Shown here one piece after another: positions 1 through 64,000 of a stretch of DNA of 64,000 bases. Numbering within the stretch: the first letter of the stretch is position 1; each line of letters starts with the position of its first letter. The DNA is taken from the NCBI RefSeq assembly GCF_029962835.1, contig NC_080586.1, positions 71,636,001 to 71,700,000 of the forward strand. Direction: 5' to 3'. The notes beneath the pieces were generated by a model. That model made no database searches and was not told where the DNA came from. It saw only the letters and a list, made by a program, of their open reading frames with translations. The position numbers were made by a program, and so were the translations under genes. Source of the stretch: Magnolia sinica (taxonomy: Eukaryota > Streptophyta > Magnoliopsida > Magnoliales > Magnoliaceae).

Positions 1-945
1 TTTTCAAAAACTTCGTTTTCTTTTTCTATATTCTTCGTATTGAACAAGATGGACAAATTCCCTAGGTTGGTTCCTTCCATGCTTAATGATCACCAAGCTA
101 AAACTTTAATGTGCAAGCAAGATGTGTCCTGTAAATTCATGACTCAATCAATGTTTAAAACTTCTAATCATGGATTAACTATTCGAACGTATTGTGAAAT
201 CTAATAGATAACTGAATCCAAGAGTCATAAATTACCAAAACCACGTATCTTGCAATTATAAAATCACAACTATTCCTCAAAATCACTTCGAATTCACAAG
301 AAATTTCAGAAAATTTTAAAAATTTTCACAATAAACTATTTCGAATCCACGGAACTTCTCTAGACTCCTCACAGAGACATTCGAATCCACGAGAAAAGAA
401 AGCAGAAAATAGAAATAATTCCTAATAAATTCGAAATTGATTAATGAATCCATAAAAACAAGTTCACAACCCTTTGAATAAGGGTACCAAGCAATGGGAA
501 AGAAATCAGAATCAAACTACAACTAAAACTCCTAAAAATCGCGACTTACTATAAGTAGTAAAGTTTCTATTTATAGACGGTCATGATGTCTACTAGTGCG
601 CAAGGTTTTCGGCCAAAAATAGTAAGTGTCCTATTTGGCTTCACCAAACTATTCTCCTAATTTTTCTAAGCTATTTTCATGTTGGACACAACTCCTAAAG
701 CCCAACGGATGAAGAGTTATATACTCAAACTAAAACTTACTATTTATAGTAAAAATGAAATTAAAATAGGGAAACGACCATTGATCCAGGGGTATTTCGC
801 AAATCCGGCTTGCGCAACCTTGCGTAGCAGGGTTGGTTGGCTAAAGTAGTTCATTTTACCCCAAAATCATATATTTTACGTCAGATAACTCATTCCGGAT
901 TGTGAGATACGCCCGATTTAAGGTCTGATGGTCTGAATCACTTCT
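1..945 (-). repeat. LTR relic of a Ty3/gypsy-like retrotransposon (minus orientation)
   Basis: Read on the minus strand, this stretch matches the sequence at 35820-36165 (plus strand) and part of 40681-41314. Shared landmarks are a TATA box (TCTATAAATA near 570-580), an AATTTATTAGGAATTATT-like stretch, and the phrase CTCGTGGATTCGA followed by AGAAGTTCCGTGGA. A TATA box followed by a leader and repeated copies in the window are what a retrotransposon LTR looks like. No gag or pol sequence lies beside it, so it is a solo or truncated LTR. Assignment to Ty3/gypsy is inference from the related 41.8-42.6 kb copy, which has a primer-binding site. Confidence 0.55.
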
Positions 946-959
946 GTCGTCGACCGGGC

Positions 960-1016
960 CTTTTTTGATCCATCTTGGCCATGTAACTGTCCACGACCCG
1001 CTCTACATCATTTGAG
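960..1016 (-). repeat. Dispersed repeat fragment, inverted copy at 45258-45310
   Basis: About 45 bp (GATGTAGAGCGGGT, then GGACAGTTACATGGCCAAGA on the minus strand) recur nearly identically on the plus strand at 45258-45310. The two copies lie 44 kb apart in opposite orientation. This copy sits just past the LTR relic at 1-945, so it may be part of the same retrotransposon. No coding function is evident. Confidence 0.5.
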
Positions 1017-2672
1017 GTCAAGTAGAGAGGAATTCGGGTCAGGTAAGGTTTCGGGTTGGGTCTTCTTGAGGTTGGTTTGGGCTCGGTTTGACCCTCAACC
1101 TGACCCGACTGGTCCGAGCGGATGGGACACAGGTTTAAAGTTTTCAACCATTCTGGCTACATATTCTTTCCAGGTCTTTGCTCTGAACATTTTTTAATCT
1201 TCCAAAAGGCTGGTCATGGATAAGAGTATCGAACTTCCAATGACAGATTTTTAGCTAATGGTCTATCCAAGAGATTGCCACTGAATGAACACCTTAGATC
1301 CATCACCATGTGCACAAATTTGCGTGTTTGTAGGATCAGTACCCTCTTCTAAACGGTACCACATGTGCTTTGACATCTAAGCCTCGGATGCTGGTTTCTT
1401 TCCTCGAAGTAGTTTCAAAGATTTCTCATACAAAACAGCTCCAAATGTGCAAAATCAATCCATCTGCCTCTTTTGGATCTCAATTTTCTTAAATGCCATT
1501 AGTTTATATGAGCTTTGCTAAGTCCACATGAGCGTGCAAGTCAGCTAATGCACATGCCACCACATGTGCTAGTGCGGCAGACATGATATATCCAAGCCAT
1601 TCATCAGGTGGAACTCACCGTGTAGATGTTGCTGCCCGAGGATAGAGGCGGTCCACTCGGTAGGCATGCCATGATATTAGAAATAAGTAGATGGATTAGA
1701 AAACTTCCTCCAGTTTTTAACAATTGTGCATTTGTTAATTTAAATGTGGCCCACCTGACTAGTGTTCCGACCTGATCTTGAAATAATGAATCTACATATG
1801 TAATATTAGCTTGATATCAATCACTGCATTCATGAACATTCCCACTTTCAGAAATAGCATTCAAATGTGTTTACTTCGATCAACGGCTGAGAACTGCTGG
1901 TCTATCGATAGGTGGATGCTTTTGTGAAGATCTTCCCGGGGGTGGCTCATGGATGGACGGTGAGGTATGGTGTTGACGATGAACCAGCTGTGAAGAAGGC
2001 GGAAGAAGCGCATCAGAACATGTTGGACTGGTTCACAAAGTATGTCAAGTAGGAGATGATACTCCACATCATATGATTAAGAACAACATTTGATATGATA
2101 GCTCAAGTATGAGTTGTGTGTATAATCTGCTTCTCTGTATTATTAGTGGGACTTGGTGAGTAATTCTGATGGGTCTTTGGACGCCGTAGTCAAGGTGTTT
2201 GTCGGGTTTGGATATTACTTGACAAATATCTATTATAAATCATAACTCATAAAGCTGTCCACAGGTCTGTCCCTTGCATACCATACCCAGATCCTGCCTC
2301 AAGAAGGCTGTGTTTGGGTCCAGGTACTATATTTGTAGACTTGGATCCAAACCCTGTCAAGTACCCATTGGGTCTTACGTTTCTCTGGGTTGGGTCCGTC
2401 CGGATAGGGACATCAAGCCGGTTGGACCCATGGTGTGTAGATGGGCCTTCTTATATGTTCGTGGCCTAACAAACGTCGTTCGATCACTAGGACACTCCTG
2501 CATGCGCACCATCATATCATAGCAAAGAACCCAAAAACTCGGCTTGACTTGATGTTCAGGTGGGTTCGATTGAGTCGAGGACTTGGACTCCAATGGAATG
2601 GATATTTGATTTATTATAAATTAGAAATGTTTGGAAGAGTAATAAATATTTCAAATAGTTTTGTATGGGGTA

Positions 2673-2675
<3 letters not shown>
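1017..2675. other. No gene seen
   Basis: Short open frames occur on both strands, but none has a recognisable domain or plausible splice structure. Around 1016-1130 the DNA is rich in GGGTCGGGTT-like words, similar in style to the ends of the hAT-like element at 4795-6697. I see no other structure. Confidence 0.5.

Positions 2676-2710
<35 letters not shown>
2676..2710. repeat. (TAA)n microsatellite
   Basis: About twelve uninterrupted TAA/ATA triplets. An A-homopolymer of 16 bases follows at about 2780-2796. Confidence 0.95.
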
Positions 2711-2712
<2 letters not shown>

Positions 2713-3801
2713 GCAATCTGCGCAGAGCACAGTATATGCTCTGTTTATGGAGATTCTTGCTTTTGTAGTAAACTTTTTGGAAAAAAAAAAAAAAAACTTT
2801 GATTGCATTATATGAGTTGGCTTCAAGTCACTTAAAGTACGAAGTCTTCTCCCAGTTACTCGAATCAAAACTCGGCTGATGGGGGGTGTCAAGTGGGTCC
2901 CACTTGTACAAACTGAAAAACCTGAAATGGGATGTGGCTTGTAATGCAGTTTTGTGTATGATCTGTTTTCTTGATTTTATTGGTGGGACCATGGTTAAAT
3001 GGACTTGTTTCGTCCTGAGTTGAGTTTGGGGTTTGTTGGGAGAAGGATTCCTTCTTCACCACACACAGCAATAACAATCGAAAGATAAATAAAAGAAAAA
3101 AGATGCAAACCATCACACAGATTTACATGGTTCCCTTTCGGCATGTCTACGGATTCATGCCATCTATTATATGCTCAAAGGCAAAAATGAAACATCTCCT
3201 TTCAATACAATGATGTATGGTTTCCAGACCATTGATTTCATGGGCTTTTCTGTGAATGGACCATGCTCTCAGAGGTCTCTTCTGTTATGTAACCTCTCAA
3301 GCCCTTTCCAGGGCAATAGTTTGTTAGCCCATCAATATCGCCATCCGTCATGACTCATTTGGACTCATGATGGATGGATTGGGCCAAGCATCTGATTTGT
3401 ACATGTTGTTGCGAATCAAATGGATGGTTTAATCAAGTTGCTAACAGATGACATTAAGCATCCTGGGTCCCTTGATTGAATGATTGGGATAAATCGCTGG
3501 GACCGCAAGATATGTTCGGTCTTTTGTGACTAACAGGGCTTCCGCCCCAACGGTTAGTAGGAAACAATCCAAAAGCAAAGATGAATGGAGCTTTCACCAA
3601 CTGAATGATTTGAGTAGCAAATCAATGATCAAGATTCTTTCACAAATTTCAGTTTGAAATGGGCTGCAAAAAGAAACAATGAAGAACCATTATAGATAAA
3701 GATGGTCATCTAACTATTCATACAATGAAAGAATCCAAAGGTAGGGACTTTTCTTTGTTTTTCTTCTCTTTTGGGAGCTGAAAAAGAGCGATGATCAGAT
3801 A

Positions 3802-3922
3802 TCGACCACCACGAGCTTCTCTCCGTGTAGCATCATGAAGTATATCGATGTCGTCCCCATCCGGGGGAAGCTGAACATACCTCACTACTGACCCCCCTGA
3901 TGAAACAGTTTCTTGCTGACAT
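3802..3922 (-). pseudogene. Decayed duplicate of LSM2 exon 3
   Basis: On the minus strand a pyrimidine tract and CAG acceptor are followed by a copy of LSM2 exon 3 encoding the Sm2 motif, recognisable by VVRYVQLPPDG and RREARGG. Compared with the intact exon at 10969-11088 it has two extra bases between the acceptor CAG and the exon start. It also has an extra G in the G-run after the ATC-AG, which shifts the frame, a V-to-D change in the GVD segment, and a TGA to CGA change that removes the stop. Spliced to exon 2 it could not give a normal LSm2 end. It lies about 7 kb downstream of the intact exon, in a duplicated block, and is best read as a dead copy. Confidence 0.85.
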
Positions 3923-4980
3923 CTCTGCAATTGGAGCAATGAACAGGAAAAAATAAAATAAAAAATCAAATCCATCTGCATACACACAAAGGTAAGATTT
4001 CTTCTTACTCTAATATGGAGCAAATTCAAGTGGGGCTCCGTGAGGCCCACCATCGATCATGCCGGACCCTTTGGTAGGAGGGTCCTGCCTCAAAATTAGC
4101 TTCGATTGGATGAGATGACATCCATCCGATTAAGGGCTTGTAAAATGGATGGTGACCAGATTTTAGTAGGCCGTTAATCAAGATGCAAATGATCAACGTG
4201 TAAGAATTCTATGTGGTGGGCCTTACTGATCAACGGTCTAGATTGATCTGTATGTTGGACTGTGTGATTATGTAAACTAGTGGACCCCACTTCTTGTGAT
4301 TTACGCAGATACTCTGCGTTAGGGGTGGAGTGCTATAGCCTTTTGCAGGGCTGCACAAGGCGGTTTAAGTTGAACTAGGACACAGCAATGCGGAGCAGTG
4401 GGAGAGAGTTACGATGGGATTCAAACTCTCATCTCCTATCTATCATTTTGTATATTGGTGTGAAGGAGAGGAAGACTACAGCATTGGTATTCTGGTATTC
4501 TAATCTAGCACGTATGGCGTCTCAATTAGGTAAGTCATTCGAACCCTAGATCTCCATGTCCTATTCACAGCTGGGATAACCTGGGCGCCCAACAAAGAGA
4601 TATACACAATATTATAGTAAGAAAACGATATAGACCATGGTTTGAAAAATCAGAATCATCCAAGTCTTATGGTTTTGGTCTGAAATTAAATGGGTCACCA
4701 CATTGATACGTGACCAAATAAGATAAAGAGTCTGAGCGAGTTGCATCGGTTTACGTTCCCAGGCGAACCGCACACCAATACCATTACTTAAATCTAGAGC
4801 CGGGCATTTTATACCCGAACCGGTGGATCCGGCCCGATCAGACCCGATATGACCCGATTCGAACAGATCCGAATTATTTTCGGGTCGAATCCGGATAGGC
4901 CTTGTTCCGAACCGACCCGATCCGGAACCCGATCCGATTGGATCCGATTCGGACCGACCCGATCCGGACCGCATATATTA

Positions 4981-5002
4981 GTGTGTGTGTGTGTGTGTGT
5001 GT
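4981..5002. repeat. (GT)n microsatellite
   Basis: Eleven GT units, directly followed by a T-run, inside the hAT-like element. Confidence 0.95.
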
Positions 5003-5284
5003 ATTTTTTTTCTTTTTACTTTTACCTTTACGTTCAAGCGCCAAAAAATCCCGCCCAATTTACACTTTGGCCCGTCCCTATCTCTCTATCTCTCTCCTTC
5101 TTTCTATATTTGTGATTCTTTCTGCATATCTGCTTCTCTATTACTATTGAAGAAGAAGGTGAGAAGAAGGTTTTGGAGCTGGGATTTATCTGCTGGAGAG
5201 AGATATACAGAGAAGGAGGGAAAGAGAGACCCTGCTTTGATCGAGTTACGAAGTGAATGGACTCAGGTACCGTTAGCATATTTT

Positions 5285-5870
5285 GTGGGTATGATCACAA
5301 GGTATGTGTTATATCCAAACCGCCCATCCAGTTGGCGAGCTCATTTTAAGGCTTGCCACAAAAAATAAGACAGATCTAACCATCAACTGGACCACACTGC
5401 AAAAACTAAGAAGGAGATTGAACGTCTACCATTGAAACCCTTTTTAGGGTAACAGAAGTTTTGGATCAATATGAAATTTGTTTTTCCTCTAACCTTATGA
5501 AATATGTTTTTTTCCAGGTACTTGTAACCTTATGGACAGTTTGGATGTAAAATAAACGTTATGGTGGGCCTTACAAATTTTTTAACAGTGAAAATCATTA
5601 TCTCCGCTGCTATTTATGGTGTGGTCCAGATGATCTTTGGATATGATTCATTTTTTGAATAATGCTCTAAAATGATCTCTAAAAATAGATGAACGATGTA
5701 GATATAGTAAATACGTCACCATGTGGCCATGTAATGCGGATCTCCTTTGAACCGTTCGTACAACTCGGAGCTCGAGGACCGTCGGTGCTCGTCTTCGCAC
5801 GACATGTTCCCTATATAGCTGGTGCTAGGCTGCTAGCTACAAACAGCAAGAATGACATCTCCCGTGGCTG
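5285..5870 (+). mobile_element. Foldback MITE, family A, nested in the hAT-like element
   Basis: The two halves are inverted versions of each other: ATGTGTTATATCCAAACCG on the left mirrors AACGATGTAGATATAGTAAA on the right. The centre carries the motif ACCATTGAAACCC with its mirror partner. The same family is found inverted at 51780-52350 and, interrupted, at 52800-52936 plus 60421-60685. All copies carry a GCTATATAGC-type end with a GGTGTG.GGTAC segment nearby. No coding capacity. Confidence 0.7.
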
Positions 5871-5878
5871 ATGGTCGG

Positions 5879-6320
5879 TGCTCTGTGGGCCCCACCATGA
5901 TGTAGGTGTTTCATCCATTCCGTTCATCCATTTTTACAAATCATTATAGGGCTTAATATAAAAAAAATAGGGATATAAATCTTAGGTGGGCCACACCACG
6001 GAAAAACAATAATGAATGGATATTCACCAGTAAAATCCTCAGAAGGCCCACTGTACTGTTTATTTGAAATCCAATCGGTTGATTTGGTCATAAAGACCCA
6101 GATGAAGGAAAACAATAAATATCAGCTTTATCCAAAACTTTTATTGCCCCCGAAATGTTTTTAATGGTCAAAATTCATTCGACACTGTTTCCTGTAATGT
6201 GGTCCACTTAAGATTGAGATATACTTAATTCTTTTTCTCATATCATAAAATGATATATAAAAATAGATGGACGGCATGGATGACACACATACATCATGGT
6301 GGGCCCCACAGAACACCGAC
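5879..6320. mobile_element. Foldback MITE with GTGGGCCCCACCATGATGTA ends
   Basis: It starts CTGTGGGCCCCACCATGATG and ends CATCATGGTGGGCCCCACAG, a near-perfect terminal inverted repeat. Inside, each arm carries the shared core words (GTTCATCCATTTTT, GGACCACACCA, CCAAAACTTTT). It belongs to the most abundant repeat of the window and is nested in the hAT-like element beside the family A copy. Confidence 0.85.
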
Positions 6321-6334
6321 CACTAGCCATACAA

Positions 6335-6408
6335 AGCTTCTTCAAGAAGCTATTGCTGTGGTGTAAAGCTTCTTCAAGAAGCTATCTACCAAGCTTCTCC
6401 AGGAAGCT
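6335..6408. repeat. Three spaced palindromes resembling heat-shock elements
   Basis: AGCTTCTTCAAGAAGCT occurs at 6335-6351 and again at 6367-6383. A variant, AGCTTCTCCAGGAAGCT, lies at 6392-6408. Each contains nTTCnnGAAn, the core of a plant heat-shock element, and each can form an 8-bp stem. They lie inside the hAT-like element, so they may equally be internal structure of that element. No gene lies directly beside them. Confidence 0.6.
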
Positions 6409-6868
6409 AACCGTCCGATTTTTTCATACTGAGTAAATTATGTGGGCCCATCTTGGACCTCTTTTGGTTTATCCACACCGTCCATTAGTTTTTATCCGAA
6501 CCTTACTTAATCCGATCCGACTCGGTTTTTCTGACCGAGTCGGACTCGGATCGATTCAGGCCGGCAGGAGTTCGGGTCTGTTCGAGTTAAATGACCCGGA
6601 TCCGGTCTCTAATCCGGGTTCGGGTCGGGACCTACAAATTTCGAACCTAGTCAAGTTGGACTAAATCTGATCCGACTCGGTCCGTTGCCCAGCTCTACTT
6701 AAATCCATAGGCCCAATGAACAGAAGTGAAGGAATACAAGAGCAAGAGCAACGAATGGTCATTCAAGCTGTTCGTAGACTACGCATAATCATAACGTCAG
6801 CAACAGGTTCACAGTAGCACCCCATCCTAGAAAATATCAGTTTTGGCATGAATATAGCTGTGGGCAAC

Positions 6869-6869
<1 letters not shown>

Positions 6870-6899
<30 letters not shown>
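6870..6899. repeat. (AT)n(GT)n microsatellite
   Basis: ATATATATAT followed by about ten GT units, at the left edge of the large foldback. The paralogous block has an (AT)n tract at the equivalent point (11865-11889), so the foldback inserted at or next to a microsatellite. Confidence 0.9.
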
Positions 6900-7930
6900 A
6901 AGGTTCCATGCGGTCGAGCTCATGGGAACTTCCCATGAAGTCGAGTTGTGTGGGCCCATCGTGATTTGTGTCGAACATCTACCCCATTAGACAGATGCAC
7001 CATTCCATGGTGGACCTAGGGCTTAAAAATCCAGTAAATCCGTGACTTGTGTGGGCCACACCACATGCAAAATTTGAGAGGGGTTACCCTCCATTAAAAC
7101 ATTCGTAATCATTTGTTGGGCCCACCGAGATGTGGTTCACAAATCCAACCCATCCATTATGTGTGTCCCACTTGGATGAGGGGTCAAACCAAGTTTCAGA
7201 CGCATCAAAATTTCAGGTGGGCCCCACTAAGTGCTTTTATATGTTTTAGGATGTCTTCACATGATTTTAGATGGTATGGCCCACCTGAGTTCCGTATATG
7301 GGTGATTTTTGGGATATCCCATAATTTAAAGGGTACCCATCAAATGCACGGTGTTGATGTTCGACATACATCACGGTGGGGCCCACACAGCTCGGAAAAA
7401 GTTCTATGCTACTGAGCTCACGGGAACTCCCCATGAGGTCGAGCTATGTGGGGCCCACCATGATGTATGTCAAACATCAAGACCATGCATTTGATGGGTC
7501 CCCTTTAAATTATGGTATATCCCAAAAATCAGCTGTATACGGAACCGGTGGGCGATATCATATAAAATCATGTGAAGACATGCCTAAAACATATAAAAGC
7601 ACTTGGCGGGGCCTACCTGAAATTTGGATGCGATTGAAACCTGGTCTGACCCCTCATCCAAGTGGGACACACATAATGGATGAGCTGGATTTGTGAACCA
7701 CATCTCGGTTGGCCCAAAAAATGATTATGAATGTTTTAATAGAGGGTAACCCCTCTCAACTTTTGTATGTGGTGTGGCCCATACAAGTCACGGATTGACT
7801 TGATTTTTAAGCCCTATGACCACCATGGAATTGTGCATCTAACTGATGGGATAGATGTTCAACATACATCATGGTGGGGCCCACACTGCTCGACCTCATG
7901 GAAAGTTCCCATGAGCTGGACCGTATAGAA
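6895..7930. mobile_element. About 1-kb foldback element (family B), two ~510-bp inverted arms
   Basis: The left arm (about 6900-7400) reappears inverted as the right arm (about 7410-7928). Examples are GGTCGAGCTCATGGGAAC against GTTCCCATGAGCTGGACC at the outside, ACCCCTCATCCAAGTGGGAC against its complement near the middle, and paired GGTGGGGCCCACA boxes flanking the centre. It is absent from the paralogous block, which continues from the AT tract straight into the homologous flank. A transcript would form a hairpin of roughly 500 bp. There is no open frame of note. A single-arm relative is at 36590-37012. Confidence 0.85.
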
Positions 7931-8544
7931 TAATGCAGCAACTTTTGGACACTTTTGCCCCTTACAATTAGTCGTGGGGAGGGAAAACAAGCTTCAGTTT
8001 TTCTTTCATGTAGCCCTTCAACCAGAGGGCATTTGTCTTTTCAATTCCTTCCTGGGAGTAGCCCATACTTCTCTTGTAGCATGTAGCCACGTGCCCACGT
8101 GGAGGGCATGGCATTAGGGAGCACATATGATAAAGGCTCGGTGGGGGTGCACAGTAATGAATCTGCAACGTCCACGCCATGCATTGGTTGTGCAGGGTCA
8201 TGTTAGGATGTGGGTCCAAAAGTGAGATTGAAAGCTCGAGTGAGTCCTCGCACATGAAAAGCGTACATGGATAGCCTACATTGAAATCCTTCTCTCTGTT
8301 TTCTTGCCATACTCTCTCCACGTGTGTTGCACATGCCATAACCCCTAACTTTTATAGCTATAACATCAAAGAAATAAATCAACCAATGCTTGAATACTCA
8401 GTGCAAGGAGAGATGTCTAACATTATGGTGGACAGCGAAAATTCTGACAATTTTGTGCCGGAACAAGTGGTGAAGAAGTTGCAATTCTGAGATACAAGCA
8501 AGGCCAAGCAGTGCAATGCATTATGGGGTGGATGAAGAGAGCAA

Positions 8545-8945
8545 GCCAGTACATTCGTCTTGAAAATTCATTTTAAGTTATGATTCCAAAAATGAAGCAG
8601 ATCCAAATCTTAAGTGGACCATAATACATGAAATAGTGATAATCAACCACTCATAGGCTACAAAAGTTTTGAATCAACCTGATATCTATGTGGTCTCTTC
8701 ATTAGGTCTTTGTGACCTTATCAACAGGTTGGATGACAAATAAACATTTCAGTGGCCCATAGTGGCCTCCATGAAGTTTTTAATGATGGGGATTCAATCA
8801 CTACTGTTGCTTGTGATATGGTCCATCTAAGATTTAGATCTACTTCATGTTTGGTATCATGCCCTAAAATGAGCTTTCAAGATGGATGGACGGTGTGGAT
8901 GTAAGGCACATATATCACAGTTGACCCCACAGTTTGGGTTCCACC
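8545..8945. mobile_element. Foldback MITE, GTGGGCCCC core family, diverged
   Basis: It carries the core in order: CATTTTAAGTTATG, AATGAAGCAGATCCAAA, GTGGACCATAATAC, then the mirrored half with GATATGGTCCATCT, CTACTTCATGTTTGG, and GGATGGACGGTGTGGATG. The left end is eroded. Confidence 0.7.
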
Positions 8946-9099
8946 AAACCATACACTAGATATTCATAGACACCTTAAGCCAAGCATGCCAGGTTAGGAT
9001 AACATTACCTGGGCCGGGCCCACTGCCAGCCCTAGCCTAATGGATAGCCCAGAATCAACCGTTGTGATTTTTAAAACAGGCCACAGCAGATCATGGGAC

Positions 9100-9460
9100 G
9101 CGGCTTAGGTGGATCCTTGACTGTGGGGACTGTTGTGATGCATATTCCTTATATCTGTGCTGTTCATCTGTCTCAAAAAGCTCATTTGGGCATAATCTCA
9201 AAAATAAAGTTGATTCAAGTCTCAGGCAGACCACACCACAAGAAATAGTAATGATTTAGTATTGACCATTAAAAACTTTTTGAAGGCTAATCCAAAACTT
9301 TTTGACTCACGTGAAGATTTTAATGGTCAATCATCATTTTTTCCCATGGTGTGGTCCACCTGAAATGCAGATTTATTTCTTTTTTAGGATCATGCCCAAA
9401 ACTGAGTTGTCAATGAACATAAAGTACATACATCACAGTAGGACCCATAGTCAGGAATCC
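9100..9460. mobile_element. Foldback MITE, GTGGGCCCC core family, diverged
   Basis: Both mirrored halves are visible (GCAGACCACACCACAAGAAA against CCCATGGTGTGGTCCACCTG; ATTGACCATTAAAA against TTTTAATGGTCAAT). The middle section is deleted compared with longer copies. Confidence 0.7.
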
Positions 9461-9524
9461 ACCCACCTCAGGGACGCGGATTTCCTCCCAAAGACTTTCC
9501 AAGGAAGTTTATGGGCAAGGATGC

Positions 9525-9915
9525 TCTGTGGGGCCCACCGAGCTGTTTGTGAGGAATCCATCCTGTTCATCCGTTTTTCGAGCTTATTTTAGGACATGTA
9601 GTACAAAATGAGTTGGATCCAAGACTCAAGTGAGCCATATGAGAAGAAACAGTGGGGATTATGTGAGCAAGCACCATTGAAACATTCTCGTGGCTATAAA
9701 AATTTTATATGAGACTAATTTTTATTTTTATTTTTCACTTCAGCCCAATGGGAATGACCTTATAAATGGTTTGGATGGTATATAAATATCAAAGTGGAGC
9801 CCATAAAAATTTTAATAATAAGTATTTATTTCATAAATTTCCTTCTCATGTGATCCACTTAAGTTCTAGATCCACATCACTTTTTGTTGCATCTCTTAAA
9901 ATGATGTAACGTCCT
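9525..9915. mobile_element. Foldback MITE, GTGGGCCCC core family, diverged
   Basis: It begins CTGTGGGGCCCACC and shows the core words GTTCATCCGTTTTTC, GAAACAGTGGGGATTA, ACCATTGAAACATT, then the mirrored GTGATCCACTTAAG and CTTAAAATGATG. The right terminal repeat is missing. It lies just downstream of the proximal LSM2 block. Confidence 0.65.
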
Positions 9916-10756
9916 GTCTAATCAGAACAATGTCTTGAGGTGTCCACGTAGGATTTGCCGCAGGACCGTTAACTTAAACCACTCGTAGGTAGGTACCATA
10001 AATAAATTAGTGGGACCATGGTTAAATGGACTTGTTTGGTCCTGAGTTGAGTTGGGGGTTTGTTGGGAGAAGGATTCCTTCTTGACCACACACAACAATA
10101 ACGATCCAAAGATAAAAAAGAAAAGAAAAAAAGATACAAACCACAACACAGATTTACATGTTCCCTTTTAGATCGTCCATGCCGTACACTGCAAAATTCT
10201 GAAAAATAAGGCATGAGCTCACCTGATAACCGATGGCCGGCCCATGACATTGCCTGGCCCACCCAATCCTAAAACAAGCCTAATTTCTGCCAATGATAAT
10301 GGATTGTTTTGATCAAGGCAGGTCCAACCCACCCAGGCCTGATAAACAAGAGAAATCATTCCCAGCCCTGCTAGCCGAATCATCTTCAGGATGTAAGTCT
10401 TGGCCCAGCGTAATGGACCTGATGACAGCTCTAGTACAATTATGCTAAAACTGTCTGATCTTGATCGGATGGTGATCCGCTGTGGCTCATTTGTACCCAT
10501 GACAGACGGATTGGACCACGCACCTGATTTGTACATGCTGTTGTGAATCAAATAGATGGTTGAATCAAGTTGCCGACATACGACATTCAGCATCATGGAT
10601 TCCTTGATTGAAGGATCAGGATAAATTGTTGGGACCTCAAGACATGTTCGGTCTTTTGGTTCGAGGCCCATTACAGTGGAGCACAAATCCTAAAGCGATC
10701 CAATCAGTAATGAATGGAGCTTTCACTGACCGAATGATTCGAGTAGAAAATCAATG

Positions 10757-10834
10757 ATCTAGATTCTTTCACAAATTTCAGTTTGAAATGGGCGAATCTA
10801 GATTCTTTCACAAATTTCAGTATGAAATGGGCCA
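10757..10834 (-). repeat. 39-bp tandem duplication in the LSM2 3' UTR
   Basis: Two adjacent 39-bp units beginning ATCTAGATTCTTTCACAAAT (10757-10795 and 10796-10834) differ at about two positions. The distal segmental copy (near 3620-3665) has one unit only, so the doubling arose after the block duplicated, or one unit was lost there. Confidence 0.85.
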
Positions 10835-10968
10835 CAAAAGCCACAATGAAGAACCATGATAGATAAAGATGGTCATCTAACCATTCATACAACAAAAGAA
10901 TCCAAAGGCAGAGATTTTTCTTTCTTTTTCTTCTCTTTTGGAAGGTGAAAAAGGGCGACGATGGGACA

Positions 10969-11088
10969 TCAACCACCACGAGCTTCTCTCCGTGTAGCAT
11001 CATGAAGAATATCGATGTCGACGCCATCTGGGGGAAGCTGAACATACCTTACTACTGACCCCCTGATGAAACAGTTCCTTACTGACAT
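10969..11088 (-). CDS. LSM2: LSM2 exon 3 (Sm2 motif, C-terminus, stop)
   Basis: The exon has 39 codons plus TGA, preceded by a pyrimidine-rich stretch and a TTGCAG acceptor. It begins ATGTCAGTAAGG and encodes the NCFIRGSVVRYVQLPPDG core of Sm2 and the RREARGG end. The frame is open and in phase 0 with exon 2. A decayed duplicate lies at 3802-3922. Confidence 0.92.
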   Translation of the reverse strand: MSVRNCFIRGSVVRYVQLPPDGVDIDILHDATRREARGG

Positions 11089-14000
11089 CTGCAATTGGAG
11101 CAATGAACAGGAAAAAAAAATCAAATCAATCTTCGTATTCACAAAGGTAAGATTTCTTCTTACTGTAATATGGTGCAAATTCAAGTGGGGGCTCAGTTGG
11201 GCCCACCTGTGATCATGTTGGACCCTTGGGTAGGAGGGTGCCGCCTCAAAATTAGCTTTGATTGGATGAGATCACATCCATCCGATTAAGGGCTTGTAAA
11301 ATGGATGGTGACCAGATTTTAGTGGGCCATTAATCAAAGATGCAAATGATCAAGGGCCATGTGCAACCCGTAGCAGACCCCCATCCAAAGGTCACTGCTG
11401 ATCATATGTGGGATAACCTGGACCCAATGAAGGGATCTACACAATAATATAGTAAGAGAAAACGATATGGACCATGGTTTTAAAAATCGTCTGGTACGAT
11501 TCAGAATCATCCAGGTCTTATGGTTTTGGTCTGAAACTAAACGGGTCCCCACATCGATACGTGACCAAGTAAGATACAAGTTGGAGCAATCGGTTTAGGT
11601 TCCCAGGCGAATCGCATGCCAATACCACTACTTAAATGATGGGCCCAATGAATAGATGTGAAGGAATACAAGAGCAGGAGCAACGAATGGTCATTCAAGC
11701 TTTTTGTAGACTACGCATAATCATAACGTTAGCAAAGGGTTCACATTAGCACCCCATCCTAGAAAAGATCAGTTCTGGCATGAATATAGTCATGGGCGAC
11801 ATTTTTGAAAGGCTACAGGGCCTTACCATTGATAATCTATTTTTCACATTAAGGATCTTAGCTATATATATATATATATATATATATATGAAGCAGCTTT
11901 TGGAGATTTTTGCCCCTACAATTAGTCGTGGGGAGGGAAAACAAACTTCAGTTTTTCTTTCATGTAGCCTTTCAACCAGAGGGCAGTTGTCCTTTCAATT
12001 CTTCTTGGGAGTAGCCCACACTTCTCTTCTAGCGTGTAGTCACACAGAAGGCATAGCATTAGGAAGCACATATGATAAAGGCTCTGTGGGCTGCACAGTG
12101 ATGAATCTGCAACGTCCACACCATACATCTGTTGTGCAGGCTCATGTTAGGATGTGGGCCCAAAAGTGAGGCAGATCGAAAGCTTGAGTGGGTCCTAGCA
12201 CATGAAAAGCGTATATGGGTAGCCCACGTTGAAATCCTTCTCTCTGTGTGTAACCGCACCCTTTCCCTCAATCTCTCTGTTTTCTTGCCCTACTCTCTCC
12301 ACGTGTGTTGCACATGCCATAACCCCTAGCTTTTATAGCTGTAACGTCAAACAAAAAAAATCAGCCAATGCTTGAATACTCAGTGCAAGGAGAGATGTCT
12401 AACAGTATAGTGGACAGCGGAAATTCTGACAATTTTCTGCCGGAACATGTGGTGAAGGAGTTACAATTCTGATATACAAGTGGGAGGGAGGAGCTGATGC
12501 AGGCTTCTTCTCTTGTTATTTCCACTTCTTTCTCCATTTCAACCATGAAGGAGGATTAGATACTTCATTCTATACTATATCTATGCCTGTTTTGGGGATC
12601 AAAACAGAAGATTTGAATGGGATTTGATTAATTGAAGTGGAATGGATCCTTTAAGGAAAAAATTAGAATAAGGGTATACCATCACTTTCTTTTTCATTTT
12701 TCTTCTTTTTGTTGTTTTTCTCTTTTTGTTGTTTTTCAATGTCTTGGGCACTAGTCCACCAAATCATGCTTGGCTAATGTTCAAATAGGTACTATTTGGT
12801 TGACTTCCAGTAGGTGTAGCAGGTTGACTTACTAGGTGAAGCAGACATACAACATTCTTATCAAGTATGGTCTATGGTTACACAAGAAGCATGACGCGAA
12901 GCGGCAAAAGATTAGGTGCAGGAGTGGGGGATAAAGCGTCTATTTTAAAAAGTTATGAAGTATAAACAACTAGGAACCTGGAGCGGGTGTGCGGGCAAAG
13001 GGATTTGTGTTAGCTCAGGTGGTTGGTAAAGAGGGTTTGGGGGAAAAGGTTCATTGGGTCAAAGATGCGGAAAGGCAGAAGATGGAGAGAGAGTTGAGAA
13101 GTCAATAGCTGAGAGGTAAGCCATAGGTTGGAAAGCAATTGATCTGAATGGTTGAAAAAAGAGCTTCAGCTGATGAAATCTTGAAGTGGATGGTACAAAT
13201 GTGGGAAGCCAACATTAAACTCAGAATCAAGAGCCTTAACCAGAATTAGGACTGAGATGGGGTCGCAATGAATAATTGAGAAAGGTTCTACTAGGAGGAT
13301 GCTTCATCTCAGATAATTCTATCATCAATCTATTTCAATAGAAAGACTTTGCCATATGAGGCTGCAAACCACTATGGGTGAGGTTGTATTGGATCCTGCT
13401 TCATGTCTGATGCTCAGAGGTGTTATGGGTTGTGGGGTCTTGCTAGGGGATGAAGATGGTCGTCGATGAAAGGTATGTGAATCTAGATATTGTTGTGTTC
13501 GCAAGATTACAGTTGTGGTGTAGAAAGCCAGAGTTCATTACAAAGAAGGTGGTTGTGGATAGGACTAGGAGTGGAGCAATACAATGCATTCATCTTCTGC
13601 ACTCTGTCATGGGGAAGGAGAGTCTGATATTAAGTGCAAGAGGTGATGAGGTATGCTACAATAAAGACTAGAAGAAACAATAGAGCACCTTGCAAGGCAG
13701 AGGACAGTAATGTGGTAGGGGGAGGAGGGGCAACTAATGAGGAAGGAGTGGAGTGGTCAGGATGGGGAAGTTGTGTCTTGCCTACATGATGCGGCACATG
13801 GCACATGGGGGGTTGGGAGACAGTTGACCTAATTATCCTAGTTCCACGATGATAATGATGTGAGGATACATTGGCAATTTCCATCTGTAAACTACATCAA
13901 GCCAAGTCGAGTGAGTTAGAGAGGGGATTTCTAAGTACTCCCAAGGGTAGTTTCATCCAGCAACTAAAATAAAAGAGCATTTAAGAGCTTTAGCGACCAT

Positions 14001-17000
14001 GGGGAGGGTACTCTTCTGAGATCAAGCATCCCGATAGAAGAATGAATTGGTTTGCCAGTTTCACACAAAGATGGATGGTGATAAGCATGGATGTCACAAG
14101 TGGGTGTAAGTTAGAAACTTACAGGTTGTTTGGCAGCTCAGTTTTGGAGCTATTTGGGGGTAAATGGATTCCTCATGGCTGCTTTTTGCTTTTGGTACCA
14201 TCGTTTTTAGAGGTAAATTGAAATACATAGTTTTGGTGTGTTTTGAAATCTCACCTTTCTGCTATGATTTGGGTGTAATTGGAGTTAAATGCTTTCTTAG
14301 CTCCCTTTCTAAAGGCCGGAGAGTCACATGTTTAATAAAGGAGTCGCTAGGCTACTAATCCGTTGTACATGCGGCATGCTGATAATACCCCAAAACAATC
14401 CAATTATTGGCTGCAACACTAAAATCACATCAGTAGAATAATCTGAACTGTCCAAACTTGGCCATCCAAATGGACAGATAGAAAACATCACTGAGTTGCA
14501 CGTTTGTGGCTCACCCAAGGATCAGAATTTCGTTGTTTTTGGTCAAAGTATATATTGCAATGGACTTATTACAATCATTCTATCACATATCACATATGTA
14601 CACTAATTCGGGATATTAAAGCTGATTTAGTTAATCAAATTCAAGTTCCTGTGAATATATTAAAGAATTCCAACGCATTCCAATTACAGGCATCCAAACA
14701 AGAATTTTAGATTCTAGTGCATTCCAATTACAAGCTGCCAAACACAACTGAGAATTCGGAATCACCGTGATTCCAATGTAATTGTGATTCAGCTTCCAAC
14801 GCATTCCAAATACAAGCCCTTAGTGAGAGAGCTGGGGGATAGTGAAGATAGGTAGACTAGAGAAGCATCGTTCAGGACCATAATTTTGGGATGAAGGAAG
14901 CTTGAATGGAGACATTCCAAATTCCTTGTAGGGAGGAAACCATAGAAAATTCCAGCCTACTTCTGTTGTTGGCCATCTTGATGAGAGTCCAAAATCTAGC
15001 GATGACTCTTTGGAAGGGATGAGTGGAAGTGTTGGGTTGATCAGGTGGAGGAAGGAAAAGAGTTTTGATGTGCTAGTAGCATGAGCAAAGCCAACAAAGG
15101 TCAAGGCAATACAGAAAGGGGAATGAGAAAGATTGGACTAGAGAGATGTTGGAAAGCGTGGGGGAGTTAATGAGTGTCCTCCAGCAGCTATGACAGTGAG
15201 GACTTCCATATCATCTTCGAATTCCTAAAAGAACAGGAAAGATTGACGCAAGACATGGGTGTGAAGTATCAAGGAAACACAGGAAAGACCAAAGCAAAAC
15301 ATTGGGGTTGTTGTCAATTTTTGTAATCATCACAGCAGCCTGTATGTGTCACTTCAACGAAATGAACGGTCTTCATCAAGAGGAATCAAAGAAGAGTGAT
15401 GCCTAATGTGACCGATCCAGCTACCCATCTGGCCTTCATTCTTCCATCATCTCATTGTCATCATCCACCACCACTTGCTATCAATACCATCATCATCCAT
15501 TGCCCCTCACCATCAGGTCCATCTAAGCCATTCATCAAACCATGAATAGATAAGTCTTCAATCTTGAAGATCTGCCTGATAACTATGGTGATGCTCTAGA
15601 TCTCAACAAAGAACCCATCTTCAACAAGGAACACAGAGATCATCCCAACCATCAATGACAACGGCCACCAAGATTTGAAATTACATAATGTATCGTTCAC
15701 CACCGATATTGTATGTATTGCCCTGTATCAGGCTGTTTCGGGCCAATACAAGACCAACACAGCAGTATCGTTCATAGGCGATACTAGTACATATCAGGCG
15801 ATACGTGCTAGTTTCGGACAATACATTAAACCTTGACGGCCAAGAGGACATCATAAATGTCATCAGAAGTACGTTCAATGTGCGCACATCCTAAACATCT
15901 TATTGGAGCAACCATTGATGTCTACATTCAACTGTGTAAGGGCTCCAAATCTGATGAGTGACTCAAGCACAGAAAAACAGAATCCTCCAAAGATGGCGAT
16001 CTGCGAGCAACTCAAGCAAAGATTAGAGCCAACTTCAAGAACATGGGAAGGGAATCCACCTTCTTCTTCTTTCTTTTTCTATGCTTTAGATCACCCATAT
16101 TGCCACCCATCTTATTACGCATCTAATACCTTGCTACCTGTTAGATAACCCATCCTCTTATACCAAACTTGATGCAGGACAATTAACCACTTGCTCTAAA
16201 AGCTTGAATTGTTAGAGTATGGCGAATTAATCCCTTTATCTCATAGCCCAGGCTCCACATCTCATGGGTTTAGGACCTCGGCCAAACCCTCTTCATGGGC
16301 CCCAAATCACATGGGCCGCCCCACCCCGAGTGTGTCCCCGCATCCCACGAGCTACCCTACTTGAGCCCGGTGTGAAATGCGCATTAATCACCCCTGGTGA
16401 GGAGTCTCAAACATGAGACCTCCCCCGTGGACCCCACCCACCCCGAGTGTGCCCCACTCAAGCCCAGTGTGAAAATGCCCCTGCATTAATCACCCCCAGT
16501 GAGGAGTCTCGAACACAAGACCTCCCACTCTAATACCAACTTGATGCAGGACAATTAACCACTTGCTCTAAAAGCTCGAACTGTTAGAATATGGCGAATT
16601 AATCCATTTATCTCATAGCCCAGGTCCCACATCTCATAGGTTTAGGACCTCGGCCGAACCCCCTTCGTGGGCTCCAAATCACATGAGTCACCCACCTCAA
16701 GTGTGTCCCCGCATCCCACAGGCTACCCCGCTCGAGCCCGATGTGAAATGCCCATTAATCACCCCCAGTAAGGAGTCTCGAACACGAGACCTCCCCCGTG
16801 GGTCCCAAATCACATGGGACACCCACCCCGAGTGTGCCCCTGCATCTCACAGGCGACCCCACTTGAGCCAACTCGAGCCCAGTGTGAAAATGCCCCTGCA
16901 TTAAAACTACAATTCTACTATTACTCTCTTCTATAAAAGAGGCCCCTTTCTCCAAGAGAGGGGTCTTCCCTCTTGAAATTATAAGTGTGAGAGACTCCCG

Positions 17001-20000
17001 TGGAGAAATTTCCTGTGTAGAAAAAAAATCTGCAAAAGTTATGGAGAAGGAGACTTTGAGCTAGGGAATCCCTTCTCCCCCAAGGCCACGAAGTATAGCT
17101 CTACTCTTTCAACAAGAATTGAGCAAAAATTCAAGGAGACCCAAAATAGAAGTCAAGTCCACCCAATTTGAAGATTGAGGCATTCAAGAGACCCGAGGAA
17201 GATGTTTCAGCACCTTCTCCACACTCCCTATACACCATCTCTAGCTTCTTTTCCTTCCCACTAAATTCTCAAATTTTATATTTTCTTTTTTGAAGAAATT
17301 CCAAAGTTTGGAATTTCACTTCTCCTAAGGGCATGTTTGATTTTCCAAACCCCCAGTAAATACATTGCGAATGGGTAATAATTATTTCCTTGAGTAATTA
17401 CAGCAGTGATACCAATGATTGACTTGACGCTTTTTTTAGCGCTAAAACCGAGGATGCTGTCAAATATATGTGGGGCCCACCGTGATGTATGTGGCTTATC
17501 CACACTGTACATTCGTTATCCCAGCTGAATTTAGGGCATGACCAAAAAGATGAGGCAGATCTAAAGCTCAAGTGGACCACACCACAGGATTTAGGGAATC
17601 AAACATCTACCTTTAAAAACTTCTTGGGGCCACTGTTTCCTTTGGTGCGAGCCACTCGAGTATTGGATCTGCCTCATTTTTTGGCTCATGCCTCAAAATG
17701 TTACACTAAAACGGATGGACGGCGCAGATACATCATATATATCACGGTGGGGCCCACAAATTTAAACTAGTCTTTTTGGACTGGTTATCGAAACAGAAAT
17801 ACAAGTGCATTTTCAAACAAGGTGGAAGAGTAATAATTACTTATTCACAGAGCATTTACATTGGATTTGTAAAATCAAACAGGCCCTAAGGGGGTGTTTG
17901 ATTTTTCAAATCACCTTGCAAATACACTTAAATAAGCAATTATGATTTCTAATGCCTGCTTGCCAAGAGAGGGTAATCAGTGGTATTTCCTCCTTGAAAA
18001 TCAATATAGAAAGGGCTTATTTAAATTTATGAGCCCCACCTAGATGTATGTGACTTATCCATGCCGTTCATCCGTTTCATCGGGACATTTTAGGGCATGA
18101 GCTGAAAAATGGGGCAGATCTGAAGCACCACACCACAGGAAATAGTGGGAATTGAATGCCAACCGTTGAAAATTTGTGGAGGGCCCCTGAAGCTTTAGAT
18201 CAAGCTGATATAGGTGTTGTCCCTTTATCCATGTCTATGTGGCCTTATGAATGGTTAAATGATTTTAAAAAAAAAAAAAAAAAATCAATGTGGGCCCTGT
18301 GGACAGAAACAATTTTCAATGGTGGAATGTTTCCTGTGGTCTAGTCCACTTGAGCTTTGGATCTACCTCATTTTTCGGTTCATGCCCTAAAATGAGTTGG
18401 TCGAATGGATGGACAGTGTGGATAAGCCACATGCATCACGGTGGGCCCCATAGTTTTTACCTTTTTTGCCTCGATTTTGGAGTTCAAAAAGCTAGCCTGT
18501 CAACATCGCATGGGGAATGCTGTTGTAATTATGGATGTAAATAATCATTATCCATTTACAAGTATTTACACCAGGAAATGAAAAATCAAACACTCCCAAA
18601 GAGAAGAGACCATATTTACAGATGAATAGGGTGCCTAACCTTGCTAACTCCATAATCAAGGTGCCTACCGAAGCTTTGGTTTCAAGTATCAATTGGAGTC
18701 AAATCCCCTAAATCGAGAGAATTAGCACTCTCTTAATTTTAAGGGTCCAAAACAAGGGGCTCTATAGCCATCCTTGAAATGTAATTTGAATTGGCTAGTG
18801 GTGACGCCAAAATTGTGTGGCTCTACAACACCTGGGTAGATCTTGTTACTTTGTTGAAAAAATGGAAACTCCACTAGGAACTAAAGGGTAGCAAGGTATT
18901 GGATGGGTGACCCAAATGGTAACAAGTTGTCGGATGGGTGATAAGTGGCTAGTTATGTTGTTGATTCGGTGGTTAGAGGGTAAATTGTAAAGAATTGAGG
19001 GGTAATTGGTTTACGAGAAGATGTTGCAAGGATTCTAGAGGGTTGGGAATTGAATGGTTAGATGAAAACATTTAAAGAATCATAGAGCTTGGGGAGGGGT
19101 AGAGTGGGGATTTCACTAAGGTAGTTAAGGGGGCAATTTATTAAAAAGATGATGGGTTGGGTCAAACTAAGGCTCCTAGGGATATTTTTGTTTTTTTTAA
19201 AAAAAAAAAAGGGTAAAAGGAACTTGGGATTTGTGTTTTTGATTTCCATGCAAGGAAGAGATGATAATTTCATAAATTGTCTCCTGCACACAATCCACTC
19301 TGTGCATCTCTCAGTTTTTCGAGTGGATCTCAATGCTTAGGTGTCGGATTTAGGTGATCTATAGCTTGTTAGAAAGCTAATTCAATAGGTTAACTAAGGG
19401 TTAAGGATAGTGATGCAGGACGAGTAACCACTTGCTCTAAACGCTCGAATTGATAGAGCATAGCGAATCAATCCCTTTATCTCATAGCCCAGGCCACACA
19501 TCCCATGGGTTAGGACCTCGGTCAAACCCCCCTCGTGAGCCCCACTTCACATGAGCCACCCACCTCACACGGGGCGCCCACCCCGAGTTTGCCCCTACAT
19601 CCCACAGGCCACCCCACTCGAGCCCAATGTGAAAATGCCCCTACATAAGATAAGGTCCGCAAGTTGGGCAATTTTCTGTTCTGCAACAGCCAACCAGTCT
19701 CGCGATTATTTGGATTTTTTATCAGAAGTTGGTGATCGTAGGTCAGATTGAGTTGAAACTAGACCAATTGGAAAGTCAAATTGATTGGTTAGAAAACAGA
19801 CTCATGGGTCAAGGAAATTGGGTTTGGGAAGCCTGAGGTATTAGAGCCCAAGCCAGGGCTGTTAAAAGTTCTACATTTTAGTCATGGATGTGGAAAGAAT
19901 TTTTCCACGTTAAGGGTGCTTTCATTAAAAAGGGGGATCCAAGATGTACTCCTGCAAAGGCGTGATAGGGACTTCGAATATGCATTGATTTTGCTATCAA

Positions 20001-23000
20001 TGTGGACCCCAACCTTAGCAAGGCACATCCTGGATTAGTCTGGGCATGATTCCCTAGGTTGAGAAGGGGTTTTTTTGAGGTTTTGGGTTCGAATCTAGGC
20101 TAGGCTTAGGTAGGGTGGGCAAATTCTGCAAGTTGTCCTAAATTGGTGTAGGACCCTCGTTAATTGTGGTTAAGGTATTAAAAAAATGGTTACATGATGG
20201 TAACGGTGGGAACTGCTGTGCACTGCGGAAAAAATGGACCGTAATGGCTGTTACGGGGCTGATTCTATTTTTTAAAGAGGTTGTAACGGCCATATCGTAA
20301 TGGTAATGGCGATGGCCATTACAGCCATCATTACTGTTATTGAATACCCACTGGTTGGGTTAATTGGCCTAAGCACTCTGTTGAGTGGGATGTCAGTAAC
20401 AAGCAATACAAAAACCAAACCTCATAGCACCATCTTTAACTAACTGATCAGCAACTTCTTTTGCTTCCCTCACCAAATGGTTGAAGGTAACATCATGATA
20501 CTCCAAAGTCGTCTCTTGGGTATCACATTTCATCATACAGACTAAGATTAGATTAGACCCGAGAGGTAGTCGGTGACTTAGGAGTGATTGTAAAAATGCA
20601 TTGAACCATAGACTATGAGATTGATTTCCCTACTCTTTTCAAGAACAACTAAAATTACCTTTCTTTATTTTCTTTATTTTATGCGTAATCATGGAACTTG
20701 TTAAAAAATTATCAAAGCCTCAAAGGCAGTTTACACTACAACGAAGAAAGAAACAAAGAAAAAGCAGCAAGAAACTGCACTAAAAAACCACCACATCATC
20801 TGTACCCACTTCATCCCTCTTCCACTATTTGACACAATAGAACTACTAGCGCCAAATTTGCTAAACATTTCACTTCCAACGAGTAGGATAACTAAAATAT
20901 TCTCTAAATTGGCATAAATCTCGCAAAGCTTACTATCAATTATGATCCCCCATCCGATGAGTGGGATGAAATACTCTAAACCCAAAGACTTTGAATTTCA
21001 CATGCCCGAGAACCTGTTGTCCTGTATTATTATCCAGCGGCATCCTCATCAATCAAGACGAAAATGCTAAAACCCTTCTACCACAAGGGCAATTACCGCA
21101 GTCTCTAGAAAGTTCTAAACCCTAAGCCTGGATTTTCCATATTCTTTTTCCATCACAATCATGAATTGACTTGATTCTGAATGTTTTTTAAGAAGCAAGT
21201 TCTCATAGTCCTCAACCAAATTAAGAAAGAAGAAACCCCAAATACCCTTTCCTTTTGCACCATCGTGTTTCAACAACTGACTTCTAGATCAAGTTGTCTA
21301 AAGAGGAAGTATCAATTGATTTATTTAAGTTATATATCAAGCACTCAATCTCCATAAACATGGCACATGTGTACAAGATCCAGGCAATTCATCTGTCGGG
21401 GCCTACCAGGGATGGGGCACACCACGCACCCTGAAAATCACACCCATAACCCTCAATCGGATGTTTTTTTCCAGACTACAATTGGGTGGTGGTTAGAACT
21501 TAGAAACAAGAAAGTCCAAGAAACACTTTGTATACAATGTGCAAATGCAATTTTGAAGGAACTTCAATGATGAGAAGATTGAATCATGTGCCAATTTTCT
21601 ATCCGTTCTTGAGGTGATTTTCATTCCGATTAATGGGAGAGAGAGAAGATTACGGATGTCGGAAGCTCTTGGAATGTTTCCAGTTTGATTATTTCAACAG
21701 TTCTTATCTGGATGACTAATCTCAAAGCACACCAACATAGATGATCTGTAAGACTAGTTGCCCACTGAGGGTGGCTGGGTTTTGTTGGCCAGCTAGCCTT
21801 GATTGAATTTAAGTTTCTAACCATAGACTATTTAAGAAAGAAAAAAAAAACTTGCTAATGGGTGCTACTAATGTTTGGAAGAGTGGGAGTCAATGAGTCA
21901 TCTTCTGATCCACTACCACTTCACTCAGGAAGTCTGGTGCTCTCTGCCCAGATTATTCGAGGTGCCATGGATGATGCCAAAGTCAGTTAAAAAAGTTGAT
22001 AGAAGGATGGGAGATTGGCTTCCACCTCCAGATGGGATGTGAAAATTTGAACTTTAATGTGAGTGCTAGAGGCGATCCTGGACAGCCCAGAATTGGAGGG
22101 ATCATCAAAGACGACCAGTTTGTAGTTCGTAAAGCCTTTACTGGTCTTTTTGGGATCACTAATTCAAATGATCCTGAAGTCCAAGCTCTTCGGCAGGGGC
22201 TTAAGTTATTCTCTAGCCTTCGGGCCCATCCATCTGTTACAGAAGGAAAATCGGTATCCCTCAGTCCTTTTCTGTGGTGTTTCTCACGATAATTGCAGGT
22301 ATTAGAGAGTTGAAAGAGACTTTGATTTCCCATTCTCCTGTTTCCAAATAGCAATACAATGTAGCATATGATCTTCCTAAAAATGGATCTTTGCTCTGTT
22401 CTCTTGTAATTGGAACTCCCTCTCTGTTGTATGATATTTTTCCTAACTATAAAAAATGAGTTTTGCTAATGTTCCCACCTTCATGGGAAAGTTACCATCA
22501 TCTCCAAAGCTTTGAAATGGCACATGGGATGATCTATTGTTGATTTAAACTGTGCATTCATCTAAGAGCAAGCCATGGTCCAAAAATCATGCCAATCAAA
22601 TGATCCTAAACATCCGATCAATTGCATAAAAAATGGACATTCAAGATTGAGCGGAGAAACAAAATAGGTCAAATCACCATCTTGAAACATCTATTCGATA
22701 GATTCCACTTTGTACTACTCATGATTTCAACGCACAACTTCGGTTTAATGATTCTAACCATGTGATCTATGGCTTGAAAACAATGGACTGTTGTAAAAAT
22801 TTGGCCCCATTCAAAGGATTAGGATCATCTTATCAACATGATACTTGCATCATGGCTTACTCCCAATAGTACTATTGAATGAATCGTCCCAATTGATGAT
22901 TGGGCGTCCCACGTGTCATTCAAAAAGTTTGGGCACATTGCTTGCGTCCGCATAAAGGTCGGAATGCTAGCAAAACCCAATAAAAGTTTTTATTACCCTT

Positions 23001-23766
23001 TGAAAAACTACATACAATGTACCAAAATTCTTCCAATTGGACCAGCTAACAGTTGCAATTTTTGGCTTATGGACCATCCAGAAAGGGGCCCAACAAACGA
23101 ATGGTCAAAATCTCGAACGTGTGTGCCACACATACATGTTCTCAAACTAAACAATCACCACACAATAGTTCTCAAGATAATCGATAACGACACCAACCCA
23201 ACTGACAAAAACACCCATTTTTTTTTCTAACTTTGGAGTAAGAAAACACTACAATTTTGAACCACTGTAGAACCAAATCTATAAAGCAATGGGTCTGTGA
23301 ATCAGTTGGGGAGGGTGTAAATAGCAGCTCCTATAATATTCAAAACTAAAATAACAGGAAAAAGGGAAAACCATGTAAATCAAATAAGAATAGATTGAAA
23401 ACAGCATCAAATACAACGAAATAAATATCGAAGGAGAAACTGAGAAAGAAAGAAATCGAAGGAGAAGGAAGAAATACCATGTGGGGATATTTGTGTTCGT
23501 CGACAACACGGGTGTTTTCGAGCTTGATGTTGAGGTATTGATCGACGGAATGAAGGGTACCTGTGATTGCAAGGTCGTTCTTCAGCTCAACTGTAACCTG
23601 CTTTCCTACCAACTCCTTGAAATATGAGAAGAACAGCTGCCAAAAACCAAATAAGAAACAGAGATTGAACAAGGAAATGAGAAGGAGAGATTTAATGGAG
23701 AAAACCCATTATAGGATTTTAAGAAAAAAAAATAAAAATAAAATCAAGATAAAAAATTAATACCAT
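10969..23766 (-). CDS. LSM2: LSm2, U6 snRNA-associated Sm-like protein, three exons
   Basis: The coding sequence joins 23764-23766, 23478-23636 and 10969-11088. LSm2 is a subunit of the LSm2-8 ring that binds the 3' end of U6 snRNA in the nucleus and of the LSm1-7 ring in cytoplasmic mRNA decay; that is family knowledge. The spliced product has 93 residues, the normal length. The Sm1 motif spans about 11-46 with D33 and N37 in VDQYLN, and Sm2 spans about 58-72 with IRG at 62-64. The protein ends in a basic RREARGG tail. Exon 1 holds only the ATG, with GT donor at 23762-23763. Intron 1 is 127 bp and ends CAG, and exon 2 ends in ATG before GT. Intron 2 is about 12.4 kb and ends TTGCAG. Both junctions are phase 0. 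Residue 55 is Met where the relatives I know have Leu. The exon 2 to exon 3 pairing is inference and needs transcript support. Confidence 0.85.
11865..11889. repeat. (TA)n microsatellite
   Basis: About twelve AT units inside LSM2 intron 2, at the point where the paralogous block acquired the 1-kb foldback. Confidence 0.95.
12481..16170. other. LSM2 intron 2, unique-looking stretch
   Basis: There is no convincing exon on either strand. Small frames at 13450-13671 (plus) and 14820-15104 (minus) match nothing I recognise. The region has a T-rich tract at 12680-12735, a possible terminal-inverted-repeat element at 14126-14820, and CGATAC/GTATCG-rich sequence at 15685-15840 that looks like a worn palindromic repeat. 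Confidence 0.5.
14126..14820. mobile_element. Possible Tourist/hAT-like element with GTTTGGCAGCT ends
   Basis: The left part begins GGTTGTTTGGCAGCTCAG. Near the right side the complement AAGCTGCCAAACACAAC occurs, followed by repeated GCATTCCAATTACA words out to 14820. TGTTTGG-type ends are common in plant DNA elements, but the borders are unclear and no target duplication was found. Confidence 0.35.
16171..16905 (+). repeat. Two tandem copies of a 372-bp LTR-like unit
   Basis: Copy 1 starts at 16171 and copy 2 at 16543, each with GATGCAGGACAATTAACCAC. They share CTCATAGCCCAGG, AGGACCTCGGCC and GTGTGAAAATGCCC. Each unit includes GAGGAGTCTCGAACACGAGA, which on the minus strand reads like a tRNA B box. 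Minus-strand TTGGTATTAGAG next to each unit start resembles the tRNA-Met primer-binding site. A third, shorter copy lies at 19412-19647. This looks like retrotransposon LTR or leader sequence duplicated by unequal exchange. Confidence 0.7.
16929..16940 (+). promoter_or_regulatory. TATA box of an LTR-like promoter
   Basis: CTATAAAAGAGG, with GGCCCCTTTCTCC just downstream, at the right edge of the 372-bp repeats. It has the layout of an LTR core promoter. Activity cannot be judged from sequence, and it lies antisense to LSM2 within intron 2. Confidence 0.4.
17329..17886. mobile_element. Tourist-like MITE carrying an inner GTGGGGCCCAC foldback
   Basis: The ends are GGGCATGTTTGATTTT and AAAATCAAACAGGCCC, flanked by TAA at 17326-17328 and 17887-17889. 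A TAA (TWA) duplication is the mark of PIF/Harbinger Tourist elements. Inside, 17465-17770 is a complete short core-family foldback (TGTGGGGCCCACCGTGATGT...ATCACGGTGGGGCCCACA). Confidence 0.75.
17890..18597. mobile_element. Second Tourist-like MITE, directly adjacent, also carrying a core foldback
   Basis: The ends are GGGGGTGTTTGATTTTTC and GAAAAATCAAACACTCCC. The left TAA is shared with the preceding element; the right flank reads AAA. Inside, about 18025-18460 is a core-family foldback (GAGCCCCACCTAGATGTATG...CATCACGGTGGGCCCCA) with an 18-A run at its centre. The two elements are related but differ in length. Confidence 0.7.
18598..19411. other. LSM2 intron 2, no feature recognised
   Basis: AT-rich sequence with a TTTTTTTTAAAAAAAAAAAA tract at about 19191-19210. 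No coding or repeat structure that I recognise. Confidence 0.5.
19412..19647 (+). repeat. Third, partial copy of the 372-bp LTR-like unit
   Basis: It starts GATGCAGGACGAGTAACCAC and follows the 16171 unit through CTCATAGCCCAGG and AGGACCTCGGTC to AAAATGCCCCTACAT. It lacks the part after GCCCC. Same orientation as the tandem pair, about 2.9 kb away. Confidence 0.75.
19648..20165. other. LSM2 intron 2, no feature recognised
   Basis: No open frame with a recognisable domain. Phrases such as TTTTGGGTTCGAATCTAGGC (20081-20100) are T-loop-like and may derive from a worn tRNA-related repeat, but no partner A box was found. Confidence 0.4.
20168..20352. mobile_element. Small palindromic repeat rich in GTAACGG/CCGTTAC
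   Basis: It runs from GGTATTAAAAAAATGG to TTATTGAATACC. Its interior alternates GGCTGTTACGG, TTGTAACGGCC, ATGGCCATTACAGCC, giving self-complementary structure. It is likely a short MITE. The right border is supported by GGTATT/AATACC only. Confidence 0.4.
20401..20535 (-). pseudogene. LINE-type RNase H domain remnant (C-terminal part)
   Basis: On the minus strand a stop-free stretch of about 45 codons includes HLVREAKEVADQLVKDGA. This fits the conserved C-terminal helix of the RNase H domain in plant LINE polyproteins, usually H..REAN.VAD.LAK.GA. Nothing further upstream or downstream is alignable, so it is a short fossil inside LSM2 intron 2. Confidence 0.55.
20536..21990. other. LSM2 intron 2, no feature recognised
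   Basis: Mostly AT-rich. No domain, repeat partner or splice-competent exon was recognised. Confidence 0.4.
21996..22290 (+). pseudogene. LINE-type RNase H domain remnant (N-terminal part)
   Basis: The frame contains LNFNVSARGDPGQPRIGG, then a hydrophobic strand and NDPEVQALRQGLKL. This is the first half of the RNase H domain of plant non-LTR retroelements, normally LNFDGSARGNPG..GIGG...E..AL..GL. The usual catalytic D of NFDG is V here, and the frame ends soon after. It is on the strand opposite to the 20401 fragment, so the two are separate fossils or an inverted pair. Confidence 0.65.
22291..23477. other. LSM2 intron 2, 5' portion
   Basis: No exon or known repeat recognised between the RNase H fossil and LSM2 exon 2. 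The 5' splice site of intron 2 (GTATTT on the minus strand) is at 23472-23477. Confidence 0.5.
23478..23636 (-). CDS. LSM2: LSM2 exon 2 (Sm1 motif)
   Basis: It has 53 codons starting after TTTTTGGCAG and ending CACATG before GTATTT. It encodes LFFSYFKELVGKQVTVELKN and the VDQYLNIKLENTRVVD segment, the signature of LSm2 among the LSm proteins. Both splice sites are canonical and phase 0. It is the most secure gene fragment in the window. Confidence 0.95.
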
Positions 23767-23900
23767 GTTTTCTTTTTCTGGATTTTGCTAAAGAAAAGAA
23801 GTTTTTTTTTCCTACGCTCTCTCGTGTGGGCTTCGAAGAGGGAAGGTGGGAAGTATTGGGATACAGTGCAGTGCCCTGCTCCACAGATCCCGTGCAGCAT
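23767..23900 (-). promoter_or_regulatory. LSM2 5' UTR and promoter region
   Basis: Upstream of the ATG on the minus strand is a leader with an A-run and CT-rich words (CTTCCCTCTTCGAAGCCCAC). No clear TATA box is seen, which is usual for housekeeping genes. A truncated core-family MITE begins only about 140 bp upstream of the ATG (about 23905-24030), so the promoter is very short or includes transposon sequence. Confidence 0.5.
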
Positions 23901-23904
23901 AAAA

Positions 23905-24030
23905 TTCTGTGGGCCTACGGCAATGTCCGTGTGACATCCACTCCGTTCATCAGGTTCCCATAAAGTAGGCCACACTATAAGAAACGGTGGGGATTGAATG
24001 TCTACAGTTAAAATCTTATTCGATTCGTGG
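23905..24030. mobile_element. Truncated core-family MITE in the LSM2 promoter
   Basis: GTGGGCCTACGGCAATGTCC, CACTCCGTTCATCAGG, GGCCACACTATAAGAAACGG and GATTGAATGTCTAC follow the left arm of the core family in order, then the match stops. Confidence 0.65.
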
Positions 24031-24084
24031 TCGGAATTGAGAATAGGGTTTATGATTGGAATTGACCGAAGCCACTGAAACTCT

Positions 24085-24570
24085 TTGAGTCCTACAGTGA
24101 TGTAGTGTCTTATCCAGGCCGTCCATCGGTTTTAACAGCTCATTTAAGTAAATGAGCTCAAATTGAAAGCATATCTGAAGCTCAAGTGGACCACACCATA
24201 GGAAACAGTGTGAATTGAACACCTACCATTGAAGGTTTATTGGGCCACACAAGTCTTCGATTAAGCTGATATTTGTCCATTCTCTTCGGTCATGTCTATT
24301 TAACCTCTTAAATAAGTTGGATAATAAATAAATATCATTGTACGTACTGAGAAGGTTTTCCAATAATAGACTTCGTTATCCCCGTTGTTTCTATGTGGTG
24401 GTACACTTGAGCTTTGAATATGCTTCAATTTTAAGCTGTAGCCCTAAATTGATATGGAAAAAGGTTATTTTGGCTCATGTCATAGAATGACACGGTTGTC
24501 CTAGAATGACACGGAAAAAGGATGGACCACGGGGATATGTTACATACATCCTTGGTGGCCCAGAGAGTTT
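24085..24570. mobile_element. Foldback MITE, GTGGGCCCC core family
   Basis: The left arm has GTCTTATCCAGGCCGTCCAT, CTCAAGTGGACCACACCATA and ACCTACCATTGAAGG. The right arm mirrors it with GTGGTGGTACACTTGAGC and GGATATGTTACATACATCC. A short internal direct repeat (AGAATGACACGG) lies near 24485-24510. Confidence 0.7.
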
Positions 24571-24591
24571 ACTCCACCTGCTATACTTGGG

Positions 24592-25130
24592 TGGGACGCG
24601 GATTGCGTCCTACCCCCGCTCAGCCAGTAATCTGTCCGGGCAGGGCTATATGGGGCCCACCATAATGTAAGTGTTTTATCCACTCCATTCATCGTTTTTC
24701 TCAAATCATTTAAAAATATAACTCAAAAACCGAGGCAGGTCTACAGCTCCAGTACACCACACCAAAGGAAGCTGCAGTGATAATAACACCCACCATTGAA
24801 ACCTTTCTAAGAGCCACCGTGATGTTTTTTTACCATCCAACTTATTAATAAGGTCACGTAGACGTGGATGAAGTGAAAAAATAAATATCAGCTTGATCCA
24901 AAACTTCTCCAGCTCTCAAAAAGTTTTTAGTGGTAGAAGTTAAATCCCTACTTTATGGTGCATTTAATCCCTTCACCTGTCTCATGTTTTGACTCATACC
25001 TTAAAATGATCTGAGAAAAACGATTAATGGCATGGATAAAACACTTACATCATGGTGGGCCCCACATCGCTCTGCCTGGATGGTAATCCTCACCGTGCAG
25101 GGGTTGGACGCAATCCGCGTCCACAATATT
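24592..25130. mobile_element. MITE family C with GGACGCGGATTGCGTCC ends
   Basis: The terminal inverted repeats are GGACGCGGATTGCGTCCTAC at the left and TTGGACGCAATCCGCGTCC at the right. The interior is a complete core-family foldback (GGGGCCCACCATAATGTAAG...CATCATGGTGGGCCCCACA). Relatives with the same outer ends are at 50905-51444, 52380-52793 and about 62760-63275. Confidence 0.8.
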
Positions 25131-25164
25131 AGCGAGGTTTGTTCCCCTTTCGTGGCTTGTCTGT

Positions 25165-25295
25165 GTAGGGTGTGGCTTCATGCCTCAATGGTAGAGAAAC
25201 TCTTTTTCAGTCCTGTGATCATGAGATTAACTATACACATGGGGGGTATGGGTGCGTGTGTAAAAAAAATTAAAAAAGAAAAAGAAAAAGTTGTT
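25165..25295 (+). mobile_element. Candidate tRNA-derived SINE fragment
   Basis: GGCTTCATGCCTCAATGGTA resembles a polymerase III A box. About 40 bp later GTGATCATGAGATTAAC resembles a worn B box (GGTCATGAGTTCGA in plant SINEs). The segment ends in an A-rich tail (about 25261-25290). The spacing and tail fit a SINE; no target duplication was found. Confidence 0.35.
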
Positions 25296-25928
25296 GTAAA
25301 TTTCATCTTGGGAATGGTATGTTGGTACTTACATATATTATTTAAGTATCTAATGTAATGATCAAGTATTAGTTTATAATTATGAATATTGACTTAATGT
25401 GAACCTTCGGTTGGGGCCTTAATTTTTTTCTCAATTCTCCGTTAGCCACCCCCACTAGGGAATTGATACCAAGACCTCACCGTTGAAACTGAGGTATCTT
25501 TCACTCCATCTACCCCTGGAGCTAGTGTGATCCTTGGGCTGGGCCTTGAAACCAGTCCTCTCTAAAGTTGGCTTGGCTTGGATTGACATGAACCTGACTT
25601 ACGAGGTACATCCCAACCTCTATTTGTCATGTAAGGCAGATCCAACGTCATAGTCAAAGGCTACAATAAGCAAATTCCACCCGAGTGAGTTTATCTGGAT
25701 TTGGAGGATGAGCTTGTGCTCTAAATTAGTTGGCTTCGAATAGATGAAGAAAGATAATTGTTGAATTTTGGATCATTGGAATCTTTTATATTTTGTGCGT
25801 CTTTTATCTAGCTTTGAATTTGGATAAAGGTAATTATGACCAATGAGAGTCGGATGGGTCCATATCATGAGGCCGTTTGGACACGCTATGGACAAAACAT
25901 GCATAACAATTTCCAATTTTGAAGATAG
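25296..25928. other. No gene seen
   Basis: No domain recognised. On the minus strand, GAGGTCTTGGTATCAATTCC at about 25457-25476 resembles a tRNA-derived or primer-binding-site repeat. It has no clear borders. Confidence 0.4.
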
Positions 25929-26917
25929 TGTTAGAAATCCAGTACACAACGGAGGATAGAAGAAAACGATCAGATCTATCGGGTTCAAGGCTTGACTTGA
26001 ATAGTCGATTTCTCAAGACAGATTTGCTGCCCTTTTTCTGGAAATTCCAGCAAGTACAAATGAAAGAAATCTGCAAATTGTCTTCAAGATACAATGAACT
26101 CTCAATCCAATTTTCAACACGAAAATTTGCACATTTAAGTGTTGAACAGATCTCTAGTTTTGACACCGATATGCCTTAAAACATTTAGAAAAAACTCAGC
26201 AAGAAATTAGATCGAGAGTAATTGCACAGAAGATGATATAATGTTAAGAATTAAGAGTCTGTCCTTCCGGATTATAGTATCCAGGATTTATATCAACTGA
26301 AAGGTTATGAATTTCTTCCTGAAGAGGTGCTAAAGAGCCTCTTCAAGAAATCCATACCCATTCACAGCAAATAATTGCCTTTCCATGAAAGGACATAACT
26401 CTATGTCCTATGGCAGTTATTTCTGTACCCATTCAGACAGGAGCAGTTATCTAACAGGAAAAATTGAATCCACATAAGCGACACATGGCATAGGTGCCAC
26501 ATGTACAATCATGTCACAATTACTCTTAATCAACAAAGGTCATAAATCATCAGGATAAACCCTCGTTCAATTCCAGTTGTACCATGGCCAAAATTAAATA
26601 TATATAAAAAATGAACTATGTGCCACAAAGACTATCTTTTTGCTCCTTGCGACGATGCGAACGTGCTAAGTGCGCCTAATAAAGCGTCAAAAAGTGCCCA
26701 AGCAGCTCTATAGCCTACGCCACGTGCGCGCGTGCGCGGACGGTGCTTCGCACCGTCTTCGGGGAGATTTGAACCCTGGTTGCATAAGCAAAAACCCTTT
26801 CTCTTATTGACTGGCTATACACACTATTTATGGAAATTTTAAATAATTAATATATTTATTTACTCTCTAAAAATAACTTTTATTTTTAAAATTTATTTTT
26901 ATCTAAAACACACAACA
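25929..26917 (-). repeat. Copia 3' LTR
   Basis: Element orientation is minus, so this is the downstream LTR. It contains a perfect hairpin GACGGTGC-TTC-GCACCGTC near 26739-26757 and a tRNA-like stretch at 26761-26818. The end near 26890 is about 28 bp longer than in the other LTR. Confidence 0.92.
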
Positions 26918-27473
26918 ATCCCCCACAATTTCAAAAATAAAATCAGATTATATAACGAATGGCATATCAGTATAAATAGGTGCATAAGTAAAGGTGTCTT
27001 TTGGATTTGAACATTTACTTTAGTATATATGTATCAAAGTTATGCCAGGTACTTAGTGACTCATTAGTCTTGAACAAAGGACCTTAAATGACTCACCGGA
27101 CACATAACACACATCTATTTATATATAACTGGAGATCTAAAAGTTCGCACATTTCTGGCCTTGTGCGTATCCTTATTTCATGAGTATTCTAGAGACGATC
27201 CCAATCTCTTCAAAAGCAGCCTTACTTCTCTACTCATATAGGTAGATCTATCAAAGATGATTCTGCTTCATTTCAACAAAGTCTGCTTATAAATTTATTA
27301 AGAATTAGTACTCAGCCTCTTATGAAATGAAGAACCAAACACTAGACTTTTAGGAATGAGACTTAAAATTTCTTTCTTCTAGTGTATATTTCAGTCACAT
27401 ACTTGACTTGTTTGTCCCTTTGAACCTAGCTTATATTTCAAAACATAGGTAGAGTTGCTATCAAGAGTGAAAG

Positions 27474-30400
27474 TTACATCTTTATGGATCTTAGTCTCAT
27501 TCCTTTAGTGGTTCTTCTTATCTGATCTCTTAATAAAACTTTTGTCAAGGGATCTGCTAAGTTCAGGATGGATTTAACATATTCCACTGTGATTACTTCA
27601 TCTCTAAGCAATCCTTTAACAAAGTTATGCTTTACACCTACATTTCTAGACTTACCATTATAAATCTTACTCATAGCACAACAAAGAGTAGCCTGACTAT
27701 CACAAAAGATAGATATGACAGGAGTAGGTTTTGGCTAATATGGGATTTCCATCAGTAAGTATCTTAGTCATTCACGCCAAGTGCAATAAACTGACTTTCC
27801 ATTGTAGAGTGAGATATGCACGTTTGTTTTTTAGATGCCCATGATATTGCTCCTCTTCCAAGAGTGAATTTCCAGCCACTTGTAGATTTAAATTCTATAC
27901 TATCTACATTCCAGCTTGCATCGTTGTACCCTTCAAGTACAGTGGGATATGATTTATAATGCAATCCATAGTCTATAATTCCTCTTAGATACTTTAAAAT
28001 TCTGAAAATCACATTCCAGTGTACTTGTCCTGGATTACTGGTATACCTACTTAACATTCCTATTGTGAATGCTATATCGGGTCCAGTGCAATTCATTGCA
28101 TACATTAAATTCCCAATAGCACTCGCATATTCTTGTTGTGCTTTACATCTACCAGTATTGTTAATCAATTTAATACTTGGATCAAATGGGGTTGAAACCG
28201 GTTTATCATCATAATGATTAAACTTCTTTAACACTTTCTCTAGATAATGAGATTGTGTTAAGGCTATTCCATCATTATGATTATAAATTTAATACATAAT
28301 ATTATATTGGCTTTGCCCATATCCTTCATGTCGAAGTTGATATTTAGAAACTTTTTAGTTTCTTTCACACAGTTATCATTTGGTCCAAATATTAGCATAT
28401 CATCTACGTATAGGCAGATAATGATTTGAAATTTAATATATATGCACTGCTTAGTTTACTCTAAAACCATTAGATTGTACTACTTGATCAAACTTCTCAT
28501 GCCATTGTTTAGAAGTTTGCTGGAGCCCATAGAGAGATTTAACCAGTTTACACACTTTCTTCTCTTGCCCGGGTTGAACAAACCCTTCGAGTTGTTTCAT
28601 ATAGACTTCTTCATCTACATCACCATTTAAGAATGCCGTTTTGACATCCATTTGATGGATTACTAGGTGGTAAATTGCTGCAAGAGCAATTAAAGTCCTA
28701 ATGGTAGATATTCGAGCAACAGGAGCATATGTATCGAAAAAATCGATACCTTCCTTTTGTCTAAAACCTTTGGCCACCAATCGAGCTTTAAACTTATTTA
28801 TAGTTCCATCAAGATTGAACTTTCTTTTAAAAATTCATTTACATCTTATAGGCTTTGAACCTGGTAGAAGATCGACTAAACACCATGTGTTATTGGAGAC
28901 TATGGAATCCATTTCATCGTCAATGGCTTCCCTCCAAAACTGTACATCAGGAGATGAGAGAGCTTCACTAAGTGTTGATGGATCATTTTCAATACTAAGT
29001 GGTAGAGTAATCTCCTTTCTTATTTCATTTTTATCCCCTTCTATAAGGAACATATAGAAATCTGGGCCAAAAGATGTTTCTTTTCTTGCCCTTTTCAATC
29101 TCCTTGGTTCATTTTCTTCTGGATGAGTATTAGATTTATCATGAAAGTTGTTAAGCTCTTCGTTCATTGGTTCTATTATATTTTCATCAACCTGCCTTTT
29201 TAATAATTATTCATATAGTCTTTGTATACTGTGTTTTCAAAAAATATAGCATCCTTAGACTTTATAATCATGTTTTTGTCAGCAAAAGAAGTTTGTTCTA
29301 GAACCAGTAATCTATATATGGGACTATTAATCCCGTAACCCACAAAGGCACACCTGATTCCTCTAGGACCTAATTTTACTCTCTTAGAATCAATAATCCT
29401 GACTTCTGCTATATTTTCCCACACTTTGAAGTAATGAAGATATGGTTTCTTCTTTTTCAATAATTCATATGGAGAAACATTCAATTTTTTTGTGTAGGAT
29501 AATATTTAAAATACGGTTTGCTGTTAATAATGTTTCCTCTCATAAATTCAGTGGTAACCCAGAATTTGATATCATACAGTTGATCATCTCAACTAATGTA
29601 ATATTTTTGCGTTCCGCTAGGCCATTTTGTTGAGGTGTGTAAGGTGCCGTAAATTCATGGATTATACCATTTGATTCACAGAATTCATTGAATTCATTAG
29701 AAGAGTACTCACCTCCTCTATCACTTTTGAGGGCTTTAATCTTTATATTCAACTGATTTTTCACTTCGGCCTTATAAAGCTTAAACTTTTCAAAGATTTC
29801 ATCTTTAGATTTTATCAAGTATACATATGAAAATCTAGTGAAGTCATCGATAAATGTGATAAAATACCTTTTTTCCTCCACGAGTTAATGTATTATTTAA
29901 ATCACAAATATCAAAATGAATTAACTCCAAGGGTTGTGTTTTTCTCATGCCAGTCCCAAACGGTTTTCTGGTTATTTTAGAATGGGCACACACATCACAT
30001 TTTTCTTTTTGTTGTATTTCATATTTAGGTATAAGTCCCAGGATCATCATTCTTTTCATTGAATGATAATTAACATGACCTAGTCTAGCATGCCATAAAG
30101 ATACTGAATCCACTATATAAATGGAAACATCATCATTATTATTAATATTTAGTTTAATCATACCATTACATGAATATCCTTTGCCAACAAACATACCATT
30201 CTTGGTAATAACCAACTTATCAGACTCAATCACTATTTTGAATCTTCTCTTCTTGAGAAGATCGCTTGACACTAGATTTTTAGACATGTCAGGTACATGC
30301 AATACATTTGTTAGTGTCAGTCTTTTGCCTGATGTAAACTGAAGCTTGACTGTTCCTTTTCCAACAACGTTCCCATGAATGTTATTACCCATCTTTACTT

Positions 30401-30548
30401 CTTGTCCAGTTGTAATACCTTCATAGGTCTTGAAGATGTTTCGATCCTTTGATATGTAAATGGTTGCACCAGTATCTAGCCACCATCCACCATCGAATAT
30501 TACTGTGTTAGCTTCAGTAATCATTGTTACAAGTTGGTCTTCTATCAT
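27474..30548 (-). pseudogene. Copia pol: protease, integrase, reverse transcriptase, RNase H (broken)
   Basis: Going down the minus strand: an aspartic protease DTGAT (about 30460-30480); the GAG-pre-integrase LWHARLGHVN with CDVCAHSK zinc-binding residues; integrase catalytic contexts FIDDFTR, SDRGGEY and PQQNGLAERKN; the RT segment [20 protein letters not shown]; the RT active site YVDDM at 28396-28410; and RNase H with YNDASW and the ADPLTK-type tail. A 1-bp shift occurs in an A-run at about 29875. TGG to TGA stops appear after NL near 29540 and after RCK near 28837, and other breaks occur at about 28240-28450. The active-site motifs survive but no continuous product is possible. Confidence 0.92.
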
Positions 30549-30554
30549 GTTAGC

Positions 30555-31373
30555 CTAAGCTTTTAGTTGCTTCTTCCTGTGTCGACATTCCTTTATATGG
30601 TGTCCTGGCTTATTGCAGAAGTGACACTCGCCCTTTTTCTTTCCCTTTTTCTTAAACTCTGTATCTTTCTTTGGGGGAATAGATTTGGAGTTCTGAATTT
30701 TTGGCTTGTTATCTTCTACTATATTTGCTTTGGAATGATTTTCTGAAGCACTTTCTTTCTTGTCTCGGTTTCTGGACTCTTCTTCTATATGAAGATGTCG
30801 TTGAAGCCCTTCAAGATTGTACTTTCTTTCATCATGTTTCAATTTCTTTTTACAATCAAACCATGATGAGGGTAATTTTACAATTACTACACTAACTAGG
30901 CATTCTTCAGGAAGATCTATACCACAAATCTTCAATTCATCAACCAAGTTCTGTAGTTCGGTTACTTGGGAGAGAATTGATTGATCATTTTTAAACTTGA
31001 AGTGGACAAAATTGTTGATCAAAAATTTCTGAGTACTGATCTCTTCGGTTTTATATTTTTCATCTAATTTTGTCCACAGATCTTTAGCAGAGGATATTTT
31101 AAGATATCAGTACTCAGAAAGGGCGTTTAAGATATGACCTTTGCATAGAAAATCGTCCTCTTTCTTTTTCTTCCGTTCTAACTTCACTTATTCTGAGTCA
31201 TCGTCTTTTGGCTCGGTCAGAGAAGGCAGATCATCATCTAGGATGTAAGATAACTTAAGAGTTGTCAGAAAGAAAAGCATGTTCTGCTGTCATCTTGAGA
31301 AGAATTGACCGTCGAAACGATCTAGTCGTACAAAGTCTTGGTTCATAACTTGAATGGAATGAATTGTCTCCAT
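30555..31373 (-). pseudogene. Copia gag (broken)
   Basis: It starts at ATG 31373 just inside the LTR with METIHSIQ and the copia-typical LDRFDG..F sequence. A UBN2-type capsid region follows, then a lysine-rich stretch and one zinc knuckle, CHFCNKPGHHIKEC (CX2CX4HX4C). Stops interrupt the N-terminal part (about 31310, 31190 and 31100). A TAG at 30555-30557 separates gag from pol in the same frame, where related elements read through as one polyprotein. Confidence 0.88.
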
Positions 31374-31400
31374 TATGACTAAAGTTAAATCTATCTTGAA

Positions 31401-32363
31401 TGTTAGAAATCCAATACACAACGGAGCATATAAGAAAATGATCAGATCTATCGGGTTCAAGGCTCGACTTGAATAGTCGATTTCTCAAGACAGATTTGCT
31501 GCCCTTTTTCTGGAAATTCCAGCAAGTGCAAACGAAGGAAATCTGCAAATTGTCTTCAGGATACAATGAACTCTCAATCCAATTTTCAACACGAAAATTT
31601 GCACATTTAAGTGTTGAACAGATCTCTAGTTTTGACACCGATATGCCTTAAGACGTTCAGAAAAAACTCAGCAAGAGATTAGATCGAGAGTAATTGCACA
31701 GAAGATGATATAATGTTAAGAATTAAGAGTCTGTCCTTCTGGGTTATAGTATCTAGGATTTATATCAACTGAAATGTTATAAATTTCTTCCTGAAGAGGT
31801 GCTAAAGAGCCTCTTCAAGAAATCCATACTCATTCACAGCAAATAATTGCCTTTTCATGAAAGGACATGACTCTATGTCCTATGACAGTTATTTCTATAC
31901 CCATTCAGACAGGAGCAATTATCCAACAGAAAAAATTGAATCCACATAAACGACACATGGCATAGGTGCCACATGTACAATCATGTCACAATTACTCTTA
32001 ATCAACAAAGGTCATAAATTATCAGGATAAACCCTTATTCAATTCCAGTTGTACCATGGCCAAAATAAATAAATAAAAATTGAATCATGTGCCAAAAAGA
32101 CTATCTTTTTGCTCCTTGCGACGATGCGAACGTTCTAAGTGCGCCTAATAAAGCGCCAAAAAGCGCCTAAGCAACCCTACAACCTACACCATGCACGCGG
32201 GTGCGCGGACAGTGCTTCTCACCATCCTCGAGGAGATTTGAACCCTGGTTGCATAAGTAAAAATCCATTCTCTTACCGACTGGCTATACACACTATTTAT
32301 GGAAAGTTTAAATAATTAATATATTTATTTACTTTCTAAAAATAACTTTTAATATACACAACA
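31401..32363 (-). repeat. Copia 5' LTR
   Basis: Upstream LTR in element orientation. It shares the whole layout with 25929-26917 but has lost about 28 bp near 32350, and the GC-rich hairpin is degraded (GACAGTGC against CACCATC). The leader next to it does not show the usual TGGTATCAGAGC primer-binding site, so priming may use another tRNA region. Confidence 0.92.
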
Positions 32364-32864
32364 GTAGTAGTCACTAGGTGCGTGTTTGATGTTAGGCCAT
32401 GTGTTTACACCTGATTTAATTCTGGTAGCTCTAGTGACTCAAATACTGCCATGTGGCAGTGAAATCTCACCAAGAAATAAATGGTAGATCTCTTCGGTTG
32501 CCCTCATGGCCAAATGGGATAATAATTCAAAAGGTCATGAGTAACCCAAGCATGGTAAGTTCAGCTGGCTACAATGATGAGACATTTGTTGCATATTCTG
32601 CTCACATGGTAGAGCCAACTATTCACCATAGTGGTCTCATGATCGAAATGGGTATGACCAAAACATAGTCGTGGCAAGGGATAGATTCTTATGATACACC
32701 ATCGTATCTTGTAGAAGCCCTTACGACCAAAACATTTAAGGCAGGGAATAACAATAATGCTAAGTTGGCTGAGTTTCATGACGCACTACACACATTTATG
32801 CTAAGAAAGAGATAATATAACCAACAAATGACGTCTCAAGTGAGACTCTTGTCCATGTAATAGG
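32364..32864. other. No gene seen
   Basis: Short frames only (32453-32668). CTCATGGCCAAATGGGATAA and AAGGTCATGAGTAACC near 32503-32550 are reminiscent of SINE A and B boxes but with poor spacing. Confidence 0.35.
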
Positions 32865-32872
32865 ATCATGAT

Positions 32873-33477
32873 TAGAGGTGTACACGAACCGAGCTAGCTC
32901 GGTTAGCTCGCTCGACTCGACTCGAAAAATGTTGATTCAACTCTGTTTGAAGCTAAGTTCGAGCCAGGTCGAGATGATTTTTTAAGCTCGAAAATGAGTT
33001 TGAGCCGAGTTTGAGTTGGCCCCAGTTCAACTCGACTCGGATCAAACCCAGCTTGAATCGAACTAGGATCAAACCAGTTTGGTGACTCGGTTACTTTGAT
33101 ATTGATATTGCTCACCAAGTGTTTGATGAAATGACTCAACGAAGTGTGGCTGGTGGCAAGGAAGATATGTATATAAAACCAATACCCTTTTTTTCTTGAT
33201 TTTTATGTCGCTTAAAAGGTGTTTGACAAAATACCTATAAAACCATTGTTGTTGTCTTAAATACAGTGAGATTTTGAAGATGCAGTCCAGGTGTTCGTGA
33301 AATTGTTGCACAGACGAACTCAGCTTGAACTGGCCCGAGTTGCTGACCGAACCGAGTCGAGCTGGCCAGTCAGGCTCGAGGACCGAGCCGAGCCGAGTTC
33401 GAGCTGAGGTCAGCTAGTGGCCGAGCCAAGTCGAGCTGAGGCTAGCTTGACTCGGTTCGACTAGATGTACACCCCTA
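32873..33477. mobile_element. 605-bp hAT MITE with perfect 8-bp target duplication
   Basis: The ends are TAGAGGTGTACACG and GATGTACACCCCTA. The identical flanks ATCATGAT are at 32865-32872 and 33478-33485. TAGGGGTG ends and 8-bp duplications define hAT elements. The outer 150 bp on each side are dense in GAGCTCG/GACTCGA words, so the element is strongly self-complementary. No coding capacity. Confidence 0.93.
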
Positions 33478-33485
33478 ATCATGAT

Positions 33486-35819
33486 ATAAGTGCAACTAAT
33501 AGCCAACCCACGACAACTGACTAACATACATGGTGTTGCTTGATAGGTCATAACTGTCTTTAGGCCTAAATGGTTATTTCTACATCAACAGACCTGAGGA
33601 TTGGTTACAAAGATCTCTTTCCAGCTACTACCTTCAACTTTTATAAATAGGAAAAAGATTAACGAGGTTCGAGCCCTTGCCAACCCAACGCAAATCAAAT
33701 CTATAGTGCACTGATGCCTATACTTTCTTTTTTTTAATCTTAGCTTCTCCTAGATTAGGAGTCGTGTAATCCAATCCGTCTATGCTATACCAGTTTTAGC
33801 ATTGGAGTAGTGTAATCCAATCTTTGCTTTTCTATTAGTGTAATTATCGTCATTTATGCCTAAGCCGTTAGATCAATGAGGACTTAGATCTAGGGCCTTG
33901 TTATTTATGCCACGGATGTTGGATCATTGATGGATGCTTCTGTAAGTTATTATTATTTTTTTTAATACCTCAATTAATACAATTGAGTTCCACCTACTCT
34001 TATATTGTACGAATTAGGTTATATCTAGTATCATGGTGAGAAAATATGATTTCGGCTGAAAGAAAAAAAGAACTCATTCAAAGGATAAACCATTAGTATT
34101 AAGAAATTACCTGATATTACTTACAAGTAGTTGACTAGACAGTTGAACTACTTCAGCTCTCGATCATAGACAACCGTCTATCTCAATGCTCGGAATCACG
34201 AGGGTTTTGTTCGGATTGAGCTGTACAAGGCTCTGGTATGCTTGGCCTCATATGCACGTGAATTTCAAGCCAAACACATGGTCTAAAAATCAGCTTGATC
34301 GGGAACTCATGTGGGCCCGACCCCATGTAACAACTGAGAGGTGATGACCAATTAAGGGCCCACCATGTTGTGCATATGTCATCCAACCGGAGATATGGTT
34401 CTTCCCAAAGGATGAAGGGACAACAAAAGTAAGGCCTTTCTAAGACTCAGGTGAGCCACACCACAAGACCGTAGAGGTTTTAGGCATGATAGTAGATTGC
34501 CATCTTCGGTGTAGCCTAACCGAGTTTTGGATTGACCCACATTTCAGTTTGTATACATATGAGTCCCATGTGTACTAATCCTTGCCATTTATCTGTTGGG
34601 ACCGCTGATGAACCATGCCCATAAATCTTCAAGTCAAGAAGATTGGCCCATCAATATTGGACCGTTCTCCTTTTGAATGCAGGCAGCAGCTCTTGAATGT
34701 TTATTTTCAGGCCAAAAATGATATGTTAGGGTTGTAATATTGCAGATTTTTGTGGGCATGGTCCATCCATGGTGGGGTCCAACAAACCAATAGTCTGAAT
34801 TAATGGATTGCTAAAACACAGCCCTACAAACTGAAAAGTAGGGTAAAATGTGCATTGCCCCATGTGGAGGATCAGACATTAATTCCTCAACCTTCTAATT
34901 CTTCATGGCCCACCACCTCATGATATATATGGAAAACCTTATCTGTATTAATTCCTCTCAATATTCCTACCAGTTGGACAACAAGTTATGATCCACCCAG
35001 AGGATAACTCCCAACCTATTAGGTGAATGCAACATCTAAGTCTTCCAGTGAGTAATTGGCCCACAATGAGGATTGCTTAATATAAAAATCTGCACCATCT
35101 ACTCAGTGGGTGGGCCACATTTGATTGCTAGAAAACAATGTCTAGCAATTGATAAATAGCATAATAGAGTGTGGTCCAAATTATGAGTTGATATGGCTGA
35201 TTTTTGCATATCAATCCTCATGGTCTACCAAACTTATTGGATGGATTGGATGTCGCGTGCACACGAAAGGTCTAGAGTTATCCACTAGGTGGTCGAGACC
35301 TCTAATTTGTCTATGTGCTTGGCTAACTTGTAAAGTGTTTATAATGTATAAAATAGGCATTCACCCTGATAAATTCCATTAGAAGCTTCAAATGGTAAAA
35401 GGTGTGTTTTTTTATGGGGCTTGGGAGAACATCAAGGGATGCACATGTTAGATGAATTGGTTGCACAACACCTATCACACGAGGCATTTTTCACAATTCG
35501 AAAGGTTTTTAATGGTCGACATCCCATCCCAAATATTCCCTATCATGTGTGCGCTTGATGATCAATCAAGTGTTTTTTTAGGGCCGTAGGAGAGCACTAG
35601 GGGACACACGCCTGATGGATGAATTGGATGTACCATATACACATCAAGGTCGGCCCCATGCAACATTCTTGTGTATCGGCCATATTGCTCTGCCATGTAT
35701 AATATATTTTCAGGTTTAAACAATTTAAGGCAAATTCTATAAGTGCTATTATCATCTAACTAAGGAAGTGATCCAGGCAATGCTATCGGATGTACCAGAT
35801 ATGATTTTGAGGTATGACG
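33486..35819. other. No gene seen; scattered worn core-family fragments
   Basis: Between 34180 and 35680 there are repeated short phrases (GGGCCCACCATGTTGTGCAT, TGGTGGGGTCCAACAAACC, GGTCGGCCCCATGCAAC) that suggest several heavily decayed MITE copies. Borders cannot be set. No conserved protein motif was found on either strand. Confidence 0.4.
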
Positions 35820-36165
35820 AGCTACTTTAGCCACCCAACTTGTTATGCCGGGTTGCCCATGTCAAATTTACGAAATACCATCATATCCACAGTCAAATTC
35901 CTCTTTTAATTTCTCGAATCACAACTGTCTATAAATATTAAGTTTACTACTATTTATAGTAAGTCACCAATTCTACGAGTTTTATTTGTAGTTTAATTCG
36001 GAAACTTTTTCCGTGGCTTAGTATACCTATTTAAAGGGGTGTAAACTCATTTATTTCAATATCAATTAAATTATAAATTTTATAGAATTATTCTATTTTC
36101 TTTTTTTTTTCTCGTGGATTCGAGGCATCTCTATGAGGAGTCTGAAGAAGTTCCGTGGAATAAGA
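35820..36165 (+). repeat. LTR relic, same family as 1-945
   Basis: It carries GCTACTTTAGCCACCCAACT, a TATA box CTATAAATATT (about 35930), the AAATTATAAATTTTATAGAA stretch and CTCGTGGATTCGAGGC...GAAGTTCCGTGGAAT in the same order as the inverted copy at the start of the window. It is cut off at the right by the next element. Confidence 0.65.
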
Positions 36166-36166
36166 A

Positions 36167-36533
36167 ATGCTCACCTGTGCGCCACTTCTCGCGAAAACTC
36201 GTGAAAACTTTTTAAGTACTCATCTCCCATTATATGAATTCAAAATTTGAACAGTCCATGTGATGCAACATCCTATGAAACTCCTTCAGCTCAACTTTTA
36301 CATTGATCCAAAACTTTGGTGGGCCATGGCAAAAGAGAAAGGCAAATCAAAGAAGGAAACTGTTTCCTTCTTTGATTTGCCCCTCTCTTTTGCCATGGCC
36401 CACTAAAGTTTTGGATCAATGTAAAAGTTGGGCATAGAAGGTTTCATGAGGTGTTGCATCTCATGGACGTTTTGGAGATGAGTTCTCAAAAAGTTTTTAC
36501 GAGTTTTCGTGAGAATTATTGTGCACCTGAGCA

Positions 36534-36534
<1 letters not shown>
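36167..36534. mobile_element. 368-bp hairpin MITE with ~180-bp arms
   Basis: It runs ATGCTCACCTGTGC...GTGCACCTGAGCAT, centred at about 36358 on GAAACTGTTTC. The inner 60 bp of each arm are almost perfectly complementary (CAAAACTTTGGTGGGCCATG against CATGGCCCACTAAAGTTTTG). The outer parts are more diverged. RNA from either strand would fold into one long stem. It interrupts the end of the LTR relic to its left. Confidence 0.85.

Positions 36535-36535
<1 letters not shown>

Positions 36536-36588
<53 letters not shown>
36536..36588. repeat. (CT)n(AT)n compound microsatellite
   Basis: About sixteen CT units followed by ten AT units, between two foldback elements. Confidence 0.95.
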
Positions 36589-36589
36589 G

Positions 36590-37012
36590 AGGTAAACTTC
36601 ACGAGAGCTTCTCATGAGGTCGAGTATTGTGGGGCCAGTGGTGATGTGTGATGAATAGTTTCCCTCTAGATTATGGGATGTCTCAAAATTCAGCCTTATT
36701 TGAACACATGAGGTTCATACCATTTAAAACCACGACAAATCGTGCTCAAAATATCTAAAAACGCTTATTTTTGAAATGATATAAAATTTGGTGTGACCCC
36801 TCGTTCAAGTGGGACAGCACAATGTATAGGCTGAATTTATAAACCACATTTCACTGGCCCTATATAATTAAAAGGTTTCAATAAGTGGATTTCTATTCTC
36901 AACTATTGCTTGTGGTGTACCTAAGTCAGATGGATGTCCATTACACATCATTGTAGAACTCAACCTCATGGAAAGCTTCCCATGAAGTTGACCTCACCAT
37001 GTATAAGTAAAA
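36590..37012. mobile_element. Foldback MITE, family B, single-arm-length copy
   Basis: The left end CTTCACGAGAGCTTCTCATGA and the right end TCATGGAAAGCTTCCCATGA match the outer ends of the 1-kb foldback at 6895-7930. So do interior words (GACCCCTCGTTCAAGTGGGA, CAAAATTCAGCC). It is about 420 bp, so it represents one arm rather than the doubled form. Confidence 0.65.
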
Positions 37013-37310
37013 AAGATGAATAGGTGCACTTATATAGCTAGTTTTCCATTTACACGTGAGTTCCAAGCCATGCATGTAAAGCTCACCTTAACATCTCTCT
37101 TAGCCCAAAAATCAATCTTACGAACATTCATCCGGTGGGCCACACATTCACAACGAATCTAGAACATCCATCGTCTTTTTTTCTAACCATCCATTTTCCT
37201 CTGTCCCCTGATGAACAACCAGCATTTCTCAAATAAGAAACTACAATCCTGAAATTTTCATTCCATTTAAATTATTTCCAAACAAACTACATTCTATAAA
37301 TTTCAATTCC

Positions 37311-40300
37311 TCATACACTCGAACCCCTCACCTTCACACATATAACTATCCAAATCGCAGTAAGTTTCACTACCATTTTCTGCACATAGCCAAACAGAGC
37401 ATCCTCCCAACTCTTCTTAAGAAACAGAACAACATGAACTCCCAAGAATCCCACTCCAAAATCTCAATCCAACACTAACATAATACCATGGAATTTCTGA
37501 TCCATCCCCACCATCGGTCGGCTCAGATCTTCCTGGTGGCAGCCGTTCATTACATTCTCTTAAGATAGGTGGGCCACAAAGATCTGGATTTCCATTATAC
37601 ACATACGCTTCGAATGTCGAGAATTGATTACCCGACGGAATCCTCCCAGAGAAGTTGTTGCTAGAAAAATTCACATCATTCAAGAAAGTTATTGACACCA
37701 TGCTCGAAGGAATTAGACCTGAAAGCCGATTCCTGGAGATATCGAAAGTCATCAATTGCTGTAAATTTCCAATCCGATCGGGAATGTGCCCACCCAAACG
37801 GTTATTCGACAAGTTCAAGATCAGCATCCCTGATAGATTCATCAAAGAATCCGGTATTTCTCCAATCAAGCGATTGCTCGAAAGATCCATGCTTGTTACG
37901 AGCGAAAGAGTCTTGCTATACTCGAACATCTTATCTTGCATCGACACAAGCAATCTCTCAACATAGCTAATAATGTAAATTCTCTCATTGTAGTAAACCC
38001 CATAAGCTAGTAAACGGCTCTGCTTCTGTGGGGTTTGCATGGCGGTGAGATTTCCGATGCTTGATGGAATGAGACCCGTTAGATGATTGTTTGCAAGATC
38101 AAGGACTTGTAATGAAGTAAGATTTGATATTTGAAGTGGGATTTCGCCGGAGAATGTATTAGACCGTAGACGGAGAATTCGGAGAGATGGGAAGCTTTTG
38201 CCGATCCAGGTAGGGATGCAGCCGGAGAATGTGTTCTCTCCAAGGTCGAGAGTTTCTAAGCTGGAGCAGTTCTTCATCGATGAAGGGAGTTCTTGTGAGA
38301 GATTATTTTCATTCAGATGCAGTGTTCTGAGCTGGGTGAGAAGGCCTATGGATTCTGGGATGGGTCCGGATAGATGATTTCCGCTCAGATCGAGCGCTTC
38401 CATTTGCGTGCAACCACCCAAGGTCGGTGGAATGCTGCCATGTAGATTGTTCCTGGAAAGATCAAGAACTCTCAAATTCTTCATTTCTCCTATGGCCGAT
38501 GGAATCGTGCCGTTTATCTGATTACCTGAAACCAAGAGCAGAGAAGCGAACTGCAGTACATGGGTGATGTTCTCAGGGATCGGCCCGATGAGGTGGTTGT
38601 TGGAGAGATCGAGTTGTTGAACTTCATTTACTGGAAGGGGAAAGGGGCCTTGAATGTGGTTCGAGCTCAAATCGACCAGTCCTGAAATCAATAACCGGCG
38701 CGGAAGCTGGCCATGGATGTAGTTGTTGGAGAAATTCAAGTGTTCGATGTGGCTAGCAATGTCCCAAAACCAGTTTGGGATTGTATCTGAGATGGTTGCA
38801 TTTGAGAGGTCTAGAAACCAAGTTAGATTCTGTTTCTGAAGCCACGAAGGGAACGAGGACCCAAACGGCACGAACCCAAATCAATGAATTCGAGTCGGAA
38901 AGGAGGAACCCAGGTGGGGCTGACATTGAAAATCAATGAATTGGAAGATAACATCAATGTCTTCAATTCGAAGAGCTTCTCGAAGTGGGATTCAGATACA
39001 ATACCGGTTAAGGAATTCATTGAAACGTCTAAGTACGTCAACTTAGAGAGCTGACCGAAGGTCGTCGGGAGGGTCCCGTTCAATCTGTTCTTATAGAGAG
39101 AGATTGTATTCAAGAATGGCAATTTTCCAAGTGATTCGAGAATGGGGTCGGTCATGGAGCAGTCCTAAAGATTGAGAAATTCGAGCCTTTTGAGATTACC
39201 AAACCAAGCAGGCATGGTGCCTTGGATTGGATTCCCACCGAGGACTAAGAAAGAAAGGTTTGGGAATGGAGTTGGAGAAATGCAACCGGTTGTTTCTAAC
39301 CTTTCAGGTATCTGTTCGATCATGTTCCCATACAAATTCAATTTGCTTAAACCACAGAGATTTCCTATGGTTTTTGGGATTCTGCCTCTGATGCTATTGC
39401 CTGCCATATCAAGTTCAACGAGGGAAGTACGATTGCCAATGGCCATCGGGATTTCTCCATGGAATCGGTTTTCTGAAAGGTCCATGATCTCGATCGCCAT
39501 CCAACTCCCTTCCAGCAGAATGGACAAATCGGCGGTCAAGTTGTAATTCGTCCCGAGAGTGATTACTTGCAAGTGATGAAGCTCGGCGATCGACATCGAA
39601 ATTTGACCATGCAGATTGCAACCGTTAAGTTCCAGAGATACAAGATTACTAAGATTAGCAATCCACGGCGGGAATTCCGATCCGAAGACGTTGTTTTGGA
39701 GATCCAAGATGCGGAGAGATGTGAGAAAGAGATGTTGGAATGTCAGTAAGGCCGCAGAGCGGCAACCGGAGCTCGGTTAGAGAAGGAATCATGTTCATCA
39801 CATGAACCCAATCACGGCCCACCATCGAAAGATCCAGACCCTTCATCTCAAACACTTGAAGAGAAGAAAGGTTGCTGGCCCACCAGAGGCTGTCCACACT
39901 CAACATGGAGATCACATCACAGGAAAGATCGAGGAATCGGAGTTCGGCGAGATTTCCAATTTTCCGGGGAATTACACCACTGAAACCTGCCGCCGACAGG
40001 TTTAGATACCTCAATTCCTTGAGAGATCCGATGAAGTCCGGGATCGGAATGCCGGCGAAGGTGTTCCCACTCAGGTCTAAGTGTCTGAGATGTTTCAGTT
40101 TGAGAAGTGAAGGATCTAACCGTCCACTCAAGTTCCAGTATCCATGTACGGACACTTGATCCGACGGTTCATGTATGCCATATGGGTTATGGAGATCCAG
40201 TTTGATGACGTACCCTGTTACATTTTGACATGTGATGCCCCTTCATCTGCAGCAATCGTGACCGTCCCAAGAGGATAGTCGACGTAAAGGATCGATCAGA

Positions 40301-40446
40301 CCGGTTCTGAAGTCGACGAGAGCCGTCCGTTCGGATTCATGGCAGCCCACGTTTGAGTTGCCATTGCAAGAAGAGAGGATTTGTAGCCATACAACCAGAT
40401 GCATGCAAGAAAGAGCTACTGATGCACACCATTTCTCAAAGGCCAT
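37311..40446 (-). pseudogene. EIX2-like LRR receptor-like protein, copy 1 (broken)
   Basis: Family role: cell-surface leucine-rich-repeat proteins without kinase that sense ligands at the plasma membrane with a partner kinase. From ATG 40446 there is a signal peptide, the LRRNT cap (GCHESERTALVDF...SSWDGHDCC), more than 20 LRRs of the LDLSxNxLxGxIP type, an island near AYGVYYNERIY, the NPDLCGPP end and an acidic stretch before the membrane helix. There is no kinase. Five lesions are seen relative to copy 2 or the expected frame. They are TGG to TGA at 40243-40245 right after CCR, an 11-bp deletion at about 39718-39724 between GATGTGA repeats, CAG to TAG at 39165-39167, a 1-bp deletion at about 38853, and a 1-bp insertion at about 37458 that scrambles the membrane segment. 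The ancestral stop is at 37311-37313. Intact length would be about 1045 residues, normal for the family. No introns are seen. Confidence 0.93.
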
Positions 40447-40548
40447 GGCTAATCCTAGTTTGGACACTAGAAAGACACCTTAAACTAGATATATAGAACC
40501 CAATTCTACGATCTTGAATCCAAATTCCATGCTTGATGAGGACAGGCA

Positions 40549-40559
40549 ATATATAAAAA
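40549..40559 (-). promoter_or_regulatory. Probable TATA box of RLP copy 1
   Basis: TTTTTATATAT on the minus strand, about 105 bp before the ATG at 40446. The surrounding sequence (ACAAACGGTGTATGTGAACT and onward) is conserved upstream of copy 2 at 48980-49060. A second TATATATC at about 40485 is too close to the ATG to be favoured. Confidence 0.4.
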
Positions 40560-40680
40560 GAGGCAAGTTCACGTACAAACGGTGTATGTGAACTCTTGCA
40601 TACAACACATCAGTTTACACTGAAATTTCTCATGTAGAACATCCAGAGGCAAAAATTAGACCAATTCATTATTAGGGGGG

Positions 40681-41314
40681 TGATGTAGACCTCGTCATAG
40701 ATACGCTGGTAGCATGGTTGGGCCAAAAGAAGATGAACCGTAAATTGATCATAACTTTCGATATGGGTATCGTTACGGTGTGCACAACCTATTAATCTTT
40801 TCTATCCATTTTGACAGGAAATGCACACTTTAAGCTCAAAAACTAATTTTTAGAAAAAAAAAAAATACTATTTTTAGTAATTTTTAAATTTTTAAATTTT
40901 TTTCTATTTTTAGAGTTTTAGATTTACTTCTCTTTTAGAAATAACTTGTAATTATGGTAAGGCTCTTCTATCAAAAGTTTATTTGAAAATTTTATTTTTA
41001 GAAATTAGCCTTTAGAAGAGTTTTATTAGAATTAGGATTGTTATTAAAGTTAGAATTTTGGTATTTTTGGTAATTATGAATTTTTATTTTTATTTTTTTT
41101 TGTGTAAGGAGACTGTTAGTCAATAATCAATTAAATTATGAATTTTATAGAATTTATTTATATTTTTCTTGCTTTTTTTCCTCCGGATTTGAGAAGTCTA
41201 CTTGAGAAATCCAAAGAAGCTCCACGGATTCGGAATAGTATTCCTCGAGAAAGACGGTGATAGTTATCCTCGAGAAAGACAGTGATCGACCTCATCACCA
41301 TCACCCCTACGTCA
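40681..41314 (+). repeat. Solo LTR inserted in the RLP copy 1 upstream region
   Basis: It starts TGATGTAGACC and ends CCCTACGTCA, an inverted TGATGTAG/CTACGTCA pair. Alignment with the upstream region of copy 2 (49080-49140) shows that the sequence between about 40680 and 41315 is extra here. The interior shares AATTAAATTATGAATTTTAT and the GAAGCTCCACGGATTCG segment with the LTR relics at 1-945 and 35820. No exact target duplication was found. Confidence 0.6.
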
Positions 41315-41870
41315 TTCAGTGGGCCACACCCTTATATTTATTGGGATCATCATCTGTCCATTGGTTTAAACGAAGCAGGCCTGCTTGATTAACAAAACAC
41401 CTTAGTTCACTTGAGAAATTTTCTCACCTCGAGTCTTAGCTGTTGGACCTGAGTTTTATTAATGATCCAGACCGTTTATTTGATGGGAATTTCCTCGACA
41501 GGGATGCCCAAAAAAAAAAAAAAACAAAAAAAAAAAAAAAAAAAAAACTTTGATTGTAAATTTAATCGTTTGATCATACCGAGGTTATGATGACCGTTCA
41601 TGTTCAAAGCAATATTTATCATCTAAGGCTCATCCAGCTACTTGGGTCGGTTACATGAATCTTTTTTGGACCGTTCCACTCTATCCAGACCATGACTTTA
41701 TCTAGGTCACTGGTCATCGAGTCTTTTTATATTACCTCAACTGGTAGCCTTTTCTCTGACCTTCACATTTTTATAATCAAAGGACAAGGACCAAAGACCC
41801 CTTGAGTCATCTTAATTTCCTGCGTTCCCACCTATTGAATACGTAAATTCTATCCTCAACTCCAGGACCT
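41315..41870. repeat. Duplicated RLP upstream flank (copy 1)
   Basis: GTGGGCCACACCCTTATATT, GTCCATTGGTTTAAACG, GAGAAATTTTCTCACCTCGA, TTTGATGGGAATTTCCT and GGTTACATGAATC run parallel to 49135-49530. The copy contains an A-rich tract (41510-41547). It shows that the tandem duplication covers at least 1 kb beyond the gene start. Confidence 0.75.
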
Positions 41871-41873
41871 GGT

Positions 41874-42424
41874 AATGTAGAATGGGTCACGAATTCGTTC
41901 CTAGCTATAATGGACTTAAAGAAGCAGAAGGATCGACCAACAACACCTGGGATGGTTCACCGGTTGACCACTTGGGTCGACAGGTCAAAATTCAGCTTGA
42001 ATTACCAGAAATTTCAAAATTCCCAGCGGACGTTTTTCTATATATTTCGACGAATTAATAAATCTGATCAACTGGTCGAAATCCAGTTCGACAAGTTGAC
42101 AGATTGGGTTGACAAGTCAATCTTCAGATTTCCAATTTTATTCTTCAGATTTTTTTGGTTGTTTCGACCGATCGGTTTAACCAGTCTATTACAGGACGAC
42201 GAGTGCAGGATTTTGTGCATTTTTTAGAATATGTTTCCTAAACTGATTAGGATTCTTTTAATTATGATTTTTAATGAGGCTAAACTCATTTTTCTTCATC
42301 ATTCAAACAATCAACTTTCTTAAAAATTTCTTTTTTTCTCTGGTGGATTTAAGAGTGCCTAATAAATTCAAAGTATTTATCAATCGATGAAGACAGTGAT
42401 CGATCTCATTATGTCCTTCCCTGC
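41874..42424 (+). repeat. LTR of a Ty3/gypsy-like relic
   Basis: It begins TAATGTAGAATGGGTC (a TGATGTAG-type start) and runs to just before the primer-binding site at 42431. It contains repeated GGTCGACAGGTC/GTTGACAAGTC words typical of this kind of LTR and the AATCAACTTTCTTAAAAATT leader part. The end CCCTGCGTGAAT is a worn CCCTGCATCAAT. Confidence 0.5.
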
Positions 42425-42430
42425 GTGAAT

Positions 42431-42444
42431 CGGTATCAAAGTGG
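42431..42444 (+). other. Worn primer-binding site (initiator tRNA-Met type)
   Basis: CGGTATCAAAGTGG against the usual TGGTATCAGAGCGG, directly after the LTR end. What follows (about 42460-42600) reads as a worn gag start with LTEAAFKKAQ before a stop. Confidence 0.55.
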
Positions 42445-42679
42445 GGCTTTTCACTCAACTTAATGGCTTTTAACAACAGGTCGGGCAACATTTCCATGCA
42501 CAATGTTCTAGGAAATTTTTCTTTAACAGAGGCAGCTTTCAAAAAGGCACAATGAGAGAATCAGCAAGTCATGCAAGGGCTACAGGTTTCCATCTATTAG
42601 ATGATGAAGGCCCTATGACAACTCCATATTTATGACGGTGATTTGCTCTCGATAGGCACTAAATTTCATAATCGCACTG

Positions 42680-44070
42680 ATTACAGGGTGATGCCGGCAC
42701 GACCTCCTCCTAGGCTACCATTGCCAGAGATGGTCCACCCGACGAAGCGTTTAGCTTGGAGTCCACGCTTTCCTGAATCGACTCCCCATGAAAAGCTCCC
42801 GACATAAAGATCCAATGGGAACCCTCTAATGACATGGCCTAAAAAGCTAAAAAGAAGAAGAACGATGGCGATGAAGGAGTACGACAAGGAGAACGTACTG
42901 GAAAATGCCGAAGTGACCGAACCCGGCGCAAAGAAAATAAATGGAGGGAGAGAATCGGCACCGCTTGGACTCTGCAGAAACAGCGAGGCGGGGAAATGGG
43001 TTATGCCCCTATTTATAAATATATGAAGGAAGGGCATTTAATGCCCATATTAAATGTCAGAACGTGAAGAGACGTCTCAGTGCACGTTGTCCTTCATGTG
43101 GCAGCTTGGGGTTTGTTGTCAGGCCTTACCATCGAGGTAGGGATGGTGTCCATCTACAAATCGTCTAAAGGCGAAGCAACACCACTCTGTGCACGCCTAT
43201 TCGTACGAATCGCTACCACGATATCTTCCTCGATCACAACAGCATACACCGTCCCTTTCCACTTTTGTATTAAATATCAAGCTGCAGTATGCCATCGCAT
43301 GAGATTGAGGTCGGGACTTAGGGTCAGTCCCCGAGGTCAGGATCTGGAGTTGGTCCCGAAGGTCGAGGTTAATACTCGGAGTCAAGGTCAGCATATTTGT
43401 TCATGAGTCCTATCCTCAATTTGCTAGGGCTCAGTCATAGAGTCACTTTGTCTGGCCCATCTCCTCTAGCTCAGGGTTCACTTCAACGATCTCATCCCCA
43501 TACATTAGGTCATCTCAGTTTTACCCATAACAGTTGCCCCCTACTTCTGAGCACTATGTACACAAGCTCAGGAAGTAAGTGGACTTGGACCAATGTATAA
43601 GCAAGAGACTTCAAACTTGTGAGAGGTCAACTCACTTCATGAGTACTACTGACCCCGGCTCCCAACTCGACCTCTAGGTAGGGGGTTAACCTCGACCTTG
43701 AAGGTTAGCCTTGGGCTAAGAACAGAAATATCCGGAGAAAATCTTGTACTATGTGTAAACGGGTTCTCTGCGAAGTTTTAGCCAAAGATCACACAAATGG
43801 AGGAATAATCAAAGTATTAGAGAGATATCCGAAAACAGAATCCAACCTCAATACGGGCCCTCCCAGCATATTTTATAGATCTATTTGGATAAGCAAGTTG
43901 TCAGAGCTAACTTATAAATACACCACTTTATTTAAGGAGAAGACATGCACAACTCCCCTATTTCTACTACACCAATTAAGAGTTTACATGCCTGACTTAG
44001 GCATTAGAGGGTCCTCTACCATCACTAGTGCCCCCTATGTCTTCTTTTTCTATTAAGTTAAAAATACCAT
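42680..44070. mobile_element. Composite Ty3/gypsy (Tat-like) debris
   Basis: On the minus strand a TATA box (TTATAAATAGGGGC at about 43010) precedes a leader and ATG (42834) opening a short Ser/Gly-rich frame. On the plus strand there are GTTGCCCCCTACTTCTGAGC, TTATAAATACACCAC and CCTGACTTAGGCATTAGAGG, phrases I associate with Tat/Ogre-type LTRs. The pieces point in different directions, so this is nested or rearranged debris rather than one element. No pol domain is present. Confidence 0.45.
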
Positions 44071-44128
44071 TAGGCTCGCCCGTATGCCGGGCAGGATCGA
44101 TCAGATTTGAACATCAGTGTGTATATAT

Positions 44129-44149
44129 ATGTGTGTGTGTGTGTGTGTG
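44129..44149. repeat. (GT)n microsatellite
   Basis: About ten GT units after a short AT run. Confidence 0.9.
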
Positions 44150-44277
44150 ATTGTGGCAATGGAACTAAACCACATGCATGTAACAAAGCTCATTTACTCC
44201 ACACGTGTGTTAAATTGGCACACATGTACGTAATCCAATTCATCCATTCCCGTGAGGATAATGTAAATGCCCTTAGG

Positions 44278-44301
44278 ATTATTATTATTATTATTATTAT
44301 T
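44278..44301. repeat. (ATT)n microsatellite
   Basis: Eight ATT units. Confidence 0.95.
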
Positions 44302-45470
44302 TTAATCTAATCTTTTTATTTATTTTTTTCTTTTAGAAAAACTCCATTCACAGAGGATTCTGATTGATGGATGGACCCAACCACGCATGGCAGGGATCTC
44401 TACTAATGTGATCCAATCTCAACCAAACAGGTGGATTACCAAAGGCAATCCCCACCCTACGTTTAACCATTTTAAATGGGCCCATTATAATCGTAGGGTC
44501 ATTTAAAAATGCAAAATGCTTAAATCGTACTTTTTTTTGTATGTTGTTGACGAAACATGTCAAGATCAGGAATTCCTACAATTGGTTTTGGTTTTATACT
44601 GAGAAATGAGTCTAAGGTTAGAAATCGTATAACTAGTTTTATATTGAGAAATGTTCACACGCATTGTTTTGCAACGGTTTTCATTCCCACAAGCATGTCA
44701 CTATTTTGGGATATCTGAACCATACAAAAGGTGGGCTGCATCGTACAGTGGGCTACTCTGTCGAAATCAACGGACAGCCGAGGGTTTGAATCAATGTAGG
44801 GGTGTGGCTCATGTTATGAGTGGATTAGGTCAATTTTCTTTTTAGATACCTTTATATTGTGGCCCACCTTTTGCAACTCTCGAATGTGCTGCAAAAGGAT
44901 GTGTTGGCTGAAACAAAACGGCTGTATGTAAAAGTCCACATACATAAACATTGTATGTAACCTATCTCTTTTAGATTTTTTTTAATTTAAAAAAAAGAGA
45001 AGAAAACCAATAGTCCATGCTCAACATACGGGAGGATATTCAAGGATGGCACATGTGAGTTCTGAACCACTCATGTAGATCACCATATAATGTCTATCAT
45101 ACCCCAAAATCACACCTACCTTTGAAAATTCGAAATTTGTACCGTCGAACCTATAACTCACTTATAGGTAAGTGAAATCCTTTCATGAACTAATAGTTAT
45201 GCTTCATCAAACTATCAAATTGATGGACATTTATTGGACGGTTAAGAAGAAATGTATCCACTCATCTGATGTAGAGCGGGTTGCGGACAGTTACATGGCC
45301 AAGATGGATGAGACTTTGATGGCATTTACAATCTCTCCATAGCATAAAAAAACACACCAAAATATTTCAGTGAAAAAATATAAATTTTTCAAAATTTTCA
45401 TATGACATCGAGCATCTGTTGATGTAGTCCATGGATGACATCAACAAACACCATTATTTACGTATTTGAT
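44302..45470. other. No gene seen
   Basis: AT-rich spacer between the two RLP blocks. It holds the dispersed repeat copy at 45258-45310 (inverted partner of 960-1016) and otherwise only short meaningless frames. Confidence 0.5.
45258..45310 (+). repeat. Dispersed repeat fragment (partner of 960-1016)
   Basis: GATGTAGAGCGGGTTGCGGA followed by CAGTTACATGGCCAAGATGG, matching the minus strand of 960-1016 with few changes. Confidence 0.6.
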
Positions 45471-45573
45471 ACATCAACAACACAACATTTCTCAAATAAG
45501 AAACTGCAATCCTGATATTTTCATTCCATTTAAATTATTTCCAAACAAACTACATTCTATGAATTTCAATTCC

Positions 45574-48164
45574 TCAAACACTCGAACCCCTCACCTTCAC
45601 ACGTATAACTATCCAAATCGCAATAAGTTTCATTACCATTTTCTGCACATAGCCAAACAGAGCATCCTCCCAACTCTTCTTAAGAAACAGAACAACATGA
45701 ACTCCCAAGAACCCCAATCCAAATCCCAATCCAACACTAACATAATACAATGGAATTTCTGATCCATCCCCTCCATCGGTCGGCTCAGATCTTCCCGGCG
45801 GCATCCATCCTTCACATTCTCTTAAGATAGGTGGACCACAAAGATCCGGATTTCCATTATACACAGATGCTTTGAATGTCGAGAATTGATTACCCGACGG
45901 AATCCTCCCAGAGAAGTTGTTGCTAGAAAAATTCACATCATTCAAGAAACTCATCGACACCATGCTTGAAGGAATTAGACCCGAAAGCTGATTCCTGGAG
46001 ACATCGAAAGTCATCAATTCCTGTAAATTTCCAATCCGATCGGGAATGTGCCCACCCAAACGGTTGTTAGACAAGTTCAAGATCAGCATCCCTGATAGAT
46101 TCATCAAAGAATCCGGTATTTCTCCGAAAGATCCATGCTTGTCATGAGCGAAAGAGTCTTGTTATACTCGAACATCTTATCTTGCATCGACACAGACAAT
46201 CTCTCGATGAATGTAATGATGTAAATTCTCTCGTTGTAGTAAATCCCATAAGCTAGTAAGATGTTCCTGTTCTGGTGGGTACGCATGGCCGTGAGATTTC
46301 CAAGGCTTGATGGAATGGGACCTGTGAGATGATTGTTTGCAAGATCAAGGACTTGTAATGAAGTTAGGTTCGATATTTGTGAGGGGATTTCACCAGTGAA
46401 TGTATTAGACCTTAGTCGGAGAATTCGGAGAGACAAGAAGCTTTCTCCAATCCAAGTAGAGATGCGACCTGAGAATTTGTTCTCTCCGAGGTCGAGAGTT
46501 TCTAATCTGGACAAATTCTTCATCGATGAAGGGAGTTCTTCTGAGAGATTATTGTAATTCAGATGCACTGTTTGGAGATGGGTGAGAAGGCCTATGGATT
46601 CTGGGATGGGTCCGGAGAGATGATTTCCGCTCAGATCGAGCGCTTCCATTTGCGTGCAACCGCCCAAGGTTGGTGGAATGCTGCCATGTAGATTGTTTCT
46701 GGAAAGATCAAGAACTCTCAGATACATCATTTCTCCGATGGCTGATGGAATCGTGCCGTCTATCTGATTACCTGAAACCAAGAGCAGAGAAGCGATCTGC
46801 ATTACGTGGTTAATGTTCTCAGGGATCGGCCCGACGAGGCTGTTGTTGGAGAGATTGAGCTGCGATACTTTCATTGGAAGAGGAAAGGGGCCTTGAATGC
46901 TGTTCGAGCTTAAATCGACCGTCGCCCATCCTGAAAACGATATCTGGCTTGGAAGCTGGCCATGGATGTAGTTGTTGGAGAGATTCAAGTGTGAGAGATG
47001 GCTAGCAATGTCCCAAAACCAGTTTGGGATTGTATCTGAGATAGCCGCGTTCGAGAGGTCTAGATGCTGAGTCAGGTTCTGTTTCGAAAGCCAGGAAGGG
47101 AACCGAGGCCCTAAACGGCACGAACCCAAATCAATGAATTCGAGTCGAAAAGGAGGAACCCAGGTGGGGCTGATATTGAAAATCAATGAATTGGAAGATA
47201 ACATCAATGTCTTCAATTCAAATAGCTTCTCGAAGTGGGATTCTGATACAATGCCGGTTAACGTGTTCGATGAAATGTCTAAGTATCTCAACTTAGAGAG
47301 CTGCCCGAATGTCGTCGGGAGGGTCCCATTCAAACTGTTTCTATAGAGAGAGATCATATTCAAGAATGGCAATCTTCCAAGTGATTCGAGAATGGAGCCA
47401 GTCATCAAGCAGTCCTGAAGATCGAGCCATTCGAGCCTTTTGAGCTGACCGAACCAAGCAGGCATCGAGCCATGGATCGGATTCCCACCGAGAAGCAAGA
47501 AAGCAAGGTTTGCGAATGGAGTTTGCAAAATACAACCTGCTGTTTCTAACGAATCAGGTATCTGCTCGATCATGTTCGCATACAAATTCAATTTTCTTAA
47601 ACCACAGAGATTTCCAATGGTTTTTGGGATTCTGCCTTTGATGCTATTGTATCCTAGATTAAGTTCAACAAGGGAAGTAAGATTGCCAATGGAAATGGGG
47701 ATTTCTCCATGGAATCTGTTTTCGGAAAGATCCATGATCTTGATCGCCATCCAACTCCCTTCGAGCAGAACTGACAAATCAGCAGTCAGGTTGTAATTCG
47801 TCCCGAGATTGATTACTTGCAAGTGATGAAGCTCGGCGATCGCCATCGGAATGGAACCGTGCAGATCACAACCGTTGAGTTCCAGAGATACAAGATTACT
47901 AAGATTAGCAATCCACGGCGGGAATTCCGATCCGAAGAAGTTGTTTTGGAGATCCAAGACGCGGAGAGATGTGAAATTGATGTGAGAAAGAGATGTTGGA
48001 ATGTCATTAAGGCCGCAGAGCGGCAACCGGAGCTTGATTAGAGAAGGGATCATGTTCATCACATGAACCCAATCACGGCCCACCATCGAAAGATCCAGAC
48101 CCTTCATCTCAAACACTTGAAGAGAAGAAAGGTTGCTGGCCCACCAGAGGCTGTCCACACTCAA
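45574..48164 (-). pseudogene. EIX2-like LRR receptor-like protein, copy 2 (5'-truncated, frameshifted)
   Basis: It is a close tandem paralogue of copy 1. It has a long open LRR stretch from the SVDSLWWASNLSSLQVFEMK repeat through the island (AYGIYYNERIYI), a frameshift, then the final LRRs, NPDLCGPPILREC, an acidic segment, an intact hydrophobic helix (YYVSVGLGFGLGFLGVHVVL) and a basic KKSWEDALFG tail. Two defects kill it. A 16-bp deletion at the 46125/46126 junction shifts the frame inside the LRR before LSGMLILNLSNN. The start codon, signal peptide, LRRNT cap and first LRRs are missing beyond about 48164. The open frame continues to 48281 but only through non-homologous sequence without a matching ATG. 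The stop is at 45574-45576. Outside these defects the copy is cleaner than copy 1. Confidence 0.93.
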
Positions 48165-48240
48165 ACGTGGGCTGGATATGGAGGGGTGGCGATAGCTATG
48201 GACATTAGAAGGACGACCTGAAACTGGATATATAGATGGT
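48165..48240. other. Rearranged 5' junction of RLP copy 2
   Basis: A 15-bp piece of the LRRNT coding region (CAGCCCACGTTTGAG at about 40345-40359 on the plus strand of copy 1) reappears here inverted as CTCAAACGTGGGCTG at about 48161-48175. Beyond it, 48200-48235 (GGACATTAGAAGGACGACCT...TATATAGA) matches the copy 1 leader at about 40461-40496 in normal orientation. So roughly 0.5 kb of coding sequence was lost with a small inversion at the junction. Confidence 0.6.
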
Positions 48241-48784
48241 GTGCCATGTTGTCTGCGTGTGAGGTAATCTACATCGTTCAAATCATTGGCCCACTTACGC
48301 TGATCTAGTAAATTTGATTTTTGGGTGTGTTTATAATTCTTGTATTCATAATTTAGACGGTCTGGATCATTGTCATGTAGTCATGTATGGCATGTGTACG
48401 GTGGATGACACGGTTCAAAAAAAAGGGTGAAACCGGACTTCGTACTCTGGCTCATGGAAAACGATCATCCACGGATGGATTTGAATACTGTATTGTGTGC
48501 TCGTTGTAAGAAGTTGGTGTAAGTGCGGAAGTTGGTTCAATGATCTAGACCGTTGATTTGATGGACGTCACCACGGATGACACGAACCATCCAGACCATT
48601 CGTTTATTGGGCCCCACCATAGATAGACCATGCCTCAAAAATCTCTCAATATAACAAACCCAACCTATCATTTCTGACCTCAAAATAAAATATTCAAGAA
48701 GAGATAGCAACCGTCCCCATTCCACCGTGAAATGGTCGTCCAATATTATTGGCCGATCTTATCACATTTGAGATTTTGGGATAT

Positions 48785-49626
48785 GGTTCATCCACAATGG
48801 CCCAACAGCTTAACGGTCAGGATCACCAAACAAAGGATCCACCTATACAAACTGAAATCCTTAATATGCAATGCATGTACGTTGATTGAAGATCATGTAA
48901 TTCCTGCCTACTGAACTCCATTCAACGCTCTCGCATCCAAATTCCAAACTAGTTAAGGACGGGCAAGATATAAAAAGGGTCAAGTTCAAGTACAAACGGT
49001 GTATGTGAACTCTTGCATACAGCATGTTAGTTCACACTAAAACTTCTCTGATATAGAACATCCGAACCGTTGATACAACGGTCCACATAATAAATATCAG
49101 TATAGGAAAAAATTGGACCAACCCACCAGATAGGTGGGCCACACCCTTATATTGATTCAGATCATCAGTTGTCCATTGGTTTGGACGGAGGAGACTGCCT
49201 GATTAACGGAGAACCCTAGTTTACACCCAAGGTGATCTTTAAAATGGGCCCACCTTTTGCATGACGAAAACTCGTGTGCTAAAGTTCACATGTAATGTTA
49301 CAGGTGAACATTTCTTAGAATGAGAGATTTTCTCACATTGATTCTTAGCTGTCCGAATTGAGTTTTTGTTAAGGATCCAAGCCGTTCATTTGATAGGGAT
49401 TTCCTGGGTGGGAATGCCTGCAAAAGCAAAAATAAAAATAAAAATAAATAATAAAATCCTAGGTTTGAAAGTCTTAACCCTTTCATCTAGGCTTATTCAG
49501 CCACTAGGTACGGTTACATGACTCTTTTTCTGTTACGCCATACGTCACTGAGTCTTTTCTTACGGACCAGGATTGTCTGGTGTGCCACACACCACCGACC
49601 TCCGTGGTGGGTTGACAGGGCAAACT
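48785..49626. repeat. Tandem duplication unit 1 (842 bp)
   Basis: It starts GGTTCATCCACAATGGCCCA. It covers the RLP upstream flank, including the segment homologous to the copy 1 promoter region (ACAAACGGTGTATGTGAACT) and the GGTGGGCCACACCCTTATAT block. It is followed immediately by unit 2. Confidence 0.92.
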
Positions 49627-50460
49627 GGTTCATCCACAATGGCCCAACAGATTAATGGTCAGGATCACCAAACAAAGGATCCACCTGTACAAACTGAAAT
49701 CCTTAGTATGCAATGCAAGTACGTTGGTTGAAGAGCATGTATTTCCTGCCTACTGAACTCCATTCAACGCTCTCGCAGCCAAATTCCAAACTAGATAAGG
49801 ACGGGCAAGATATAAAATTGGTCAAGTTCAAGTACAAACGGTGTATGTGAACTCTTGCATACAGCATGTTAGTTCACACTAAAACTTCTCTGATATAGAA
49901 CATCCGAACCGTTGATACAACGGTCCACATAATAAATATCAGTATAGGAAAAAATTGGATCAACCCACCAGATAGGTGGGCCACACCCTTATATTGATTC
50001 AGATCATCAGTTGTCCATTGGTTTGGACGGAGGAGACTGCCTGATTAACGGAGAACCCTAGTTTACACCCAAGGTGATCTTTAAAATGGGCCCACCTTTT
50101 GCATGACGAAAACTCGTGTGCTAAAGTTCACATGTAATGTTACAGGTGAAGATTTCTTAGCATGAGAGATTTTCTCACATTGATTCTTAGCTGTCCGAAT
50201 TGAGTTTTTGTTAACGATCCAAGCCGTTTATTTGATAGGGATTTCCTTGGTGGGAATGCCTGCAAAAATAAAAATAAAAATAAAAAATAAAATCCCAGAT
50301 TTGATAGTCTTAACCCTTTCATCCAGGTACGGTTACATGACTCTTTTTGGCTGTTCATAATTTCTGTTACGCCATACGTCACTGAGTCTTTTCTTACGGA
50401 CCAGGATTGCCTGGTGTGCCACACACCACCGACCTCCGTGGTGGGTTGACGGGCAAACTG
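49627..50460. repeat. Tandem duplication unit 2 (834 bp)
   Basis: It repeats unit 1 with few substitutions and small indels (for example in the AAAATAAAAATAAA tract). The two units share the same start phrase and the end phrase GTGGGTTGACnGGCAAACTG. Only one equivalent of this segment exists upstream of RLP copy 1. Confidence 0.92.
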
Positions 50461-50904
50461 CTGTAGGCCCATCATGTTATATGCGCTATATCCACACCGT
50501 ACATCCATTTTATGAGACTATTTTAGGACGTTAGACTAAAAATGAGTCAGATTCAAAGGTCAAGTAGACCACACCATAGAGAGTAAGTGGTAACAGTGAC
50601 ACTCAAAGTTAAAACCTTCCTAAAGCCCACCAAGGTGGTTTTTCCAGTGTTAAACCGTCCAAAAGCCCGCCATCATGTTTTTTTTTTCCTAACCTGCTCA
50701 CGAGGTGTCACGGACAAGGATGAAAGTCAAATATAAATATCAGCTTTGATTGGAAGCTTCTCTCATAGTAAGAAGTTTTCAATGATAGGCCTAATTGTCC
50801 CCATGCTCTGTGTGGTGTGGTCCGGTTGTAATCACAGCCGTATTTGCCTCCATTTTTATTCCATGCTCTAAAACGATCTCTAAAAATGGATAGACGCTGT
50901 GGAT
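50461..50904. mobile_element. Core-family MITE, right end split off by a later insertion
   Basis: It begins GTAGGCCCATCATGTTATAT and shows both mirrored halves (AAGTAGACCACACCATAGAG against GTGTGGTGTGGTCCGG). The right terminus ATGGATAGACGCTGTGGAT stops at the border of the next element, and the sequence ATGCTTACATT after 51451 looks like its continuation. Confidence 0.7.
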
Positions 50905-51444
50905 GGGAAGCGGATTGCGTACTGAGTTACTCAGTACCTTTAGCGTACTGAGTAAACTGTGTGGGGTCCCCTGTTATTTATTTATTTTATCCACTCCATT
51001 AATCCATGTTAAAAGATAATTTTAGGGCTTGATCCCAAAAATGAAGCAATTAAAATCTCAAGTGAACCACACCATTGGAAACAGCTTGATTGAACCTCTA
51101 CCATTGAAAATTTTTTGGAGGCCAAAGAAGTTTTGGATCAAGCTGATGTTTGTGGTTTCTCTTCATCCATGTCTTTGTGATCTTATGAACAGGTTGGATG
51201 ACAAATAAAAATTACTTTGGACCCTAGGAAGGTTTCAACGGTGGAAATCATTATTCCACACTGTTTCCTGTGTAATGGTCCACTTGAGCTTTGGATTTAC
51301 TTAAATTTTAGGATCAACCCCTAAAATTAGCAGTAAAAATGGATGGACGGTGTGGATAAACCACATACATTCACAGTGGGTCCAAATGAGTTTACTCAGT
51401 AAGATAAAAGCGTACGGAGTAACTCAGTACGCAATCCGATTTCC
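50905..51444. mobile_element. MITE family C member inserted in another MITE
   Basis: The outer ends are GGGAAGCGGATTGCGTACTG and CAGTACGCAATCCGATTTCC. They are flanked by TGTGGAT at 50898-50904 and 51445-51451 (7 of 9 bp if a 9-bp duplication is assumed). The interior is a full core-family foldback, preceded and followed by ACTGAGTTACTCAGTAC-type palindromes. Confidence 0.75.
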
Positions 51445-51557
51445 TGTGGATATGCTTACATTAATTTGCCACGTCAACACACCACGCAAACCGCGCTTCC
51501 TCTTACCACCTCTGACTGTATCGGTTTTTTTTTTTTTTTTAATAGGTGAGTCATCGA

Positions 51558-51560
<3 letters not shown>

Positions 51561-51609
<49 letters not shown>
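51561..51609. repeat. (AT)n microsatellite
   Basis: About 24 AT units. Confidence 0.95.
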
Positions 51610-51613
<4 letters not shown>

Positions 51614-51744
51614 AAGAGTAAATAATCAGAGATAGTTGAACATGTGTGGGGCCCACATATTGAATATATATTAAAAAGTCTACTCCGTACATCGGATTCA
51701 ATCCTTGATTTCAAGACTCGAGGAAAAAAGATATCCTGACCCAT

Positions 51745-52368
51745 AGCCGATGTGTACCACACACCAGCTATATAGCTGCTGTAGGTACGTGTCGTGCGAG
51801 GCAGAGCACCGACGCTCCTCGAGTTCCGAGTTGTGCTAACGGCTCAAAGAAGATCAAAGTTACTTGGTCTCCACAGTAATACATTTATTATATCTACACT
51901 CTTCATCTATTTTTAGAGATCATATTAGAGTATTATCCAAAAAAATAAATCATATCTAAAGATCATTTGAACCACGTCACAAATGGCAGAGAAGATAATG
52001 ATTTTCATCGTTAAACAATTCAAAGGGCCCACCATAACATTTATTTTCCATCAAATCTGTTCATAAGGTTATAAAGACATGAATTAAGAGCAAAAACAAA
52101 TTATTTCATATTGATCTAAAACATCCGTGTCCCAAAAAGGGTTTCAATGGTAGACATATAATCTCTTACTGTTTTTGTAGTTTGGTCCTCTTGATAGTTA
52201 GATCTGTCTTATTTTTCTTCTCGAGACTTAAGACGAGCTCGCAAAATGGATGGACTATTTGGATATAATACATACCTTATGATCAGATCCACGGAACTTG
52301 TTGACGTCAATACAGTAGCTATATAGCCAGTGTGAGGTACACCGGCCAATCCGCTTCCCGGGACAACC
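51745..52368 (-). mobile_element. Foldback MITE, family A (inverted relative to 5285)
   Basis: Between GTGTACCACACACCAGCTATATAGC-type sequence on the left (written here in part: CAGCTATATAGC) and GCTATATAGCCAGTGTGAGG on the right lies the reverse complement of the 5285-5870 copy. It includes AAAGATCATTTGAACCACGT, CCATAACATTTATTTTCCAT and GGATATAATACATACC. Confidence 0.75.
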
Positions 52369-52379
52369 ATGGTGGGAAG

Positions 52380-52793
52380 GAACGCGGATTGCGTACTATC
52401 CCTGCCCGTCCCTAGCTCCAAACGGGCAGTTCTATGGGCGGGCCCACCGTAATGTGTCTGTGCATCCAAATCGTCAATCCCTTTTCTCAGATTATTTTAA
52501 GGCATGAACACAAAAATGAGGCAGATCCAACGATCAAGTGGACCACACCAAATAATAATCTTGGTTGCATTAAAATGCACAAAGCATTAAATGTCAGTTG
52601 CATTAAATGCAAGAGTCATCTGTGGTGTGGTCCATTTGATCATTGGATCTGCCTCATTTTTGTTCCGATGCCTTAAAATAATATGAGAAAAGGGATAGAC
52701 GGTTTGGATGTACAGATACATCAAGGTGGGCCCACCCATAGAACTGCCTATTCGAAGCTAGGGACAAGTGGGGGTAGTACGCAATCTGCATCC
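52380..52793. mobile_element. 414-bp MULE-like MITE with 9-bp target duplication (family C ends)
   Basis: It is flanked by GGTGGGAAG at 52371-52379 and 52794-52802. The terminal inverted repeats are GAACGCGGATTGCGTACTAT and its partner AGTACGCAATCTGCATCC. A 9-bp duplication and G-starting ends fit Mutator-like elements. The interior is a shortened core-family foldback (GCGGGCCCACCGTAATGTGT...CATCAAGGTGGGCCCACCC). It sits between two family A elements. Confidence 0.85.
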
Positions 52794-52799
52794 GGTGGG

Positions 52800-52936
52800 A
52801 AGGAAAGCGGATTGGCTGGTGTAGCACACACCGGCTATATAGCTTGTGTATTGACGTCAGCAAGTTAGGTAGGTCTTATCATGAGGTATGTGTTATATCC
52901 AAACCGTCCATATAACTATAAAGTGGACTGCACTAC
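52800..52936 (+). mobile_element. Family A MITE, left part (interrupted)
   Basis: AAAGCGGATTGGCTGGTGTA, CCGGCTATATAGC, ATGTGTTATATCCAAACCG and AAGTGGACTGCACTAC follow the family A left arm. The arm stops exactly at the 52937 element and resumes at 60421. Confidence 0.85.
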
Positions 52937-53716
52937 TGTAACATCTCGGAAAAATCCGTACAAAGACTCGAGTATCACCTCAGGCAGAAATTGTTAAGGA
53001 CCGAATCCTTTAGAAATTAGACGAAAATTAATTAAGTATTAAACTGAATTGATCGGCGAATTACCTCGAATCACTTTCTATACGTACTGCAAGACTCAAA
53101 ACCCATAGAATCGCTAACTTAACATTACCTAAAAACAAAGGATCAATCTCAAAACCCAGTTGCTCTCGGGAGCACACTGAAACTCTTTATCAGACCTAGA
53201 CCGCGCGTCGAAAGTCTGATTATTGCGAAACTATACGGTTATGACCGCCTTATTGGGCTTGACAACCATCGCGGAAATCAAGTCCTAATAGTATTAAGAA
53301 ACGCACAACTTGAGCTCGGAGTGAAGTGTGTGAGAAACGCGAATATCTTTAGAAAATGAACTCAAACTTCAGTAAATTGGGCCGTTCGCTTGCAGTCCAA
53401 ATTTAAGGTATCAGACCGTCAGATTATGACCCAACTACACCCTTGGATCAGGAAAATTTTCCAACACATGTCAGTGTACTTATGGCCCTGATCGAGTGAC
53501 GATGACCGTTGAACTGAAACTGGTCCTTCGCGGTCAATCTACAAACCCGATCAGGCCGAAAACTTAACCTGACATAGATCCATTATCAGGGAACTTTCTC
53601 TGGACCGTATGCAGAAAATGGGCTTCCAGATGAGCTTTGTTAGCCTGAATCAGCCACCCTTTGACTATATCCTAAGTATACCATAGCCTTGGGACCATTG
53701 ACATCAGTTATTGGCC

Positions 53717-53726
53717 TATATAAGGG
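53717..53726 (+). promoter_or_regulatory. TATA box of the 7.5-kb element
   Basis: CTATATAAGG, about 30 bp before CTCTCTCATTCC and a leader with GAGAGA tracts, followed about 200 bp later by a donor-like GGTAAGAAA. The layout resembles a Pol II promoter with a non-coding first exon. Confidence 0.45.
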
Positions 53727-54929
53727 CCTTAATCCATCCCTCTCTCATTCCATACGAATTTTAAAACCCTAGGAGAGAGAAGAGAGAAAAAGAGAAGGAA
53801 AAAGTGAGGAGAAGAGAGAGAGAGAGTGAGAGATAATTGCTGGGATTCGTTCCTGCCGCTCCACGTGCCGAATCATCCTACCTGCATCGCTATACCGGTG
53901 ATTTCGACTCTATTTTTTGGTAAGAAACCATAACCCTAATCTGTTTCACGTATCCAAGTAGGAGAATCGACGAAATAGCTAACCTATTTCATGATTCAGG
54001 TAGCCGTTGTGCCGTAGACGAATGTATAGTGTTCGAACTGAGTTCGATACGAGTTTACAGACGGAAGGTGCGGACTATAAATATTTAGGTTATGGTTTTC
54101 AAGGCTTTCAATGTCAGTAATGATTTATGACTGACTTGATTGTTATCACATATGCTTAGATGCGATGTTTTTCACGTATTACATATATATATGGACTATG
54201 TTGAAATTAATGCATTCCATGTGTTTGTTGAAATGTTTGTATAAATATGAAATTATGATTTGTGCTTGCCATGGTTGTTGCTTAAGAATACATGATTGTT
54301 GTTTGTGTGGCAACTCCCTTGTGAAAGGATTTGCTATAATATATGTTTTAACTAATTTATTACATGTATGTGATATGTGTGGTCTAAGTGTTTGATGAAA
54401 TACCTAAATGAGAAAATGCTTGCTGAAATGTATTTAAGTAAGGTGTTGAGATATGATTCTCAATCCCCTTATCTATAGTTACAATTTCTTTCATATAACC
54501 TATCTTATTACTATGTGCCTTATGGATGAAATACTTATGTATAATAACATGTGCACTATATGTTTGTTGAAATGCTCAAATGAGATTTATATTTAGAATG
54601 GTTATCACATGTTGTCTTGGACTATCACATGTGAATGCTATTAGTTTGAAATGTGATTGAGGCTACGATGTAGTTCAGGCAATCGGTAATGATTCTCGAA
54701 TCAGTGGCCGAGGTCGTTCCACCACACAAGACACGTTCGATGAATCCGAGTCGTATGCTATTTGTCGACAGTGGTTAGGCCACGCGGAGTGCTTACGTGC
54801 TCCATATCGATTAAGTCAATGTGCGCTCGTATCAATCAAGCTTATCAAGTAACCCGATTGACCTAATGTATGTTCATCATGTATGGACGCTACTGCTTGA
54901 ATCTAAGGTACCAACCTACCAGTAAAAAG

Positions 54930-55200
54930 CCCGTTTAACCTTGGTACTATGATCCGCTAAGACTCATGAGCCAAGCATGGTGGTATGGGACAATGTGGTC
55001 GAGCTGTCGGCTTACGCTGGGGTGACGAGCCTCTCCGTAGTGACCAATGAGCAAACCAAACTCGTAAGCCGAATACGGTGGTATGGGATACTGTATTCAA
55101 GTTGTCGACCTACGATCAGGTGACGAGCCTCTCGTAGTGACCTCGAGTATACACTAGGACTACGCTAAGGTGACGAGCCTCTCCATGACTAGGATTGACG
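54930..55200 (+). repeat. Internal repeat module of the 7.5-kb element
   Basis: GGTGACGAGCCTCTCCGTAG occurs three times with slight variation (about 55017, 55099 and 55170). Two GTGGTATGGGA phrases and GAGCTGTCGGCTTACGC/AGTTGTCGACCTACGA alternate with them. The same phrases occur inverted in the nested element at about 56128-56200. Confidence 0.75.
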
Positions 55201-55287
55201 ACCCTAGATAGATCATCGTTTGGGTCAATGATATAAAGGGAGGTGCCTTAGCTTCCCAATCATGCTGTATGAATAGGTCTAATTAAG

Positions 55288-58200
55288 TGTAACGCCCCGA
55301 TTTTCAAGACCCGAGTATATGACCCGTGTCCCAAAAACCCGAGTGTTAGCTTTAAAGGATGGTCAAATTCGAGTGTATATTTTTTTTTCCTTCATCAGAG
55401 TAAGCAAATGAGCGTAGTGTGGACAAATCGACATAAAGAAAAATTTCATTATCATTCAAATTTACAAGAAGCTGCCCATAATGACTTACACAAACCAATG
55501 TCCCTGAATTTAACAAGTACAAGATTTACATGATTTAATACATGAAGAATAATAGAAAGTATATAAATATAAGACGCAAGATCACGCAGCTCCTCCAAGT
55601 AAATACAGTCATGCATCCCTGGCAATTATACCATGCTCCTCATCAAGTCTGAACATATATATCACTAAAGCCACCTGTACTACCTGTACGGTTGTATATT
55701 TGATGGATGAGTGGCCAACTCAGTGTGAATTCCCCTCAAGATTACACACCGCCGCATTAGGTAAGAAATAGTATAAAACATCTAGACAACCAAAACAGAG
55801 TAAATGCAGTCTTATTAGGTGCATGGATGCATGAATGCAATCATCGACCCGGGTAAATCATCCGGACGGTTGGAGCCCCAGGAAAAACATCCAGACAGGT
55901 AATGGGGTCGTCACCCAAAGATGTGAGTGGTCATCAGCGCAACACGCAGCGTAATCGTATGGGCATGAGTCATCCAAGTCATCATCATAAATCGATCGGC
56001 TGGTCATTAGCGCAACTCGCAGCGTAATCGCATGGACATAATGATCCAAGCCGTCGTAATATGCCATGCATGCATGATTAGCCAAGTCATTATTAGTCCA
56101 TTTACAACCAACCAATTTAGATAAGCTCAAAGGTCACTACGGGGAGCACATGGCCCAGCGTAGGCCGACAGCTCGGGCATAGTATCCCATTACCACCATC
56201 CCCGACTCATAAGGCTACCATCTTAGGATGTTTAATGGAAACTCGTCGACTAGTGGCCAATCATATTATAGTATATGGGGCTTACCATTGCATGGTTACA
56301 CAGTATAAAACATTGAAACCATATAGGAAAAATACCACAACAAAGCCACATAGGGCGATATCAAACAAGCCACATAGGGCAATTATCAAAATAGGCCTCA
56401 TAGGGCGAGTATCAAAACCATGCGATAAAACACCATCCTTGAAAACTATTGGACTCAACAACCCTGGATGGTAGGCCCACATTAATGATCCATTTAGACC
56501 ACCACTCAAGAACCACAGTCGAAGGTCCATTTTAATCACAACCAGTCGGGTTACATCCCAAGTATGGGTGTACATTTATAGGTGGGGGTTTCCCACTAAT
56601 ATACCAGTTTAAAGTCCATAAGCAATACACAAATAATCCACAGGCATGAATAAATATACAGGATGAACATTAAGCAGGTAATATAGCAATTCAATTTTCA
56701 CCAGCTAACACATGTGATTATAAGAGAGATATATCAATTATAATTTTAATAAAAACTATAACTTAAGCTAATGAGAAGATAGAAAGCTCAAGAGGAAGAA
56801 TCATCACCTTATACTTTAAATCGCCTACCGGTGTCGCTAAGTGCTTACTCCCTTAGAATTGAATCCTACCACAGATCATGAGCTTATATCATTAGATCCA
56901 AGTTCCATGCACTACCTGGGGTTTGTATTTCTTTTAGGGTTTTAATATGGAATTAGGGCTTCATCCTGGAATTTAGGTTTAGGCTAGATCTTTAAGGTTG
57001 AACTCTAGTGGTGTGTAATTATTTATAATGTTAATTTAATAGTTATAAAATCCTTACTAACATTAGTGTCATAGTTAATATTAGTTAATAATAATCATGA
57101 TGATAATTAATATTATGATATAATATCTATGATAAGACAATGCATTAACATTTAATAATGGTATCATTTTAATTTCTTGTATATAATAACTATCATTAGA
57201 ATAGATAATTTACTAATAGTCATGTATCCTAAAATTTAACAATCCTATTAATAATGGAAATGGTAACAATGTTAATTTAATAATTAGAAAATAATTGTTA
57301 ACCATAGTGTTACAATTAATATTAGTTAATGTAGCAAAATAATCATTATGGTAACACTAACCAAAATTAATATTTAAGAATAATAAATAGGATAATGATA
57401 TTCAATAATTGTAATTTGTTTACAATAACCAGTTTAGCATAATGACTTACTAATGGCTAATCTTTGCTAATATTAATAATCCCAATGGCAACAAATGGTA
57501 ATAGTACGTCGAAACATAACTAGAATGGGGGAAAATGTTGACTCACCCATGATGATTCGGTTCGAACCGAGTTGACTCGGCTCAACACAACCATCACCCC
57601 TACATTCTCTCTCCTTCTTCTTCTCTTATCCTTTTTCATTTCTGCTTCTAGGAAGTCCAGAGGTGGCTGGACTCGACTCAAGGATGGCCCAACTCAGCAC
57701 AGGTGAGTCGAGTCGACTCGCCAGCTACTCAACTCACTCACCCCTACTCCTTCTCTCCCCTTTTCTCTGTCTTTCCTTTCTCTCTTTCCTCTTGCTCTCT
57801 TCCTCACAAATATCTTCTCTCCTTGCTGCTGGAGATACCTGGCAATGGTCGGCGAGCTGGCCTGACTCAGCCTGGTCGAGCTGAGTCGACACAGCACCTG
57901 CATAAAAAAAAAAGGCAGCGAGTCAGACTTGACTCGGTTCAAGCTGATGCACATGACAACCTCTCATTCCTTCTCCTCTGTTTCTCTTCTCTTTACTTTT
58001 CTACCTTCTACTCTCATACTTTTCCTCGTTCTTCATCTGCTACAGATCCAACGACGCTAACGGCCCTGCCTAATTCGCACACCACAACTGGGTCGGGTTG
58101 GTGCAACAGCCACCCCTCGTTCTCCCTTCTCTCTCTTAATTTTTCCATTTCTCTTCTTTCTTCTTTCTTTCTTCTTTTCCTTTCATCTGCTGCAGGTTCA

Positions 58201-59346
58201 GCGGAGTCACTGGGCCGCCGCATTCGATCCGAATCGGCTCGGTTTGGTGTCCCCTTAAACGAGGAAGAAGCTCCGCCATTAATGGCAGATTCTCTCCCTC
58301 AGCTCCTATCTTCAATCTGACAGCGTGGAACGATTTCTAGGGATGTATTAGAGCTTGTAGAACGAAGGTTTTGAAGCTTCGCCTTCGTTTGACTGGTGGG
58401 TTCGAAGGATGAAGGAGACGACTATTTTTCCTCCAACAGCCGCAAGCAATGGAAGGAGGGCGCTGCAGTTAGCTTTATTTCCCTTTCCCAGGGTTTCCCT
58501 AAAAGATCCCAGGCCGTTGGATCTGTAACAGATGGCCTGGATTGAAAACCGGATGGCAGCAGCCCCCAACGTCTAGCAAAACCAAAACCGACAGCGGTTT
58601 TAGCTTCCTGTGGGCAGAAACTCTCTCCCACGCGGAGACCCATCGGACGGCTGGGATTTTACCTTAATGAACGACCTAGATCAGCAGAAGACCCCTCACA
58701 TGGATCGCTGATGTGGAGTGGAAACAGTTTCCATTTTTGGAAATGTTGTGTTTCCGGGTCCTTGTTGCGCCAGCTCACGAGTGCACGTAGGTGCACCTAG
58801 CAGGTGGAGGTTTTAGGGTTTTGGTCAGGGCTGAGGTTCGCACACGATGGACGGTTTGGATCTTTCGTCTGGGTAGTGTGGGTGGACCACGGATCAACCA
58901 AAACGGACGCTCGTCCGTCGGCTGTCTAAGGCAAGGAGAGAGAAATCTCCTTCTACTTAAGGAAATAACGGGTCAGCCCACTGCTGACCGAGCTGGGGTG
59001 CTCGGTACACAGCGAGTGCTCGTCAATTGTGCACATGCACCATCAGGGCGGGGCCCACAGTCGTGTTTGGATGAAATCCACTCCATTCATTAGGTTTCAC
59101 AGGTCCAATTAGGACCTTAGGCTAAAGATGAGGTGGATCCAAATCCTAGGTGGGCCATACCAAGTGATTCTCGGCCTTAAGCATGGATCCTCATTGATCT
59201 GCTAGTCGGATAATCTTGAATTTTGAAGTCAACGGCTAAAAGAGTCCTAGGGACTACTTAAGCTAGAATTTAGTGGTTGTTCTATGAATCATATGGCCTA
59301 ATACACACTTATAGCATGAGCTATTTATTTTCAATGCTTTTAATTA

Positions 59347-59397
<51 letters not shown>

Positions 59398-59671
59398 CAC
59401 TTATATATTTTGTAATATCACAGGTTTTTATCATGTACATTGTACGAATGTTAGCAAGCAAAGATTAATGTATATATATCATTTGTACATTTATTTGTAG
59501 GGTTACATGTGTTATGTTTTAATTTCATATAAGTTGTTAAATTGTTTGGAATATATTATTCATTGTAACCCTTTCTAGCGTATTTTATTTTTAGGTATTA
59601 TAGATTTTGTAATTTATATTAATTTAGAGTACACGGTAACACCCGAGTACTAAAAAGTACGGGGTGTTACA
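55288..59671 (-). mobile_element. 4.4-kb nested relative, TGTAACGCCCC...GGGGTGTTACA, opposite orientation
   Basis: The ends are TGTAACGCCCCGATTTTC and GTACGGGGTGTTACA. The flanks TTAAG (55283-55287) and TCAAG (59672-59676) are a 5-bp duplication with one change. Read on the minus strand it repeats the architecture of its host: a GA-rich leader, the CTGTCGGCCTACGCTGGG...CCGTAGTGACC module (about 56200-56130), CACTGAGTTGGCCACTCATC (about 55705-55725), an AACCGTACAG acceptor-like site, then a short 3' part with GATGAGGAGC. Between 57540 and 58210 a CT-rich unit with GACTCG words recurs about four times. The 205-codon plus-strand frame at 57703-58320 is low-complexity within these units. No transposition protein is recognisable. 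Confidence 0.8.
59356..59397. repeat. (ATT)n microsatellite
   Basis: About fourteen ATT units near the end of the nested element. Confidence 0.95.
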
Positions 59672-60420
59672 TCAAGAACTTGGTTAATCACGTACATACA
59701 TCGTATTGCATGTGCCTTTGGCATTGGAGTTGAGCACAGCGGGAGTGTTGCATGCTGCGATCGTGAAATGATGTCGCAGAGGGAGTGCAGGCAAGGGCAT
59801 ACATCATTAATATATATCATCCTTGCATTAACCAGAGTACTTAGGAATGTTTGTTGTATTGCTTTATCATTACTGCTTGACTGAATTGATAACATGTTAA
59901 CCTTTGCTTTATAACTCCACTGAGTTGATCACTCACTCCCACTCTGGGATGGTGTTTTAAAACACCAACCAAACTTTGTTGTAGTTTCAGGTGATGTCGA
60001 GGCTTACGAGGTGGAGCCTTACTTCTACGACAATGAGGAGGAGTTCTCCTACCTGCAACTCTTTGGCGGATCTATGTAGATCTGGAGTTGCGTCACCAGG
60101 GCTACAGGGATATGGATTAGATGACATCACACTTCATTATTTTGTATATTTTAGAATTAAACATGTAATTATTTAACCCGGTATCATGTTCATACTCCGG
60201 GGACTAATAATCACTTATACGCTCTATATATTTATCATAGTCTTCCACTTGCGTAATTTAACTGTCTCTAGACTATAATATGTTGATTTAGTATAATCTC
60301 ATTCATGTTTAATGCACTAATACGGACAACATTTAATCATCATTATCTATGTTGCATAAGTGATGTGTTAGAACTCGGGAGTTGAGCGTTTGCTCGACCC
60401 CCGATTTTCAGGACGTTACA

Positions 60421-60685
60421 ACTACAAAAGAAGTGGGGGATTGAACATCTACTATTGAAACCCTTTAAGGGGTCACCGAAGTCTTGGAACAATATAAAAT
60501 TTGTTTTTCCTTTTCATACAAGTCTTTGTGACCTTATGAAAAGATTGGATGGAAAATAAACATTATGGTGGGCTCTACGAACTTTTTAATGGTGAAAATC
60601 ATTATCCACGCTGCTATATGTGGTGTGGTCTAGTTGATCTTTAGATATGATTTTTTTTTTTTGAATAATGCTCTAAAATGATCTC
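60421..60685 (+). mobile_element. Family A MITE, right part (interrupted, truncated)
   Basis: It continues from 52936 with ACTACAAAAGAAGTGGGGGA, ACTATTGAAACCC and GGTGTGGTCTAGTTGATC, then stops abruptly at AAAATGATCTC and passes into unrelated sequence. Confidence 0.85.
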
Positions 60686-61842
60686 GGTAGCCGACCTACA
60701 CTCCCTCAGGTCAAAGTTCTCAAGGACTTCATCTCCTCCGAGCTAGGGAAATTCCTAGCCGACCTCCCAAGGGGGAGGTCACCTTATAGTCCCCTTTTTT
60801 TCTTGTGGCCTTCGTCTGCCTCTTTACCCCTTGGTGAGAGAGGTCTTGTGTCGTCTTCGGGTCACCTCAGGTAGTTAAATTCAAATGTCTGGCGAGCCAT
60901 CTTCGGCTGCTACATCTTATGGTAGTTGGTCGAAATTTTTGAGCTCACAGTGAATGAGCCCCTCTGCTTGTATCAAACCAAGAGCAGCTTGAGCTCGCAT
61001 GGTTGGTAGTATTTTTCTTCCTGGTTGAGCAATGGTTAGGCTATTATTACTAACAACCCTTTCGTAAAAAAGGGCTGGAAAGATAAGCGGTTTTTTGAGT
61101 CGAGGGAGTGGGAGGCTTCATTGGCGGAGTTAGAGGGTTTGAAGTCTTGGGTTCCGACATCCTTCGCCCTGCCAAGTCAGAAACACACTAAGCTACTTCA
61201 CTTGTACTTTATTAATTAATTTATTTTTATTTTTGTGGATGTGGTGCTTTTCTTAGCAGCCTTTCCCCGATCATAGCTCAGCCTATCCATATACCACCAA
61301 CACCAGATAAAGATCGCTCGGGAGCAACTTGCAAAGCGGTGGGATCATCGAAAATTAGTTACTCTTATACTCATTCATCAGTTCGACTTCACTCTTGTTG
61401 GTGAGTTTTGTAATTTCTTGGCTACTTGCTCAATTGCCTTAAGGTTGCATTCTTACTTGTTTTTCTTTCTCTCTTATTTCTTACAAAGATGTTAGGTCAC
61501 CCACATTCAGATGAAGATGCAAGATGTGGCAAAGATGGAGCAATTGAAGGCTTCCACTAAAATGCGGAGTCAGCGAATGCGGCTCAGCCCTCTCTTGTCG
61601 GTGCTCCTCTGGGCAAGCCTGCTGCTATTATAGTAAAACAACTAGTGGCCGAGGCGGCCACTAAGGCTACTTCCCCAGCCGCCCAGGCAAAGGTCAAAGT
61701 TGTTAATGCTCCCACGAAGGGCAAGACAGCGGTTGGTGGCAGCGTGGCTACTGCGCCATGTAAATGCTATATTGTAAATCTAACACCCGGTGTTGTCAAA
61801 TTTTGTTGTGCCAAATCATTTAAAATATATATCATGTATTGA
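60686..61842 (+). pseudogene. Ty3/gypsy (Tat-like) gag relic
   Basis: A frame at 61053-61220 encodes NNPFVKKGWKDKRFF followed by EWEASLAELEGLKSWVP. This is the W-K-x-RFF pattern of plant Tat/Athila-type gag-like proteins. Upstream (60885) is ATGTCTGGCGAGCC with a stop after about 20 codons. Downstream an Ala/Lys-rich frame (61645-61770, EAATKATSPAAQAKVKV) resembles the low-complexity linker of such proteins. Several stops and no pol. Confidence 0.55.
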
Positions 61843-61899
61843 TGAGATGAATTGATCGAATTCATGCATTTTAAAGTTGTCCAAGTCTTCGTCAAACTT

Positions 61900-62095
61900 C
61901 TCTATGTATTCAAGTTGAAGAAGCATTGTCGAGGTTCAAGATTTCAAGCTCAAGTATAAGTACAAGTTCAAGGCTCAAGTTCGAGTATAATCTTCAAGAT
62001 CAGTACCTTAAACAAACTCAAGAACTCAAGTCTTTACTCAAGCTCAAGTTCAAGATTTGAAGACAAGCTTCGAGTATTTCAAGTGAATGAATTAA
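61900..62095. repeat. Imperfect CAAGTT/CTCAAG hexamer array
   Basis: About 25 variants of TTCAAG, CTCAAG and CAAGTT in 190 bp. It looks like degenerate low-complexity sequence of retrotransposon origin. No other partner in the window. Confidence 0.6.
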
Positions 62096-62257
62096 CAGAG
62101 CGAACGATGTTTCAATTGTTCAAACTCACAAACAAGGTATGGATGACCCTAGATTGACCATAGGTTAGGTCATATTCATTGCATTTGCTCCATTGAACCT
62201 TTCATGCAACTCGAGGAGCGTCGACACTCATCTTCGCATGACACGTACTTACACCAG

Positions 62258-62261
<4 letters not shown>

Positions 62262-62325
<64 letters not shown>
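62262..62325. repeat. (TA)n microsatellite
   Basis: About 32 AT units, the longest microsatellite here. It follows CACCAGCTATATA, a family A MITE end, so it may have grown from that MITE's GCTATATAGC terminus. Confidence 0.95.
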
Positions 62326-62327
<2 letters not shown>

Positions 62328-62449
62328 AAAAGGTACTATACACTTGACCGTATTGTACCTTTCATAAGGTCGAGTGCTGGCGGTACGTTATTCTTCGGAT
62401 GGTAAAAATTTTATCTCTTGCATATTTTCTGCAAAAGTGTTACACCCGC

Positions 62450-62745
62450 GGTTGAAACCTTACTAAGGCCCACTATGATGTTTATCTGAGATCCAACCTG
62501 TTCATAAGTTAAGGCATACATGAAAACACAAATTTCAGCTTGATCGAAAACTTTTGTGGCCCTTAGAAATTTTTAATGGTGGGCGTCACTCTATCCACTG
62601 TTTTCTATAGTGGGTACATTCTAGCCTTAGATTTAGCTCATTCTTTGTCTCATGCCTTAAATTGATATCTCCAACTGAATGGACAATATGGATATAACAC
62701 ATACATTTATGGTGGGTCCCAGATAACTTGGTGACATAACCAGTT
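62450..62745. mobile_element. Core-family MITE, right half
   Basis: It has AAGGCCCACTATGATGTTTA, TTCAGCTTGATCGAAAACTT, TTTTTAATGGTGGGCGTCAC and GGATATAACACATACATT in order. The left arm is missing. Confidence 0.65.
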
Positions 62746-62759
62746 CATAGAATCCGTAC

Positions 62760-63275
62760 GCGTATTGTGTCCTTCCCTGCACAAACAATAATCCATCCGG
62801 GAAGGACTTTGTGGGGCCCACCATGATTTAAGTGTTTTATCACGTTGTTAAAAGATTTTCTCAGATTGTTTTAAATTATTATCCTAAAAATGAGGCAAGT
62901 CCACAGCTCTAGTGGACCACGACAAAGAAGGCTGCATTGATAATGACACTCACCGTTGAAACCTTTCTAAATGCCAGTGTTATATTTCTTTACCATCCAA
63001 CATATTCATAAGGTCATGTAGATGTGAGTGAAGTGAAAACACAAATATCAACTTGATCCAAAACTTCTCCAACTCGTAAGAAGTTTTTGATGGTAGACAT
63101 TCAATCCCCACCTTATGGTCCACTTAAGCCTTAAGCCTGCCTCATTTTTTGGTTCATATATTAAAATGATTTGAGAAAATCGTCGAACGGCATGGATAAA
63201 ACACTTACATCATGTTGGCTCCACGGAGCCATTAATCCGTCCGGGTGGGGTAGGACGCAATTTGCGTTCAAGTGG
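62760..63275. mobile_element. MITE family C with a core foldback inside
   Basis: The outer parts GTACGCGTATTGTGTCCTTC and GGACGCAATTTGCGTTC are a worn version of the family C ends. The interior runs from TGTGGGGCCCACCATGATTT to TACATCATGTTGGCTCCACG. The sequence is close to the copy at 24592-25130 throughout. Confidence 0.75.
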
Positions 63276-63292
63276 ATGTACGCCAATTAGAT

Positions 63293-63835
63293 ACTGACAG
63301 GTTGAGTAGCGAGTTGGCTACTGAAGTTACGTCACCAAGTTCTGTGGGCCCCACTATGATGTATGTGTTGTATCCACATTGTCCATCCATTTTGAGATAT
63401 TATTTTAGAGATTGAGTTAAAGAATGAGGCAAATAAAAATCTGTAGTGGATCCCACTACAGAAAACAGTGGGGAGAGTGATTCCCACTGTTGAAACTATC
63501 CCAACGCCCACTATAATGTTTATTTGAAATCCAACTTGTTCAAAAGTTAAAAAAGACATGAAATAAGAGAAAATACAAATATCAGCTTGATCTAAAACTT
63601 TTGTGGCCTTTAGAAGTTTTTAATGGTGGGTGTCACTATCCTCACTGTTTTCCGTGTTGGGCCCACTGGATCTTTGGACTTAACTCATTCTTTGCATATT
63701 TCCCTAAAATGATACCTCCAAATGCATGGAAGGTGTGGATATAAAGCATACATCATGGTGGGGCCCATGGAACTTGGTGATGTAACTTCAGTAGCCAGTC
63801 TAGCTACTCAACCTGTTGGTATCTATCTAATCTGC
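63293..63835. mobile_element. MITE family D with ~60-bp terminal inverted repeats
   Basis: The left GACAGGTTGAGTAGCGAG and GTTACGTCACCAAGTTCTGT match the inverted right end (ACTTGGTGATGTAACTTCAG, then GCTACTCAACCTGTTGGTA). The interior is a core-family foldback with GTGGGCCCCACTATGATGTA at one side and CATCATGGTGGGGCCCATGG at the other. Confidence 0.85.
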
Positions 63836-63902
63836 GCACTAAGTGGAATGGAAACTCAACCTATTGGTATCTATCTAATCCGCGCACGAAGTGGATGGAA
63901 AC
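63806..63902. repeat. ~48-bp tandem duplication at the family D right border
   Basis: ACTCAACCTnTTGGTATCTA then TCTAATCnGCGCAC occurs twice in a row (about 63807 and 63853), covering the last bases of the element and its flank. Confidence 0.75.
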
Positions 63903-64000
63903 AACGTGAATTGAACTTCTATCATTAAAAAATTCTAGGGGTGGCACAGTGTCTGGTAAGGGCCAACTTTAGTGTTTGTGAGAAATCTAACTGTTCATCA
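63903..64000. other. Start of another worn core-family fragment
   Basis: GTGAATTGAACTTCTATCAT and the closing AAATCTAACTGTTCATCA are core-family words. The window ends inside it. Confidence 0.45.

Follow-up and report, generated by a model that had tools for sequence, protein, structure and literature searches.

The Tekay (= Del) clade of plant retrotransposons includes Del, Bagy-1, Legolas, Peabody and Retrosat-2 (PMC6317226). In maize and sorghum the commonest U3 att of Del is TGTAACACCC, and Del LTRs range from 1,143 to 4,831 bp (PMC4029996). Tekay elements of sunflower (group 2), maize and rice carry an additional 5' ORF, which encodes an accessory protein of unknown function; this ORF opens the internal region on its 5' side, and the available part of its description mentions no LTR exon (PMC11728184). 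In the CRM group A chromoviruses the coding sequence of the polyprotein continues into the LTR, so that the 3' LTR holds coding sequence for their integrase CR motif (PMC3059260). According to a December 2025 review, plant LTR retrotransposons are generally devoid of introns (PMC12786077). Ogre, EVADE and BARE1 are spliced, and their introns, in the available text of the sources, are described in the gag-pol region and not in the LTR (PMC12786077, PMC6317226). Searches of open-access full text brought up no description, for Tekay, of a coding exon located behind an acceptor inside the LTR, and such a description may exist in print.

The window analysed here is a stretch of 64,000 nucleotides from Magnolia sinica (NC_080586.1, positions 71,636,001 to 71,700,000 of the forward strand). 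It very probably contains a solo LTR of a Ty3/gypsy chromovirus of the Tekay/Del lineage (the outer LTR), which is built like a transcription unit with an acidic exon and holds a younger, related solo LTR on the opposite strand (the inner LTR). The LTR identity is well shown for the outer element, and less fully for the inner one. The features are as follows, a slash marking a splice boundary.

52932..52936, no strand: outer 5' target-site duplication ACTAC, identical to the 3' copy
52937..60420, plus strand: outer LTR (Tekay/Del type), with relatives in the same genome that adjoin a PBS, a PPT and an integrase-chromodomain remnant
52937..52946, plus strand: outer U3 terminus TGTAACATCT, two positions of which differ from the Del U3 att (PMC4029996)
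53717..53728, plus strand: TATA box TATATAAGGGCC, TATATAA in nine of ten aligned copies
53771..53832, plus strand: GA-rich leader (approximate limits), from direct reading and aligned copies
53920..53921, plus strand: donor-like GT (TTTTTTG/GTAAGAAACC), GTAAG kept in seven of ten aligned copies
53998..53999, plus strand: possible first acceptor AG (TTTCATGATTCAG) with CTAAC upstream, AG in seven of ten aligned copies
54067..54068, plus strand: possible second donor GACGGAAG/GTGCGGACTAT
54962..55184, plus strand: shared module of the outer LTR, tandem units CTGTCGGC..TACGC and GTGACGAGCCTCTCC, from sequence comparison
55283..55287, no strand: inner left flank TTAAG, a duplication with one mismatch
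55288..59671, minus strand: inner LTR, 4,384 bp, of a related Tekay/Del-type family, from att ends, module, box, genome relatives and PBS
55288..55299, minus strand: inner U5 terminus CGGGGCGTTACA, a type A U5 att with GGG at -8 to -10 (PMC4029996)
55705..55725, minus strand: inner box, diverged, CACTGAGTTGGCCACTCATCC, read directly
56125..56216, minus strand: module copy of the inner LTR, from sequence comparison
59660..59671, minus strand: inner U3 terminus TGTAACACCCCG, which starts with the exact Del U3 att (PMC4029996)
59672..59676, no strand: inner right flank TCAAG, agreeing with TTAAG at four of five bases
59918..59968, plus strand: box CACTGAGTTGATCACTCACTCC + CACTCTGGGATGGTGTTTTAAAACACCAA, with a perfect palindrome at 59951-59966
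59989..59990, plus strand: acceptor-like AG, 22 nt past the box, at exactly +22 in 36 of 41 copies
59991..60079, plus strand: conserved coding 3' exon, phase 1, from a test by codon position, the lengths of indels and the place of the stop in 41 copies
60411..60420, plus strand: outer U5 terminus GGACGTTACA, read directly
60421..60425, no strand: outer 3' target-site duplication ACTAC, read directly

Once the inserted inner LTR and its flank are subtracted, the outer LTR measures 3,095 bp (~3.1 kb). As far as the available text of the source goes, Tekay/Del LTRs combine a U3 att TGTAACACCC with a U5 att ending in GTTACA, and the outer LTR shows this combination, with differences from the commonest att. 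Its relatives start with TGTAACGTCTC or TGTAACATCTC and end, for example, with CAGGGCGTTACA. In the genome of the same plant (1.84 Gb), outer-family copies are bordered by a PPT or by a PBS for tRNA-Met, and an integrase-chromodomain remnant precedes one of them. Contig C1 has two copies on the same strand, 13.6 kb apart: the first ends with GACGTTACA + AG + TTGGTATCAGAGC, and the second begins after the remnant and AAGGGGGGTAGAT. The remnant, which belongs to a single element and is decayed, is 52% identical over 346 aa (E 4e-122) to the integrase of locus L144 (P0001), which matches the Pfam domains SH3_Tf2-1, Integrase_H2C2 and rve, Chromo being below the cut-off.

Twelve further outer-family copies were fetched from the best-scoring 39, and both ends are visible in ten of them (copy counts are numbers of sequences, not of independent events). 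Four of these ten are solo LTRs with exact 5-bp duplications (CTTGA, ATAGA, TCTCC, ATCTC), three come after a PPT, one before a PBS, one between a PPT and a PBS, and the last (L221) lacks matching flanks. Over all the outer-family copies examined, the PBS adjoins L217, L224 and L227, and the PPT L218, L222, L224, L225 and L228; the sequence AGTTGGTATCAGAGC stands directly after the LTR ends CAGGACGTTACA (L217), CAGGGAGTTACA (L224) and TAGGGTGTTACA (L227). A novel non-LTR element is refuted for the outer family by the PBS, PPT and integrase beside its copies. The lineage was assigned from the LTR ends, the PBS and the similarity of the integrase, not from an RT tree.

The inner LTR has a length inside the published Del range, and its ends show the att combination given above (PMC4029996). 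In the genome, 39 relatives were scored, and the terminus is reached by 38 of the 40 rows, the window copy being counted. The inner LTR appears to be the younger insertion, because it is 95–96% identical to its relatives, compared to 88–91% for the outer LTR. The module common to the two LTRs, proposed in an earlier note on this DNA, is confirmed by a 94 bp alignment between opposite strands, in which 76.6% of the positions are identical (E ~1e-10 in a search of the entire window, 2e-13 pairwise). The PBS directly follows the LTR in both inner-family copies checked and is the same as in the outer family. An exact, longer pattern joining the inner LTR end to the PBS gave no match, and neither a PPT nor an integrase is present in the inner-family stretch that was fetched, which itself lacks the LTR start. 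The inner family is possibly non-autonomous, because the ends of its two same-strand LTR pairs are only 6.5 and 7.6 kb apart.

The earlier note described mobile elements nested in opposite orientations, the outer one with an ACTAC duplication and short inverted termini, the inner one with T(T/C)AAG flanks. The direct reading of the termini (TGTAACATCT...GGACGTTACA and TGTAACACCCCG / CGGGGCGTTACA) and flanks agrees with this, as do the strands (plus for the outer, minus for the inner) and the genome relatives of both. The lack of transposase, gag and pol is also borne out, none of the eight stop-to-stop ORFs of at least 90 aa reaching a Pfam cut-off (one sub-threshold match has an E value of 0.087). 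The note took the elements for a mobile family for which it recognised no published name, a reading that it said clear LTRs or a known superfamily consensus covering both would contradict. Each element is an LTR of a known lineage (from PBS, PPT and integrase for the outer one; from the PBS, with less evidence, for the inner one), and a new kind of element without LTRs is therefore abandoned. The term "non-autonomous" is trivially correct for a solo LTR, and may apply to the inner family.

The outer LTR resembles Tekay/Del in its termini and length, 5-bp duplication, PBS, PPT, integrase with a chromodomain-like C-terminus and occurrence as solo LTRs; it differs from Tekay, as described in the available texts, by the conserved acceptor-like site and the acidic coding exon. 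Its layout is like that of a transcription unit: a TATA box, a GA-rich leader and a donor come first, then the module in repeated units, and finally a box that hardly varies, an acceptor and the short exon coding for the acidic peptide, with its stop. Loci L271-L274 likewise have TATA-type boxes, each with a GA-rich run downstream, and AG/GTAAG or GG/GTAAG at the place corresponding to the donor. The aligned outer copies that do not keep GTAAG have GTATG (2/10) or have lost the GT (1/10, L226). The TATA box, purine-rich leader and donor of the earlier note are present, the donor being at 53919/53920 and not at 53930. The sequence suggests one long intron. Two introns are also possible, one from the GT at 53920 to the AG at 53999 and the other from the donor-like site at 54067/54068, the counterpart of which is AG/GTGCGGACTAT or close to it in L271, L273 and L274 (GTGCAGACTAT) and AAG/GTATGGACTAT in L272.

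The CACTGAGTTG box was said to precede an acceptor in both elements; it does so in the outer LTR (59918-59939), and the inner one has it in diverged form (55705-55725, minus strand). A genome search with the 29-bp box CACTCTGGGAYGGTRTTTTAAAACACCAA gave 3,149 exact matches, and one with the reversed control none; the abundance of the box is therefore beyond chance. The 41 box-bearing copies used below are 40 sampled from the listed places among these matches, all on contig C1, and the window copy; the sampled copies being anchored on the exact box, the conservation of the box among them is by construction.

With the preceding G, the exon reads GDVEAYEVEPYFYDNEEEFSYLQLFGGSM, and its stop codon is at 60077-60079. 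In the 41 copies, the 29 codons after the AG show a third-position excess which none of 20,000 permutations reaches, and indels within them are mostly of 3 bases; the following 90 bases have neither property. The 22 nt before the AG vary in the opposite way (0.35, 0.27 and 0.13 by position), TAG and CAG being kept. The pN/pS ratio is 0.52 in the 25 of 41 copies with open frames, and 0.55 over 230 divergent pairs. Phase 1 is open for at least 26 codons in 28 of the 41 copies, compared to 15 for phase 0, and 15 copies have no stop at codon 26-32. In a five-copy scan of the LTR, the exon gave the strongest codon phase of the 53 windows scored out of 69 (the coverage of the other 16 was too low), and no other scored window looks coding. 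This shows that the acidic tail is genuine, and that it remains protein-coding, under constraint, in related repeats of the same genome. The acidic coding end which the earlier note attributed to the family holds for the outer family; the exon of the inner copy in the window has no acidic peptide, and none was seen in the LTRs L109 and L144 from other plants.

Exon 1 was ruled out as a coding start for want of a conserved ATG: an in-phase ATG is found in three of 14 sequences (L222, L225 and L273, where it reads MPRRG), at different places. Since no other scored window looks coding either, the acidic exon may be the 3' LTR's contribution to a protein, as its C-terminal exon, with the partner exon in the internal region; the splicing into it is predicted from the sequence. 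The module was rejected as a second coding exon, 34 of its units from the fetched copies, some poorly matched, having codon phases of 0.22/0.22/0.24 and no periodicity. A PPT donor in the pol frame has, by eye, the phase that suits the outer family, and was rejected as a general solution; in L271 the sequence leading up to the PPT is not the same. A genome search for an intron-less junction of exon 1 with the acidic exon gave no match with the sharper pattern. A broader pattern, which also fits ordinary acceptors, matched 113 places, and the matches listed resemble ordinary or mutated acceptors, three of them, which begin with TTTTT or TTTTC, only putatively. The search for an exon 1–exon 2 junction gave one place, which could equally be an ordinary acceptor of the L274 type.

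Outside the host genome, the module pattern matched 38 loci in viral contigs and the PBS pattern 33. Among these loci, chosen for holding a 15-base pattern, blastn gave only two 25-bp matches (L013 and L025), and the integrase query had no match in the viral contigs. Plant contaminant contigs in bacterial assemblies gave at least 119 matching stretches. The loci L078, L098, L109, L125, L144, L169 and L179, with L192 and L193 from a further search, show a PBS and att-like ends, and L109 and L144 have, by eye, the box-plus-acceptor layout. The acidic peptide was seen in none of these loci. The L144 element is probably a Tekay, judging from its att ends, PBS and integrase features.

Each solo LTR would have been left when a full element recombined between its LTRs. 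In the full element, the internal region would encode most of a protein, and the 3' LTR copy of the acidic exon its C-terminus. The MMTV sag and HIV nef products are likewise coded in the 3' LTR and reached by splicing; their frames lie in U3 and have their own start codons, unlike the acidic exon. As in CRM group A, coding sequence would lie within the 3' LTR, but here it starts only after ~2.7 kb of LTR sequence, close to the 3' end and behind an acceptor-like site (PMC3059260). We tentatively propose, as a possibility somewhat short of probable, that transcripts running into the 3' LTR are spliced to its acceptor from an internal donor, within gag, pol or the additional 5' ORF, which would place the acidic tail on an accessory or alternative Gag or Pol product. 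The near-invariant palindromic box would act in splicing or 3'-end control, and solo LTRs would scatter thousands of acceptor-plus-terminal-exon cassettes. It could be speculated that the additional 5' ORF of Tekay elements is the main part to which the acidic exon is joined (PMC11728184).

The absence of coding domains within the unit, the short inverted termini with their 5-bp duplication and the spacing of the inner pairs, which would leave no room for a full gag-pol between two LTRs of 4.4 kb, could all suggest a novel non-autonomous family, mobilised in trans, in which the unit is the entire element. This is very improbable, given that an element with a PBS, an integrase-chromodomain remnant and a PPT has outer sequence at each end, that further outer copies stand directly after a PPT or before a PBS, and that inner copies precede a PBS. 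The acidic frame might instead belong to an unspliced ORF (or uORF) running through the box, which has, by eye, no stop in this frame downstream of the TGA of CACTGAG, and the negative junction searches agree with this. We consider it unlikely: the window copy has no ATG in that frame, and the codon-position excess is seen after the AG, the preceding 22 nt varying oppositely.

Joining exon 1 to the acidic exon within one LTR, to give a short LTR-only peptide or a leader, would account for the donor kept after the TATA box in most copies and for the in-phase ATG of L273. There is little probability in it, since only three of the 14 sequences have an ATG in phase downstream of their last stop, the scored exon 1 windows lack a codon signal and the search for an intron-less genomic copy found none. 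The peptide could also be left over from an ancestral coding sequence and have no role today, as the copies without a stop at the expected codons, typical of decay, would suggest; this is quite unlikely, because the pN/pS values and the mostly 3-base indels need constraint during the divergence of the families.

Solo LTRs of this kind are commonplace, but a long plant LTR that contains a conserved protein-coding exon is unusual. Should the long LTRs of Tekay indeed house a transcription unit whose terminal exon is coding, part of the length of these LTRs would gain a function, an abundant lineage of plant retrotransposons would have an extra protein product, and thousands of solo LTRs would be potential exon donors.

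The two elements nested in the window both have TGTAAC...GTTACA ends. All of the sequence features that the earlier note had listed (duplication, termini, module, box, TATA box, donor, acceptor and acidic frame) were found again in the window:

52937-60420, outer element, with the ACTAC duplication on both sides (direct sequence reading)
55288-59671, inner element, on the strand opposite to the outer one, with TTAAG/TCAAG flanks
53717, TATA box of the outer element
53920, donor GT of the outer element
59990, end of the acceptor AG of the outer element, followed by a short acidic frame

The elements have in common a module of 94 bp (76.6% identity), and the CACTGAGTTG box is present in the window as described. 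At 54962-55184 and in the fetched copies the module forms a variable array of tandem units of about 98 bp; it also occurs in the inner LTR, and its units contain, by eye, short self-complementary stretches. A Pfam scan of eight ORFs of at least 90 aa gave no family at its cut-off.

The earlier note took the elements for gene-like, non-autonomous ones, but the primer binding site (PBS) found beside relatives of both, and the polypurine tract (PPT) and integrase found beside relatives of the outer one, show that they are best read as ordinary solo LTRs, the evidence being fuller for the outer than for the inner. The genome searched comprises 1,838,573,281 bases and contains the window. Searched with the 744-base 3' end of the outer element, it gave 9,706 first-look candidates, of which the best 40 were scored: these are the window itself and 39 copies at 88-91% identity, and all reach the terminus within two bases. 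Two copies on the contig C1, on the same strand and separated by 13.6 kb, seem to enclose one element: the first is followed by AG-TTGGTATCAGAGC (the tRNA-Met PBS) and the second is preceded by a PPT and an integrase-chromodomain remnant with stops, which is 52% identical over 346 aa (E 4e-122) to L144, a plant-type sequence from a bacterial assembly. Twelve of the 39 scored relatives were fetched, and both ends were seen in ten (the start was not found in L219 and L230). Four of the ten are solo LTRs between exact 5-bp duplications; another three are 3' LTRs behind a PPT, and one is a 5' LTR ahead of a PBS. Another (L224, G000:C11:57194168-57197458) has a PPT on one side and a PBS on the other, in the manner of a tandem LTR-internal-LTR-internal array, and the flanks of the last, L221, do not match. 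These surroundings identify the outer unit as an LTR, of which the window holds a solo copy.

The inner family gave 6,230 first-look candidates; the window and 39 copies at 95-96% identity make up the 40 full rows, of which 38 extend to the terminus, and the 41st row is a short match (82%). The two copies checked past their end, each with a same-strand partner, both read GTTACA-AG-TTGGTATCAGAGC. Against this, an exact, longer pattern of LTR end plus PBS had no match in the genome search, and the one stretch taken at a predicted 3' LTR start did not contain that start. In the two pairs the ends of the partners lie just 6.5 and 7.6 kb from each other, and the elements may therefore be short and non-autonomous. 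The inner LTR would have inserted later than the outer one, which agrees with the higher identity of its relatives.

According to a survey of 2,432 Del (Tekay) elements, the U3 end is most often TGTAACACCC in maize and sorghum, the last bases of the U5 end are conserved (type A having GGG at -8 to -10), and LTRs measure 1,143-4,831 bp (PMC4029996). The inner element (4,384 bp) fits these ends exactly, TGTAACACCCCG / CGGGGCGTTACA, and the outer one (3,095 bp minus the insert) fits them with differences, TGTAACATCT / GGACGTTACA. Membership in Tekay/Del is judged from the LTR ends, the PBS and, for the outer family, integrase similarity. In L144 the full series is present: an integrase with an SH3 domain of the Tf2-1 type and a chromodomain below the cut-off, followed by a stop, the PPT, the TGTAACATCCG LTR, the PBS and gag. 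L144, L078, L109, L098, L125, L169 and L179 carry plant-type LTR retrotransposon sequence on contigs filed as bacterial genomes (Labilibacter sediminis, Solirubrobacter sp., Modestobacter lapidis, Blastococcus endophyticus, Geminicoccus harenae), which therefore look like contamination.

Elsewhere in the window, a large inverted repeat that immediately precedes the outer LTR (52302-52859; 180-nt arms, 84% complementary, 46-nt spacer, nested in 58-nt arms, 88% complementary, with TGACGTCA at both outer ends) is, on its sequence, a MITE-like foldback element. The minus strand of 37417-48281 holds several mutually similar, apparently broken up leucine-rich-repeat ORFs of the receptor-like-protein type (Pfam LRR_1 and LRR_8 in the two scanned). 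Ty1/copia-type polyprotein fragments lie at 27764-31022, minus strand, where 29847-30548 matched Pol_BBD and gag_pre-integrs and 27767-28234 had no Pfam match.

Two diverged LTR copies in 200 kb of C1 have the same box and acceptor, and an acidic frame as well. An exact search of the genome matched the 29-base box CACTCTGGGAYGGTRTTTTAAAACACCAA at 3,149 places and its reversed control at none; the box includes a perfect 16-bp palindrome, GGTGTTTTAAAACACC (window 59951-59966). Forty box places on C1 (469 bases each) were analysed together with the window copy. An AG lies exactly 22 bases past the box in 36 of the 41 copies; it is displaced by a one-base indel in L247 and L259 and altered in L254, L260 and L264.

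The exon was read with one G placed ahead of it (phase 1), and the adjoining stretch of the same copies served as control. In this phase a stop falls at codons 26-32 in 26 of the 41 copies, compared to 1 and 0 in the other phases, and the frame is open for at least 26 codons in 28 copies (15 in phase 0, 2 in phase 2); as the copies are related, they do not count as independent events. At the three codon positions the nucleotide diversity is 0.332, 0.305 and 0.519, which none of 20,000 within-codon permutations reaches, compared to 0.437, 0.418 and 0.410 in the next 90 bases (reached by 13,106 of 20,000). Counted in majority columns, 16 of the 22 gaps in the exon have a length divisible by three, compared to 5 of 63 downstream, and pN/pS is 0.52 among the 25 open copies and 0.55 in 230 pairs below 75% identity. 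The encoded peptides are GDVEAYEVEPYFYDNEEEFSYLQLFGGSM (window copy), GDTDFVEPDSASLEEEDEFSYFQLMDGSPSA (L238), GEAELDELIEVSMDEVEELPYFQTFGGSF (L237) and DYGKAYVTEPDFFDEEEFSYVQLSGESM (L253). The tiny acidic coding end proposed in the earlier note is thus upheld and, in this genome, backed by a signature of selection.

Upstream, TATATAA is kept in 9 of 10 aligned outer-family copies and the donor GTAAG in 7 (GTATG in two, lost in one). L271-L274 have a TATA box, a GA-rich run and, 200-240 bases on, an AG|GTAAG or GG|GTAAG donor. A second pair of candidate splice sites follows the first donor; L271-L273 also have in common, about 120-160 nt past that donor, a stretch resembling AGGTGCGGACTATTATCCTTAGGTGGCCTAGCACCAAT, which may be a regulatory element or a second donor and whose first part is present in L274.

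A codon-phase scan of five aligned LTR copies scored 53 of 69 windows (16 were left out for low coverage); the strongest phase is that of the two windows at the acidic exon (spread 0.24 and 0.16, all other scored windows at most 0.12). Exon 1 has no conserved start codon (an in-phase ATG in 3 of 14 sequences), and no codon periodicity was found in the module units tested. The partner of the acidic exon therefore probably lies outside the LTR, although it may fall in one of the 16 unscored windows. Alternatively, an unspliced frame could run through the box, but this frame has no start codon and the bases ahead of the AG vary in the reverse codon pattern. Processed exon junctions were not found in genome searches, which is weak evidence because a spliced template would be expected to regenerate an LTR only rarely.

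Ogre, EVADE and BARE1 are known to have introns (PMC12786077, PMC6317226), and Tekay to have additional 5' ORFs (PMC11728184, in whose text a search for "acidic" and similar terms gave nothing). In the open-access literature searched, no account of Tekay LTRs with a coding exon reached by splicing was found. A precedent for coding sequence within a 3' LTR is CRM group A (PMC3059260), where the coding region runs on into the LTR and specifies the CR motif. In LTRs that carry the acidic exon, the 3' copy would serve as a terminal coding exon, and its acidic end would be joined by splicing to sequence that probably lies outside the LTR.
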